Origin: Sipunculus nudus
Lineage: Eukaryota; Annelida; Sipuncula; Golfingiida; Sipunculidae
NCBI GenBank assembly: GCA_026874595.1
Contig: CM049306.1
Location: 73,159,642-73,223,641 of the forward strand
Direction: 5' to 3'
Length of the DNA: 64,000 nt
Both the position numbers and the translations under genes were made by a program. Each line of letters starts with the position of its first letter. Positions within the stretch are counted from its first letter, which is position 1. The notes beneath the pieces are model-generated. The model worked only from the letters and a program-made list of their open reading frames with translations. It made no database searches and was not told the DNA's origin. Below, piece after piece: positions 1 through 64,000 of this stretch.

Positions 1-692
1 AGAATGTGGGATATCAAATGTCATACTTGTCAGAAATCCATTATGTCTGCCAGTTAGCCACCTTAGAAATTCTTTCTTCAGTGCAGTTTCAGTAATTTTT
101 CTTTAATGTTTGGTCCGATTTAGAGAATGTTCGTTGTCTGATTTCAGACTTGTCAGAAGTCCAATATGGCCACCAGGCAGCCATCTTTTAATTCCTTTTG
201 ATCATATTATCTCAAGAACAGTTAAAGTGAATGCAGTTGGATGTATATTTATGTAATCTTGTAAAGGATTGGGTCAAATATTTCTGAATAAATATTACCA
301 TCATTTATAAAAGTGCAGTACAGTTGGCTTGTATTGAATAAAAATTCATACAGAAGCACCTGTTTCTCAATAATTCTTGCATGTATTTCCTTGATTTTTG
401 CTATATATTTTGATCTTATATTTGCCCTTTGTGGTGTTCCTTTGAGACTGACAGGTTTCAAGCAAGCTGTTGGAATAGTTCCTGATAGCTTAACAATCAT
501 GCATTTTCCTCAGACCATCAATTCACTGTGTTTTAACCAGACATAGGTGATATATATTTCTGTTGTCATAGAAAATTTTCAACAAATTGGCAAATTGGTT
601 CTTCAAAATTTGACTGGAAGTTGTGAATCTCAGTCCATGATGTCACAAGTCATGCTTGGCAGCTGAGCGTCATGACCCATGGGTCACTTGTT
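1..692 (+). mobile_element. Right-hand portion of a class-1 (AGCTCAGCTG-type) Helentron-like element
   Basis: The right terminus at 660-692 (CAGCTGAGCGTCATGACCC followed by ATGGGTCACTTGTT) matches the right ends of the B elements further along. The sequence before it has two diverged internal units (phrases like 'tatgtctgccagttagccacc' and 'tatggccaccaggcagccatc'), as expected for a tandem core. The left end lies outside the window. No coding capacity is seen; the two opposite short ORFs at 249-546 are AT-rich shadows. The family assignment rests on the terminus only. Confidence 0.5.
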
Positions 693-1033
693 ATTTAATT
701 ATAATCAGTTAAGTGGTGTGCTCTCTTATATTGAACTTTCTGCAGATTAATTACAATTTTACTTAAAGTCAATGTGATAAGTGTGATTTTAAGAAGCCAG
801 TTTGCTTAAATCAAGGTCACTGTTCTGAGGTAACAGTTTAGATGAAATGCTGACAGGTAAATACCAGACAAGCTGGCACTGAGCATCCATAAACAAATGT
901 GCATACAAATATATGTGAAGTCCAAATATTCCAAACATTAATGCTGTTTCCCCTACCATAAATGTGTAAAAATGTATTGTACACCTGTCTGTCAGTAATT
1001 AACAGTGTCTGTGTGTTTGTTTGTTTGTTTCAG
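693..1033 (+). other. Intron sequence before the first visible exon
   Basis: No gene or repeat is recognised. The segment ends in a (TG/TTTG) pyrimidine-rich stretch and the acceptor AG at 1032-1033. Confidence 0.6.
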
Positions 1034-1094
1034 AAGGGTATGAAGGCAGTGGATGCTGTGCTGAGACATTAGACTCAATGATGGAGAGTCTGAA
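1034..1094 (+). CDS. Tudor-domain protein, first visible exon (internal)
   Basis: This 61-bp exon lies between the acceptor ttgtttcag and the donor gtaaga. It reads GYEGSGCCAETLDSMMESL with a split codon at each end. The last two bases (AA) join the T of the next exon to give Asn, so the phase agrees. It precedes the Tudor domain and probably forms the helical lead-in that comes before many extended Tudor domains. Upstream exons with any other domains lie outside the window. The exon is short, so the support is splice-site quality and frame agreement with the next exon rather than homology. Confidence 0.7.
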
Positions 1095-1390
1095 GTAAGA
1101 TTTAATAAAACTACAGCTAACCCGGCCTTTATAATATGATAAACACTGTACCATATCACTTCAGCATCAAATTCAGTACACCTTGATCAGGGCTTCAGTT
1201 CATGCACTGAAGAAAGGACTTTATTTTTATATCCATAACAAAATTGAAGGGCTGTACGGATTCACAAGTGTACCAGTACATGGCAATACAAAGTCAAATA
1301 TCATTTTGGTATTTACAGATATCCATGTAATAATCCATTGATCATATATGGCATTGTAACAGAAAGTCCTTAAGTGTTACTAGCAACTAT
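1095..1390 (+). other. Intron 1, 5' part
   Basis: Begins with a strong donor, gtaaga. Nothing else is recognised before the minisatellite. Confidence 0.6.
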
Positions 1391-2078
1391 CTTTCTCTAA
1401 GTACACTTTTATTTCATTTTTTAGGTTTACTTTCTTTCTCTAAGTACACTTTTATTTCATTTTTTAGGATTACTTTCTTTCTCTAAGTACACTTTTATTT
1501 CATTTTTTAGGTTTACTTTCTTTCTCTAAGTACACTTTTATTTCATTTTTTAGGATTACTTTCTTTCTCTAAGTACACTTTTATTTCATTTTTTAGGTTT
1601 ACTTTCTTTCTCTAAGTACACTTTTATTTCATTTTTTAGGATTACTTTCTTTCTCTAATTACACTTTTATTTCATAATATTTTAGGTTTACTTTCTTTCT
1701 CTAAGTACACTTTTATTTCATTTTTTAGGTTTACTTTCTTTCTCTAAGTACACTTTTATTTCATTTTTTAGGATTACTTTCTTTCTCTAAGTACACTTTT
1801 ATTTCATTTTTTAGGATTACTTTCTTTCTCAAAGTACACTTTTATTTCATTTTTTAGGATTACTTTCTTTCTCTAAGTTCACTTTTATTTCATTTTTTAG
1901 GATTACTTTCTTTCTCTAAGTACACTTTTATTTCATTTTTTAGGTTTACTTTCTTTCTCTAAGTACACTTTTATTTCATTTTTTAGGTTTACTTTCTTTC
2001 TCTAAGTACACTTTTATTTCATTTTTTAGGTTTACTTTCTTTCTCTAAGTACACTTTTACTTCTTCTTTTAGGTTTAC
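1391..2078 (+). repeat. 43-bp minisatellite, 16 tandem copies
   Basis: Unit: CTTTCTCTAAGTACACTTTT followed by ATTTCATTTTTTAGG(T/A)TTACTTT. The spacing is 43 bp (for example 1391 to 1434) and I count 16 starts. Copies are nearly identical apart from a few substitutions (CTCTAATT, CTCAAAGT, AAGTTC). The first units alternate AGGTTTAC and AGGATTAC, which suggests dimer amplification. The tract is one-strand pyrimidine-rich and lies wholly in intron 1. Every unit resembles a 3' splice site: CTAA, then a pyrimidine run, then TTTTAG|G. Confidence 0.95.
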
Positions 2079-2420
2079 GATCTTTCACATGTGGCGATTT
2101 TTACGCATATATACACATATGCATATACACTGACACATGGCAACACACCAATTACAAAATCATATGAGTAATGTTTCAAGCATATATGCATAAAGGCACA
2201 CATGGAAACAGCTTTATTGTTGAGATTATTTTAAGGTTTCTGACACTTAGCATTTTGACACATTCTACATTTGCATTACTGTTGATAACTTGCTCAGTTT
2301 TCATTTAATCCCTTACAAAATTTGAGTGCAAATTTCTAATTCAGAAATATTTTGTTGATGCTTTGGACAGGCAACAGCCCCATAGTTAAATCATAATGAT
2401 ACCTGTCAGTATATACCTTT
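2079..2420 (+). other. Intron 1 between minisatellite and E element
   Basis: AT-rich with several CATATATGCATA-like words. No gene or transposon end is recognised. Confidence 0.5.
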
Positions 2421-3449
2421 TTTAGCCCTCAGCCCTTAGGCTGATGGGCTATTGTCGTCACCCAAGCTGTCCGTCCGTCCGTCCGGCGTCCGTTAACTTT
2501 TACCTTGTGAGCGGGATATCTGGAAAAGGATTCACCGTCATAATTTTATTTCTTCGGTAAAGATGTATATCGACAAAATCTCGGTCAAGTTCGAAGATGG
2601 GTGACCTTGACCTATTTTTCTACATTTTAGAGCTGATTATAGAAAAACTCTTAGATGCTTATTACTCAGGAACCATTTGGTGGATTTTCACAAAACTTAC
2701 TATGATTATTGGGACTGATAGTCTGTACCTGCTACACAAGTTTGGTGGCGCCACCTACAATTTCTGATTTTTAATGAATTTTTATCGGATTTTTCAACTT
2801 TCAGCTTGTGAGCGAGATATCTCTGAAAGGATTCACCTGGGAATTTTATTTTTTCGGTGAAGATGTATATTGACAAAATCTCGGTCAAGTTCGAAGATGG
2901 GTGACCTTGACCTATATTTCTACGTTTTAGAGCTGATTATAGAAAAAACATTTAGAAGCTTATTTCTCAGGAACCATTGGGTGGATTTTCACAAAACTTA
3001 CTATGATCATAGGGACTGATGGTCTGTAACTGCTGCACAAGTTTGGGGGCGCCACCTACAATTTCTGATTTTTAATGAATTTTTCTTGAATTTTTCAACT
3101 TTGGCCTTGTGAGCGGGATATCTCTGAAAGGATTCACTATAAGAATTTTATTTCTTTGGTGAAGATGTATATAGACAAAATCTCGGTCAAGTTCGAAGAT
3201 GGGTGACCTTGACCTACTTTTCAAGGTCACAGAGCTTATAATAGAATAAAACTTAGAAGCTTATTTTCAGGAAGCATTTGGTGGATTGTTATGAATCATA
3301 GTACATACCTCTCCATTTTAAATTTATAACTAAGACATGTACAGATATACATCCATGTGAGAACAGATATTTAGTACTTGTTACTGTTACCACCTTTAAA
3401 CACTGTTCTTTTGGCAGAGGGCTTTTGTCAGCTTCTGCTGATATTCTAG
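2421..3449 (+). mobile_element. E-type Helitron-like element, complete copy
   Basis: The left end carries the hairpin TAGCCCTCAGCC-CTTA-GGCTGATGGGCTA (2423-2451), followed by a GTCCGTCC tract and CGGCGTCCG. The core is about three diverged ~300-bp monomers starting near 2505, 2807 and 3105 (each with 'TTGTGAGCGGGATATCT' and 'TCGGTCAAGTTCGAAGATGG'). Two of them contain GGYGGCGCCACC; 2744-2755 is perfect. The right end has the hairpin TCAGC-TTCT-GCTGA (3428-3441), four bases, then CTAG (3446-3449), followed by T. Hairpin plus CTAG plus a 3' T flank is a Helitron hallmark. No Rep/helicase ORF is present, so it is non-autonomous. It ends 14 bp before exon 2. Confidence 0.75.
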
Positions 3450-3463
3450 TCATTTACTTGCAG

Positions 3464-3611
3464 TGACTATTACAACTCTCGAGGGTCCTATCGTGACAGT
3501 GATATGGCTGCATTTGCTGTTGGAGAAATAATTGTGGCTAAATACTCTCCTGATGAAAGATGGTACCGAGCTAAAGTGATTGAGTCTGACCCAGACAATT
3601 TTAAAGTTCAT
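3464..3611 (+). CDS. Tudor-domain protein, exon with first half of the Tudor barrel
   Basis: This 148-bp exon lies between the acceptor catttacttgcag and the donor gtaagt. The first base T completes Asn with the previous exon, and the exon ends on a codon boundary. It encodes DYYNSRGSYRDSD, then the start of the Tudor fold: VGEIIVAKYSPDERWYRAKV and IESDPDNFKV. The 'W-Y-R-A-K-V' segment is the typical second Tudor strand, with Trp as a candidate aromatic-cage residue. Tudor domains of this extended type bind methyl-arginine tails, chiefly of PIWI proteins in germ granules. That role is family knowledge and is not shown here. Confidence 0.9.
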
Positions 3612-4321
3612 GTAAGTGGGCTGAATTTCATGTATTATATTCTGGGCCCAGTTTCATTAAAAATGCATATGGCTTGAGTCAAATTTTACTGAAAGACCTC
3701 GAAAGTCAGCTAACATAAGGCTGTGAGATAAGTCAGTTTCACTAAACGCAATTTAGCTAAGACTGTCTGAACCTTGGAAATCCCCTTTTCAACGCCACCT
3801 ATTGATGAAATAATGAATTAAAAAAAAGTCTGATATTGGGAAGCAAACACTGTGCGGAAGATAATGACATGGAATTTCAATTAACCCTGTGTTATTCCTG
3901 GTTACTTTTTAAATGAATAGTTTAAAAAATGGTCTGGACATGGTGGTATTGCTGTACTTGACTGTACAAAACGAACATCAATCCCCATGATCTATTTGCT
4001 CGAAAGATGGCCATATGGGTACTTGCACCGAGTGCAAGTGATATGATGTGCTATAAACCAATGAAACACAGAGTTAATCCTGCTCAGTGCAGGCTTAGCA
4101 TTTCAGCCCGCCAGGTGACTTAAGTCACTAACGTTAATTTTAATTGAACTGACTTAAAAGTAAAAAACGCAGAATAACAAGTTAAAGTAGGTTTAAAGAA
4201 ACTGGGTCCTGAATTGTTATTTATATACCATTCAAATACCGCTGCAAACTTGTTTTTAATGACAGTTTTTGTGATATGCACAAAAGCTGACCCTTTTTTT
4301 CCCACATGAGCACATCAGAAA
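3612..4321 (+). other. Intron 2, 5' part
   Basis: Mostly unassigned sequence between the donor at 3612 and the C-element end at 4322. The ORF at 4120-4305 (minus) has no recognisable features. Confidence 0.5.
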
Positions 4322-7300
4322 ACTAGAATATGGGTAGTTGACAAGTGACTACTTGTATCTGCCAAAATCAGAGTGGAACAGGTAAAGTGAGGCATAGATT
4401 GAGTGGCAAGGGGAAATAGAATGGGGTGTGCTGCATATTAGCATGGATATCTGTAGCCGAAATATGTATGTAGGTTGCGCCACCTACCATAAAATCCAGA
4501 AAGCTGTCCAAGTTGTATACATATGCAAAAATTTAGGCAGATAAGTCAAACCACTCGATGTATGTGAGTGATTTTATCCCACAGCAGACAAACAGAAGGA
4601 CTTGTGCAAAAATGGTGGCAGATGGCGCCACCAGTTTTGTGTATGATTAAGAGCTATGTGAAATCTATACAAATGCAAAATTTCAGGGGGATATGTCCAA
4701 CCAATCCTGATATATAAGCCTAAATGTCTGCAGCATTAACATTAATGTAGGTGGAGCCACCTGCCAAAAAAATTGAGAAAGCTATCCAAGATGTATAAAC
4801 ACGCAAAATTTTAGGCAGATAAGTCAAACCACTTCTGAGATATGAGTGATTTTAGCCCACGACAGACAAACAGACAGAAGCTGTGCAAAAATGGTTGCAG
4901 GTGGCCCCTCCAGTTTTGTGTATGATAAAGAGCTATGTGAGATCTATACACATGCAAAATTTTGGCTCAATCGGTCAAACGGTCCCTGAGATATGAGCTT
5001 GGATGTCTGCAGCATAAACTAGAATGTAGGTGGTGCCACCTGTCATAAAATCAAGAAAGCTGTCTGGGATGTATAAACCTGCAAAATTTTAGGCAGATAT
5101 GTCAAACCACTGCCGAGATATGAGTGATTTTATCCCACGGCAGACAAACAGACGGAAGCGGTGCAAATATGGTTGCAGGTGGCGCCACAAGTTTTGCCTA
5201 AGATAAAGAGCTATGTGAGATCTATACACATGCAAATTTTCAGAAAGATAAGTCTGACCTGTCTGGATATATAAGCAATGATGTCTGCAGTGTGAATGTG
5301 AATGTAGGTGGCGCCACCTGTCATAAAATCAAGAAAGCCATCCAGGATGTATACGCATGCCAAATTTCAGGTGAATTAGTCAAACCTATGTAGAGATATG
5401 AGTGATTTTAACCTGAGGCAGACGAACAGATGGACACTGCAAACATGGTTGCAGGTGGCGCCACCATTTTTAGCTCAGCTGACTATAAGTCATCTGAGCT
5501 ATAGTCGTGGTCCATTGTCCGTCATCCGTCCGTCTGTCCCTCCATCCGTCCGTAGATGTGGCACTTTTTGAAACCGTAAGACCTAGGAATCCAAAATTCG
5601 GCATAGTGTTAGATGTCCCCAAGATCTCCTACCAAGCCTAAAACTGGGTCTTTGCGACTTTGTTTCTTTGAGAAATTAAGGAAAAACCTCAAATTTTTAT
5701 TAAAAACCTATTTTCACACTTCAGGGCTGCCTATTATCAAAACCACTCCTCAGTTTTTCCTCATATTTACCATAAATATTCCTCTAGATCCTATGTACAT
5801 GCCTGAAATAATGTCTGTATTATATAATTTAAAAAAGTTATGGGCCAGAACATAATGCATTTTGTAAAAAATCAGGAAAGATATTTGATCACTTAACACA
5901 TAACATGTTAAGGATATGGGCTTTTTTTCAAGTAATATAACTTTAATTAATCAAAATTAAATTGTATACCCAAAATTAGATCAAAATCTTTTAAATTTTT
6001 TAAAATATTAACAAAAATAAAAAATTGGTACCTTAAATTTTGCCTAACTTTGACCATGGCACGTTTATTTCCTGTAAGTACTGTGGATTTAATTTTCTCC
6101 GCATGTTTTTGTTAGCATTTTGTCTGTTAACACCAAAAATTTGAAACCAGTTGATCAAAAACTGTAGATTTTATTCAAGTTTTCAAGCACCATGTAACAT
6201 ATTGTTTACATCAGGCTAGTGTTATGCAGTTTGCAAGAGCTCAGCTCCCCAGCTTTAGCTCTCATTCCTAAAATTTGGCATACAATTAGATGTCTCCAAA
6301 ATCCCCTACCATGCCAATAATTTGGTCACTAGGACTTAATACCTTTGAGATATTAATGAAAAACTTCATTTTTCAATTAAAAACCCATTGTTACACTTCA
6401 ATACTTCCTAATATCAAAACCACTGATCAGACTTTAATCATATATAATATACATGTTTTTCTATATATTCTCTGTGCACATGCCAGAAATGATGTCAATA
6501 TTGCGTAATTGTTTTAAGTTATGGGCCCAAACATAATGCACTTTGTAAAAAATCAAGAAATATATTTACTCCCATAACAAGGGGCTTGCTGAAGCTAGAG
6601 ATTTTTTGTCAGGGATGTAACATTATTTAATCAAGATTCAATTAAATACCCAAAATTAGTTCTGAATTTTTAAAATTTTATAAGTTATTAGTATAAATAT
6701 AAAATTAGTACCTTAAATTTTGCCCAACTTTGACCATTTCACGTTTGTTTCTTGTGAGCTCTGTTTATATAATTTTCATATCATGCACACATAAGGATTT
6801 CAGCTTTTTAGTTTAGAAAGCTGAAAGAAATTGGCCAAAAATAATAGCTTTTATTAATGTTTTAATGAGACCATATCAGACCTTGGCTCTCTTCAGCCAC
6901 TCTTGAGTCACCTGTATGTTGACCTTGTTGAACTTTCAGCAAATTATGCACGCTTGATTCGAGGCATATACTGGGGCAGCCAGGCAGCTTATGGCCAGCC
7001 ACAGTTGATCCAGGTGTCCAACCCAACTCATCTAGTAGTTTTAACCAACAACATAACAATAAACAATAAATTAATCAATTTTTATTGGTTTTTAATAACA
7101 AATTAAAGAAAAATAGAAAAGGAATTTGTTAGTTTATAATGATAGGGAATTAACTTGCAGTTACTGATGATATAAGAATCTTGTATCGATGGATAGAATG
7201 TTACGTATTCCAAATAACACCATGCAGTCACCTATGGCATTTTTCAGTTCAATTTTAATAATAAAAAAGTAAATCAAAATATTCATTACTAATCATTAGG

Positions 7301-8411
7301 AATCATATGAAGGAAATTAATGATAGACAAAGATGCAGTTGATATTATTAATCTAGATTCGTACTGTGTCTAGTGTGTACATTGATGTGAAATTAGTCCA
7401 AAATGAATATATTATATTTATTTTTTTTTTTTAATATAAATAAAAGCCATAAACCAGGTACTTATGATCATTATTTAAATGTGTGAATTTTGTACATTCT
7501 GGATTCTCAACACCATTGTTTGGTGAAAACTGAATAAATACCAGACATGGTGGGAATACTTTGCAATTGTATTTAAATACGAATATGAATATGTACTCCA
7601 TTATAAAATTTCTTGCATATAGAATGGGAATTCAGGTAAAAATGAAAGTATATGAATACCAGTGCAAATACTTTCCAAATGTATTCATGAATCCATTTAT
7701 GAATATATTCTTTAATATTATTTTAATAATCATTTCAGTTATATTTCATTTTAAAAATCATACGATTCTCTTATTATTTTAAATAAAAATTATATCTGGG
7801 AAAATATTTGTAATATTTTTTAATAAATAGTTAAACTCTTATATTATATGTTCTGCTTATAAGTTATATGGCCAAGTCAAAATCTGTGTGACAATAGTAC
7901 TCCATTTGTTAATAAAATAAATGAAATCAGTCCTCTTCCCTGTCTCCAAAGGTACTATCAAAATCATACATAAGTTAAACAACAACAACTCATAATACAG
8001 CTTATACTTATTACCACACAAAAGTGACAAAACCAGCATGTGCCTCATTTCTAAATAATATTTTTTTTATCATATATAACAGCTGAGCGCCGTGACCCAT
8101 AGGTCCCTTGTTTGTGTATGTTATAAAGCTATTCAAGGGCTACATTTGTTCACAATTTTCAAACAGTTCCCGAGTTCCAGTGTAAACAGATGCACAAATA
8201 GACGCAGGGCAGAGAGGAAAGGTCAGAGGTCAACGCCAATTAGTTAGGCAACAGTTCACATATGACTCAATAATTGATGTAAGTTTCAGAAAAATCAATC
8301 CAATAGTCTCAGAGGAGTTCTCCCGAAATGAAGGCGGCGGCAGTGGCGGCATGGGCAGCAGTGGAACCCAGTCAAAAACATAGTATCCACAAAACGAAGT
8401 TTTGCGGATAC
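4322..8411 (-). mobile_element. C-type Helitron-like element, split by a B element
   Basis: Two pieces, 4322-5468 and 8113-8411, are separated by a B element. In the minus orientation the 3' end is ...CCCATATTCTAG (CTAG at 4323-4326) followed by T. The 5' end is the hairpin GTATCCGCAAAACTTCG...GTGGATAC (8383-8411) next to a GGCGGC-rich tract. The core is tandem ~280-bp units carrying GGTGGCGCCACC (for example 5454-5465) and 'ATATGAGTGATTTTA'. Continuity across the insert is shown by the unsplit copy at 60486-61650, which reads straight from 'GGCGCCACCATTTTT' into 'GTGTATGTTATAAAGC'. Non-autonomous. Confidence 0.8.
5469..8112 (+). mobile_element. B-type (class-1 termini) element, long subtype
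   Basis: The left end is TTTTTAGCTCAGCTGACTATA with its self-complementary partner AGTCATCTGAGCTATAG, then a GTCC-rich tract. The right end is ACAGCTGAGCGCCGTGACCC then ATAGGTCCCTTGTT. CTCAGCTG at the left end and CAGCTGAG at the right form short inverted termini. The core has two diverged ~680-bp monomers (starts near 5613 and 6290), then AT-rich sequence. Insertion is between T residues of the C-element target. These features (T|T target, subterminal hairpin, microsatellite, tandem core) fit non-autonomous Helentron/pearl elements. No transposase is present. Confidence 0.8.
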
Positions 8412-9257
8412 CAATATGGCAATTAACTGACAGTAAAATAGTACACCCCTTTGTGTGGAATCCATATAAAGAATTAAAAAAAAAAAAAGAAATATGATTC
8501 AACCGATAAAGAGTGTGGCAACATTTCATTGATAGCCTTAACTGATGATTTTGAACAAGATACGTTTTGTTACACACATCACCATGGTATTTGTATGTAT
8601 CATTTCCATGCAGCACTTTTTACATCAAACACATCCCTCCTACATCGCATGGATAAACAGATGTGGTCACTTCAGATTACACCATCATCTTTGCAACAGT
8701 TTCAATACAAGTCATCACAGTGCCAGTGTGGCCACAAAAATATTTCTTTCATGTTTCTGTTAAGTTTTAAAAATCACACAATTTTCTCCTGTAATAAAAG
8801 CTAAAATTGCAGATAATGAAACAGATATTATAAGAAGGAAACATCATGAAAAATCAGGTTTGCAGGGGTGCTGGAACAGAGAATATAAAACACCACTGTA
8901 AAATAAGCCTGTATCTATTTACATGTATGTGAGCTATTGGAATCCCAGATCACCAAGGGAAATATTATATATTGAATTCAGATGTAAAGTTGACAAAATA
9001 TAATGCCCAAATGTCTCTTTCTCATGTTTTTAACATAACTAGAGTATTTTTTTTTTGGGTTCATTTTATACACCATTTTTCATATTAGGTCTTATAATCA
9101 AGTCATTTTAGACAAACCTTGGCATATTTTTAGTATGTGAATAACTTAATTTACAAGCACAATATTCCAAATGGTGACAAATAAGCACCTTTGTTCAACT
9201 GTACTGTTTAAATACTTAAAAATATACCTAGATAGAACTGTTTCTGGTGTATTGCAG
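8412..9257 (+). other. Intron 2, 3' part
   Basis: Not visibly repetitive. It ends with the acceptor gtattgcag. The overlapping ORFs near 8529-8804 lack known motifs or bounding splice sites, so I do not call an exon. Confidence 0.5.
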
Positions 9258-9412
9258 ATCTTTTATGTTGATTTTGGGAACAGTGAATGGGTGGAGGAGA
9301 TGAACCTCAGACAGATACAGCCTCAGTTTATGCACCTTCCTTTTCAAATCCTGGAATGTTTCCTGCCACTGGAACCTCTCAGCTCCGATGGAAAGTGGAC
9401 CACTGAAGCCAG
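9258..9412 (+). CDS. Tudor-domain protein, exon with second half of the Tudor barrel
   Basis: This 155-bp exon starts in phase 0 after attgcag and ends with two bases (AG) before gtgaat. It opens with IFYVDFGNSEWVEEMNLRQI: the YVDFGN strand is the most diagnostic Tudor motif (aromatic Tyr/Phe, acidic Asp, then Asn). It is followed by FMHLPFQILECFLPLEPL and GKWTTEA. 'LPFQ..EC.L' opens the staphylococcal-nuclease-like half of extended Tudor domains in TDRD1/5/7 and TDRKH/Papi proteins. It joins the previous exon without a gap in the fold. I cannot pick the exact orthologue. Confidence 0.93.
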
Positions 9413-10074
9413 GTGAATATTATGTAGCTAGTTGTTCTTTTTTTAAATTAGCTAAAAGATGGCAGCAGCAGTGAGAGAGATGCCTTCAGTCAGGCCAATA
9501 AAATTGTCTGTTATGAGATGGGGTCTTTTTGTGCGAATGCCAGGGTTTGACCATTTTCTTCAGCTATAATATGTTATCCCAAAATTGAGGTTCATTAAAC
9601 ATTCATCACGACAAATGTGCAGGTTTCTGGTAATTTCTTCAATAATTCTGTTTATCCACATATTTTTTTCTAAAATGAACATCATGATGTTGATTTATGC
9701 AAGCATGCCAAAATAAGACTGAGGCACATCAATCTCACCTGCAAATTTTACCTTATTACACTCTTATAAGGAGCATCATGCAACATATAAGAAAATTAGA
9801 CAATTTATTGGACACTTTTATTAAGACATATGCAAAGCCATAACCATATTTTTGTTTGTTTGTAGACCTTGTAATTATTTTTCTTAGGTGATTGCATGGC
9901 CACTTGTCATGAAATATTCTGCAAACCTGCTAGTTTGGTAATGTAACATAGATTGTGTTCTTATATATTTGTATTTCTTGAAATAAGAAAAGGCTATTCA
10001 AGACTGTTTCTCAAAAATCAAAACACATAGCCAGTTTTATGTCTGTTGTCTCACCACATATTGTCTGTTTTCAG
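9413..10074 (+). other. Intron 3 (662 bp)
   Basis: Donor gtgaat, acceptor tgttttcag. No mobile element is recognised, in contrast to its neighbours. Confidence 0.7.
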
Positions 10075-10131
10075 GGAGTATTTCACCAGGCTTGTTGATG
10101 GCAAAGTGTTATTTGCACAAGTACTTAGTGG
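10075..10131 (+). CDS. Tudor-domain protein, small exon in the SN-like half
   Basis: This 57-bp exon lies between tgttttcag and gtatgt. The first G completes Arg with the AG of the previous exon. It reads EYFTRLVDGKVLFAQVLS and ends with GG, which pairs with the G of the next exon to give Gly. The pattern (W..EA..YF..LV.GK.L.A.V) is the usual helix-plus-strand of the extended Tudor domain. It is followed by the 21.4-kb intron 4. Confidence 0.88.
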
Positions 10132-10820
10132 GTATGTAATATATGATTGCTTGCCAAACCATCTTTTATTTTTAGCCCTCAGCCCTTAGGCTGATGGGCT
10201 ATTGTCGTCACCCAAGCTGTCCGTCCGTCCGTCCGGCGTCCGTTAACTTTTACCTTGTGAGCGGGATATCTTGAAAAGGATTCACCGTCAGAATTTTATT
10301 TCCTTGGTAAAGATGTATATCGACAAAATCTCGGTCAAGTTCGAAGATGGGTGACCTTGACCTATTTTTCTACATTTTAGAGCTGATTATAGAAAAACAC
10401 TTAGATGCTTATTACTCAGGAACCATTTGGTGGATTTTCACAAAATTTACTATGATTATTGGGACTGATAATCTGTACCTGCTACACAAGTTTGGTGGCG
10501 CCACCTAAAATTTCTGATTTTTAATGAATTTTTATCGGATTTTTCAACTTTGGGCTTGTGAGCGGGATATCTCTAAAAGGATTCACTGTAGGAATTTTAT
10601 TTTTTCGGTGAAGATGTATATTGACAAAATCTTGGTCAAGTTCGAAGATGGGTGACCTTGACCTATTTTTCTACTTTTTAGAGCTGATTATAGAAAAAAC
10701 ATTTAGAAGCTTATTTCTCAGGAACCATTGGGTGGATTTTCACAATACTTACTATGATCATAGGGACTGATGGTCTGTAACTGCTGCACAAGTTTGGGGG
10801 CGCCACCTGCAATTTCTGAT

Positions 10821-12735
10821 TTTTAGCTCAGCTGACTATTAGTCATCTGAGCTATAGTCGTGGTCCATTGTCCGTCGTCCGTCCGTCTGTCCGTCCGTCC
10901 GTCCGTCCGTCCGTAGATGTGGCACGTTTTGAAACCGTAAGACCTAGGAATCCAAAATTCAGCATAATGTTAGATGTCCCCAAGATCTCCTACCAAGCCG
11001 AAAACTTGGTCTTTGCGACTTCGTTCCTTTGAGAAATTAAGGAAAAACCTCAATTTTTTATTAAAATCCTATTTTCACACTTCAGGGCTGCCTCATTTCA
11101 AAACCACTGATCTGTTTTTCCTCATATTTACCATAAATATTCCTCTATATAGTTCCTATGTACATGCCAGAAATTAAGTCTGTAAAGTATAAATTCTCTA
11201 AGTTATGTGCCCAAACATATTGGACTTTGTAAAAAATCAGGAAAAATAATAACTCACTCAACATGAAAAATTTTGAAACTAGAGTCTAATTTTTCAAGTA
11301 TATAACTATGTTTAATTAAGATTCAATTGTTTACCCAAAATTAGATCTGAATTTTGTAAATTTTTTAAGTTATTAGCATAAAAAAAAAATCAGTACCTTA
11401 AATTTTGCCCAACTTTGACCATGGCACGTTTTTTTCCTGTAAGCACCATTGATTTAATTTTCACAGCATGTAAACATAAATATTTTGTTTGTCTAAATCT
11501 GAAATTTGGAAATAAAAGCTTGAAAATTAAGCTAGTTATTGATTTTTTTTCTGTAGTCACTTGCTCTGATTACAGATGCAGGGTCCCACTCCAGGTCACT
11601 GGAAGTCAGCTATGCCAGGGTTTCTGATTTGTTACAGTCACTGGGGGAGATCCCCTGCTGTGGTGACAGGTGTACAGTTATTCTCATATCACCACCCCAA
11701 TCACCCCCCCCCCCCCCCCCCCCCCCCCCCGCAAACCCAACCCACCAAGTGTTATGCAGTAATTGTTATTGTTTTCACTGTATCTCCTTAATTGTAATGC
11801 TGTTTCCACTCCGATATGCAAAAACTTTCCTTGAAAAAATAATTCAAGGTGTAATCCAGAAGATGCAATGTTGTGTAATGTAGCATTTTTAAAGAAATCA
11901 ATTTTCTTTTAAAAATGATTTTAACAAATATAAAGGAACCCATCAGTATGCTTAAATTATTATAAAATATGTAGAACATTATGGATAAATAAAGACACAA
12001 TTAAAAATTGTGAAATCTAAATCAAGTATTATTTTTAGATATTTATTGTTTTGCAGATTTAAAGGATATATTTTTGTGGTAAAAAATAAATAAACATTTT
12101 TATGCATGATGTGGTGTTATCTGACAAGATTGAGATTTATGATGATGCAATTGAGAATTATGAAACAACTTTTATATTTAGATATATATGTTAAATTGGA
12201 AATGTATAGAAATATAAACTTAAATTAGAAAATAATTGATGTGATAAAAAAATCAGGATTTAATACAAACATTTCTTCATTATTTTCCTGCCTCAGCAGA
12301 ATTTGAGATCAGGCTTTGTTTGCCCTGTTTTATATTGTTAATTAGCTATATTTCAACTGTATACATTTCATAAATAAAATACTTATATATTCAATAATAT
12401 ATATTATACAAAAAAATAGATTCAATTGAACAAATGTGTAAACTACTGAAATGTCAACAGTTAATCGAAAAACCAACTAATGATCATGGTAATAGTACAG
12501 ATCATTTGTTCACAAACTGCTCACATGCTTTAGTTTCAACATTAGGAAACACATGGTCAGGTCACAAAATATTATTTGCAACAATTTCTTGCTCATCAAT
12601 ACAAACCAATCATATAAACCAACCATGGCCTTTATTACCTCTTCCTCTTACACTTTATCTCCATTAGATATTATTTTAGATTTTCACCTTCAAGGTTAAC
12701 GTCAGCTGAGCACAGTGACCCATAGGTCCCTTGTT
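10821..12735 (+). mobile_element. B-type element, short poly-C subtype
   Basis: The left hairpin and GTCC tract start at 10821 and the right end ...GTCAGCTGAGCACAGTGACCC then ATAGGTCCCTTGTT ends near 12735. It has one ~680-bp monomer, then a distinct right half with a long poly-C run (about 11703-11730). It is intact and serves as the reference for the split copy at 17178-21710. The proline-rich ORFs here are just the C run read in frame. Confidence 0.8.
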
Positions 12736-13062
12736 AATGAATTTTTCTTGGATTTTTCAATTTTGGCCTTGTGAGCAGGATATCTCTAAAAGGATTCACA
12801 ATAGGAATTTTATTTCTTTGGTGAAGATGCATATCAACAAAATCTCACTCAATTTCGAAGATGGGTGACCTTGACCTGCTTTTCAAGGTCACAGAGCTTA
12901 TAATAGAATAAAACTTAAAGAAGAAAGAAAGAAAGTTTTTATTCAGGAAAAAGGCCTCAGGCCCAAAGTTCCAGCGATAGCTACAACATGCAAAATATCA
13001 AAAATGTCACGGTGACTTATATAAAACAATATACAACAATAACAAGGTGTAAACATACATGT

Positions 13063-15017
13063 CAGGGTTTCCGCCCGGGTTGAAAAAGTGTGTCCGTTTT
13101 TACTTAGTGACAGGGAGTGAACCTACCGTGGGTGTGGAAATTTTACAAAATCAAGGTTGAAAACAACGTTTCTGATGTTCTTTTTCAGCTTAGTATCACG
13201 CCCATGGAAGGCGTAAAAATATACCAGTAAAACAGTAAAATATTCGTTAGGCCTTCATGTGATGCAGCATGCACGTACAAGTCGTGTCTCCCTGACATAT
13301 GTGGGCCCACAAACTGGCCTTTTACTTAACTATTCCTTGGAAAGGATTCGCCTAAACATCTGTTTTGGAAACTTGCGCAAACCGAATTGACGAAGATAAA
13401 TATAATAAATATAGGGCCTGTTCTGCCCAAGCGATGTCCACATTGTTTGTTTTTATTAAATCGTGCACGCTTCCTGTGTATCCCCAAGCTATTGACCAAT
13501 TCAACATACCCCTCCAGGGACTAACGGTTTCCCGCGCTCCCAGATTACCCGCGCCTGTAGACTGGTACCCCGCTCTATTATGGCACCGCTGCTCTAGGCC
13601 AATCATAGAGACGGGCGTACAACGCCATCTTCAGGACTCCCTGCAGACTAGTTCCAACTCAAGTATGATTTATATATGATAAATATAAGCATTTCGCTTG
13701 CTCAGAGAAGTTGTCAAAAGTTGGCTGTACATTTCTTGTGACATTTATGATTAGATTAATAGATATTGATAATAAACCAATGCCACGTACAGTGGAATAT
13801 CAAATATTCAGTATATCGTATCATCTATACATCCATCAGTGAATTTTTGTGCAACAACTTATTTTTCAATATTTAGAAACTATAAATAACTAAAGAAAGT
13901 AATTTTATAAGAAATCTTCACGGATAACCAGCCAGGATCGCGTGAACGTCAATGACAATCGGTATGAGCGTGCAGACTGGAGTTGGAACCAGTCTACAGG
14001 TAGGTCATGAGTTGCAACTGGGATTACTTAAGATGGCGTTGTACGCCTGTCTCTATGCTTGGCTGAGGGCCTTAATAGGGCAGGGTACCAGTCTACCGCG
14101 CCTGGTGCTTACCGCGTGATCTCCGCTGACCGGGTGTTCACGATGGGCCCGCACTACAGCCGGCGTTTTGTCGGCTGCTGCAACGCATTCAACGGCCGGC
14201 TGCTTTTCTCAAAGTTGAATGACAAAAAATATATATTGCTGTCGCATGCTTTTACTTAAAATTCGTGCAATATCCTTGAAATTTAGTGTGTTAGGCCTAC
14301 TTGTTATAGGCCCAACATTTGATTCTGCGAAATCCCTGATTGCGATCGTGTCCGAGACGGCCCAATCATTGACCAGCATAACCTGTTTCTGCACGTGTGA
14401 CATTCAGTTGAATTATTCAGAACTTCCTCGGACGCTATTGGCTGCATTTGCCACAAGTTTTTATTTCAATAGGGAATTCCCTCATGAATATTCGCACATA
14501 GAACAGCGCATTCACTACGCTCCGGCCTTTTGAAATTTGTTCGGTAAAGTCAAGACAAAAGCCCTTTGCATTGTGACTTCGCTGCAAGGCTCGCGGTATG
14601 TTAATATGTCAAAGCAGCGATGTCCACAGCGACTGCATGATGAAAATGATTCACCTACAAAAAAAAAATGACTACAGAGACTGAATGTACGGTTGTCGAA
14701 CGATTAATTATAATATCACACCTTTGGCCGGTAGCGCATGTTCAGGGCCGACATCGTACGTCCACGACCTATGGTTACACAACTGATTACCTTCTCCAGA
14801 AAATTAAATGGCGAGACAGCATAAAAACTATTTGCGCAGATGTTGTACATGTATAAGGAATCTGATACATAGTTTGAAGATGATGAAGACAGCACGACAC
14901 TCGTGCTTGAGTTATTATTAAGCTCTCTCAGCCTCTTTGGCTGGGGGAATTTTTAATGACCCTCGCGGGGGAAAGAGTCCGTTTACCGGCCTAAATTTTA
15001 GGATCGCGGAAACCCTG
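13063..15017. mobile_element. TIR DNA element with 5-bp duplication (hAT-like non-autonomous)
   Basis: Ends are CAGGGTTTCCGC at 13063 and GCGGAAACCCTG at 15017. They are flanked by CATGT at 13058-13062 and 15018-15022, and removing the insert restores the LINE tail. A second, internal inverted repeat has arms near 13540-13680 and 13960-14110 sharing 'GCGTACAACGCCATCTT' and 'GTAGACTGGTACC'. GC and CpG content are visibly higher than in the surroundings. CAGGG termini are common in hAT elements, but hAT duplications are usually 8 bp, so the superfamily is uncertain. No transposase is recognised. Confidence 0.75.
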
Positions 15018-15102
15018 CATGTACACATACACATATTTCACATACATTTACACATAAACATTTTGGTACAAACACTGAAATAAATGAATAGATGAATAGA
15101 AA

Positions 15103-16650
15103 TCATATGAAGAATTCTATGGTCCTTTTTCTGAAACAGTGAAAAACATATGCTGCAAGATTTATGATATTGTGGGAATCTTTCATATTAAAAACATTTA
15201 TAAAATTCTGTTCAGTAGGCTCGTACAAATTTTCAGGCAGATACTTCCTACGCAAATCGGCGTATAAGGGACACTCTAGTAGAAAATGTGATTCATCTTC
15301 AATTATATTATAACCAAGTTTAAAACAATACATGCAAATTCTCTCTTCTCTACTTATGCCCTTATGACGACCAACCTCTATGGCTAACGTGATTTGAGCA
15401 TCTTAATTTTGCCAATGCACTTCTATAACTAATATTAGGAACACAAATTAAATATTTTTCTAATGTCAACATAGACTTAAAAACTCCATATGAATATAGT
15501 TTATTACATGTATTAACATCACTATGCCATTCCTGGACTGCCATATCCATTATTCGCTGTTTAATACAATTAAGAAAATTATTTATGTCTCCCACAGTTT
15601 GAGCCATCCAAATATAGCCGTAACCAGCTTGAAATAGTAAAGACCTTACATGTGTAACCCAAGTTATTTTTCCATTGTAATCTCGCTGTAATAACAATCC
15701 ATATAAATATTTAGGGTACCTGTTTTCATTCATATGCAATAGCCGGGTCCAATATTTCAAGCATCTTAAGGAGTACTTCACAAACAAGGGGAGACGCCCA
15801 CATTCTCCCAAAACTGCAACATTTACAGTACATGTATTGACTTTTAAAATATATTTACAAAACTGGTATTGTACTCTTTCTATCAACTCTACTCTGTCGT
15901 ACCCCCAGAGTTCACTTCCATATAAAAGAATAGGAAGAACCATAGTGTCAAAAAGGTAAAAAAGTTGACTGACGCTTAAATTTTTAAATTTCCCATTAAA
16001 ATTCCTAATAAAACAAACCACTTTATTGGCTTGAATGGCTTGTAATTTTTGTGTCTTAGTCAATGAAACTGTAGTTGTAAATAGAATACCAAGATATTTA
16101 TAGTCAGTTACAACATCAATCTTTTTGCCTTCTAAGTACCATTTTTCTGTTTTGCGAAGAGCACCCCCATGTCTAAATACCATTATTTTAGTTTTATTTA
16201 AGTTAACCTTCATGCCATATTCCCTGCAAAATTTTTCTAAATGATCTATTTGTTTCTGGAGTCTTCCGGGTGTGTCTGCAAAATTCACTATATCATCGGC
16301 GAACATTAAAGTCATAAGATTTGGAACTTGTTCCTTAATTTGTATTCCATTGCAGCCAGAGGTATTTAAAGTTGAATAAAATTCATTTATAAAAATAGAA
16401 AATAATAAAGGACTTACCATACATCCCTGCCTCGTCCCTAAAGTGCATTTAAAGTATTCAGTGGTCCCACTGTCTGTAAGAATTCATGATTTCATGTTTG
16501 AGTACATAGATCTTAAAAGTTTTAATATTTTGCCATTTATACCTTGTTTTAACAAAACATACCATAAAATATCATGTTGTACACAATCAAATGCCTTAGA
16601 AAAATCTATATATATACAGTAGAGTCTACCTCTTCTCTTGGTTAAGTATT
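15103..16650 (-). pseudogene. LINE reverse transcriptase, C-terminal two thirds (broken)
   Basis: From 16650 downward on the minus strand it reads YIDFSKAFDCVQHDIL (RT motif A, catalytic Asp). Next come GTRQGCMVSPLLFSIFINEF (motif B) and FADD (motif C, about 16292-16303, the catalytic Asp pair). Motif D-like sequence and 'YKYLG' follow, then the thumb/connection. An in-frame TGA lies at 16484-16486. A one-base frameshift near 15362 separates this ORF from the C-terminal segment at 15333-15103, which carries a C-x2-C...H-x4-C knuckle (CMYC ... HFLLEC). It continues the ORF2 fragment at 23771-24751. Confidence 0.88.
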
Positions 16651-17177
16651 TTTAGCTCAGCTGACTATAAGTCATCTGAGCTATAGTCGTGGTCCATTGT
16701 CCGTCGTCCCTCCGTCTGTCCGTCCGTAGATGTGGCACGTTTTGAAACCGTAAGACCTAGGAATTCAAAATTCAGCATAATGTTAGATGTCCCCAAGATC
16801 TCCTACCAAGCGGAAAACTGGGTCTTTGCGACTTCGTTCCTTTGAGAAATTAAGGAAAAACCTCAATTTTTTATTAAAAACCTATTTTCACACTTCAGGA
16901 CTGCCTAATATCAAAACCACTCATCTGTTTTTCCTCATATTTACCAAAAATATTCTTCTATATAGTTTCTATGTACATGCCAGAAATTATGTCTGTATTA
17001 TATAATTTAAAAAAGTTATGGGCCCTAACATAATGCATTTTGTAAAAAATCAGGAAAGATATTTGATCACTTAACACAAAACATTGTTAAAGCTATGGAC
17101 TTTTTTTTCCAGTAATATAACTTTAATTTATCAAAATTAAATTGTATACCCAAAATTAGATCAAAATCTTTTAAATT

Positions 17178-20100
17178 TTTAGCTCAGCTGACTATAAGTC
17201 ATCTGAGCTATTGTCGTGGTCCATTGTCCTTCGTCCGTCCGTCTGTCCGTCCGTCCGTCCGTCCGTCCGTCCGTCCGTAGATGTGGCACGTTTTGAAACC
17301 GAAAGACCTAGGAATCCAAAATTCAGCATAATGTTAGATGTCCCCAAGAACTCCTACCAAGCCGAAAACTGGGTCTTTGCAACTTTATTCCTTTGAGAAA
17401 TTAAGGAAAAACCTCAATTTTTTATTAAAATCTTATTTTCACACTTCAGGACTGCCTAATATCAAAACCACTCATCTGTTTTTCCTCATATTTACCATAA
17501 ATATTCCTCTATATAGTTCCTATGTACATGCAGGTAATTAAGTCTGTAAATTATAAATTCTTTAAGTTATGGGCCCAAACATAATGGACTTTGTAAAAAA
17601 TCAGGAAAAATATTAACTCACTTAACATGAAAAATTTTGAAACTAGAGTCTATTTTCTCAAGTATATAACTATGTTTAATTAAGATTCAATTGTTTACCA
17701 AAAATTAGATCTGAATTTTGTAAATTTTTTAAGTTATTAGCTTAAAAAAAAAAATCAGTACCTTAAATTTTGCCCATTTTTGACCATGGCACGTTTTTTT
17801 CCTGTAAGCACCATTGATTTAATTTTCACAGCATGTAAACATAAATATTTAGTTTGTCTAAATCTGAAATTTGAAAATAAAAGCTTGAAAATTAAGCTAG
17901 TTATTGATTTTTAGCTCAGCTGACTATAAGTCATCTGAGCTATAGTCGTGGTCCATTGTCCGTCGTCCGTCCGTCTGTCCGTCCGTCCGTCCGTCCGTCC
18001 GTCCGTCCGTCCGTAGATGTGGCACGTTTTGAAACCGTAAGACCTAGGAATCCAAAATTCGGCATAATGTTTGATGTCCCCAAGATCTCCTACCAAGCCG
18101 AAAACTGGGTGTTTGCAACTTCGTTCCTTTGAGAAATTAAGGAAAAACCTCAATTTTTTATTAAAAACCTATTTTCACACTTCAGGACTGCCTAATATCA
18201 AAACCACTCATCTGTTTTACCTCATATTTACCATAAATATTCCTCTATATAGTTCCTATGTACATGCCAGAAATTATGTCTGTATTATTTAATTTAAAAA
18301 AGTTATGGGCCAAAACATAATGCATTTTGTAAAAAATCAGAAAAGATATTTGATCACTTAACACAAAAAATGTTAAAGCTATGGACCTTTTTTCCAGTAA
18401 TATAACTTTAATTAATCAAAATTAAATTGTATACCCAAAATTAGATGAAAATCTTTTAAATTTTTTAAAATATTAATAAAAATAAAAAAAATGGTACCTT
18501 AAATTTTGCCCAACTTTGACCATGGCACGTTTTTTTCCTGTTAGTACTGTGGATTTAATTTTCACAGCATGTTTTTGTTAGCATTTCAACTGTTAACACC
18601 AAAAATTTGAAACCAGTTGATCAAAAACTGTAGATTTTAATCAAGTTTTCAAGCACCATGTAACATATTGTTTACATCAAGCTAGTGTTATGCAGTTTGC
18701 AAGAGCTCAGCTCCCCAGCTTCAGCTCTAAGTTCCTTAAATTCGGCATACAGTTAGATGTCTCCAAAATGCCCTACCATGCCAAGAATTTGGTCACTAGG
18801 ACATTAGAGATATTAATGAAAAACTTCATTTTTCCATTAAAAACCCATTGTTACACTTCAAGACTGCCTAATATCAAAACCACTGATCTGACTTTAATCA
18901 TAAATAATATACATATTTTTCATTCTCTATGCACATGCCAGAATGATGTCAGTATTGTGTAATTGTTTTAAGTTATGGGCCCAAACATAATGCACTTTTT
19001 AAAAAATCAAGAAATATATTTACTCCCTTAACAAGAGCATTGCTGAAGCTAGAGATTTTTTTGTCAGGGATGTAACATTATTTAATCAAGATTCAATTGA
19101 ATAGTCAAAATTAGTTCTGAATTTTTCAAATTTTATTTAGTATAAATATAAAATTAGTACCTTAAATTTTGCCCAACTGTGACCATGGCAAGTTAGTTTT
19201 CCCGTGAGCACTGTTGATATAATTTTCATATCATGCACACATAAGCATTTCAGCTTTTTAGTTTAGAAAGCTGAAAGAAATTGGCCAAAAATTGTAGCTT
19301 TTATTAATGTTTTTTATGAGACCCTGTCAGACTTTGGCTCTCTCCAGCCCCTCTTGAGTCACCTGTATGTTGACCTTGTTGACCTTTCATCAAATTATGC
19401 ACGCTTGAGGCGAGGCATACATGGAATCCAGGCAGCTTATGGCAAGCCACAGTTGATCCAGGTGTCCAACCCAACTCATCTAGTAGTTTTAACCAAGAAC
19501 ATAACAAAAAACAATAAATTAATAAATTTTTATTGGTTTTTAATAACAAATTAAAGAAAAATAGAAAAGGAATTTGTTAGTTTATAATAACAGGAAATTA
19601 ACTTGCAGTTACTGATGATATAAGAATCTTGTATCGATGGGTAGAATGTCACATATTCCAAATAACACCATGAAGTCACCTATGGCATTTTTCAGTTCAA
19701 TTTTAATGATAAAGAAGTAAATCATATTATTCATTACTAATCATTAGGGATCATATGAAGGAAATTAGACAAAGATGCAGTTGATAATATTAATCTAGAT
19801 TCCTGCTGTGTCTAGTGTGTACATTGATGTGAAATTAGTCCAAAATGAATTTTTTACAGTTATTTTTTAATATAAATAAAAGCCATAAAACCAGGTACTT
19901 ATGATCATTATTTAAATGTGTGAATTTTGTATATTCTGGATTCTCAACATGATTGTTTGGTGAAAACTGAATAAATTCCAGACATGGTGCAAATACTTTG
20001 TAATTGTATTTAAATACAAATATGATTTTGTACTCCATTATAAAATTTCTTGCATAAAGAATGGGAATTCAGGTAAAAATGAAAATATATGAATACTCGT

Positions 20101-21710
20101 GCAAATACTTTCAAAATGTATTCATGAATGCATTCATGAATATATTCTTTAATATTATTTTAATAATCATATCAGTTATATTTCATTTTAAAAAATCATA
20201 TGATTCTCTTATTATTTTTAATAAAAATTATATTTGGGACAATATTTGTATTTTTTTTAATAAATAGTTAAACTCTTTTATAATATGTGCTGCTTATAAG
20301 TTATATGGCCAAGTCAAAATCTGTGTGACAATAGTACTCCATTTGTTAATAAAATAAATGAAATCAATCCTCTTCCCTGTCTCCAAAGGTACTATCAAAA
20401 TCATACATAAGCTAAACAACAACAACTCATAATACAGCTTATATTTATTACCACACAAAACCAGCATGTGCCTCATTTCTAAATAATATTTTTTATCATA
20501 TATAACAGCTGAGCGTCGTGACCCATAGGTCCCTTGTTTTTTTCTGTAGTCACTTCATTTGATTACAGATACAGGGTTCCACTCCAGGTCACTGGAAGTC
20601 AGCTATGCCAGGGTTTCTGATTTGTTACAGTCACTGGGGGAGATCCCCTGCTGTGACAGGTGTACAGTTATTCTCATATCACCACCCCAATCACACCCCC
20701 CCCCCCCCCCCCCCCCGCAAACCCAACCCACCATGTGTTATGCACTATTTGTTATTGTTTTCACTGTATCTCCTTAATTGTAATGCTGTTTCCACTCCGA
20801 TATGCAAAAACTTTCCTTGAAAAAATAATTCAAGGTGTAATCAAGAAGATGCAATGTTGTGTAATGTAGCATTTTTAAAGAAATCAATTTTCTTTTAAAT
20901 GATTTTAACAAATATAATTGAACCCATCAGTGTGCTTAAATTATAAAATATGAAGCACATTATGGATAAATAAAGACACAATTAAAAATTGTGAAATCTA
21001 AATCAAGTATTATTTTTAGATATTTATTGTTTTGCAGATTTAAAAGATATATTTTTGTGGTAAAAAATAAATAAACATTTGTATGCATGATGTGGTGTTA
21101 TCTGACAAGAGATTTATGATGATGCAGTTGAAAATTATGAATCAACTTTTATATTCAGATATATATGTTAAATTGGAAATGTATAGAAATATAAACTTAA
21201 ATTAGAAAATAATTGATGTGATAAAAAAATGAGGATTTAATACAAACATTTGTTCATTATTTTCCTGCCTCAGCAGAATTTGAGATCAGGCTTTGTTTGC
21301 CCTGTTTTATGTTGTTTATTAGCTCTATTTCAACTGTATACATTTCATTAATAAATACATATATATTTAATAATATATATTATACAAAAAAATAGATCCA
21401 ATTGAACAAATGTGTAAACTACTGAAATGTCAACAGTTAATCGAAAAAACAACTAATAATCATGGTAATAGTACAGATCATTTGTTCACTAACTGCTCAC
21501 ATGCTTTAGTTTTAACATTAGGAAACACATGGTCAGGTCACAAAATATTTTTTGCAACAATTTCTTGCTCATCAATACAAACCAATCATATAAACCAACC
21601 ATGGCCTTTATTACCTCTTCCTCTTACACTTATCTCCATTTGATATTATTTTAGATTTTTACCTTCAAGGTTAACGTCAGCTGAGCACAGTGACCCATAG
21701 GTCCCTTGTT
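17178..21710 (+). mobile_element. B-type element, middle nested copy (poly-C subtype)
   Basis: Pieces are 17178-17908 and 20539-21710. Its two halves match, in order, the intact element at 10821-12735, broken in 'TATTGATTTTTTTTCTGTAG'. It includes the same poly-C run (about 20694-20716) and the terminal GCTGAGCACAGTGACCC. It is inserted in the T run of the outer B element. Confidence 0.85.
17909..20538 (+). mobile_element. B-type element, innermost nested copy (long subtype)
   Basis: An uninterrupted 2.6-kb copy running from TTAGCTCAGCTGACTATAAG to ATAGGTCCCTTGTT. It has the longest GTCC tract of the nest (about 17957-18013), two core monomers (near 18070 and 18760) and the AT-rich right part. 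By position it must be the most recent of the five insertion levels in intron 4. Confidence 0.88.
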
Positions 21711-23770
21711 TAAAATATTAACAAAAATAAAAAATTGGTACCTTAAATTTTGCCCAACTTTGACCATGGCACGTTTTTTTCCTGTAAGTACTGTGGATTT
21801 AATTTTCTCAGTATGTTTTTGTTAGCATTTTGTCTGTTAACACCAAAAATTTGAAACCAGTTGATCAAAAACTGTAGATTTTATTCAAGTTTTCAAGCAC
21901 CATGTAACAAATTGTTTACATCAAGCTAGTGTTATGCAGTTTGCAAGAGCTCAGCTCCCCAGCTTCAGCTCTCAGTTCCTAAAATTTGGCATACAATTAG
22001 ATGTCTCCAAAATTCCCTACCATGCCAAGAATTTGGTCACTAGGACTTAATACCTTCGAGATATTAATGAAGAACTTCATTTTTCCATTAAAAACCCATT
22101 GTTACACTTCAAGACTGCCTAATATCAAAACCACTGATGTGACTTTAATCATATATAATATACATATTTTTCTATACATTCTCTTTGCATATGCCAGAAA
22201 TGATGTCAGTATTGCGTAATTGTTTTAAGTTATGGGCCCAAACATAATGCACTATGTAAAAAATCAAGAAATATATTTACTCCCTTAACAAGGGGATTGC
22301 TGAAGCTAGAGTTTTTTTGCCAGGGATGTAACATTATTTAATCAAGATTCAATTGAATACCCCAAATTAGTCCTGAATTTTTCAAATTTTATATGTTATT
22401 AGTATAAATATAAAATTAGTACCTTAAATTTTGCCCAACCTTGACCATGGCACATTTGTTTCCTGTGAGCATGGTTGATATAATTTTCATATCATGCACA
22501 CAAGGATTTCAGCTTTTTAGTTTAGAAAGCTGAAAGAAATTGGCAAAAAATTGTAGCTTTTATTAATGTTTTAATGAGACCATGTCAGACCTTAACTCTC
22601 TCCAGCCCCTCTTGAGTCACCTGTATGTTGACCTTGTTGAACTTTCAGCAAATACATGCTTGAGGCGAGCCATACACTGGGGCAGGTAGGCAGCTTATGG
22701 CCAGCCACAGTTGATCCAGGTGTCCAACCCAACTCATCTAGTAGTTTTAACCAACAACATAACAATTAACAATAAATTAATAAATTGTTATTGTTTTTTA
22801 ATAACAAATTAAAGAAAAATAAAAAGGAATTTGTAAGTTTATAATAACAGGAAATCAACTTGCAGTTACTGATGATATAAGAATCTTGTATTGATGGATA
22901 GAATGTCACGTACTCCAAATAACACCATGCAGTCACCTTTGGTATTTTTCAGTTCAATTTTAATGATAAAAAAGTAAATCATATTATTCATTACTAATCA
23001 TTAGGGATCATATGAAGGAAATTAATGATAGACAAAGATGCAGTTGATATTATAAATCTAGATTCCTGCTGTGTCTAGTGTGTACATTGATGTGAAATTA
23101 GTCCAAAATGAATATATTACATTTTTTTTTTTTAATATAAATAAAAGCCATAAAATCAGGTACTTTTGATCATAATTTAAATGTGTGAATTTTGTATATT
23201 CTGGATTCTCAACATCATTGTTTGGTGAAAACTGAATAAATGCCAGTAATGGTGGGAATACTTTGCAATTGTATTTAAATACGAATATGAATATGTACTC
23301 CATTATAAAATTTCTTGCATAAAGAATTGGAATTCAGGTAAAAATGAAAGTATATGAATACCATTCATGAATATATTCTTTAACATTATTTTAATAATCA
23401 TTTCAGTTATATTTCATTTTAAAAAATCATAAGATTCTCTTATTATTTTTAATAAAAATTATATTTGGGACAATATTTGTAATTTTTTTTAATAAATAGT
23501 TAAACTCTTATATCATATGTTCTGCTTATAAGTTATATGGCCAAGTCAAAATCTGTGTGACAATAGTACTCCATTTGTTAATAAAATAAATGAAATCAAT
23601 CCTCTTCCCTGTCTCCAAAGATAATATCATAATCATACATAAGCTAAACACCAACAACTCATAATAAAGCTTATATTTATTACCACACCAAACCAGCATG
23701 TGCCTCATTCCTAAATCATATTTTTTATCATATATAACAGCTGAGCGCCGTGACCCATAGGTCCCTTGTT

Positions 23771-24751
23771 TAATTGATCCATATAAAACAAATGTATTAT
23801 CAATGGTGCAATAGCCTTTTCTATACCCTGCCTGAGCTTCTGACAATATATTGAATTTTTCAACATAACAAAGCAATCTAATGTTCAAAATTTTTGTGAA
23901 AATTTTACCTAATACATTTAATAAAGATATACCCCTGTAATTTCCTGGGTCCTCCACCGGCCCATTTTTATGTAATGGATAAATAATTGCTTCACTCCAC
24001 TGTTCTGGAAAGCTACCAGAGTGAAGAATATCATTAAACAATTTTTCCAACAATGGAAGTAAATATTGAATAATAGGTTTAATAAGATTAACTGACAAGC
24101 CATCAGGACCAGGTGATTTACCTGTAGGCATCTGTTTTACAGCATTCTCAATTTCATGTAGTGTTATATAATCATTAAGTTCCCCACTTTCCGCATTCTC
24201 ATCATAACTTCTTTCTATATACACATGTGCCGTATTATAAATATCATCAGAAATAACATTTCTACTACCATTCAGTAAATCCCTAAAATAACTGAACCAA
24301 CTTTCTGCTTTAATGCTGTTTGTTTTTCTATGCCTTTTAAAGTTTTTCATGTATCTCCATAGCTCATTAGTATTGTTATTTTTCATCACTCTGGTTAATG
24401 ACTCCTGTTCAAACACTTCCTTTTTGTTTACACAAATATTTTTAAAATTTTGCCTCATGACTCTGTATTTCTTCAAATCATTCTGATGTCCTGATTTTCT
24501 GTATATATTCAATGCTTTAGATTTATTATGCTTTGCATTCGTACAAGTTTCATCCCACCAATCAGGTTGAACCAAACCATCTCCATCTTTATGCTTATTA
24601 CCCTTACATTCAACTACTATACATCTAAATATATTTATAAGTTGCTTTACTGCAGCATCCACATCATTATCAGAACACTGGTAAAATAACTGCTGGTATC
24701 TGTGACATTCAGGTTGTTCTAGCATTAGATGTATTTTTCTTATATCACTTA
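23771..24751 (-). pseudogene. LINE ORF2 fragment: linker and N-terminal reverse transcriptase
   Basis: Open minus-strand frame of about 325 residues. RT fingers motifs are visible: GKSPGPDG, PLHKNGP...NYRGISLLNVLGKIF and SEAQAGYRKG. The predicted continuation (motif A) is found 7.1 kb away at 16650. Its upstream end abuts the C element, and the ORF's apparent first residues come from that element's terminal hairpin. Its downstream apparent extension to 23526 is B-element sequence. The region before the RT ('WWDETC') is typical of LINE ORF2 linkers. Confidence 0.88.
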
Positions 24752-26163
24752 TTGTATCCGCCAAAACAGAGTTTTGCGGATACTGTTTTCAGCTGGACGC
24801 AGCCACCGCCGCCGCCGCCGCGGCCGCCGCCGCGTAGGTGTCCGGAGAACTCCTCCGTAACCGCTGGGCTAAATTTTCCGAAACCCGGGATTATGTTCGG
24901 GTCACATGTGAAATGCTGCGCCCCGATTTTGTTTTGACCTCTGACCTTTCCTTTGCGCTCTGCGTCCGTTTGTGCGTCTGTTTCCACACATAAACCCACA
25001 TATCTCGGGAACCGTTTGACTGATCAGGAAAATTTTTTTTGCACAAATGTAGCCCTCGGAGAGCTTTATAACATACACCAAAAATGGTGGCGCCACCTGC
25101 AACCATGTTTGCACAGTGTCCATCTGTTCGTCTGCCTTGGGTTAAAATCACTCATATCTCTGCAGTGACTTGACTAATTCACCTGAAATTGGGCATGCGT
25201 AAACATCCTGGATAGCTTTTCTGATTTTATGACAGGTGGCGCCACCTACATTCACATTTACGCTGCAGACATCCAAGCTCATATCTCGGGAACCGTTTGA
25301 CCGATCAGGAAAATTCTTTTGCACAAATGTAGCCCTTGGAGAGCTTTATAACATACACCAAAAATGGTGGCGCCACCTGCAACCATGTTTGCACAGTGTC
25401 CATCTGTTCGTCTGCCTTGGGTTAAAATCACTCATATCTCTGCAGTGACTTGACTAATACACCTGAAATTTGGCATGCGTATACATCCTGGATAGCTTTT
25501 CTGATTTTATGACAGGTGGCGCCACCTACATTCACGTTTACGCTGCAGACATCCAAGCTCATATCTCAGGAACCGTTTGACCGATCAGGAAAATTTTTTT
25601 GCACAAATGTAGCCCTTGGAGAGCTTTATAACATACACTGAAAATGGTGGCACCACCTGCAACCATGTTTGCACAGTGTCCATCTGTTCGTCTGCCTTGG
25701 GTTAAAATCACTCATATCTCTGCAGTGGTTTGACTAATTCACCTGAAATTCGACATGCTTATACATCCTGGATAGCTTTTCTGATTTTATGACAGGTGGC
25801 GCCACCTACAATCAAGTTTACGCTGCAGACATCCAAGCTCATATCTAGGGAACCGTTTGACCGATTGGGCCAAAATTTTGCATGTGTATAAATACCACAT
25901 AGCTCTTTATCATACGCGAAACTGGTGGCGCCACCTGCAGCCATGTTTGCACAGCTCCCATCTGTTTGTCTGCCATGGGATAAAATCACTCATATCTCGG
26001 CAGTGGTTTGACATATCTGCCTAAAATTTTGCAAGTTTATACATCCCCGACAGCTCTCTTGATTTTATGGCAGGTGGCGCCACCTGCATTCTAGTTTATG
26101 CAGCAGATATCCAAGCTCATATCTTTGGAACCGTTTGACCGATTGGGCCAAAGTTTTGCATGG
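24752..26163 (+). mobile_element. C-type Helitron-like element, 3'-truncated, with tandem core
   Basis: The 5' end carries the hairpin GTATCCGCCAAAACAGAGTT...TTGCGGATAC (24754-24782), then a (GCC)n tract. About four tandem units of ~280-290 bp follow (repeating 'CTCATATCTCGGGAACCGTTTGAC' and GGTGGCGCCACC, for example 25086-25097). The expected CTAG 3' end is missing: sequence switches to LINE endonuclease at about 26164, inside a core unit. Two neighbouring units are nearly identical, which points to recent homogenisation. Confidence 0.78.
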
Positions 26164-27139
26164 AAAATCCAAACCTATTTGTTTTACCATCTCTAGTACT
26201 TCTATTAATGACAAATTGATCAGTAGGATATACATTCTCTATACCAATGAATTTTAAATCATCATTTTCAATAAAATCTGGTAGATTACCAATTCTTGCA
26301 TTTAGATCTCCCATTATAACAATGCTTAAATCTCCATACTGAGAAAGTATTTGAATTATAATATTTTCCAATCTCAAAATTCCATCATTTTCATCAACAT
26401 GGTTATATATCGGAGAGCCCTCTGGTGCAATATATGCACACACCAACAATATGTCCTTTTTTAAATTAAAAGTATTACCATCCAATATTAATGCTATCAT
26501 GTCTATATATTTAAGAACATTCAAAATTTTTAAACTACAGTGTTTACGTATGCACACGAGGACCCCCCCCCCCCCTCTTGAAATCTGATCTCTTGCTTTA
26601 CTGAAACAGAGGAAATCATTAAAATACCTGGCAAAATCATCTGAAATAGTAGCCCATGTCTCAAGAATACATAAAATATCACACTGTGCAACCATTTGCC
26701 TAAATTCTGACAAATGTAATTTTGATTTTAGTCCTCCAACATTCCAAGAAATTAATTTAAGAACTTTGTTTGGTGCTTCTTTAGATTTTGAATCATTTAT
26801 TTTAATATTCGGGTAATTTTGTAGAGATGTGCTTACCTGTTCAGTGGATAATAAAGAATGAATATAAGAACAAGGTGTTGTTAACTCACCTGTGTGAATG
26901 GTCAGTTTTCCTGTTAGTCGTGCATCATCATCCTCACCATTATTATGATCATGGTTAGTATTAGTGTGCAGTGCCGGAAAGAAAGATGGTGCTTCATCAT
27001 CTTCAAGTACAAACCTTAAATGAGAAGACAGTAAATTACCTGAATCTGTACTACGAATATTAAGAGAATTATCACACACAATATAATCCTTATTACATAC
27101 TAAATCTGCATCCTCCTTTATACTTATAGAATCACTCAC
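26164..27139 (-). pseudogene. LINE ORF2 N-terminus: APE-type endonuclease (C-terminal part missing)
   Basis: About 325 residues are LINE-derived. Endonuclease motifs run from residue ~130: ISWNVGGL (catalytic Asn), ILETW (Glu), CAYIAPEG (Tyr) and GDLNARIG (Asp/Asn). The usual closing motifs (S-D-H) are absent. The frame runs into C-element sequence at about 26163, and the RT fragment on the other side does not restore them, so a deletion probably accompanied or followed the C insertion. The first ~120 residues are low-complexity linker. A poly-C run lies at about 26565-26575 within the frame. Confidence 0.85.
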
Positions 27140-27208
27140 AATATTTTGTTTACATGAGTTTTTCTGAATGATATTATATTTTATCTTTTTGCGACCCTGG
27201 CCTGACCG

Positions 27209-27883
27209 TTAAGCAGATTCATCATGTGTTGTGTTTACAGTTGTATAGTCATTTCCCTCACCCCTACTTCTAATACATTTTACATATTTACTGTTTTCAT
27301 CCCACACAAACACTTCACCCCCCATGATCAGTTTATCATATTTCAGTTTTCCTTTGATGCTACTGTCACTCTCCTTAGCTTCTGTGAGTTTTGCTCGCAA
27401 GTGTCTTCTGGCCTCTCTGACCCTCTCGCTAAAGTCTTCTTGTACATAAACATCAGATCCAATCTTCTTCAATTCTCGACGGGCTTGCCCTAGGACTGTT
27501 TCCCTTTGTTTGAATCTCCCAAACTTAGCAATAATGGGCCTTGGTTTTCCAGGAATTTTCCAAGGCAACCGGTGGGCCCTTTCGATCTCTATGTTCTCGT
27601 CCTCTAGTTTCATTTCTTCCCTAATGACATTTTTTACTTTGCGTTCGCAGTCGGCCCATGATTCATTACCATCATCTTCATCAATACCATGAAATATCAA
27701 ATTATCTCTCTTTGAATGTTCTTCTAATTTATCTACCTTAGCCTTTAGTTTCTTATTCTCATTTTTCATCTCAGCCATTTCCTCTTGTAATTCATCAATT
27801 TGGTTTGATAATTTTTGTACAATTTCAGCCAGGGTTGGATCATTTGGGTCAGAAAGTCTTACATTTCCGCTCGAGGAACCATC
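27209..27883 (-). pseudogene. LINE ORF1 (L1 ORF1p-like), 5'-truncated
   Basis: The frame is open from 27883 without an initiating Met. The first Met in frame (27778) is internal to a coiled coil (QKLSNQIDELQEEMAEMKNE). Then comes RDNLIFHGI, the start of the RRM-like domain of L1-type ORF1 proteins, and an 'IERAHRLP' segment that is also typical. It ends at 27209, about 70 bp before the ORF2 Met. Family role: an RNA-binding trimeric chaperone for the LINE transcript. Confidence 0.85.
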
Positions 27884-28012
27884 AATTTATAACTGAGACA
27901 TGTACAGATATACATCCATGTGAGAACAGATATTTAGTACTTGTCACTGTTACCACCTCTAAACACTGTTCTTTTGGCTGACGGCTTTTGTCAGCTTCTG
28001 GTGATATTCTAG

Positions 28013-28658
28013 TTTATTTTTCTTATGTCAGTGTGAGTAAGGAAAAAATAGGCCAAAGCACTGACACAGAAATGTCACAAACACTTGTTAATTACACTAT
28101 AGTTATTCCAGATTTAATAAAATTTCAAACATATATTGATATATCAATATTTAATGCATGAATTTTCTATATGTCAGATTCAGCTGATCAACACAGTTCA
28201 TGTGCCAGTTGTTACATTATAGTATTGCTCTGAGCAGTTGGTTCTCTATTTGAATAAAAATGTTTTAATGTTTATGTTTTGAATGTTTATAATATAGATG
28301 GTCAGTGATCAATGTATTGAACAATTTTGATTGTGTAGTATAGTTACACCTTATGTTCTCATATTGCTTAAACTTTTATGTAAGTATTGAAATTTATCAG
28401 CATTTGGTTGTATGCAGAGTACTGCATATATAGACATGAAACCCACTAAACAATCAGCCTAATTAGGAAAATATGCAAGCTTAAAACTTTGAGCAAAGAT
28501 TTTAAAATTTAGCCATCCATTTCTGTTACAGATGTACATTTGTGGATTGGTAGTCCACAGTCATGTTTGAAGATTAGTTGTCAGCATTCATGCATAAAAA
28601 ATTCTTAAAATATGTAAATGTTAAAATAAACAAACACATAGAAAGAGAGTATCTGATT
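28013..28658 (+). other. Original intron 4 sequence between two mobile blocks
   Basis: No repeat end or ORF is recognised. Together with about 40 bp at 10132-10170 and about 50 bp at 31479-31529, this is most of what remains of the ancestral intron. Confidence 0.6.
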
Positions 28659-31478
28659 TTTAGCTCAGCTGACTATAAGTCATCTGAGCTATAGTCGTGG
28701 TCCATTGTCCGTCGTCTGTCCGTCTGTCCGTCCGTCCGTCCGTAGATGTGGCACGTTTTGAAACCGTAAGAATCCAAAATTCGGCATAATGTTAGATGTC
28801 CCCAAGATCTCCTACCAAGCCGAAAACTGGGTCTTTTTGACTTCATTCCTTTGAGAAATTAAGGAAAAACCTTAATTATTTATTAAAAACCTATTTTCAC
28901 ACTTCAGGACTGCCTAATATCAAAACCACCCATCTGTTTTTCCTCATATATACCATAAATATTCCTCTATATAGTTCCTATGTACATTCAAGAAATTATG
29001 TCTGTATTATATAATTTAAAAAAGTTATGGACATACATAATGCATTTTGTAAAAAATCAGGAAGATATTTGATCACTTAACACAAAACTTGTTAAAGCTA
29101 TGGACCTTTTTTCCAGTAATATAACTTTAATTAATCAAAATTAAATTGTATACCAAAAATTAGATGAAAATCTTTGAATTTTTTAAAAATATTAATAAAA
29201 ATAAAAAATTGGTACCTTAAATTTTGCCCAACTTTGACAATGGCACTTTTTTTTTCCTGTAAGTACTGCGGATTTAATTTTCACAGTATGTTTTTGTTAG
29301 CTTTTCAACTGTTAACACCAACAATTTCAAACCAGTTGATCAAAAACCGTAGATTTTATTTAAGTTTTCAAGCACCATGTAACATATTGTTTACATCAAG
29401 CTAGTTTTATGCAGTTTGCAAGAGCTCAGCTCCCCAGCTTCAGCTCTTAATTCCTTAAATTCGGCATACAGTTAGAGGTCTCCAAAATCCCCTACCATGC
29501 CAAGAATTTGGTCACTTTTCAACTGTTAACACCAACAATTTGAAACCAGTTGATCAAAAACTGTAGATTTTATTCAAGTTTTCAAGCACCATGTAACATA
29601 TTGTTTACATCAAGCTAGTGTTATGCAGTTTGCAAGAGCTCAGCTCCCAAGCTTCAGCTCTTAGTTCCTTAAATTCGGCATACAGTTAGATGTCTCCAAA
29701 ATCCCCTACCATGCCAAGAATTTGGTCACTAGGACTTAATACCTTCAAGATATTAATGAAAAACTTCATTTTTCCATTAAAAACCCATTGTTACACTTCA
29801 AGACTGCCTAATATCAAAACCACTGATCTGACTTTAATCATAAATAATATACATATTTTTCATTCTCTATGCACATGCCAGAATGATGTCAGTATTGCGT
29901 AATTGTTTTAAGTTATGGGCCCAAACATAATGCACTTTGTAAAAAATCAAGAAATATATTTACTCCCTTAACAAGGGGATTGCTGAAGCTAGAGATTTTT
30001 TGTCAGGGATGTAACATTATTTAATCAAGATTCAATTGAATACCCAAAATTAGTTATGAATTTTTCAAATTTTATAAGTTATTAGTATAAATGTAAAATT
30101 AGTAACTTAAATTTTGCCCAACTTTGACCATGGCATGTTTGTTTCCTGTGAGGACTGTTGATATAATTTTCATATCATGCACACATAAGGATTTCAGCTT
30201 TTAAGTTTAGAAAGCTGAAAGAAATTAGCCAAAAATTGTAGCTTTTATTAATGTTTTTATGAGACCCTGTCAGACTTTGGCTCTCTCCAGCCCCTCTTGA
30301 GTCACCTGTATGTTGACCTTTATGCATTATGCATGCTTGAGGCGAGGCATACACAGGAATCCAGGCAGCTTATGGCCAGCCACAGTTGATCCAGGTGTCC
30401 AACCCAACTCATCTAGTAGTTTTAACCAACTACAAAACAATAAACAATAAGTTAATAAATTTTTATTGGTTTTAATAAAAAATTAAAGAAAAATAGAAAA
30501 GGAATTTGTTAGTTTATAATAACAGGAAATTAACTTGCAGTTACTGATGATATAAGAATCTTGTATCGATGGATAGAATGTCACGTATTCCAAATAACAC
30601 AATGAAGTCAACTATGGTATTTTTCAGTTCAATTTTAATGATAAAGAAGTAAATCATATTATTCATTACCAATCATTAGGGATCATATGAAGGAAATTAA
30701 TGATAGACAAAGATGCAGTTGATAATATTAATCTAGATTCCTACTGTGTCTAGTGTGTACATTGATGTGAAATTAGTCCAAAATGAATTTATTACAGTTA
30801 TTTTTTAATATAAATAAAAGCCATAAAACCAGGTACTTATGATCATTATTTAAATGTGTGAATTTTGTATATTCTGGATTCTCAACATCATTGTTTGGTG
30901 AAAACTGAATAAATATCAGACATGGTGCGAATACTTTGTAATTGTATTTAAATACAAATATGATTATGTACTCCATTATAAAATTTCTTGCATAAAGAAT
31001 GGGAATTCAGGTAAAAATGAAAGTATATGAATACCAGTGCAAATACTTTCAAAATGTATTCATGAATGCATTCATGAATATATTCTTTGATATTATTTTA
31101 ATAATCATTTCAGTTATATTTCATTTTAAAAAAATCATATGATTCTCTTATTATTTTAAATAAAAATTATATTTGGGACAATATTTGTAATTTTTTTAAT
31201 TAATTGTTAAACCCTTATATTATATGTTCTGCTTATAAGTTATATGGCAAAGTCAAAATCTGTGTGACAATAGTACTCCATTTGTTAATAAAATAAATGA
31301 AATCAATCCTCTTCCCTGTCTCCAAAGGTACTATCAAAATCACACATAAGCTAAACAACAACAACTCATAATACAGCTTATATTTATTACCACACAAAAC
31401 CAGCATGTGCCTCATTTCTAAATAATATTTTTTTATCATATATAACAGCTGAGCATCGTGACCAATAGGTCCCTTGTT
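28659..31478 (+). mobile_element. B-type element with an internal 214-bp tandem duplication
   Basis: The left hairpin starts at 28659 and the right end GCTGAGCATCGTGACC...GTCCCTTGTT ends near 31478. It is long subtype and uninterrupted. Sequence 29301-29514 ('CTTTTCAACTGTTAACACC' to 'GAATTTGGTCA') is repeated directly at 29515-29728 with few differences. The element ends about 50 bp upstream of the last Tudor-gene exon. Confidence 0.85.
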
Positions 31479-31529
31479 TGGTTTAATTTTTGCTGTATTC
31501 TTGTAATTATGATATTATGTTTTTGCCAG

Positions 31530-31716
31530 GAGCCACACAGGCATCATTAGTTTGGATCTGTATGATACAACTGGTGACCAGGAGGTTAACATCAACCAGA
31601 CGTTAATAGACAAAGGGTATGCAAGGCCACTTCAAACCCAGTCAGCGAGGGTCATCCCTGATACCACCAGCAGTGTCATTAAGAAAAAACCTGAGCCGAT
31701 CTACATGCCTGGCTGA
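31530..31716 (+). CDS. Tudor-domain protein, last coding exon and stop
   Basis: The acceptor is tttttgccag. The first G completes Gly with the GG of the previous exon. It encodes SHTGIISLDLYDTTGDQEV, NINQTLIDKGYARPL and then a polar tail ending KKKPEPIYMPG, stop TGA at 31714-31716. 'LDLYDT...INQ.LI.KGYA' closes the SN-like half of an extended Tudor domain. The visible exons give about 201 residues. The protein ends ~27 residues after the fold, so this is its C-terminal Tudor domain. Confidence 0.92.
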
Positions 31717-33370
31717 TACAGCAACACTTACCAATGTACCAACACACTAACATACCAACAGAATTTTAAGTCATTAATGGGGTTATTTGTATCAGTATTA
31801 TTCTTTTTTGGATTGGTTTATATCCAAAGATGCCTTTTAGACCATAAACATTTTCTAAACCACAACTGAATATTGTTAAAGAACATTGTTGCTGTCCCTT
31901 AATTAAGTTGTATTTGTGCTATAATTAAGTTTTATGTCATATATCATGTGAAAAATTATTTGTCATTTAAGTTTAACACGATTTTATTCTTTTCTAGCCA
32001 GGTACAATTTTTCCATATATGTGACATTGTGTGTGCAGAATTTAACTCTGTTTGTAGGGCAAAGTTGTTTTCAGTGCAAGCCACTGGCTGGCCAGTTGGT
32101 GTTCTTGTTTATACAAAGAACATAGTGTAGTGCTAGGCTTCCAGTTTAAACACTGAAGTCTACAGGAAATATTTGTTAGAGGGGAAATAGGCAGTAGTTG
32201 GGGTGCAGGAGCTAGTGACTGACCTGAAAATTAAAATCATTCATAAATGTGCTGACATAAATATATAAAGCTCTCTGACCAATAATTTTGTACAATGCAT
32301 CTGTTTAAGTGCTCAGGTGATTGAACATGTTACACAGTACAGCTGTTAATAACAGTGTAAAGATTGCTGTGATCTCTTTGTAGTAATATTTAAATAAACA
32401 ACACAAAGTGCCTTAAACCTTAAAATCTTAAGTAATGGATCCAGTTTGCAGAATATGGAAGCTACCCTATAAATTTGAAGTGTAATAGGAAAACAAGTCA
32501 CATTTACAGGTCACATTTTTTTGTATTTTTGCATGTTCCAGGTTACTGATCATGTTCCAAACTCTTTGTTTTACTTTAAGAATGTTCACAAGTTCGATTT
32601 CTGTGAGCTGAAAAATATATGATTTTGATGTAAAGTTTATGGATTTTATTGTGAGCGTAAAATATGTTTTAAGGACTAGATTTTTAGAGGAACAAGGAAG
32701 CTCAAACGTTCAGAATAAAACTCCACAAACATGCAGAACTACATACAGCTATGTCAGGCACAAAACATCCCCTTGTGTTAAAGACAATTATTAGGAATTC
32801 ATCAGTTGAATTACATTTATCATTTCTGTTTTTCATCCAACAATCTTTTACACCTGTCACGCTGTTTCAGGTGTGAATCAAAAGATTTATTGATCATCTC
32901 TTACTTATTAAAAACATTTTTGCTTGAATACTCCTTATAATCCAAGCACAGCTAGGTGAAGCTGTAATTATTTTTCTTGATGCCAGTTCTTTACTGAAAA
33001 CCTGTTATTTTTTAATTCAAACTGAGCACAATGTATGTTTATGAGAGTGAACAAAGGACTTCTTGTTTGATATAGGTTAAACATATATTTCTGGTACAAT
33101 GGCCATGTTGTTTACTTAAATCAGCAGGGAATTTTTTTTGTGTGTACAGATTCTTTTACTGGCTCATTTTCATTTGCTGGTACACTTGTGGAAAAAAACA
33201 CATTTTGTTTACAGTGGTCATGTACTTATGTTAAAAAATAGGAAATATTATGAACAAAATCAACCCAGGTGTTCAGCCCCCTGTAACATATTATGATCAG
33301 CATTTTGTAAGGAATATTTTATGGTGCTTTTATATTTCTATTAAAACAAGAGTTTGAAACATCATTTGTT
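31717..33370 (+). other. Probable 3' UTR of the Tudor gene, with candidate poly(A) signals
   Basis: Single-copy-looking AT-rich sequence after the stop. Candidate signals are AATAAA at 32393-32398 and 32714-32719, and ATTAAA at 33340-33345. Which is used cannot be decided from the sequence. Confidence 0.5.
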
Positions 33371-33918
33371 TATGAGTGACTACTTAAAAATCAGTAAATA
33401 TAATGGCAAGCAACCAAATGTGACAGACAAATGAGCAGCTGTTAGCCATGAAAGAATATCCTGTGTGATAAAAATATGGTGCTCTACAAAAAAAAAGCCC
33501 ACAGAACCAGTACTTTGTAACATCTGACTGCAAGAACTGAAAATTGAAAGGGATGTTTGATGATCTTCAGATATTTTTTTAGAGTTTTCAATTCCAGTAA
33601 TATTGCCTGTGGCAAAAAGTTCCATTTGGAAATATTGATAACAAATTTGATGGCAACTGAGAGGAATATTTTGGACCCAGAAAGGCATAGAAATAATTGC
33701 ATTTTCCCAGATAACCTCAAATCAGTTGTTTTAGAGTTAAATGTGTGAAGAACTTATTGTTTATTTAATGCTCCAATCCCCCCCCCACAGTTAGAAATGA
33801 CCCCTACATGCACACACCCATGTGTTTTTGCATATGCCCATCAGGTTATGAACAGTAAACATCTTTATACAAGATTAACTTGAACACATGTAAAACAAAA
33901 CATTCCATTTTCAATAAG
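33371..33918. other. Gap between convergent gene ends
   Basis: No ORF is supported. A short poly-C run lies near 33778-33787. The ORFs on both strands at 33380-33748 overlap each other and have no motifs. Confidence 0.5.
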
Positions 33919-36900
33919 TTTATTTTAAAAACTTGTGTTTTACATGAAGTGTAAGTACAATGGACTAGGTTTGTATTCAGGATGAACACCACTACAAGCA
34001 AAAGATAAGCATGAGGGACTAGAATTCTCATCTCTGGTTTGATCAGCCGCTGTCATGTTGACATCAGGAACAGCTGAAGAATCTTGACATATACAAAAAT
34101 ACAAGTCATGCAGAAAATCAAAATGAGTGTAAATGCAGCTCCTTCTCTGTGCATTCATAGATAGTAGTGAGAAATTATAAAAGGGTTACATTTATACTGA
34201 TTGTAATTTTGTATCTACAAGATGAAGATTATAGAGTGAAGTGATTTAGAACATAGGACATTCTGGTCACTGACATTTTGGCCATAGATTTTCCAGCCTC
34301 TGACATTTGGAGATTTCCATCTGGTCATAGTTTTAAGGAGTGAGCCTTCATCTTTGAAAATAAGGATCATATGCAGGAAAACCTTTCTAAACATGCATGA
34401 TAAAATGCAATCTTTTGATTATTTTGGACTCTTGTCTAAAAGCATGAATTAAAGATCATATATAAATATTGTTGCAGACTGGATTATACATACAGTATCA
34501 TACAAGAGAAACTAAACAATAATTTAGAGTTGAAAGTTCATTTTAAGCTCAGTTCTGTGTACATAAATTTGGAATGAAGCACTTGAACTGACTTTTAAAA
34601 AGATAATTCAAAATATTGATTTCTTATTTACAGGAAAATAACACGAAAGAGCAATTTCATGGGTCATGTATGAAGATATCTTTTTATTTTTGACCAAGTT
34701 TTGTCAAAAACATTCCCATCTCTCCTCAGGCTGGAACGACCTGGTGTAAACTATCACTGGCGGCCTGGCCAAAGCTTCTGTGACCAAAAGTTCCTTCCAA
34801 TAACACACACATTAAAGCTATGTACAATAAAAGCAAACAATACAAAGCAAATAGTTTTAGAATCCATACATGACCTTAATGCTTGTGATTCTGTTTACAA
34901 AAGTAAATGTTGCATTAAATCTATTTACAAATAGACAGTTCAGTGTGATTTTATATAGATATATAATTGATTCGTATAAACTTCAAGTAAAGGTTTACCA
35001 GTGCCTTCAAATGGATTTAACAGCTACTACCTTATACTGATACCACTAAAATGACAAAAATAGCACAAAATCCTTAGATAAAATAGCACCAATCTCAAGT
35101 TCACCTGATGAAATCTTAAAATCTTTAAACCAAAAAATGTGCAACATATGACCAATACTCGACAAATAAGACATGCATATGAAACCAATATGGCCAACAC
35201 AATGCATAGAAGATGTCCTCATTAAACAAATATTGTCTTGACATATGTAACCATTATGAGTATAAACCTTTGATTCTCTTCTAAGTATCCTCACTTTGAG
35301 TGATTTCAACAAATTAAAGAGAAATTGGATTTTTTTACACAAACTTGTGTGGTTCATTTCTTCCATATGACCCGCTAAAAACAGTAAAAGTGGCCACCAT
35401 GGGGTTATATATTCCCACGAGAGGTGTATAACTTCAAATACAAATCAAGCTCAGTTACTGAGGGTAATTTTTTAGGTTACATTTATGTGGTGTATCAAAG
35501 GTAATTTAAAAAAAAATTTAATTTAACAAGATAAAGTACACATCAAACTTATATGAAATTAAAATTTATAGAAGCTCTTCCAGTCACATTTAACTATCCA
35601 TTTTGGATTTCCTCACCCTGCACATACAATTTACTGTTCATATATGAAGAACGTTATTCTTACGTTTCTACGATTTTCTTCATATGCCAGATGTCATATC
35701 AGTGAAAAAAGAAAACATGGTTCCTAAAAAGAGGGATTCATGAAGTATGATAAGGATACAATGAACATAGTTAAATCTACACTGAAGTATTTTTTCACAT
35801 TACATATACAAATATTACAACAAGGCACGGGTGGATAGATGATTTAAGTTGCATCATACACACCTATTTTGATAACAAATGGTTGAATATAATGAACCTG
35901 CTAATACTAGATATTATTTTGCATAATCTGTGCAGTAGACTAAATTGCAGCGCATTTACATAGAAACCTAGCTAAGACAGCACTAAATGTAGCTCTAATT
36001 ACAATGTCCTACATGAGACCTCTACCTTTTTTGGTCCTTGACAACCTGCTCAAATGATGCAAAAGAGCACCAACACTCTCTCAGAATGAGTAAATTTCCC
36101 TCCCAAATCACAACCATAGAAGTTTTATAGATATTAAAAGGTTGTGGAAGCTCGGCAGATTCACCCTCAAATAATCACAACATTTCATTATTGTGAATGC
36201 AATATAAATGCATGCAAAAAGATATGTTCAGTGCACAACCGATAATAAATGTACAAATAGCCACAACCATAGATGGGGTCTAACACAGCACGGACAAGTG
36301 TCCTAAATATCAACTCAAGTGTACATGAAAGTATAACAAAGTGAATGTAGCAAGCATGTAAATACGTTCTCCAGAACAAAACAGGATAAGTACAGATGGC
36401 ATACCTGCCAGACCCTTCAGACTTCTCTCTGATTTTTGAGTATTTGTTATATTGATGTATACATTTACAAAATATGACAATTGGATAATTATACAGAAGC
36501 TTTCCAATACATCATGAGTATTTTGCAAAATACTATAAAATATGACTAAAAATATCAAACATTTCACTAATTACTACAAGAAATATATTTAAAAGATTTG
36601 TTTAGCACTTTGTTCTGATAATGAATAGCTACAGTAGAGTATTTTTAATCAGTCTGGTTTATAAGGCACCTTTTGTTTACAAAATACTGCATCTCCCATC
36701 TCATTTCATATAAACAAGTGAGCTAGGTACTTATCTAAATGTACATCAAAACTATAAACAGCAACAAAGTCTATACCTTCAGTAAGTTTGATTTTAAATT
36801 TAAATACTGTATGAATACACATGAATAATACAGTTCTCCATTACTTTGACAATTACTGACAAATACTTTGATATTAAATACAATTTTTTTCTAACCTCCC

Positions 36901-37537
36901 CCCCCCCCAAAAAAAAAAAAAATAATAACATGGTAAAACATTTAGTGGTCCTGTTTTGAATGCTGTAAGAAGTAAAATGCCCATTTTTAAAACCCTGAAT
37001 TATTCTATTGGGAAGATGCAAACCCTATATTTGAATTTCATGTTCAAATGAAATTATTACCCAATTCAGTGTAAGAATACACTTTTTTCCATCTCTTACA
37101 CCTCTAAGCCAGTTTCCACTTTTTTGTGTACAACTGTTTGAAGGTAAGATATTTCATTGAATACATCATTATATAATACTGCATTTACAGGTGGTATATA
37201 TCTTGACAACATTCAAACCATTACAAACAACTGGATAAATGTGAAATATTACAAAATTTGAGCTCTTAATTTACAAGTGCACAATATGATTAACTAGAGT
37301 GCTCTTAACACACCAACACTCTGTACAAATACACATGGTTTTGTTAATTTTCGATGTGATTTTTCATGTAACTAAGGATATGAAATGTTTAAAACTCTTA
37401 AAGTTAAACAAACATTTGACAATTATAACAGGACTCGATGAAACCTGGTCATGTCTACTCCACCAAGTAACATTTATCTTAGCAGACAGATCAATTGTCA
37501 GTGAAAAGTTAATGACAGAAAGCCTCCACTGTTGGAT
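33919..37537 (-). other. Probable long 3' UTR of the membrane-protein gene
   Basis: Follows the TAG stop at 37538-37540 on the minus strand. AATAAA (minus) at 33919-33924 is a plausible poly(A) signal. It is 3.6 kb without recognised mobile elements, unlike the introns on both sides. It could equally include unrelated intergenic sequence. Confidence 0.4.
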
Positions 37538-37774
37538 CTACAATTTAGTATCCTCAGTGTCCACCAGGCTGCGCTCTTGATCACTTAACTCATTGATTGG
37601 TACCACCCACCCATTATCCTTCTCTTTAGATAAATGCTGGCCACGGCCGTTGGCTGTATAGGATGGGGTGGCTGCCTGGAGAGTAGAAGCTTCACCTCGG
37701 ACTATTTCCTCATCAGAAAGGGGACTCTCCACACTGCCATGTCCATTCCTGCCTTCCTCCAAGGTGATCGCTGT
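37538..37774 (-). CDS. Single-pass membrane protein, last exon: cytoplasmic tail
   Basis: 237-bp coding part. The acceptor (minus) is ttgttcaattacag and the phase is 0. It encodes 78 residues starting TAITLEEGRNGHGSVESPLS. The tail is acidic, rich in Ser/Glu/Asp, and ends in DNGWVVPINELSDQERSLVD and then TEDTKL. It joins the membrane exon in phase. No ITAM, PPxY or SH3 ligand is obvious. The final residues do not make a clear PDZ ligand. I do not recognise the family. Confidence 0.82.
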   Translation of the reverse strand, partial: TAITLEEGRNGHGSVESPLSDEEIVRGEASTLQAATPSYTANGRGQHLSKEKDNGWVVPINELSDQERSLVDTEDTKL

Positions 37775-38202
37775 CTGTAATTGAACAAAATCATTCAAAT
37801 CACAACAAAGCACACATGATCATAACATTTGACCTGGTGTTAACAACAGCAGCTGATCTGTAACATATCAGGTGTTACAAGTTTTGAACACAAGCCACAA
37901 CAGAACCTCCTCTGAATTTTACGAGAGACCAAAGAGTCGAAACATTCTAAGTGTTAAAAAAAAACCAGCTTGCACAACTGGATTTTTTGTTCATTTTTGC
38001 TGTATTAAGCAATAATCATTGTAGTTTTCCTTTTGTATGATACATATGTGTACATTTTGTAAACCTTTTCAGAAAAAATGCAAGGGATTGACTGTTTTGT
38101 CCTAGCATGAATACAACAGAAAACAACAACAATTGAAGAGACTTGTTTAATGCCGATCTTCCAACATAGCAAACAACTGACTGAAGGCCCAAACCATACA
38201 TA
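37775..38202 (-). other. Intron of the membrane-protein gene, 3' part
   Basis: Nothing recognised before the TIR element at 38203. Confidence 0.5.
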
Positions 38203-40090
38203 CGGTATTCGACGTAATATGCGCCCAGGGCGCTTTCAAAATTAAATTTTTACAAATATTTTTTTTACTCTAATAAGCGTCCCTCCCCTACCCATATCTG
38301 CCAACTTCCAAAGTGCGTTAAGATCCTCTAATTTAACAATGCCACTTGTGTACATGTGTTTGACTTCACAGCACATTCAGGTCATTTAAGAAAAACCAAC
38401 GATCTTTGAGCAATGGTTGTGTGAAGTTTGAAATATAATAACTTATCCAAGTGATACCGATTTGCAAACGATTTTATTTTGTGTTGTATGAGAGAATTGT
38501 AGGATTGACTGCAGTTCGAGATTGCAGAATAAATGAACTCTTTAATAATCATCACCGCCTAATAAGGTGGTGGAATATATAAAATGTTCATGTAAAGGTA
38601 TGTAAAAAGGTATTTATTTGAAAGATGAAAAAAATATAATACGGGACGTTGGTGACCAGATTATGTCAGTCACTTTGCGCAAATACCTTTGACTGCTGAG
38701 CCGATGTATGACATGGAATGGCATCGCCAATAATTGTCCTTTTGGGCCTCTATTGTGCCTGATATTACATGCAAAAGATTTTTTAATAAAAGCTGAAATA
38801 CTGGCCCTCTGAATCCAGCATTTTATATTAACTTCAGTGTGTATACGCACCAAATCCAGGGTTTTGTTTTAAAATTGTGAGGAAATTTGTCATTTTATAT
38901 CCCGTGGAAACACGGTCCCGTTATAATACATTCATTTCTTGACGTAGTTCAATAATACAAGCTTGACAAAAACATCGAATTTCACGTCACCTGAGGAAAG
39001 GCCGCTTCATATTTATAATTATAACGCTACTGGTTGTATTGTAATCGAAGTGCCATGTGCGAGTCTGCGTGTATGTCAGTGTGCAAGCCAGCTGACAGCT
39101 TCGGCATTCACTGGTCTGGTGAACATTTTACGTGGTAAATACGGCACCATATGAAAAAAATCATCCTTGTTTAATATGCATATTACGTGCTACTGGACGG
39201 CATTTAGCCAAGTAGGCTAGTACATTCCCAGCATCCCTTGTGCAAGCCCTGTATTCACACAAATAAACCCAGCAATCTGGGATCTTGAGCAAATGCGCAA
39301 ATTGGTAAGCCCTGTACGCTGTCAGCGGCATAGTCAATTATATCACTGCATACATGTTTCAAGTGAATTGCCAAGATGTTTTTTTGCAAAAAAATGCATT
39401 GCAACTTTTATTTTTAGGACTGGGAATTCCGTTTCGGTCTGTCAGTTCCGCGATTCCGTCCGCAGAAAATCATTGGCTCTGTCAGAAGGGCTTTCATATA
39501 TTGATTCAGTTAAAATCCCTGTTTCAATGCGGCAAGGGCAAACATTCTCTTACCAATTATTTAACTATGTGCACCTATAAATCTTATGTATAAACAATAA
39601 ATTAAAACAAAAACAAAGCATTGTAATGTTCTTTAAATTATCCTCGGTTGCCCTGAGGACTCTAAAAAACTTGTACCCGTTTATAAAACAGCCGCCCTTC
39701 TTTGCCAAATATTTTTAGGATAAAATTTATTGTCCTGTACACGAGCAAATACGGTAAGTTTATATATTTCATTGCAAATACATCCACATATCTAAATTCA
39801 GGTCACCTGATTAGCATGGCCACCTGCAGGGTCGGCCTTCACGGACTCAGTCAGTTAATGTTATCTATGACACACTTGACCACTGATAATAATATTAGAT
39901 AATAAAGCCTAACGGAAATAGAGTAAAAACTGGAGGTAACTTTTAAGCTTGGCGGGGAGAAATGAAAGCATTATGTTTCCCCATGTTATATTGGCTTGGG
40001 AGAAAAGTGAGGTTAAGATGGCTCATCCCTTAGTTTTCTTAATGTGAAAGGGGGGCTTCACGGGAGGGGCGCTTATTACGTCGATTACGG
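38203..40090. mobile_element. TIR element with TA duplication (Tc1/mariner-pogo-like, no transposase)
   Basis: The left end CGGTATTCGACGTAATATGC pairs with the reverse complement of the right end (CCGTAATCGACGTAATAAGC) with few mismatches and continues GCCC on both sides. TA flanks it at 38201-38202 and 40091-40092. Length is 1.9 kb. The ORFs inside are short and lack a DDE signature, so it is non-autonomous or decayed. The superfamily call is based on the TA target only. Confidence 0.7.
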
Positions 40091-40239
40091 TAATACAATG
40101 AATATGTAATTTCAACTCTCACCCATAGGTGGCATATACTACATTGACTTTTGAGATTTCTGAATTCATTACATTAGTTTAAGACACTGTAGGACACCTG
40201 GTTATTTGACTTACCCTAGTAAAATTGTCATTTTAAGTA

Positions 40240-40390
40240 GTGAAACCCCACCTTGTGACCACCCAACAACTGGGACATTTTGTCCCAAATATATGATCCT
40301 GATAACTTAAAATTTCACAAATACAACCACTCCCAAATCATGACCACTTTGGTCAGTCCCCAAGGTGGTCATAATTGTGGGTTTCCACTG
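40240..40390. mobile_element. Small MITE, GTGAAACC/GGTTTCCAC ends
   Basis: The left end GTGAAACCCCACCTTGTGACC and the right end GGTGGTCATAATTGTGGGTT followed by TCCACTG are imperfect inverted repeats. Both contain GACCACC on the inner side. It resembles the element at 44428-44604. One flank is TA and the other has decayed. Confidence 0.6.
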
Positions 40391-40455
40391 TCATCTTTAA
40401 CTGAAATGATTAAAACTTGCCAGCCCCATTTCATCACAATTAAAGGGTTCCGTAC

Positions 40456-40662
40456 CTTTTCTGGATTATTTGTACTATAGCCACCGGTTCGCTGACATCG
40501 CAGGCAGATGAGACCGATGATGAGCAGAATGATGCAGATGACTGCCAGTATAATGACGGTGATGAAGAGACCCATGTGTGTGTGCCAGATGCTCTTGGCA
40601 GGCTTTATGACCGCAATGTCCTCCGGATATCCCTGGTGGATGTCTATGACTGATTCACCTGT
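40456..40662 (-). CDS. Single-pass membrane protein, transmembrane exon
   Basis: 207-bp exon, phase 0 at both ends (acceptor tatcgttatag, donor gtacgg on the minus strand). It encodes TGESVIDIHQGYPEDIAVIK, a juxtamembrane stretch, then a ~24-residue hydrophobic helix starting GLFITVIILAVICIILLIIG (about 40501-40572). CLRCQR, a basic and possibly palmitoylated stop-transfer, follows, then TGGYSTNNPEK. The orientation follows the positive-inside rule: N-terminal side outside, C-terminal tail in the cytosol. The family is not recognised. Confidence 0.85.
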
Positions 40663-41422
40663 CTATAACGATAAAACATATATTCAATAGGAATAATCCT
40701 TATGTGTATGTAGTTTTACCTCCAGAAGCAGACCAGGTCATGGTTGATATTTTACATTTAATGTGTTTATATATGTATATATATATATATTTATTTATTT
40801 ATATTTGTTTGTGGGGTGGAGTCTATCAATGTACAGTGGAGCTTCATAGCACTGCGAATTCATTTAACTAATTTAGACTGAAAAGGTGAAAACCACCTCC
40901 TGAACAGAACATTTCACTTGAAAAGGATTTAAAATGCTCGAGATCACTAATTGAATATTACTCAGTCTGCAAAAATATGGTTGAAACTAGTGAAACTGTG
41001 TTTGCCTAGTGAAAGTGTTGATGCCTCAGTCATCTTCCACTCAATGTTAGCTGTTCCATTTTTTGCCTCCCCTAGGACTAGGAGCGTATGTGTTAATCCC
41101 TGTTCCTGTCTGTCTTTGTCAGTTTGTTCAAAACATAACACACATTCTTGAACAGAATATCATGAAATTTTCAGGGCATTTCCTCAATTGACCATTGAAG
41201 AATTTTTAGGTTTTGGTGTGGATCCAGCGTATGATCCGGATTCAGGAACATCAACAAATGTACAGTCACTAATGCCTGAATGCACCTTGGAATATGGGCC
41301 ATGTATGTGAATGCAAACACAGTTGCTGAGGCCTGCATTTTTTTAATGCAGATTTCTTGTTTATATACATTATATGATCACTTTTTATGCATTTCAACAC
41401 TCAAATGGCTTCAAATTCTTAC
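40663..41422 (-). other. Intron of the membrane-protein gene
   Basis: Contains a short (TA)n/(TTTA)n stretch around 40769-40806. No ORF or element end is recognised. Confidence 0.5.
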
Positions 41423-41499
41423 CATATTTCCCAGTGCTCCAGTTTCATTTAACCTTTTCAGGGCCTCCAACAACGTTTTTCCATCAACAGGTCCATGCT
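41423..41499 (-). CDS. Single-pass membrane protein, small extracellular exon
   Basis: 77-bp exon, acceptor atgtgttacag and donor gtaaga (minus). The first two bases AG complete Lys with the A of the upstream exon. It reads HGPVDGKTLLEALKRLNETG and then ALGNM. It has an N-glycosylation sequon (NET) and lies just before the juxtamembrane exon. The fold looks like a helix after a beta strand, which could fit a SEA-like juxtamembrane domain. That is only a guess. Confidence 0.72.
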
Positions 41500-41675
41500 C
41501 TGTAACACATTTACAAATATTTATAGACAAGATATCGGTGATAGTGAAATTAAGAATCTGGTTTGCTGTTGGCATGTGCACAAAATGATCATTAAGGTAT
41601 CAGCAACCATATGAATCACAGACCAGCATGAAGCCGCCAGAGAGGTGGTCCAATGAAAAATATTCCTCAATAAAA

Positions 41676-43694
41676 CAATGGACCCATGGGTCAAGGTACT
41701 CAGCTGTAATATATGATCACAAAATATGATTTGGAAATGAGGCACATGCTGGTTTTGTGTGGTAATAAATATAAACTGTATTATGAGATGTTGTGTTTAG
41801 CTTATGTAAGATTTTGACAGTATCTTTACATGTCATTTATATTATTTCCAAATGGAGTGCTATTGTCACACAGGTTTTGGCTTGGCCATATAATTTTATC
41901 TACATTGCAGTAGAAGTATTTAAAAAAACTGTCCATTATCAGTCATGTGAATTATGCTTTTTACAAATGAGTAAACTGTTATTTAATGATAACAGCTTAT
42001 CTCTACCCAAGAGTAGCACTAGTACATGTAATATAGGAGTTAACTTTTTATTAAAATTTAATAACAAATATTGTATATAATTTTAATTGAAAAATAATAA
42101 CAGAATTATATGATATATGATTTTTTAAATAATATAACTGAAATAAATGATTATTTAAATAATATTATAGAATATATTCATGAATGCATTCATGAATACA
42201 TTTTGAAAGAATTTGCATTCGTATTCAAATACTTTTATTTTTACCTGTATTCCTATTCTTATGCATGAAATTATGGAAGTTATATTCATATTCATAATCA
42301 AATACTTTTGCAAAGTATTAAATTCACACCAAGTCTGGAATTTATTCAGTTTCAGCCAAACAAAGATGTTGAAAATCCAAAATATACACAATTCACAAAT
42401 TTAAATAATGATCATAAGTACCTGGTATTTGGCTTTTATTTAAATTTAAAAAAATAAAACTAATATATTCAATTTGGACTACTCTCACATCAATCTACCC
42501 CTACACACAGTAAGAATCTAGATTTATATTATCAACTACATCTTTGTCTATCATTAATTTCCTTCATATGATCCCTAATGTTTAGTAATGAGTAATATAA
42601 TTTATTTTTTTAATATTAAAATTGAAATGAAAAATACAACATTTGACTCCATGGTGTTATTTGGAATACATTTTCATCCATCCATACAAGATTCCTACAC
42701 CATCAGTAACTGCAAGATAATTTTTCTGTTACTCATCAACTATCAAATTCCTTTTTCTATTAATTTTTCTTAAATTTGTTATTTAAAACCAACAAAAATT
42801 TATTAATTTATTGTTTATTTTTATGTTGTTGGCCAAAACAGCTACTAGATGAGTTGGGTTGGACACCTGGATCAACTGTGGCCAGCCATAAGCTGCCTGG
42901 GTGTCAAGTATATGCCCTGCCTCAAGCATGCATAAATTGCCAAAAAGGTCAACATACAGGTGACTGAAGAGAAGCTGGGTAGAGCCTGGGTCTGACATGG
43001 TCTCATAAAAAATTTAATAAAAGCAAAAGTTTTTGGCCAATTTCTTTCAGCTTTCAAACCTAACAAAGTGAAATCCTTGTGTGTGAATAATATGAAAATT
43101 ATATCAACAGTGCTTACAGGAGAAAAAACGTGCCATTGTCAAATTTGGGCAAAATTTAAGGTACTGATTTTATTTTTATACTAATAACTTTTTAAAATTC
43201 AGAACTAATTTTCAGTATTCAATTGAATCTTGATTGAATAAAGTTATATCCATAAAAAAAGTCTCTAGCTTCAGCAATTTTTATTTAAAGTGAGTAAATA
43301 TATTTCCTAATTTTTACAAAGTGCAAAATGTTTCAGCCCAAAACTTCAAAAAATTACAAAATACTGACATAATTTCTTGTATACAGGAAATATATAGAGG
43401 AATATGTATATGAAATATGATCAAAAAAAGATCAGTGGTTTTTATATTAGGCAGCCTTGAAGTGTAACAGTGGGTTTTTAATGGAAAATTTAGGTTTTTC
43501 CTTGATATCTCGAAGGAATGTTCTAGTGACCAAATTTTCAGTATGGAAGGAGATTTTTTGGACATCTAACAGTATGCAAAATTTCAGATTTGTAGGTCCA
43601 ATGGTTTAAAACGTGACCTGTTAACGGACAGCCAGACGATGGAAAAAGGACTATGGCCATAGCTCAGATGACTTATAGTCATCTGAGCTAAAAA
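41676..43694 (-). mobile_element. B-type element, older reverse copy
   Basis: The reversed right end GGACCCATGGGTC...CTCAGCTG is at 41676 and the reversed left hairpin ATGACTTATAGTCATCTGAG-CTAAAAA ends near 43694. Long-subtype core, visibly more diverged than the other copies, with the GTCC tract reduced to a few units. Confidence 0.8.
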
Positions 43695-44427
43695 TAACAG
43701 AAACAATGATTTCTTTATTCAGACAAGCAAGTGGATGTTCCTAAAATATCTAGATGGTGATAGAGGTGACACTCAGTATGAACAGCATGGTTGGTCTTCC
43801 TAAGGCTGTATCCACACCTGGTTCACACCTAAACCTGTTTACTTTGGTCTTCAAGTGGAGTGCTTTGTGTCTACACTGCTGTTCACTTTACATACAATAG
43901 CTTAAATCAGGTTTTTCAATAAAACATGGGTTTCCTGTCCACACTTGGTTCTTTATCCAATAAACTGTGCTGCAAAAAAGTGTACCAGAAGGATTGGATC
44001 CAAAAACGTATGCAGACTTTGCCTGTACACAAAAGGAAGTGGTTTATTGTACACCAGACTTAAGTAAACTGAACTACTGTAGGCTGCATTTCAGGCGGAC
44101 AACTGTGAACGGAACTGATGAGGATTAGTGGCCTAATGCAGATAGAGTATTATTTATTTTTACTGATTCAAGATCTGGATTATTTTGCTAGTGCGGATAT
44201 GGCCTAAAAAGTGTTAAGCCAGCAAGTGTACCCCAGTATAACCTTGGAATAGTGCTAATGTTTCTTTAACGCACTGAATCATTAGAAATTGCTTCACCCC
44301 AATTTTTCATGAAGCAACCTGTCACATTATCCTTTATATTTGTGGTACCCTAAATGAATTATAATGTTGATAATAAATATATATTTTACAACTGATTTAC
44401 GGCTAGCAATAAATCCAAAAACAAATA
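43695..44427 (-). other. Intron sequence, unassigned
   Basis: No gene or repeat end is recognised. Some phrases (TTCACTTTACAT, CTTAAATCAGG) suggest old repeats. Confidence 0.4.
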
Positions 44428-44604
44428 CAGTGGAACCTGTCAGAAAGATCACCTATCCAATTATATCATCTGTCTATTATGACCCCCTTTGAGTCAATCC
44501 AAATCATCAAAAAAGTTAAAACTGACCTGTATTATAAGACCACCCATGAATTAAGACCACTTTTGTCCAGTCCCATGGGTGGTCTCATAACACCGGTTTC
44601 ACTG
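44428..44604. mobile_element. 177-bp MITE with TA duplication
   Basis: Ends CAGTGGAACCTGTC and the reverse complement CAGTGAAACCGGTG form the TIR. TA flanks it at 44426-44427 and 44605-44606. Typical of pogo/Tigger-type MITEs. Confidence 0.72.
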
Positions 44605-44702
44605 TAATTTGAATCTGAACAACTCATCTTGTGTGTTGCAAAAAAGTTTCCCTGCAAAAATGAAAAAATGTGAAGGGCAAGACTTGATTGGTTTCAATAC
44701 TA

Positions 44703-45560
44703 AGGTCCCATGGGTCTAGACGCTCAGCTGAATTTGTCTAATAAGATATGTTTTTCAGCTTTAACAAAATTTGGGTCCTGTGATAAAGTTTGAAGCCATT
44801 CTGCTTATCCAAACTGGTGTTATCATCCATAAAAATTATTTGGGAATGGATGGACCCTATGACCATGACCTTGTGAGCTTGTGAACCAAAAATCAAACAG
44901 AATCTTCCCCTATTTGCAGATGAGCCAGATGTGGAAGATGGAATGTTTGAGATGAAAAGTTTGGCATAAAATGCATCTGCAATCTTTTTTAAAAAAAAAG
45001 TAGGTTTCTATGACCTTGACCTTTGATCTTATGACCCAAAAATCAATCGAGTTCTCACTTTAGTAGTGGGCCTTATATAAGTCAAGTTTGAAACCAGTAT
45101 CAATCTAACTTTGAGCTATCCTCTGGAAATTGATATGTGGACAGATGTATCCTGTGGCCTTGAACTTAAACTCTGTGACCCCGAAATCCATAGTTTCTTC
45201 CACTATTGGCAGTAAAGCAATACCTGGAAGATGGAGATTCTATTTTTACCTTGTGATCCCAATATCAATCAGGTTCTTTCCCTATTGACAGGTCAGCTAC
45301 ATGTGCAAGATGGAAGGTTTTGGATGAAAAGTTTGGCTTAAAGTGCATCCACCATCTTTCTAAGTAATCTGGTTGGGTGACCTCAACCTTTGATCTCATG
45401 TCCCCCAAATTGGTAGGGTTTTGTGTTAAACATGGGCCATATGTAAGTTAAGTTTGAAATCCATATGTCAAACCAAACTGGAATTATCATCAGGAAACAA
45501 CTTGTCCTGTACCTTGACTGAGAAGTGCCCTGACTCAGTCATGCACACTACATAAGGGAA
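44703..45560 (-). mobile_element. H-type element: class-1 right terminus with a D-like core (partial)
   Basis: The reversed right end AAGGTCCCATGGGTCTAGAC-GCTCAGCTGAATTTG is at about 44703. The core then has diverged units with 'CCATGACCTTGTGA', 'GACCTTGACCTTTGATCTTATGACC' and 'TATCATCCATAAAA'. These units resemble the D element core at 47690-49600. The far end is not identified. Confidence 0.55.
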
Positions 45561-46050
45561 AGTATTTGCAATGTGACCCCCAACCAGGATCGTACAAAAT
45601 GAAAGGAAAAACTAAAAATTCTGAACCGTTCAGACTGGTTCAGACCATTTACTGTGATGGAAAGACCAAATGGTATCAGACATTTTGGTGGCTAAATAAT
45701 ATATTCGTATAACGCAGTTTTTTTTATGATAACCTAGAATTCCAGACATGTCTAGCTATTATCTTGTCACTTATAGTGCTAACTCCCAATACACAGGGCC
45801 TCCATTTATGTGTACAATTATGAAGGAATCAAGGGAGTTCAAAGTACACACTACAGTAGTGTGTTTCATGATATTTATTAAAGCCTTATTTGGCCTTTTT
45901 TGTGCATTATGTGCACCAGATAAGACTTGTATTTGGTCATTCTGCTCCTAGTTTGAGCAGGGGACTGCAAATACATTACTGGTTCACTTTTCCACAACGT
46001 TTTATAGATCCAACTTGTGTATGGAATGTCAACTCATGACAAAGACAAGG
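45561..46050 (-). other. Intron sequence, unassigned
   Basis: No supported feature; the ORF at 45748-45951 has no motifs. Confidence 0.4.
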
Positions 46051-49000
46051 AACAAGGGACCTATGGGTCACGGCGCTCAGCTGTTATATATGATAAAAAA
46101 ATATTATTTAGAAATGAGGCACATGCTGGTTTTGTGTGGTAATAAATATAAGCTGTATTATGAGTTGTTGTTGTAAAGCTTATGTATGATTTTGATAGTA
46201 CCTTTGGAGACAGGGAAGAGGACTGATTTCATTTATTTTATTAATAAATGGAGTACTACTGTAACACAGATTTTGACTTGGTCATATAACTTATAAGCAG
46301 CACATATAATATAAGAGTTTAACTATTTATTAAAAAAAAATTACAAATATTGTCCCAAATATAATTTTTATTTAAAATAATAAGAGAATCGTATGATTTT
46401 TTAAAATGAAATATAACTGAAGTGATTATTAAAATAATATTAAAGAATATATTCATGAATGCATTCATGAATACATTTTGAAAGTATTTGCACTGGTATT
46501 CATATACTTTCATTTTTACCTGAATTCCCATTCTTTATGCAAGAAATTTTATAATGGAGTACAAATTCATATTCGTATTTAAATACAATTGCAAAGTGTT
46601 TGCACCATGTCTGGTATTTATATAGTTTTCACCAAACAATGATGTTGAGAATCCAGAATATACAAAATTCACACATTTAAATAATGATCATAAGTACCTG
46701 GTTTTATGGTTTTTATTTATATGAAAAAAATAAATGTAATATATTCATTTTGGACTTATTTCACATCAATGTACACACTAGACACAGTAGGAATCTAGAT
46801 TAATATTATCAACTGCATCTTTGTCTATCATTAATTTCCTTCATATGATCCCTAATGATTAGTAATGAAAAATATGATTTACATTTTTATCATTAAAATT
46901 GAACTGAAAAATACTGCATGGTGTTATTTGGAATATGTGACATTCTATCCATCGAAACAAGATTCTTATATCATCAGTAACTGAATGTTAATTTTTGTTT
47001 TTATAAACAAATTCCTTTTCTATTTTTCTTTAATTTGTTATTAAAAATCAATAAAAATTTATTAATTTATTGTTTATTGTTATGTTGTTGGTTAAAACTA
47101 CTAGATGAGTTTGGTTGGACACCTAGATCAACTGTGGCTGGCCATAAGCTGCCTGGCTGCCCCAGTGAATGCCTCGATTCAAGCATGCATAATTTGCTGA
47201 AAGTTCAACAAGGTCAACATACAGGTGACTCGAGAGGGGCTGGAGAGAACCAAGGTCTGACATTGTCTCATTAAAACATTAATAAAAGCTTCAATTTTTG
47301 GTCAATTTCTTTCAGCTTTCTAAACTAAAAAGCTGAAATCCTTATGTGTGCATGATATGAAAAATTATATCAACAGTGCTCACAGGAAACAAACGTGCCA
47401 TGGTCAAAGTTGGGCAAAATTTAAGGTACTAATTTTATATTTATACTAATAACTTATAAAATTTGAAAATTTCAGAACTAATTTTTGGTATTCAATTGAA
47501 TCTTGATTAAACTAGACATTTCTTGGCACCGCAGGTGCCAGAGTATCCCCAGACATAGTAGGCCCCCCCCCTTTAAAAACAGACCCCCATTTTTAGCAGC
47601 ATATACTGACACTTTGCATATTTATTGTTTCTTCCATCTAACAATCCACAATCTTGTTGAAGATGTTGGTCCTGTGACCTTGATCTTTTTAAAGATGTGT
47701 CCTGTGACCTTGACCTTTGACCTCATGACCCCAAAATCAATTTGGGTCTTGCTTTTCCAATGGGACATATGCAAGTCAAGTTTGAAATCTATACATCAAT
47801 AAAGCAGGAATTATCATCCAGAAACTAATTTTTTTTTACAGGTGGCTCCTGTGACCTTCACCTTTGACCTTGTGACCTCAAAATTGATAGTTTTCTTCCT
47901 CTCTTGGCAGGAGAACTATATGTGCAAGATGAAAGATCTGAGATGAAATGTTTGGCTGAAAATGCATCCAGATCTTTTTAAAGATGTGTCCTGTGACCTT
48001 GACCTTTGACCTCATGACCCCAAAATCAGTTTTGGTCTTGCTTTTCCAATGGGACATATACAAGTCAAGTTTGAAAACCATACATCAATAAAAGCAGGAA
48101 TTATCATCCAGAAACTAATTTTTGGACAGATGGCTCCTGTGACCTTCACCTTTGACCTTGTGACCTCAAAATTGCTAGGGGTCTTCTACTCTTAGCAGGT
48201 GAACTATATGTGCAAGATGAAAGATCTGAGATGAATTGTTTGGCTAAAATTGTATCCACAACTTTTTAAAGAGGTTTCCTGTGACCTTGACCTTTGACCT
48301 CATGACCCCAAAATCAATTCGGGTCTTGCTTTTCCAATGGGTCAAATACAAGTCAAGTTTGAAATCCATACATCAATAAAAGAAGGAATTACCATCCAGC
48401 AACTAATTTTTGGACAGACAGCTCCTGTGGCCTTGACCTTTGACCTCAAAATTTATATGGATTATCCACTATTGGCAAGTGAGCTATATATTCAAGATGG
48501 AAGACCTGGGATGAAAGTTTGGTTTAAAATGCATCCACGTCTTTTTAAAGATGTGTCCTGTGACCTTGACCTTTGACCTCATGACCCCAAAATCAATTTG
48601 GGTCTTGCTTTTCCAATGGGACATATACAAGTCAAGTTTGAAATCCATACATCAATAAAAGAAGGAATTACCATCCAGCAACTAATTTTTGGACAGACAG
48701 CTCCTGTGGCCTTGACCTTTGACCTTGTGACCCCAAAATTTATATGGATTATCCACTATTGGCAAGTGAGCTATATATTCAAGATGGAAGACCTGGGATG
48801 AAAGTTTGGTTTAAAATGCATCCACGTCTTTTTAAAGATGTGTCCTGTGACCTTGACCTTTGACCTCATGACCCCAAAATCAATTTGGGTCTTGCTTTTC
48901 CAATGGGACATATACAAGTCAAGTTTGAAATCCATACATCAATAAAAGCAGGAATTATCATCCAGGAACTAATTTTTGGACAGATGGCTCCTGTGACCTT

Positions 49001-51200
49001 CACCTTTGACCTTGTGACCTCAAAACTGATAGGGGTCTTCCTCTATTGGCAGATGACTTATATGTGCAAGATGAAAGGTCTGAGATGAAATGTTTGGCTG
49101 AAAATGCATCCACAATCTTTTTAAAGATGTGTCATGGACCTTGACCTTTGACCTCATGACCCCAAAATCAATTGGAGTTTTGCTTTTTCAATGGGACATA
49201 TATAAGTCAAATTTGAAATCAATACATCAATAAAAGCAGGAATTATCATCCAGAAACTAATTTTTGGACAGATAGCTCCTGTGGCCTTGACCTTTGACCT
49301 TGTGACCGCAAAATTTATATGGATCATCCACTTTTGGCAAGTGAGCTATGTATTCAAGATGGAAGACCTGGGATGAAAGTTTGGCTTAAAATGCATCCAC
49401 AGTATCTTTTAAAAATGCCAGTCCAGTAACCTTGACCTTTGACCTCATGACCCTAGAACCTATAGGGTTCTTACTTTAGTGGTGGGCCATACATAAGTCA
49501 TGTTTGAAATCCGTATGGCTATCAACACTGGAGATATCATAAGAGGTGTGTGATTTTCACCATATATGGCAATATTCAAGGTCAAGGCCACTATCATAGA
49601 AAAGGTCATGACCCTAATTTAAATAAACATCATCCCATAACCCATACCTATGTATATGCATAATATAAAAGAAATCTGTCCATTAGTTTTTGACTTATAA
49701 TGCTCACAGTACTGTAAGGTGGCAATTTTGGGGGTATTAAACGGCATGAAAACAAGTAAAGAATAATAGGTGGCGCCACCAGTTTCTGGAACATGACAAC
49801 CCTATCCATGATCTTCCATCAACTTGATTTTGGGATAAATCCATGCAGGATTTCTTGAGATATTAAAGAATTTGTGTGATTTTCCCCAAAATTGGACCTA
49901 TTCAAGGTCAAGGACACTCTCCTAGTAAAGGTCATGTCCTCATTTTCAATAGACGTCATCCTCTTACCCATATCTATACATATACCAAGTTTCGTAAAGT
50001 TCCGTGAAATATTTTTTGGGTTATCGCGCCAACAAGATTTATATGCGGCGGCGGCGGCGGGACCGGTATGAAAACATAGTATCCCCCGACTTTGTCTGGG
50101 GATACAATAATGTTACATCCCTGACAAAAATTCTCTAGCTTCAGCAATCCCCTTGTTAAGGGAGTAAATATATTTCTTGATTTTGTACAAAGTGCATTAT
50201 GTTTGGGCCCATAACTTAAAACAATAACGCAATACTGACATCATTTCTGGCATGTGCATAGAGAATGTATAGAAAAATATAAATATTATATATGTTTAAA
50301 GTCAGATCAGTGGTTTTGATATTAGGCAGTCTTGAGGTGTAACAATGGGTTTTTAATGGAAAAATGAAGTTTTTCATTAATATCTCGAAGGTATTAAGTC
50401 CTAGTGACCAAATTCTTGGCATGGTAGGGGATTTTGGAGACATCTAATTGTATGCCAAATTTTAGGAACTGAGAGCTGAAGCTTGGGAGCTGAGCTCTTG
50501 CAAACTGCATAACACTAGCTTGATGTAAACAATATGTTACATGGTGCTTGAAAACTTGAATAAAATCTACAGTTTTTGATCAACTGGTTTCAAATTTTTG
50601 GTGTTAACAGACAAAATGCTAACATAAACATGCTGTGAAAATTAAATCCACAGTACCTTCATTAAAAAAACGTGCCATGGCCAAAGTTGGGTGAAATTTA
50701 AGGTACCAATATTTTATTTTTGTTAATATTTTAAAAAATTTAAAAGATTTTGATCTAATTTTGGGTATACAATTTAATTTTGATTAATTTAAGTTATATT
50801 ACTGTAAAAAAAGTCCATAGCTTTAACAGGTTTTGTGTTAAGTGATCAAATATCTTTCCTGATTTTTTACAAAATGCATTATGTTAGGGCCCATAACTTT
50901 TTTAAATTATACAATACAGACATAATTTCTAGCATGTACATAGGAACTATATAGAGGAATATTTATGGTAAATATGGGGAAAAAACAGATGAGTGGTTTT
51001 GATATTAGGCAGTCCTGAAGTGTGAAAATAGGTTTTTAATAAAAAATTGAGGTTTTTCCTAAATTTCTCAAAGGAACGAAGTCGCAAAGAGCCAGTTTTT
51101 GGCTTGGTAGGAGATCTTGGGGACATCTAACATTATGCCGAATTTTGGATTCCTAGGTCTCACGGTTTTAAAACGTGCCACATCTACGGACGGACGGACG

Positions 51201-51234
<34 letters not shown>

Positions 51235-51284
51235 AATGGACCACGACTATAGCTCAGATGACTTATAGTCAGCTGAGCTAAAAA
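46051..51284 (-). mobile_element. B-type element, reverse, split by a Helitron
   Basis: Pieces are 46051-47511 and 50108-51284. The reversed right end AACAAGGGACCTATGGGTCA-CGGCGCTCAGCTG is at 46051. The reversed left end has a GGAC tract (about 51186-51235) and the hairpin ending GCTGAGCTAAAAA. The break in 'GATTAAATAATGTTACATCC' is intact in other copies (for example 19070-19095). Confidence 0.85.
47512..50107 (-). mobile_element. D-type Helitron (non-autonomous) with ~287-bp tandem core
   Basis: On the minus strand the 3' end has a perfect 7-bp hairpin TGGCACC-TGC-GGTGCCA, 8 bases, then CTAG (47512-47515). The 5' end has the hairpin GTATCCCC...GGGGGATAC and a (CGG)n tract. Comparison with unsplit B elements shows insertion between A and T, the Helitron target. 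The core has about six ~287-bp monomers at 47690-49410 (spacing for example 47695 to 47985). There is one GGTGGCGCCACC at 49769-49780. No Rep/helicase ORF. Confidence 0.85.
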
Positions 51285-51285
51285 A

Positions 51286-52144
51286 CTAGAATACGGGTAG
51301 TCGACAAGCATCTACATGTTTCTGTTTAAATCACGAGTACAGGTAGGACAGGTGAAGTGAGGCATGGATTGAGTGGCACAGGAAAATAGAGTGAGATGTG
51401 TTGCCTATTACCGTATTAGCAAGGATGTGTGCCACATAAACATGATTGTATGTTGCGCACCTGTTTTTGAAAGAAAAAGCTATCCAAGATGTATACCTAT
51501 GCAAAATTTAAGGTGGACAAATCAAACCACTACTGACGTATGAGTGATTTTTACCCTAGGCAGATGAACAGATGGACACCATCCAAAAATGGTTGTTAGT
51601 TGGGCCACCAAAGCAGTAGAGCTATGTAAGATATTACAGTCCTAAGATATTAGTATGGATGTCTGTGTCATAAACATGAACATACGTGGCGCCTCCTGTC
51701 ACAAAATCGAGAAAGCTATTCAAGATGTATACATATGAAAAATTTTAGGAAGATAATTCAAACCACTGCAGAGATATGAGTGATTTTATCCCATGGCAGA
51801 CAAACAGAAGGACGCTGTGCAAAAATGGTTGCAGGTGACGCAACCATATTTTTGTATGATATAAAGCTACCCAAGACCTACACTGGTGCACAATTTCAGC
51901 CGATCTGTCAAACGAGTCCGAAGATATGTGGGTAAATGTGTGCAAAGAGGAAAGGTCAGAGGTCAATCCAAAATGAGGGTGCAGATCACATGTGACCCAA
52001 CCATAATTCTGAGTTTCGTAAAATTCCTTCCATGCAGTGGTTAAGGAGGAGTTCTCTGGGAAACCTATGTGGCAGCGTCAGAGCCTGCAGTGGCGGCGGC
52101 TGGCTGAAAACATAGTACCCACAAAACTCTGTTTTGGCGGATAC
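51286..52144 (-). mobile_element. C-type Helitron-like element, diverged copy
   Basis: CTAG end at 51286-51289 (ACTAGAATACGGGTAG) and the hairpin end GTACCCACAAAACTCTG...GGCGGATAC at 52115-52144. The core has lost most perfect GGTGGCGCCACC copies. It directly abuts the B-element end. Confidence 0.75.
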
Positions 52145-52689
52145 AAATATGACTGACATACAGAAAGACAAATAAAAGGACAGACAGACAGGTCGATTAA
52201 AATAGGGCATCCACTTATTAAGTGGGGCCCTAATAACACACAGGTTTGAGGACTGTAGTGTTGCAGTACTAATAAGGTAAGCAGAGAAAGCTGCAATGAA
52301 TGACCTCCAGTGATAAAGTGGCCTGCTTGACACCACAAGCAAATACAATAAGAGCCTCCAAAATATTCAATAACTAGCCTAAATTTAGAGCTTTTACTTT
52401 CAAATTTGAAATTTTGAGATACTGGAGGTTTTGTATTTTATTTTTTATTATTCTGGGGGGTAATTTCAAGCCCCATAGCTTGGAGGATATAGTTTGCAGT
52501 GACCTAATTTCAGGTTTCCAAGGGGATTTTTTATTGACCTCCCTGGACGTTCACTTAGAAGTTTCTAGGTCCAGCAGTTATGATTTGTGCCCTGCTAACG
52601 GACGGCCAGACACCGGGATGGCCAGACGGACGACGGACAAAGCGCCATTCCTATATCTCAGTTGACTTACAGTCAGCTGAGCTAAAAAT
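52145..52689 (-). mobile_element. F-type element fragment with class-1 left terminus
   Basis: Core phrases 'ATTCTGGGGGGTAATTTC', 'AGCCCCATAGCT' and 'GACCTAATTTCAGGTTTCC' are followed by a GGAC-rich tract and a reversed hairpin ending GTCAGCTGAGCTAAAAA at about 52688. Nearly the same block recurs at 59331-59706. Confidence 0.7.
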
Positions 52690-53653
52690 GTTTTTGGCCA
52701 AAACAACTACTACAGGAAGGGGGTTGGACAGTTAGATCCAGCTGAAGCCAATCAAGAGCTGGCTGGCTGCAGAGTATGCCTCACTTCAAGCATGCATTAT
52801 TGGCCTGAAAGGTCAACAAGTTGGATCGTGGGGTTTCAGTTTTGCCTAGTTGTGACATGGTCTCATAAAAACTTAAATAAAAGCTCCAGTGTTTGGTAAA
52901 TTCTTTTAAATTTCAGATTTTAGAAGCTGAAATCCTTAAGTGTGCATGATATGAAAATTAAATTGACAGTGCTTCCAGGAAAAAACATGCCATAACTATA
53001 AATAAAATTCCTACGGTGAATCCTTTAAGAGATATCCCGCTCACAAGGCCAAAGTTGAAAATCTGAGAAAAATTCATAACAAATCAGAAATTGTAGGTGG
53101 CGCCCCCTACATTGCGCAGCAAGTACAGACCATCAGTCCCAATGATCATAGCAAGTTTTGTGAAAATCCACCCAATGGTTCCTGAGAAATAAGCTTTTAA
53201 GTGTTTTTCTATAATCAGCTCTAAAATGGAGAAAAATAGGTCAAGGTCACCCATCTTCGAACTTGGCTGAGATTTTGTCGACAAACATCTTCACCAAGGA
53301 AAAAAATTCCTACGGTGAATCCTTTTAGAGATATCTTGCTCACAAGGTAAAAGTTCACGGACGCCGGACGGATGGACGGACAGCTTGGGTGACGACAATA
53401 GCCCATCAGCCTAAGGGCTGAGGGCTAAAAATGGAGGGTTTTCCTTAATAATTCGAAGGAACGAAGTCCTAGTGACCTAATTTTTGGTATGGTATGAGAT
53501 TTTGGGGACATCTAACTGTATGCTGAATTTCAGATTTGTAGGACTAACAGTTTAAAAACGTTCCAGTTTAACGGAGGGACAGACAGATGAACAGCTAACG
53601 GTCAAAGGACCACGACTATAGCTCAGATGACTTATAGTCAGCTGAGATAAAAA
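52690..53653 (-). mobile_element. B-type fragment, reverse, containing an E-type fragment (about 53000-53427)
   Basis: The B core ('CAACTACTACAGG...GTTGGACA') is interrupted by E sequence. The E part ends in the reversed hairpin TAGCCCATCAGCCTAAGGGC-TGAGGGCTA with a GGACGGAC tract. B sequence then resumes and ends with a reversed AGCTCAG hairpin at 53653. The right terminus is missing. Confidence 0.65.
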
Positions 53654-54249
53654 TGTGCCATGCCTAAAGTTGGGTCAAATTTAAGGTACTGATTTTATGA
53701 TTAAGCTAATAACTTTTAAAATGTAACAAAATTCTGATCTGATTTCTGGGATATAATTGAACCTTGATTAAATAAAGTTATATTCATGGCAAAACATTTC
53801 TAGCTACAGCAATTATCTTGTTGAGTTTACATATTTCCTGATTTTTCACAAAGTGCAATATGTTTGAGCCCATAACTTCAACAATTTACGCAATATTGAC
53901 CTAATTTATGGCATATGCAATTGAAGTATAAGCAGGAATGGTTATATATCAAACATGAATACAATTACTCCAGTGGTTTTCATAGTGGGCAGTTTTGAAA
54001 AGTAACAATAGGTTTTAACTGGGAAACAGAGGTTTTCACTAAATTTCTCAAAGGAATGTAGTCGCAGTGACCCAGTTTCCTGTAAAGTAGGAGATTTTTG
54101 GGACATCTAACAATATGCCAAATTTCGGAAAAATACATCCAACGGTTTGAAAATGTGCCCTGTTAACGGACGTCAGGGCAGACAGATGGACGACAGGATA
54201 AAGGACCACGACTATAGCTCAGATGACTTATAGTCAGTTGAATTAAAAA
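53654..54249 (-). mobile_element. B-type fragment, reverse, left end only
   Basis: Core phrases 'AAGTTGGGTCAAATTTAAGG' and 'CACTAAATTTCTCAAAGGAA', then the reversed terminal hairpin ending at 54249. Old and truncated. Confidence 0.6.
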
Positions 54250-54366
54250 TCACAAGGTGATCATACTTATACATTTTAATCTGAATATCTGTTACTTGTA
54301 AAGGTATGTTTTGCCCACTATTAAATATATATAAATTAACCATTTTGGCGATTAAATAATTTGTAC

Positions 54367-54411
<45 letters not shown>

Positions 54412-55134
54412 TATATATATATAAATACATTACCAAATAGTGTACATAACAACATTTCAACATTTATCTAACTTTCCTCTCTATTTTTTTCACCATGATG
54501 CCCAGAGCCATTCCTTTACCTCAGCAGAGCCTTACCTGCGTGCCGGGGGGGTTATATAATACTGTTATCGCCAGGTGTGCCGGATTAGCAGAATATCTGT
54601 AATTTATCCTGTTGCACTGAGTTGTAAATAATCAAAATAAGGGTGAAATATTGAACTTTGAAGCAAGATTAATTATTAATTATTCATAAAGAGGCCATTT
54701 ATGTGTGACAGGAAAAGTGAACCAATAGCAGTCTGAAACGTTATTTACATATATATTTAGGGGGACATCAATATAGGGAGGGGCCTTTTGAGAACAGCTT
54801 GGGTTAAGACAGGAGATGAGTTGACTCCCAGCCAGCTGGCATGGATCTCCCAACCTGGTCTGGGGAGATATCACATTTGCTGGGTGGTGATACTCTGGGG
54901 TCAACAAACAGATTGTAAATACAAACTGTCAGGGTAAAGCCAAATGCCATCAAGCTTCAATTAAATAATGTTAATTTCTCCAGTTGTCAGTGTTCTGTGT
55001 GTGAGTGACCAGAGAATCTGAGAGGACTTTACAAGCTGAGCTAAAACTGGGTGCTGAGAAATGTATGAGAATGTGAAGTGTAGGGACAGTGAACGATGAT
55101 AAGTGAGATGAAGAAATATCAAACATAGTCTTAC
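54250..55134 (-). other. Intron of the membrane-protein gene, with an (AT)n microsatellite at about 54373-54425
   Basis: The (AT)n run is almost pure. The rest is unassigned. ORFs here lack motifs. Confidence 0.6.
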
Positions 55135-55303
55135 TGTCATGTTCCACATAGATGGTGATTTCCTTCTGGTTATCCTTTTCTTGTGGTGTTGGTCTCACAT
55201 AGAAAACATGTTCTTCCCTATAAACAGTATCTGCATTGCGCCTTAACCTCATAGGTGGGCCCACACCTCCATCCACATCTCCGTCTATTTGTTCGGCTAC
55301 TTT
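55135..55303 (-). CDS. Single-pass membrane protein, extracellular exon
   Basis: 169-bp exon, acceptor tgaatcttgtag and donor gtaaga (minus). It starts in phase 0 and ends with one base (A) that joins AG of the next exon to give Lys. It reads KVAEQIDGDVDGGVGPP, then MRLRRNADTVYREEHVFYVR and PTPQEKDNQKEITIYVEHD. RLRR is a possible furin-type cleavage site. The last part alternates like beta strands. Upstream exons lie beyond the window or were not recognised. The exact family is unknown. Confidence 0.78.
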
Positions 55304-55370
55304 CTACAAGATTCAAACAGCACAATGATTGAATTTTAAAAATGTTTATGTTCAGTAGTTAACAATTAAA

Positions 55371-57257
55371 GGGACCCATGGGTCACTATGCTCAGCTGAA
55401 ATCTAAAACAATATCAAACGGAGATAAAAGTCTGAGAAGAAGGGAAAATATAGGCCATGGTTGGTTGATATTATTGAAGAGATTGTGGCAAATAATATTT
55501 TGTGATCTGACCATGTGTTTCCTAATGTTGAAACTGAAGCATGTAAGCAGTTTGTCAATTTAAGACCTGTTCCATTACCGTGATCATTGGTTGGCTTTTT
55601 GATAAGCTGTTGACAGTTCAGCAGTTTACACATATGTCCAATCAGATTCTTTTATTAAATCTTTTATTAAATTTTTTTTAATAAATGTTTACTGTTGGTA
55701 TAACTTTCCCACTCCACACGTGGAAGAACTTGATGGTGGGCACGGGGGGGAGGGGAGGGGGGGGGGGAGACAGAAGGGAAGGGGGGAGGGGAGGTAGGGT
55801 TGGTGGGTGCAGGGGAGGGGGGGGGGGGGGTTGGAGGGGGGATAATGATGGGAGTTGCAACACCTCTGTACCTCTGTTTATAATTATTTTCTTTATTTAA
55901 TAAATTTTATGCAGTTGCAATAAAACTATTGCCCCTAGTGCTCAGGTGAAAGGACTCAATAGTGGGGAAGGGAACTGTGGGAGTTAGAAGGCCCTTGCAT
56001 GTATACATACAGAATATGAATTTAAATTCAAAAGTGCTTACAGGAAAAAATGTTTATCCATAATTATTAAATATTTAAAAAACAGGCAGAGATGGAAAAA
56101 CAAAGCAAATCACTTAAATTCCCATTCTACTGAGGCAGGAAAATAATGAATAAGAATGAATCAGATACAGAAAATTATAACATTCATCTAGTTTATGCAC
56201 CATCTGGGGGGGGGGGTGCAAGACAGAGGGGAAGCCTGCTAGTAGTCGCCAAGCTGAGCCAAGGCAAGCCGCCTGGAGTACATAACACAAGTGAAGGCTG
56301 TACTCCTAGGTGGGCTAGATGTAAACAACACTTGACATAGTGTATGAAAACTTGAATAAAAGCTAATCTTTTCAATCAATTCCTTTTAAATTTTAGATTT
56401 AAAAGGTTAAATCCTTATGTATATATGCTGTGAAAATTAAATGAACAGTGCTCACTGAGAAAAAACGTGCAGTTGCCAAAATTGGACAAAAATTAAGGTA
56501 TTGATTTTTTATTTATGCTAATAACTTTTTAATAACTAAAAAATTGCAAACTTCAGATCTAATTTGGGTAAACAATTGAATCTTGATTAAATAAAGTTAT
56601 ATCCCTTAAAAAAAGTCTTCAGCTTCAGCAATTAAAAATATAAATATAAATAAGATTCCAAGTGTTTTTCTATAATCAGCTCTAAAACGTAGAAAACAGG
56701 TCATGGTCACCCATCTTCAAACTTGACCAAGATTTTGTCGATATACATTTTCACCAAATAAATAAAATTTCTACAGTGAATCCTTTTAGAGTTAACTTGC
56801 TCACAAGGTAAAAGTTAACGGATGCCAGACGGACGGACTTGGACAGCTTGGGTGACAACAATAGCCCATAAGCCTAAGGGCTGAGGGTGGAAAATTACAA
56901 AATTCAGTTCTAATTTTGGGTATACAATTAAATCTTGATTAAATACAGTTATATACTTGAAAAAAGTCTCTAGCTTCAACACTTATTAAGTTAAGTGAGT
57001 CTTCACTGATTTTTTACAAAGTGCATTATATTTAGCCCCATAACTTTTATAAATTAAGAAATGCTGACTTAATTTCTGACATGAACACGGAAACTATATA
57101 TGAGATAATTTATGGTAAATACAAGAAAGAAGTGATTTTTATATTAAGCAGTCCTGTGTGAACTGGTTTTTAATGGTTAGGTCTAACGGTTTCAAAACTG
57201 ATGACAAACAATGGAAAACATCTACAGCTCAAATGACTTATAGTTAGCTGAGCTAAA
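55371..57257 (-). mobile_element. B-type element, poly-C subtype, reverse, with an E-type insert (about 56640-56893)
   Basis: The reversed right end AGGGACCCATGGGTCACTAT-GCTCAGCTGA is at 55371. A long G-rich run (55741-55840) sits where the other poly-C copies have their C run. The translated right-half shadow ORF at 55403-55633 matches those at 12434-12667 and 21410-21643, which confirms homology. The E fragment ends with a reversed AGCCCATAAGCCTAAGGGCT-GAGG hairpin. The B left end is at about 57257. Confidence 0.7.
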
Positions 57258-58052
57258 ATGTGGAAGGTTTGGGATAAAAATTTTGGCTTAAAATGCATCC
57301 ACAAGTTTATAAATAGGTGGGTCCTGGACCTGGACCTTCGACCCGGTAGGCTTACATTGTTGTTCAAGTTTGAAACCAATATGTCATTCAAAACAGGAGT
57401 TATCATCTGGAAACAAATATGCAGACAGATGGCCCCTGTAACCTTGACCTATTACCTTCTGACTGCAAAATCAATCAGAATCTTCCCTTACTGGCAGGTC
57501 AGCTATATGTGCAAGATGGAAGATTTGGAATGAAAAGTGGCTTAAAATGCATCCAAAATTTCTAAATAAGTGGGATGGGTGACCTTGATCTTGGACCTCA
57601 TGACCCCAAAATCTATAGATTTCTTGCGATAGAGATGGGCTTTATATAGATCAAGTTTGAAACCGTATGTTAATCCAAACTGGAGTTATCACCTGGAATC
57701 AAAATGACCAACATACAGAAAGACAAACAGACAGACAGACACAGACAGGGTGATTACTATGGGGCATACACTTACTAAAGCAGGGTCTTCATCACACACA
57801 AGGTTCCAGGAAACAAGATGAAACCACAGTTGCAAAATTGATAGTTTCATTATAATTTGTCATTTTAAAAATAAAGGAAAAAATTCGTAAAAAATAGAAA
57901 AAAATACAGGTGTCACCACCAGTCTTCAGGAAATGAAGAAACCAGTCATAATCAACATACCCCCGAGATTTCAAGACACTAGATGAAACTAAAATTGAGA
58001 AACGGACTCAATTTGATAGTCTCTAACACAGGGGAAAAAATTGTAAAAATTA
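57258..58052 (-). repeat. Fragments of D/H- and F-type tandem cores
   Basis: 57258-57730 has D-like units ('GTAACCTTGACCTATTACC', 'GGACCTCATGACCCCAAAAT'). 57780-58050 has F-like units ('CAGGTGTCACCACCAGTCTT'). Terminal sequences are not found. Confidence 0.55.
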
Positions 58053-58650
58053 GAAACTAGGGACCCATGGGTCTCCACGCTCAGCTGCATTTGTCTATAA
58101 GGATATATGTTTATGAGGTTTTCCAAAATATTGGTCCTGTGATCAGTTTGAAGCCAACTTGTCTACCCAAACTGGAGTTATTATCCATAAAATAATTAGT
58201 GAATGGATGGGCCTGTGACCTAGTGACCCCAAAATCAAAAGGAAACTTCCCCAATTGGCAAATGCACCACATGTCGATGATGGAAGGATTGAGATGAAAA
58301 GTTTGGCTTAAATACATCCCCGATCTTTCTAAAGTAGTGGGTCCTGTGACCTTGACCTTTGATCTCATGACCCCAGAATCAACATTTATTACTTTATTTG
58401 TGATCCATTTATAAGTCAAGTTTGAAACAAATTTTTTCCAACCAAACAGGTGTTATCATCTGGAAACTTGTAGGTGGACAGATGGCCCCCATGACCTTGA
58501 CCTTTGACCTTTGTGACCCCAAATCCATAAGTTACTTCCACTATTGGCTGGTGAGTAACATCTGGAAGATAGAAGGTTTGGGACAGAAAGTTTGGCTAAA
58601 AATACATCAACAATCTTTTTAAAGAAGTTTGGCTTTATGAAAACAAGTTT
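58053..58650 (-). mobile_element. H-type element: class-1 right terminus with D-like core (second copy, partial)
   Basis: The reversed right end TAGGGACCCATGGGTCTCCA-CGCTCAGCTGC is at 58053. D-like units follow, with 'TGTGACCTTGACCTTTGATC' and 'CCATGACCTTGACCTTTGACC'. It aligns with the element at 44703. Confidence 0.6.
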
Positions 58651-59150
58651 ACGTTTGAATTTTAATTGCTCCCTCTGCATTCTCGCATCATCGACCGATT
58701 CGATTCTGACAGTATGACTGTGTTAGTGTAGCCATGTGTCTGGTGTCTGCAGAACTGAAACCAGCCAGCAAGGTGAGCATGCAGCCTTTGTTGTTACGTT
58801 TTGTTTGAATTACAGCTCACCGACCGGGCATCCTATATGCCCAAGGCCCTAAGTAAACCATGTCTGCGGCAATTCTCTCTGAGCCTGTGGCCTGTTCATA
58901 CGGTTACCGGGGCGATGAGCTGTCACTCAAAACGAAATGAACATGATTGGCTCCGTGTATTCCTCGTTTGGCCGTGTCTTCCAGCACAAGGTCTCATCTG
59001 ATTGGACAAAAATACAGTGCTCCCTCTGGTGTAGCAATTCAGGATACAAGGTCATAACAAACAGCGCTTACCATATAGGAAGAAGACCTATAGTTAAAGC
59101 GCTGTGTAAAGAGCGTAATGTAATTACAGCTAAGAAACTGACATGATTGT
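58651..59150. other. Unassigned segment with higher GC/CpG
   Basis: Not similar to any other part of the window. GCTCCCTCTG occurs near both ends (about 58668 and 59020) in the same orientation. The two ORFs are short and lack motifs. It could be a fragment of a DNA transposon or a low-copy host segment. Confidence 0.4.
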
Positions 59151-59159
59151 TGTCATTTT

Positions 59160-59706
59160 ATAGTAAAAAAAATAGAAAAATATTCGTTAAAATAACAAGA
59201 AATACAGGTGGCGCCACCACTTTTCAGGAACTGACAAAACTAGTCATGGTCAATATTTAAGACAAGATTCATGACAATCCATGCATTAATTATAAAGATA
59301 TTAGAGGTTGTGTATTAAATTTGTGATTATTCTGGGGGGTACTGCTTGACAACACAAGCTAATACAATAAGAGCCTCCAAAATATTCAATAACTAGCCTA
59401 ATTTTAGAGCTTTTACTTTCAAATTTGAGATTTTGAGATATTGGAGGTTTTGTATTTTATTTTTGATTATTCGGGGGGGTAATTTCAAGCCCCATAGCTC
59501 AGAGGATATAGGTCACATTGACCTAATTTCAGGTTTCCAAGGGGATTTTTTATTGACCTCCTTGGATGTCCACTTAGAAGTTTCTAGGACCAGCACTTAC
59601 GATTTGTGCCCTGCTAACGGACGGCCTGACGACCAACAGCTGGACAGATGACGGACATAGCGCCATTCCTATACCTCAGTTGACTTACAGTCTGCTGAGC
59701 TAAAAA
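59160..59706 (-). mobile_element. F-type fragment with class-1 left terminus
   Basis: Core units (GGTGGCGCCACC near 59208, 'ATTCTGGGGGGTACT') precede a GGAC-type tract. The reversed hairpin TTGACTTACAGTCTGCTGAG-CTAAAAA ends at about 59706. Confidence 0.7.
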
Positions 59707-60300
59707 TGCAAATGGCACTACCTATTTTTGAAAACTATTAACTCTAGTAATGGATAATATTGAAGCCAAAATTCAGAGCAATCCATGCATAAATTGTCAA
59801 GATATTGGAGGATTTGTATCAAATTTTTAATTATTCTGGGGGTAATTATGAGCCCCACTGCTCGGCAGATATAGGTCACAGTGACCTACTTTCAGGGTAC
59901 CAAGGAGATTTTTCTATGGACCTCTCTAGACTTTCAGTTACAGGTTTCTAGGTCCAATGTTGACAAAACGCGCCAGTCAAACTGATGGACAGACAGACAG
60001 ATGGACGGAGAGACAGGAACCAAGGAACACTCCATGATGAATATGCATGCAAAGAATCATGGTGGTCAATGCAATAGTTGTTCAGATACTGGAGCTTTTG
60101 TATAAAATTTTTAATTATTCTGGGGGGTATTTCTGAGCCCCATAGCTCAGAGGATATGGTTAACAGAGACCTAATTTCATGTTTCCATGGAGATTTTTCA
60201 TGTATCTCCCTGAATTTCAAGTTACAAGTTTCTTAGTCCAAAGGTTTCACAGTGCCCTGGTAACAGGTGATCACATCTTAGAAGGTGTCAAAAATAAAGA
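59707..60300 (-). repeat. F-type core units without termini
   Basis: Two further ~320-bp units ('GGAGATTTTTC', 'CTAGGTCCAATG', 'ATTCTGGGGGTAATTATGAG'). No terminal hairpin is seen here. Confidence 0.6.
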
Positions 60301-63300
60301 AACAAGTGACCCATGGGTCATGTCGCTCAGCTGACAGGGAAGAGATTCGCTAAAGGAAATTTTATCATCAGAATGGTAGTATATACCCATTCAACTGAAG
60401 CATCAAACAGATTAACCAACAGGCCAAGATTTAGTCTTTATTTATATATCTCAAAAATAGAGAAAAAATGTGTAAACTTTAAAAACTAGAATACGGGTAG
60501 CCGACAAGTGACCACATGTATCCGCCAAAATCAGAGTGGAACGGTTGAAGTGAGGCATGGATTGAGTGGCAAGGGGAAATAGAGTGAGGTATGTTGTATA
60601 TTAGCATGGATGTCTGCAGCCTAAATGTGTATGTAGGTTGTGCCACCTACCACAAATCCAGAAAGATGTCCAAGTTGTATACATATGCAAAATTTTAGGC
60701 AGAAAAGTCAAACCACTACATATGTATGAGTGATTTTAGCCAACGGCAGACAAACAGACAGACACTGTGCAAAAATGGTTACAGGTGGCCCCTCCAGTTG
60801 ACCTATGTGAGATCTATACACATGAAAAATTTTGGCCCAATCGTTCAAACGGTTCCCGAGATATGAGCTCGGATGTCTGCCGTGTAAACTAGAATGTAGG
60901 TGGCGCCAACTGTCATAAAATCAAGAAAGCTATCCAGGATGTATAAAACTGCAAAATTTTAGGCAGATATGTCAAACCACTGCCGAGATATGAGTGACAT
61001 TATCCCACGGCAGAAAACAGACAGACGCTGTGCAAAAATGGTTGCAGGTGGCGCCACCAGTTTTGCGTATGATAAAGAGCTATGTGATATCTATACACAT
61101 GCAAAATTTTGGCCCAATCGGTCAAACAGTTCCTGAGATATGAGCTTGGATGTGATCAGCTTGAACGTGAATGTAGGTGGTGCCATCTGTCATAAAATCA
61201 AGAAAGCTATCCTGGATGTATATGCATGCCGAATTTCAGGTGAATTAGTCAATTCACTGCAGAGATATAAGTGATTTTAACCCAAGGCAGATGAACAGAT
61301 GGACACTGTGCAAACATGGTTACAGGTGGCGCCACCATTTTTGTGTATGTTATAAAGCAATCCAAGGGCTACATTTGTATAAATTTTATTTCCTGATAGG
61401 TCAATCGGTTCCCGAGATATGAGGGTTTATGTGTGGAAACAGATGCACAAATGGACGCTGGATAGAGGGGAAAGGTCAGAGATCAACAAAAATTGGTTAG
61501 GCACTAGTTCACATGTGACTAGATAATTGGTGTAAGTTTCGGAAAAATCGGTCCATTTTTCTCAGAGGAGCTCTCTGGAAACAAACGTGGCGGCGGCGGA
61601 GGAACCCGGTAAAAAACATAGTATCTGCAAAACTTTGTTTTGGAGGATACAAAAAAACAGGTGGCTCCACCAGTCTGCAGAAACTAATAAAAACACTTAA
61701 TGGTCAATATCCATGCAAAGAATCATGGTGATCTCCGCATTAGTTGTTCAGATACTTTAGATTTTGTATCGAATTGTCCATTATTCTGAGGGATACTTCA
61801 GAGTCCTATAGCTTGAAGGATATGGGTAACAGAGACCTAATTTCAAGTTTTCACAGGCACTCTTCATGGGCCTCCTTGCATGACAAGAATGAAGTTTCTA
61901 GGTCCAGTTGTTGCAATTTGTACCCTGTTGACAGATAACCACATCTTTAAAGGTCTCAAAAAAAGAGAAAAAAAATTCGTAAAAATTTGAAAAAAATAGA
62001 GTTGGCGCACCCAGTCTGCAGAAAGTGATGGAACAGCTCATGATCAATATGTATGCCGAAAATCATGACCATCTGTGTTGTAGTTATTGAGATATTGAAG
62101 ATTTTGGAAATTTTTGACTACTCTGGGGGGTACTTTGGGGCCCCATAGCTCAAAGGATATGTGTAACAGAGACCTAATTTTCTGGTTTCCATGGAAACTT
62201 TTCATAGGTCTCTCAGTGTATTGAGAATGAAGATTCTAGGTCCAGTCGATACGATTTGTGCCTTGCTAACAGATGACAGCATCCTTAAAGGTCTCAAAAA
62301 TAGAGGAAAAAATCGTAAAAAAAAAACCAAACAAATACAGGTTGTGCCACCAGTCTGCAAGAACTGATGAAACACCTCTTGATCAATATGTATCCCAAAA
62401 ATCATGACCATCAATGATGTAGTTATTGAGATATTGAAGTTTTTGTATGAAATTTTTGACTACTCTGGGGGGTACTTTAGGGCCCCATATCACGATGGAT
62501 ATGGGTAACAGAGACCTAATTTCTGGTTTCCATGGAGACTTTTCATAGGTCTCTCTGAATGTCAAGAATGAAGATTCTAGGTGCAGTTGTTACGATTTGT
62601 GCCAAGCTAACAGATGACAGCATCCTTAAAGGTCTCAAAAATAGAGAAAAAAATTCATAAAAAATCCAACGATACAGGTGGCGCCACCAGTCTGCAGGAA
62701 GTGATGACACATCTCATGATCAATAGTTATGCCACAAATCAAGACCATCAGTCAAGTAGTTAATGAGATACTGAAGTTTTTGTATGAAATTTTTTACTTT
62801 TCTGGGGGGTACTTTGGGGCCCCATAGCTCAAAGAATATGGGTAACAGAGACCTAATTTCTGGTTTCCATGGAGACTTTCCATAGGTCTCTCAGTGTGTC
62901 GAGAATGAAGATTCTAGGTCCAGTCGTTACGATTTGTGCCTTGTTAACAGATGTTCACATTTTTAAAGGTATCAAAAATAGAGAAAAAAATTCGTAAAAA
63001 AATCGAAAAATACAGGTGGCGCCACCAGTCCTCAGGAACTGATGGAACATCTCATGATCAATATGTATGCCAAAAATCATGACCATCAGTCAAGTAGTGA
63101 ATGAGATATTGAAGTTTTTGTATGAAATTTTTTACTTTTCTGGGGGGGTACTTTGGGGCCCCATAGCTCGAAGATATGGGTAACAGAGACCTAATTTCTG
63201 GTTTCCAAGGAGATTCTCATTGACCTCTCAGAATGTAAAGTTACAAGATTCTAAGTCCAGCGGTTACGATTTGTGCCAGGTTAACGGACAGACGGACGGA

Positions 63301-63382
63301 CAGACAGACGGACGGACAGACGGATGACGGACAAAGAGTGATCGCTATAGCTCAGCATGACTGAAAGTCAGCTGAGCTAAAA
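60301..63382 (-). mobile_element. F-type element, class-1 termini, split by a C element
   Basis: The reversed right end AACAAGTGACCCATGGGTCA-TGTCGCTCAGCTGAC is at 60301. The reversed left end at 63290-63382 has a GGAC/GACA tract and the hairpin ending GTCAGCTGAGCTAAAAA. The core is about five ~310-bp units with 'CAGGTGGCGCCACCAGTC', 'TGGGGGGTACTTTGGGGCCC' and 'GAGACCTAATTTCTGGTTTCC'. The C element at 60486-61650 breaks one unit, which resumes exactly. The termini match B elements but the core does not. Confidence 0.78.
60486..61650 (-). mobile_element. C-type Helitron-like element, uninterrupted reference copy
   Basis: CTAG at 60486-60489 and hairpin GTATCTGCAAAACTTTGTTT-TGGAGGATAC at 61621-61650, next to a GGCGGCGGCGG tract. 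The core has about three ~280-bp units with GGTGGCGCCACC. It provides the unsplit template for the copy at 4322-8411. Confidence 0.82.
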
Positions 63383-64000
63383 AATGCATAAAAATTCGAA
63401 AAACTAGATGTGTCGGAACGACACGAATGCCCCCCGCCTTGGGCAAATTAGAAACATTTGTAAAATTTGGAAAATTTTTTAAGTTCAGGAGGTGTCGTAT
63501 GGTCAAAAGTAGGTCAACAAGGGCAAAATGCAAACTCGATCTGTAACGGGTCATTATCAAGCAACACACCAAAAATCATGCCAGTATATGCAGGCATTGT
63601 GAAAAAAAGTCCATACATGTGCATTTTCCATAAAAATTTCTGTCTTTCATGAAATTTTCTATGTTTAGGATCCGTAAAACAATCAAAAGTAGGTCAACCA
63701 GGATGAAACGCAAACTCTATCTGTAACTGTCATTATCTGCCATCACAAAAAAAATCAGTGTGGTATCTGCAGGCATTGAGGAAAAAAAGTCAGTACATAT
63801 GCATTTGTTATGAAAATTTATATTTTTCATGAAACTTTCTATGTTCAGGAGCAGTCAAATGGTCAAAAGTAGGTCAACTGAGACAAAACAAGAACTGGAT
63901 CTGTAACTGGTCATTATCTGCCTACACACCAAAAATCAGGCCCATATCTGCAGGCACTGCGAAAAAAAGTCCATACATGTGCACCTTTTTATGAAATTTT
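63383..64000. repeat. Tandem ~180-bp units running off the window end
   Basis: Phrases 'TCAAAAGTAGGTCAAC', 'GATCTGTAAC(GG)GTCATTATC' and 'AAAAAAGTCCATACATGTGC' recur three times at about 180-bp spacing (near 63500, 63686 and 63864). The segment starts with an ACTAGATGTGTCGGAACGAC motif at 63403, containing CTAG, so it may be another class-2 element in reverse orientation. It is incomplete. Confidence 0.65.

Follow-up and report, generated by a model that had tools for sequence, protein, structure and literature searches.

Elements sharing one class of termini carried several different tandem cores, and one tandem core, a D-like array, was found in two terminal classes, in a window of 64,000 nucleotides from Sipunculus nudus (the whole stretch of DNA analysed here) and elsewhere in the same genome. 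Both observations had been made in an earlier note on this DNA and are confirmed; the interpretation given there is partly supported, and the word "interchangeable" is too strong for ends and cores. We consider it probable that the elements are HINEs mobilised in trans, and that the D-like array came to be shared by two terminal classes after one old event, ends and cores being inherited jointly from then on.

Ends, anatomy and Rep-encoding relatives

The class I right terminus was present in 24,165 exact copies (12,130 forward and 12,035 reverse) in the 1.43-Gb genome, and the class II hairpin-CTAGT end in 1,683 forward and 1,641 reverse copies. Exact junctions of CAGCTGAGC with the H core were found 212 times forward and 201 times reverse; reversed-pattern controls for all three gave 0 genome-wide. 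Within the window, TGACCCATRGGTC had 26 matches with up to two mismatches against 1.8 expected, most of these sites being counted on both strands since TGACCCATRGGTC is nearly palindromic. Between 41676 and 63382, class I right ends lie on the reverse strand at 41681-41706, 46058-46083, 55373-55398 and 60308-60333, and the right ends of H type begin at 44730 and 58087; the right terminus is common to B, F and H (Table 1). The left hairpin followed by (GTCC)n, described before for B and F, was found in both, and also in H, at 59705 on the reverse strand of the window and in nine of 18 fetched H loci (pattern with up to 8 edits), the pattern used to pick the H loci having contained the H core end. 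Core units measured 288 bp in D and 337 bp in F, the latter previously given as about 310 bp. Forty sampled class I right-end loci contained five multi-copy core families and four single cores, in support of the claim of several cores in one terminal class; this sample, like the class II and core samples, was non-random and consisted of the places listed first, which all lie on contig C1.

Table 1. Features located in the window, with positions counted from its first nucleotide.
Feature	Position	Strand	Description
Class III element	2431..3450	+	AGCCCTTAGGCTGATGGGCTA, (GTCC)n, about 300-bp units, CAGC/GCTG hairpin, TCTAGT
Diverged B-type class I element	41681..43693	-	both ends present; about 80-82% to other B copies
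H copy 1	44705..45540	-	D-like array with class I right end at 44730-44705; left end not identified
B-type class I element	46058..51283	-	split by D; left hairpin 51283-51249 followed by (GTCC)n and B core; right end at 46083-46058; recognised by end motifs
D, class II element	47511..50106	-	hairpin 50106-50079 at left, followed by CCG tract and a single 430-bp-type unit, then D array and right module
D array	about 49515-47683	-	dimer of 288 bp; followed by right module 47682-47511, which ends CTAGT
Palindrome GGTGGCGCCACC	49769..49780	.	in 430-bp-type unit of D
IIb element	51285..52144	-	directly adjoins left end of B element
Class I element inside H copy 3	55373..57255	-	right-end flank clusters with Cc family; both ends read
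H copy 3	57255..57990	-	F337-type stretch, GTCT tract, D-like array; truncated by class I element starting near 57255
H copy 2	58062..59705	-	class I ends on both sides (right end 58087-58062), enclosing F337-type stretch, unrelated insert and D-like array
F, class I element	60308..63380	-	core units of 337 bp; split by IIb; right end at 60333-60308
IIb element nested in F	60485..61650	-	left GTATCC hairpin, 277-bp units, right ...TACCCGTATTCTAGT

Subterminal inverted repeats (subTIRs) at both ends, an inverted repeat (IR) near the left end and a 3' palindrome were found in class I as well as in class II. They read AGCTCAGCTGA ... TCATCTGAGCT and CAGCTGAGC ... GACCCATGGGTC in class I, and GTATCCCCAGAC ... 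GGGGGATAC and GTCTGGGGATAC ... GGCACCTGCGGTGCC in class II. A microsatellite, (GTCC)n or a CCG tract, accompanies the central tandem arrays. The window is densely filled with short rolling-circle transposons, several of them nested, among them D within the interrupted B element, which matched the other B copies of the window at 90-93%, and IIb within F. The insertion site of D is a T run, present undisturbed in five B copies, and in this one case insertion was at a T-rich site with no target duplication. A duplicated TT at this site is indistinguishable from terminal Ts. Anatomy and mode of insertion fit HINEs, the non-autonomous Helentrons. Canonical Helitrons start with 5' TC, end with a hairpin and CTRR and are inserted between A and T; the class II ends have a hairpin and CTAGT, but the elements start with TGTATCC and D sits in a TTT run. 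MITEs have terminal inverted repeats and a target duplication, whereas the inverted repeats here are subterminal and no duplication extends beyond the T run. Neither Rfam nor tRNA scans found a match in the window.

A class I right end followed the Rep/helicase frame in six of ten sampled loci, the further Rep loci having been chosen by hand from a listing of candidates. In the other four, the stretch read lacked such an end, and one of them is 93% identical to L101 in the frame. For the endonuclease domain, L099, L100 and L102 passed the curated cut-off and L101 fell below it; the L103 stretch lacked the domain. No left end of the Rep-encoding elements was found in the 7 kb upstream searched in two of them, and none of those read had class II ends. 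Together with the end anatomy and the insertion of D in a T run, the Rep/helicase loci with a class I right end agree with the earlier assignment to Helentron-type elements.

The shared array and its inheritance

The three H stretches aligned to the D core with Smith-Waterman scores of 268, 293 and 238, against maxima of 32, 34 and 30 in 100 dinucleotide shuffles, so that the proposed likeness of the two cores, for which chance alignment had been named as the refutation, far exceeds chance. Reversed D gave no similarity signal with the H stretches, and the stretches were not similar above shuffles to the cores of F, IIb or a B-type element (42021-43600). Median identity between H and D was 73%. 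Among 20 loci anchored on the core, 12 had a class II right module, five an H (class I) right module, three neither and none another, which bears out the claim of one core in two terminal classes; no third donor of the array appeared among these 20.

The array is internal in both classes. In H it is preceded by a unit of F337 type (14 of 18 loci) and in D by a 430-bp unit, and 430-bp arrays occurred with no D array in seven of 19 class II loci. Sharp recombination points next to the GTCC tract had been proposed as a check. In H a GTCY tract does lie directly 5' of the shared array, in 8 of 11 extracted stretches; in D the junction is not at a GTCC tract but inside the 430-bp unit, after ...GAAAATCACACA. 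A possible remnant of a class I left end upstream of the inner GTCY tract in H was non-significant (303 of 2000 shuffles as high).

A tree of 110 monomers contained one D/H change, against at least 19 in 200 shuffles, and D monomers formed one clade (SH-aLRT 99, in a tree with 16 of the 41 D monomers). FastTree on half-units suggested a transfer from H to D; in the AU test H as one clade is not rejected for either half. Right-end variants track the core family, with 0 of 2000 shuffles as high for the spacer, 0 for the three bases after the palindrome and 2 for the A/G position. Ends and cores thus appear to have been mostly inherited together, and they are not freely interchangeable. Three loci look like further mosaics: a stretch of 430-bp units between D-array pieces (L042), a B left part and core followed by a D-like array (L069), and a D array running on into F core (L086). 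More than one exchange may therefore have taken place.

Beyond what the earlier note reported, GGTGGCGCCACC with ATATCTC about 83 bp upstream is common to four otherwise poorly alignable cores, of classes I, II, IIb and III, and this spaced pair was matched exactly 62,916 times in the genome, compared with 55 times when the spacing was shifted. H, IIb and F contain further copies of GGTGGCGCCACC in the window, at 59207, 61047, 61325, 62677 and 63015. Aligned outside the motifs, the pair IIb277b-III300 was equalled by 0 and II430-F337 by 2 of 1000 shuffles, the best of the remaining cross-family pairs by 12 of 1000; from these alignments a common origin of the palindrome-bearing cores seems likely. 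Tentatively, the cores may also hold a shared working part, the motif pair being a candidate selected signal (e.g., a copying-pause hairpin or a protein-binding box) which would build and expand tandem units and let arrays cross end classes.

Possible origins of the shared array

In the reading that we find probable, non-autonomous Helentrons would be moved in trans by the rolling-circle Rep/helicase, which we infer to need the end blocks only. The left block, a subterminal inverted repeat, its inverted copy and the microsatellite tract, and the right block, the matching inverted repeat, a short palindrome and CTWGT, would be constant within a family, and the middle would vary. Chimeras would form either through nested insertion and read-through or through junctions made at short matches, and a chimera that is amplified would found a new family. 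The D-like dimer array would have reached two terminal classes in apparently one old event, either donated by one class to the other or taken by both from a source not found here, and come to lie internally, preceded by a unit characteristic of the host element. The best fit is a single old transfer, or a single shared source, followed by founder amplification in which ends and core are inherited together. Core exchange thus has the look of a rare, old process and not of a free one that still continues.

Frequent exchange of cores between terminal cassettes, continuing to the present through template switching or gene conversion in rolling-circle replication, is unlikely. It draws on the possible mosaics L042, L069 and L086, which are also explicable by nested insertion, and on CACACA at the array start in both H and D; the single D/H change, the end variants that track core family and the D-like core in 0 of the 40 sampled class I loci speak against it. 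Template switching or gene conversion, as proposed before, is unsupported, and nested insertion, which was directly observed, is at least as good a route to chimeras.

That H and D are two old branches of one ancestral element, with ends diverged beyond recognition and no transfer, is very unlikely, given that H ends are clearly class I and common to B, Cc and F, elements with cores not related to that of D, and that the units preceding the array differ. H right ends do terminate in CTAGTT, resembling class II CTAGT, the order of parts is identical in both classes, and a tree in which H and D monomers are reciprocally monophyletic is not rejected. Nested insertions are frequent here (D in B, IIb in F), and by nesting or segmental duplication H might simply be D DNA beside class I ends; such an artefact is hardly credible with 413 exact H junctions genome-wide, one recurring order of parts in the H loci and no class II right module beside the arrays in the 18 fetched.

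These elements bear on the question of how an end pair gains a new repeat. Short arrays internal to Helentrons are thought to seed satellite DNA, according to the consulted part of PMC7492417. The present genome provides one repeat shared by two end classes, its junctions readable, as well as Rep-encoding elements with class I right ends; together with the motif pair in four cores, these make the origin of central repeats testable.

Comparison with known systems

To our knowledge, the DINE-1, HINE and Helentron sequences of flies, mite and mosquito are unrelated to the elements described here. They resemble them in subTIRs, IR, 3' stem-loop and TT preference, and in a Rep/helicase/endonuclease partner, for which the Rep-encoding loci are candidates here, and the consulted part of their description mentions no core common to several families (PMC4067079). 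Closer in anatomy is Cg_HINE of Crassostrea gigas, which, in the sections consulted, has the same order of 5' subTIR, IR, microsatellite, tandem repeats, 3' subTIR and palindrome, no target site duplication, T-rich sites, double arrays and related flanks (group 2) with unrelated repeats (PMC7492417). According to these sections, every repeat cluster of Cg_HINE stayed with a single specific flank pair, and an autonomous partner could not be linked (PMC7492417). The elements here differ in that one core lies in two end classes (12 class II and 5 class I right modules among 20 loci) and that class I right ends were found on Rep-encoding elements. As in Pearl and BIV160/Cg170, related repeats are borne by different elements; in the consulted parts of those accounts this concerns different bivalve species (CvA, BIV160, Cg170), whereas here it is seen within one genome with both junctions readable (PMC5139131, PMC7492417). 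The 400-bp satellite phBglII400 of the clam Ruditapes philippinarum, cited under accession U80936, has a 12-bp palindrome where, in the part of the study consulted, 13 of 16 array junctions are located (PMC5139131); the units described here likewise bear a palindrome of 12 bp (GGTGGCGCCACC).

End classes and the cores between them

The elements B, F and H, taken here as HINEs (non-autonomous Helentrons), have class I ends. The left end of this class consists of TTTTAGCTCAGCTGACTATAAGTCATCTGAGCTAT and a (GTCC)n tract, and the right end of CAGCTGAGCNNNNTGACCCATRGGTC, after which CCTTGTT or ACTTGTT usually comes. Element D has class II ends: its left end is GTATCCCCAGACAAAGTCGGGGGATAC with a CCG tract, and its right end is made up of GTCTGGGGATAC, GGCACCTGCGGTGCC and CTAGT. 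A sister type, IIb, shows a GTATCCGCCAAAA-type hairpin and ...TACCCGTATTCTAGT, and class III starts with AGCCCTTAGGCTGATGGGCTA and finishes with a CAGC/GCTG hairpin plus TCTAGT. Nesting was seen among several of these elements. Comparison of the window with itself and scans for end motifs bore out the layout described in the earlier note, where B, F and H have a common right terminus but different cores, and the H core is also present in D, with other ends.

Matches in the genome (1,426,538,692 bases, 153 contigs) were counted as exact, both strands summed. There were 24,165 matches to the class I right end and 3,324 to the hairpin right end of class II, with 6,182 to the IIb right end, 413 to the H core joined to CAGCTGAGC, and 5,085 to a 34-mer common to D and H; reversed-pattern controls gave 0 for each of these five patterns. 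Forty class I loci were drawn from the beginning of the list of matches (the first 100, on contig C1 up to 2.05 Mb) and grouped, together with the window's own ends, by similarity of the 700 bp preceding the right end. Five core groups came out, with 18 (B), 6 (Cc), 6 (F), 3 and 3 loci, and 4 loci stood alone, so that class I is not tied to one core; no D-like core was found among the 40. In class II (19 of 20 loci fetched, L060 being left out as mis-specified), the D array was present in 11, only arrays of a 430-bp unit in 7, and something else in L045; this 430-bp unit is the one standing at the left of D. The 18 H loci were picked by a pattern including the H core end, and their D-like core is thus given by design. 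A class I left end was recognized in 9 of them (pattern, up to 8 edits), and a stretch of the F337 type, a tandem unit of class I, lay upstream of the D-like array in 14. Twenty further loci were anchored on the 34-mer and lay outside the lists of class II and H ends. They had the class II right module in 12 cases (three truncated), the H right module in 5 and neither in 3, and no other terminus was found among the 20. Neither of the two outcomes that the earlier note named as speaking against its idea was thus seen.

Coordinates of features in the window and at sampled loci
Sequence	Position	Feature
Window	1386-2086	Separate tandem array, unit ~43 bp, ~95% identity between shifted copies
Window	2744-63026	Span of the GGTGGCGCCACC sites
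Window	3510-3620	Open stretch; by eye it resembles an exon coding for a Tudor domain in a host gene
C1	5143685, 5148646, 5153602	H-type 34-mer three times, ~4.96 kb apart; suggests a tandem duplication carrying H
L126	560-680 (Rep sense)	Rep-element 3' end, palindrome with a mismatch; B-type class I right end 45 bp on
L129	540-760 (Rep sense)	Rep-element 3' end; F-type class I right end 177 bp on

The core common to H and D

Three H stretches aligned to the D array with scores of 268, 293 and 238, against at most 34 in 100 dinucleotide shuffles each, which places the likeness above chance; the B-type, F and IIb cores and the reversed D all stayed near shuffle level against the H stretches. Both arrays consist of a dimer of two halves, and since the halves separate completely in a tree (217/217), the dimer predates the split of H and D. 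Median identity over best pairs was 72.9% for H-D, 88.7% for D-D and 76.0% for H-H.

The earlier note had gone further and read ends and cores as interchangeable, which the data did not support. A tree was built from 110 monomers, of which 41 were D, 38 H and 31 core-anchored ones counted as neither; on it the D and H labels required one change, while 200 label shuffles required at least 19 (mean 27). The core family was predicted by the 4-base spacer of the end: in 51 class I right ends, 40 from the sample and 11 from the window (H excluded), mutual information was 1.87 bits, compared to at most 1.45 in 2,000 shuffles. Ends and cores are therefore mostly inherited together, and the sharing of repeats points to few founder events and not to a pool of interchangeable cassettes. 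With 16 of the D monomers in an IQ-TREE analysis, D was monophyletic for each half-unit (SH-aLRT 99). FastTree placed D within the diversity of H, but H as one clade was not rejected by the AU test (p 0.48 and 0.59), so that transfer may have gone either way.

The junctions are readable in both elements. H runs from the class I left end through an F337-type unit, a second GTCY tract and the D-like array, which begins ...CACACAAATTTGTTTCCAGATGATAACTCC, to a class I right end mostly finishing CCTAGTT. Extracts for the second tract were obtained from 11 of the 18 H loci; it was visible in 8, and the other 3 were off target. CTCAGCTGTAATTACATCTAGT lies between the F337-type unit and this tract in some H loci, L066 and L068 among them. 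Its start looks like an inverted repeat, and with a 10-bp palindrome and CTAGT it resembles a degenerate right end within H. The 430-bp unit of D continues to ...GGTGAAAATCACACA, where the array takes over. The starting register of the two arrays is similar by eye, with CACACA at both starts, and a junction formed at a short match is possible. Three loci (L042, L069, L086) look like single mosaics, a form which nested insertion could also yield. D itself sits in a TTT run within a B element. The undisturbed site can be read from five B-type copies, and compared with these no target duplication beyond the T run was found.

A spaced motif pair in four cores

The palindrome GGTGGCGCCACC, which the earlier note does not mention, has 17 exact matches in the window and 28 when one mismatch is allowed, where 0.03 would be expected. 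Each unit carries it once in F337 (class I), II430 (the 430-bp unit, class II) and III300 (the 300-bp unit, class III), and twice in the 277-bp unit of IIb (IIb277a and IIb277b); it is absent from the B, Cc and D reference cores. ATATCTC was located relative to it at up to one mismatch, taking the commonest position per unit type. This position was -81 in 39/65 IIb277a units and -83 in 22/52 IIb277b (others at -84 to -86), 18/20 II430, 3/5 F337 and 2/4 III300 units; none of three F337-variant units had the motif. All families pooled, ATATCTC followed by the palindrome after a gap of 73-80 occurred 62,916 times in the genome, while a control gap of 93-100 gave 55. Among 100 places listed for the pair, IIb-like units came first in number, alongside 430-bp and F337 units. 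Outside the motifs the similarity of these cores is weak. The simplest reading is a distant common origin with kept motifs, and selection on the pair is possible. A literature search for the palindrome string matched one unrelated paper.

Rep-encoding elements and comparison with known systems

At least 143 Helitron_like_N matches are present in the genome (150 of 195 candidates scored). Five loci read 3' of this domain (L099-L103) all had Rep-type and PIF1-like helicase domains; an endonuclease domain reached the curated cut-off in L099, L100 and L102, scored lower than this in L101 and was missing in the L103 stretch. In L101 and L103 a class I right end follows the frame by ~1.0 and ~1.4 kb, with no class I left end in the stretches read; L099, L100 and L102 showed no such right end in 10 kb. 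L102 lacks it although its frame is 93% identical to that of L101. Further loci sampled at the expected distance had it in L126-L129 but not in L130, which resembles L099, giving 6/10 Rep loci in all; the genome count predicts by arithmetic ~0.04 per 5 kb and strand. L128 is not an independent insertion, since it matches L103 also beyond the right end. The matches of L126 (98.6%) and L127 (98.9%) to L101 run no further than just past its right end, and this sets the 3' boundary. A search of the 7 kb upstream of two loci gave no left end of a Rep-encoding element. The 3' region of L103 resembles the Cc core (77.5% over 178 bp), a likeness present in 4 of 6 sampled Cc loci. Right ends are doubled in L126 and L129, and copying past the first right end would produce chimeras.

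The core-sharing observation is real, and its known kind is clear. The structure of DINE-1, HINE and Helentron elements is described in the accessible text of PMC4067079. According to the accessible part of PMC5139131, related repeats occur in different bivalve elements across species, and a clam satellite has array junctions at a 12-bp palindrome. In searches that do not reach most subscription papers, none of the titles and abstract openings found was on one repeat in two HINE end classes. As far as our searches show, three observations are new: a repeat common to two end classes within a single genome, its junctions being readable; Rep-encoding elements with the class I right end; and the pairing of two spaced motifs in four cores. 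For C. gigas, the accessible text of PMC7492417 describes HINEs with related flanks but unrelated repeats, elements with two arrays, and no autonomous partner that could be linked. There, as far as that text goes, each repeat cluster kept one flank pair, whereas in S. nudus one repeat occurs in two end classes.
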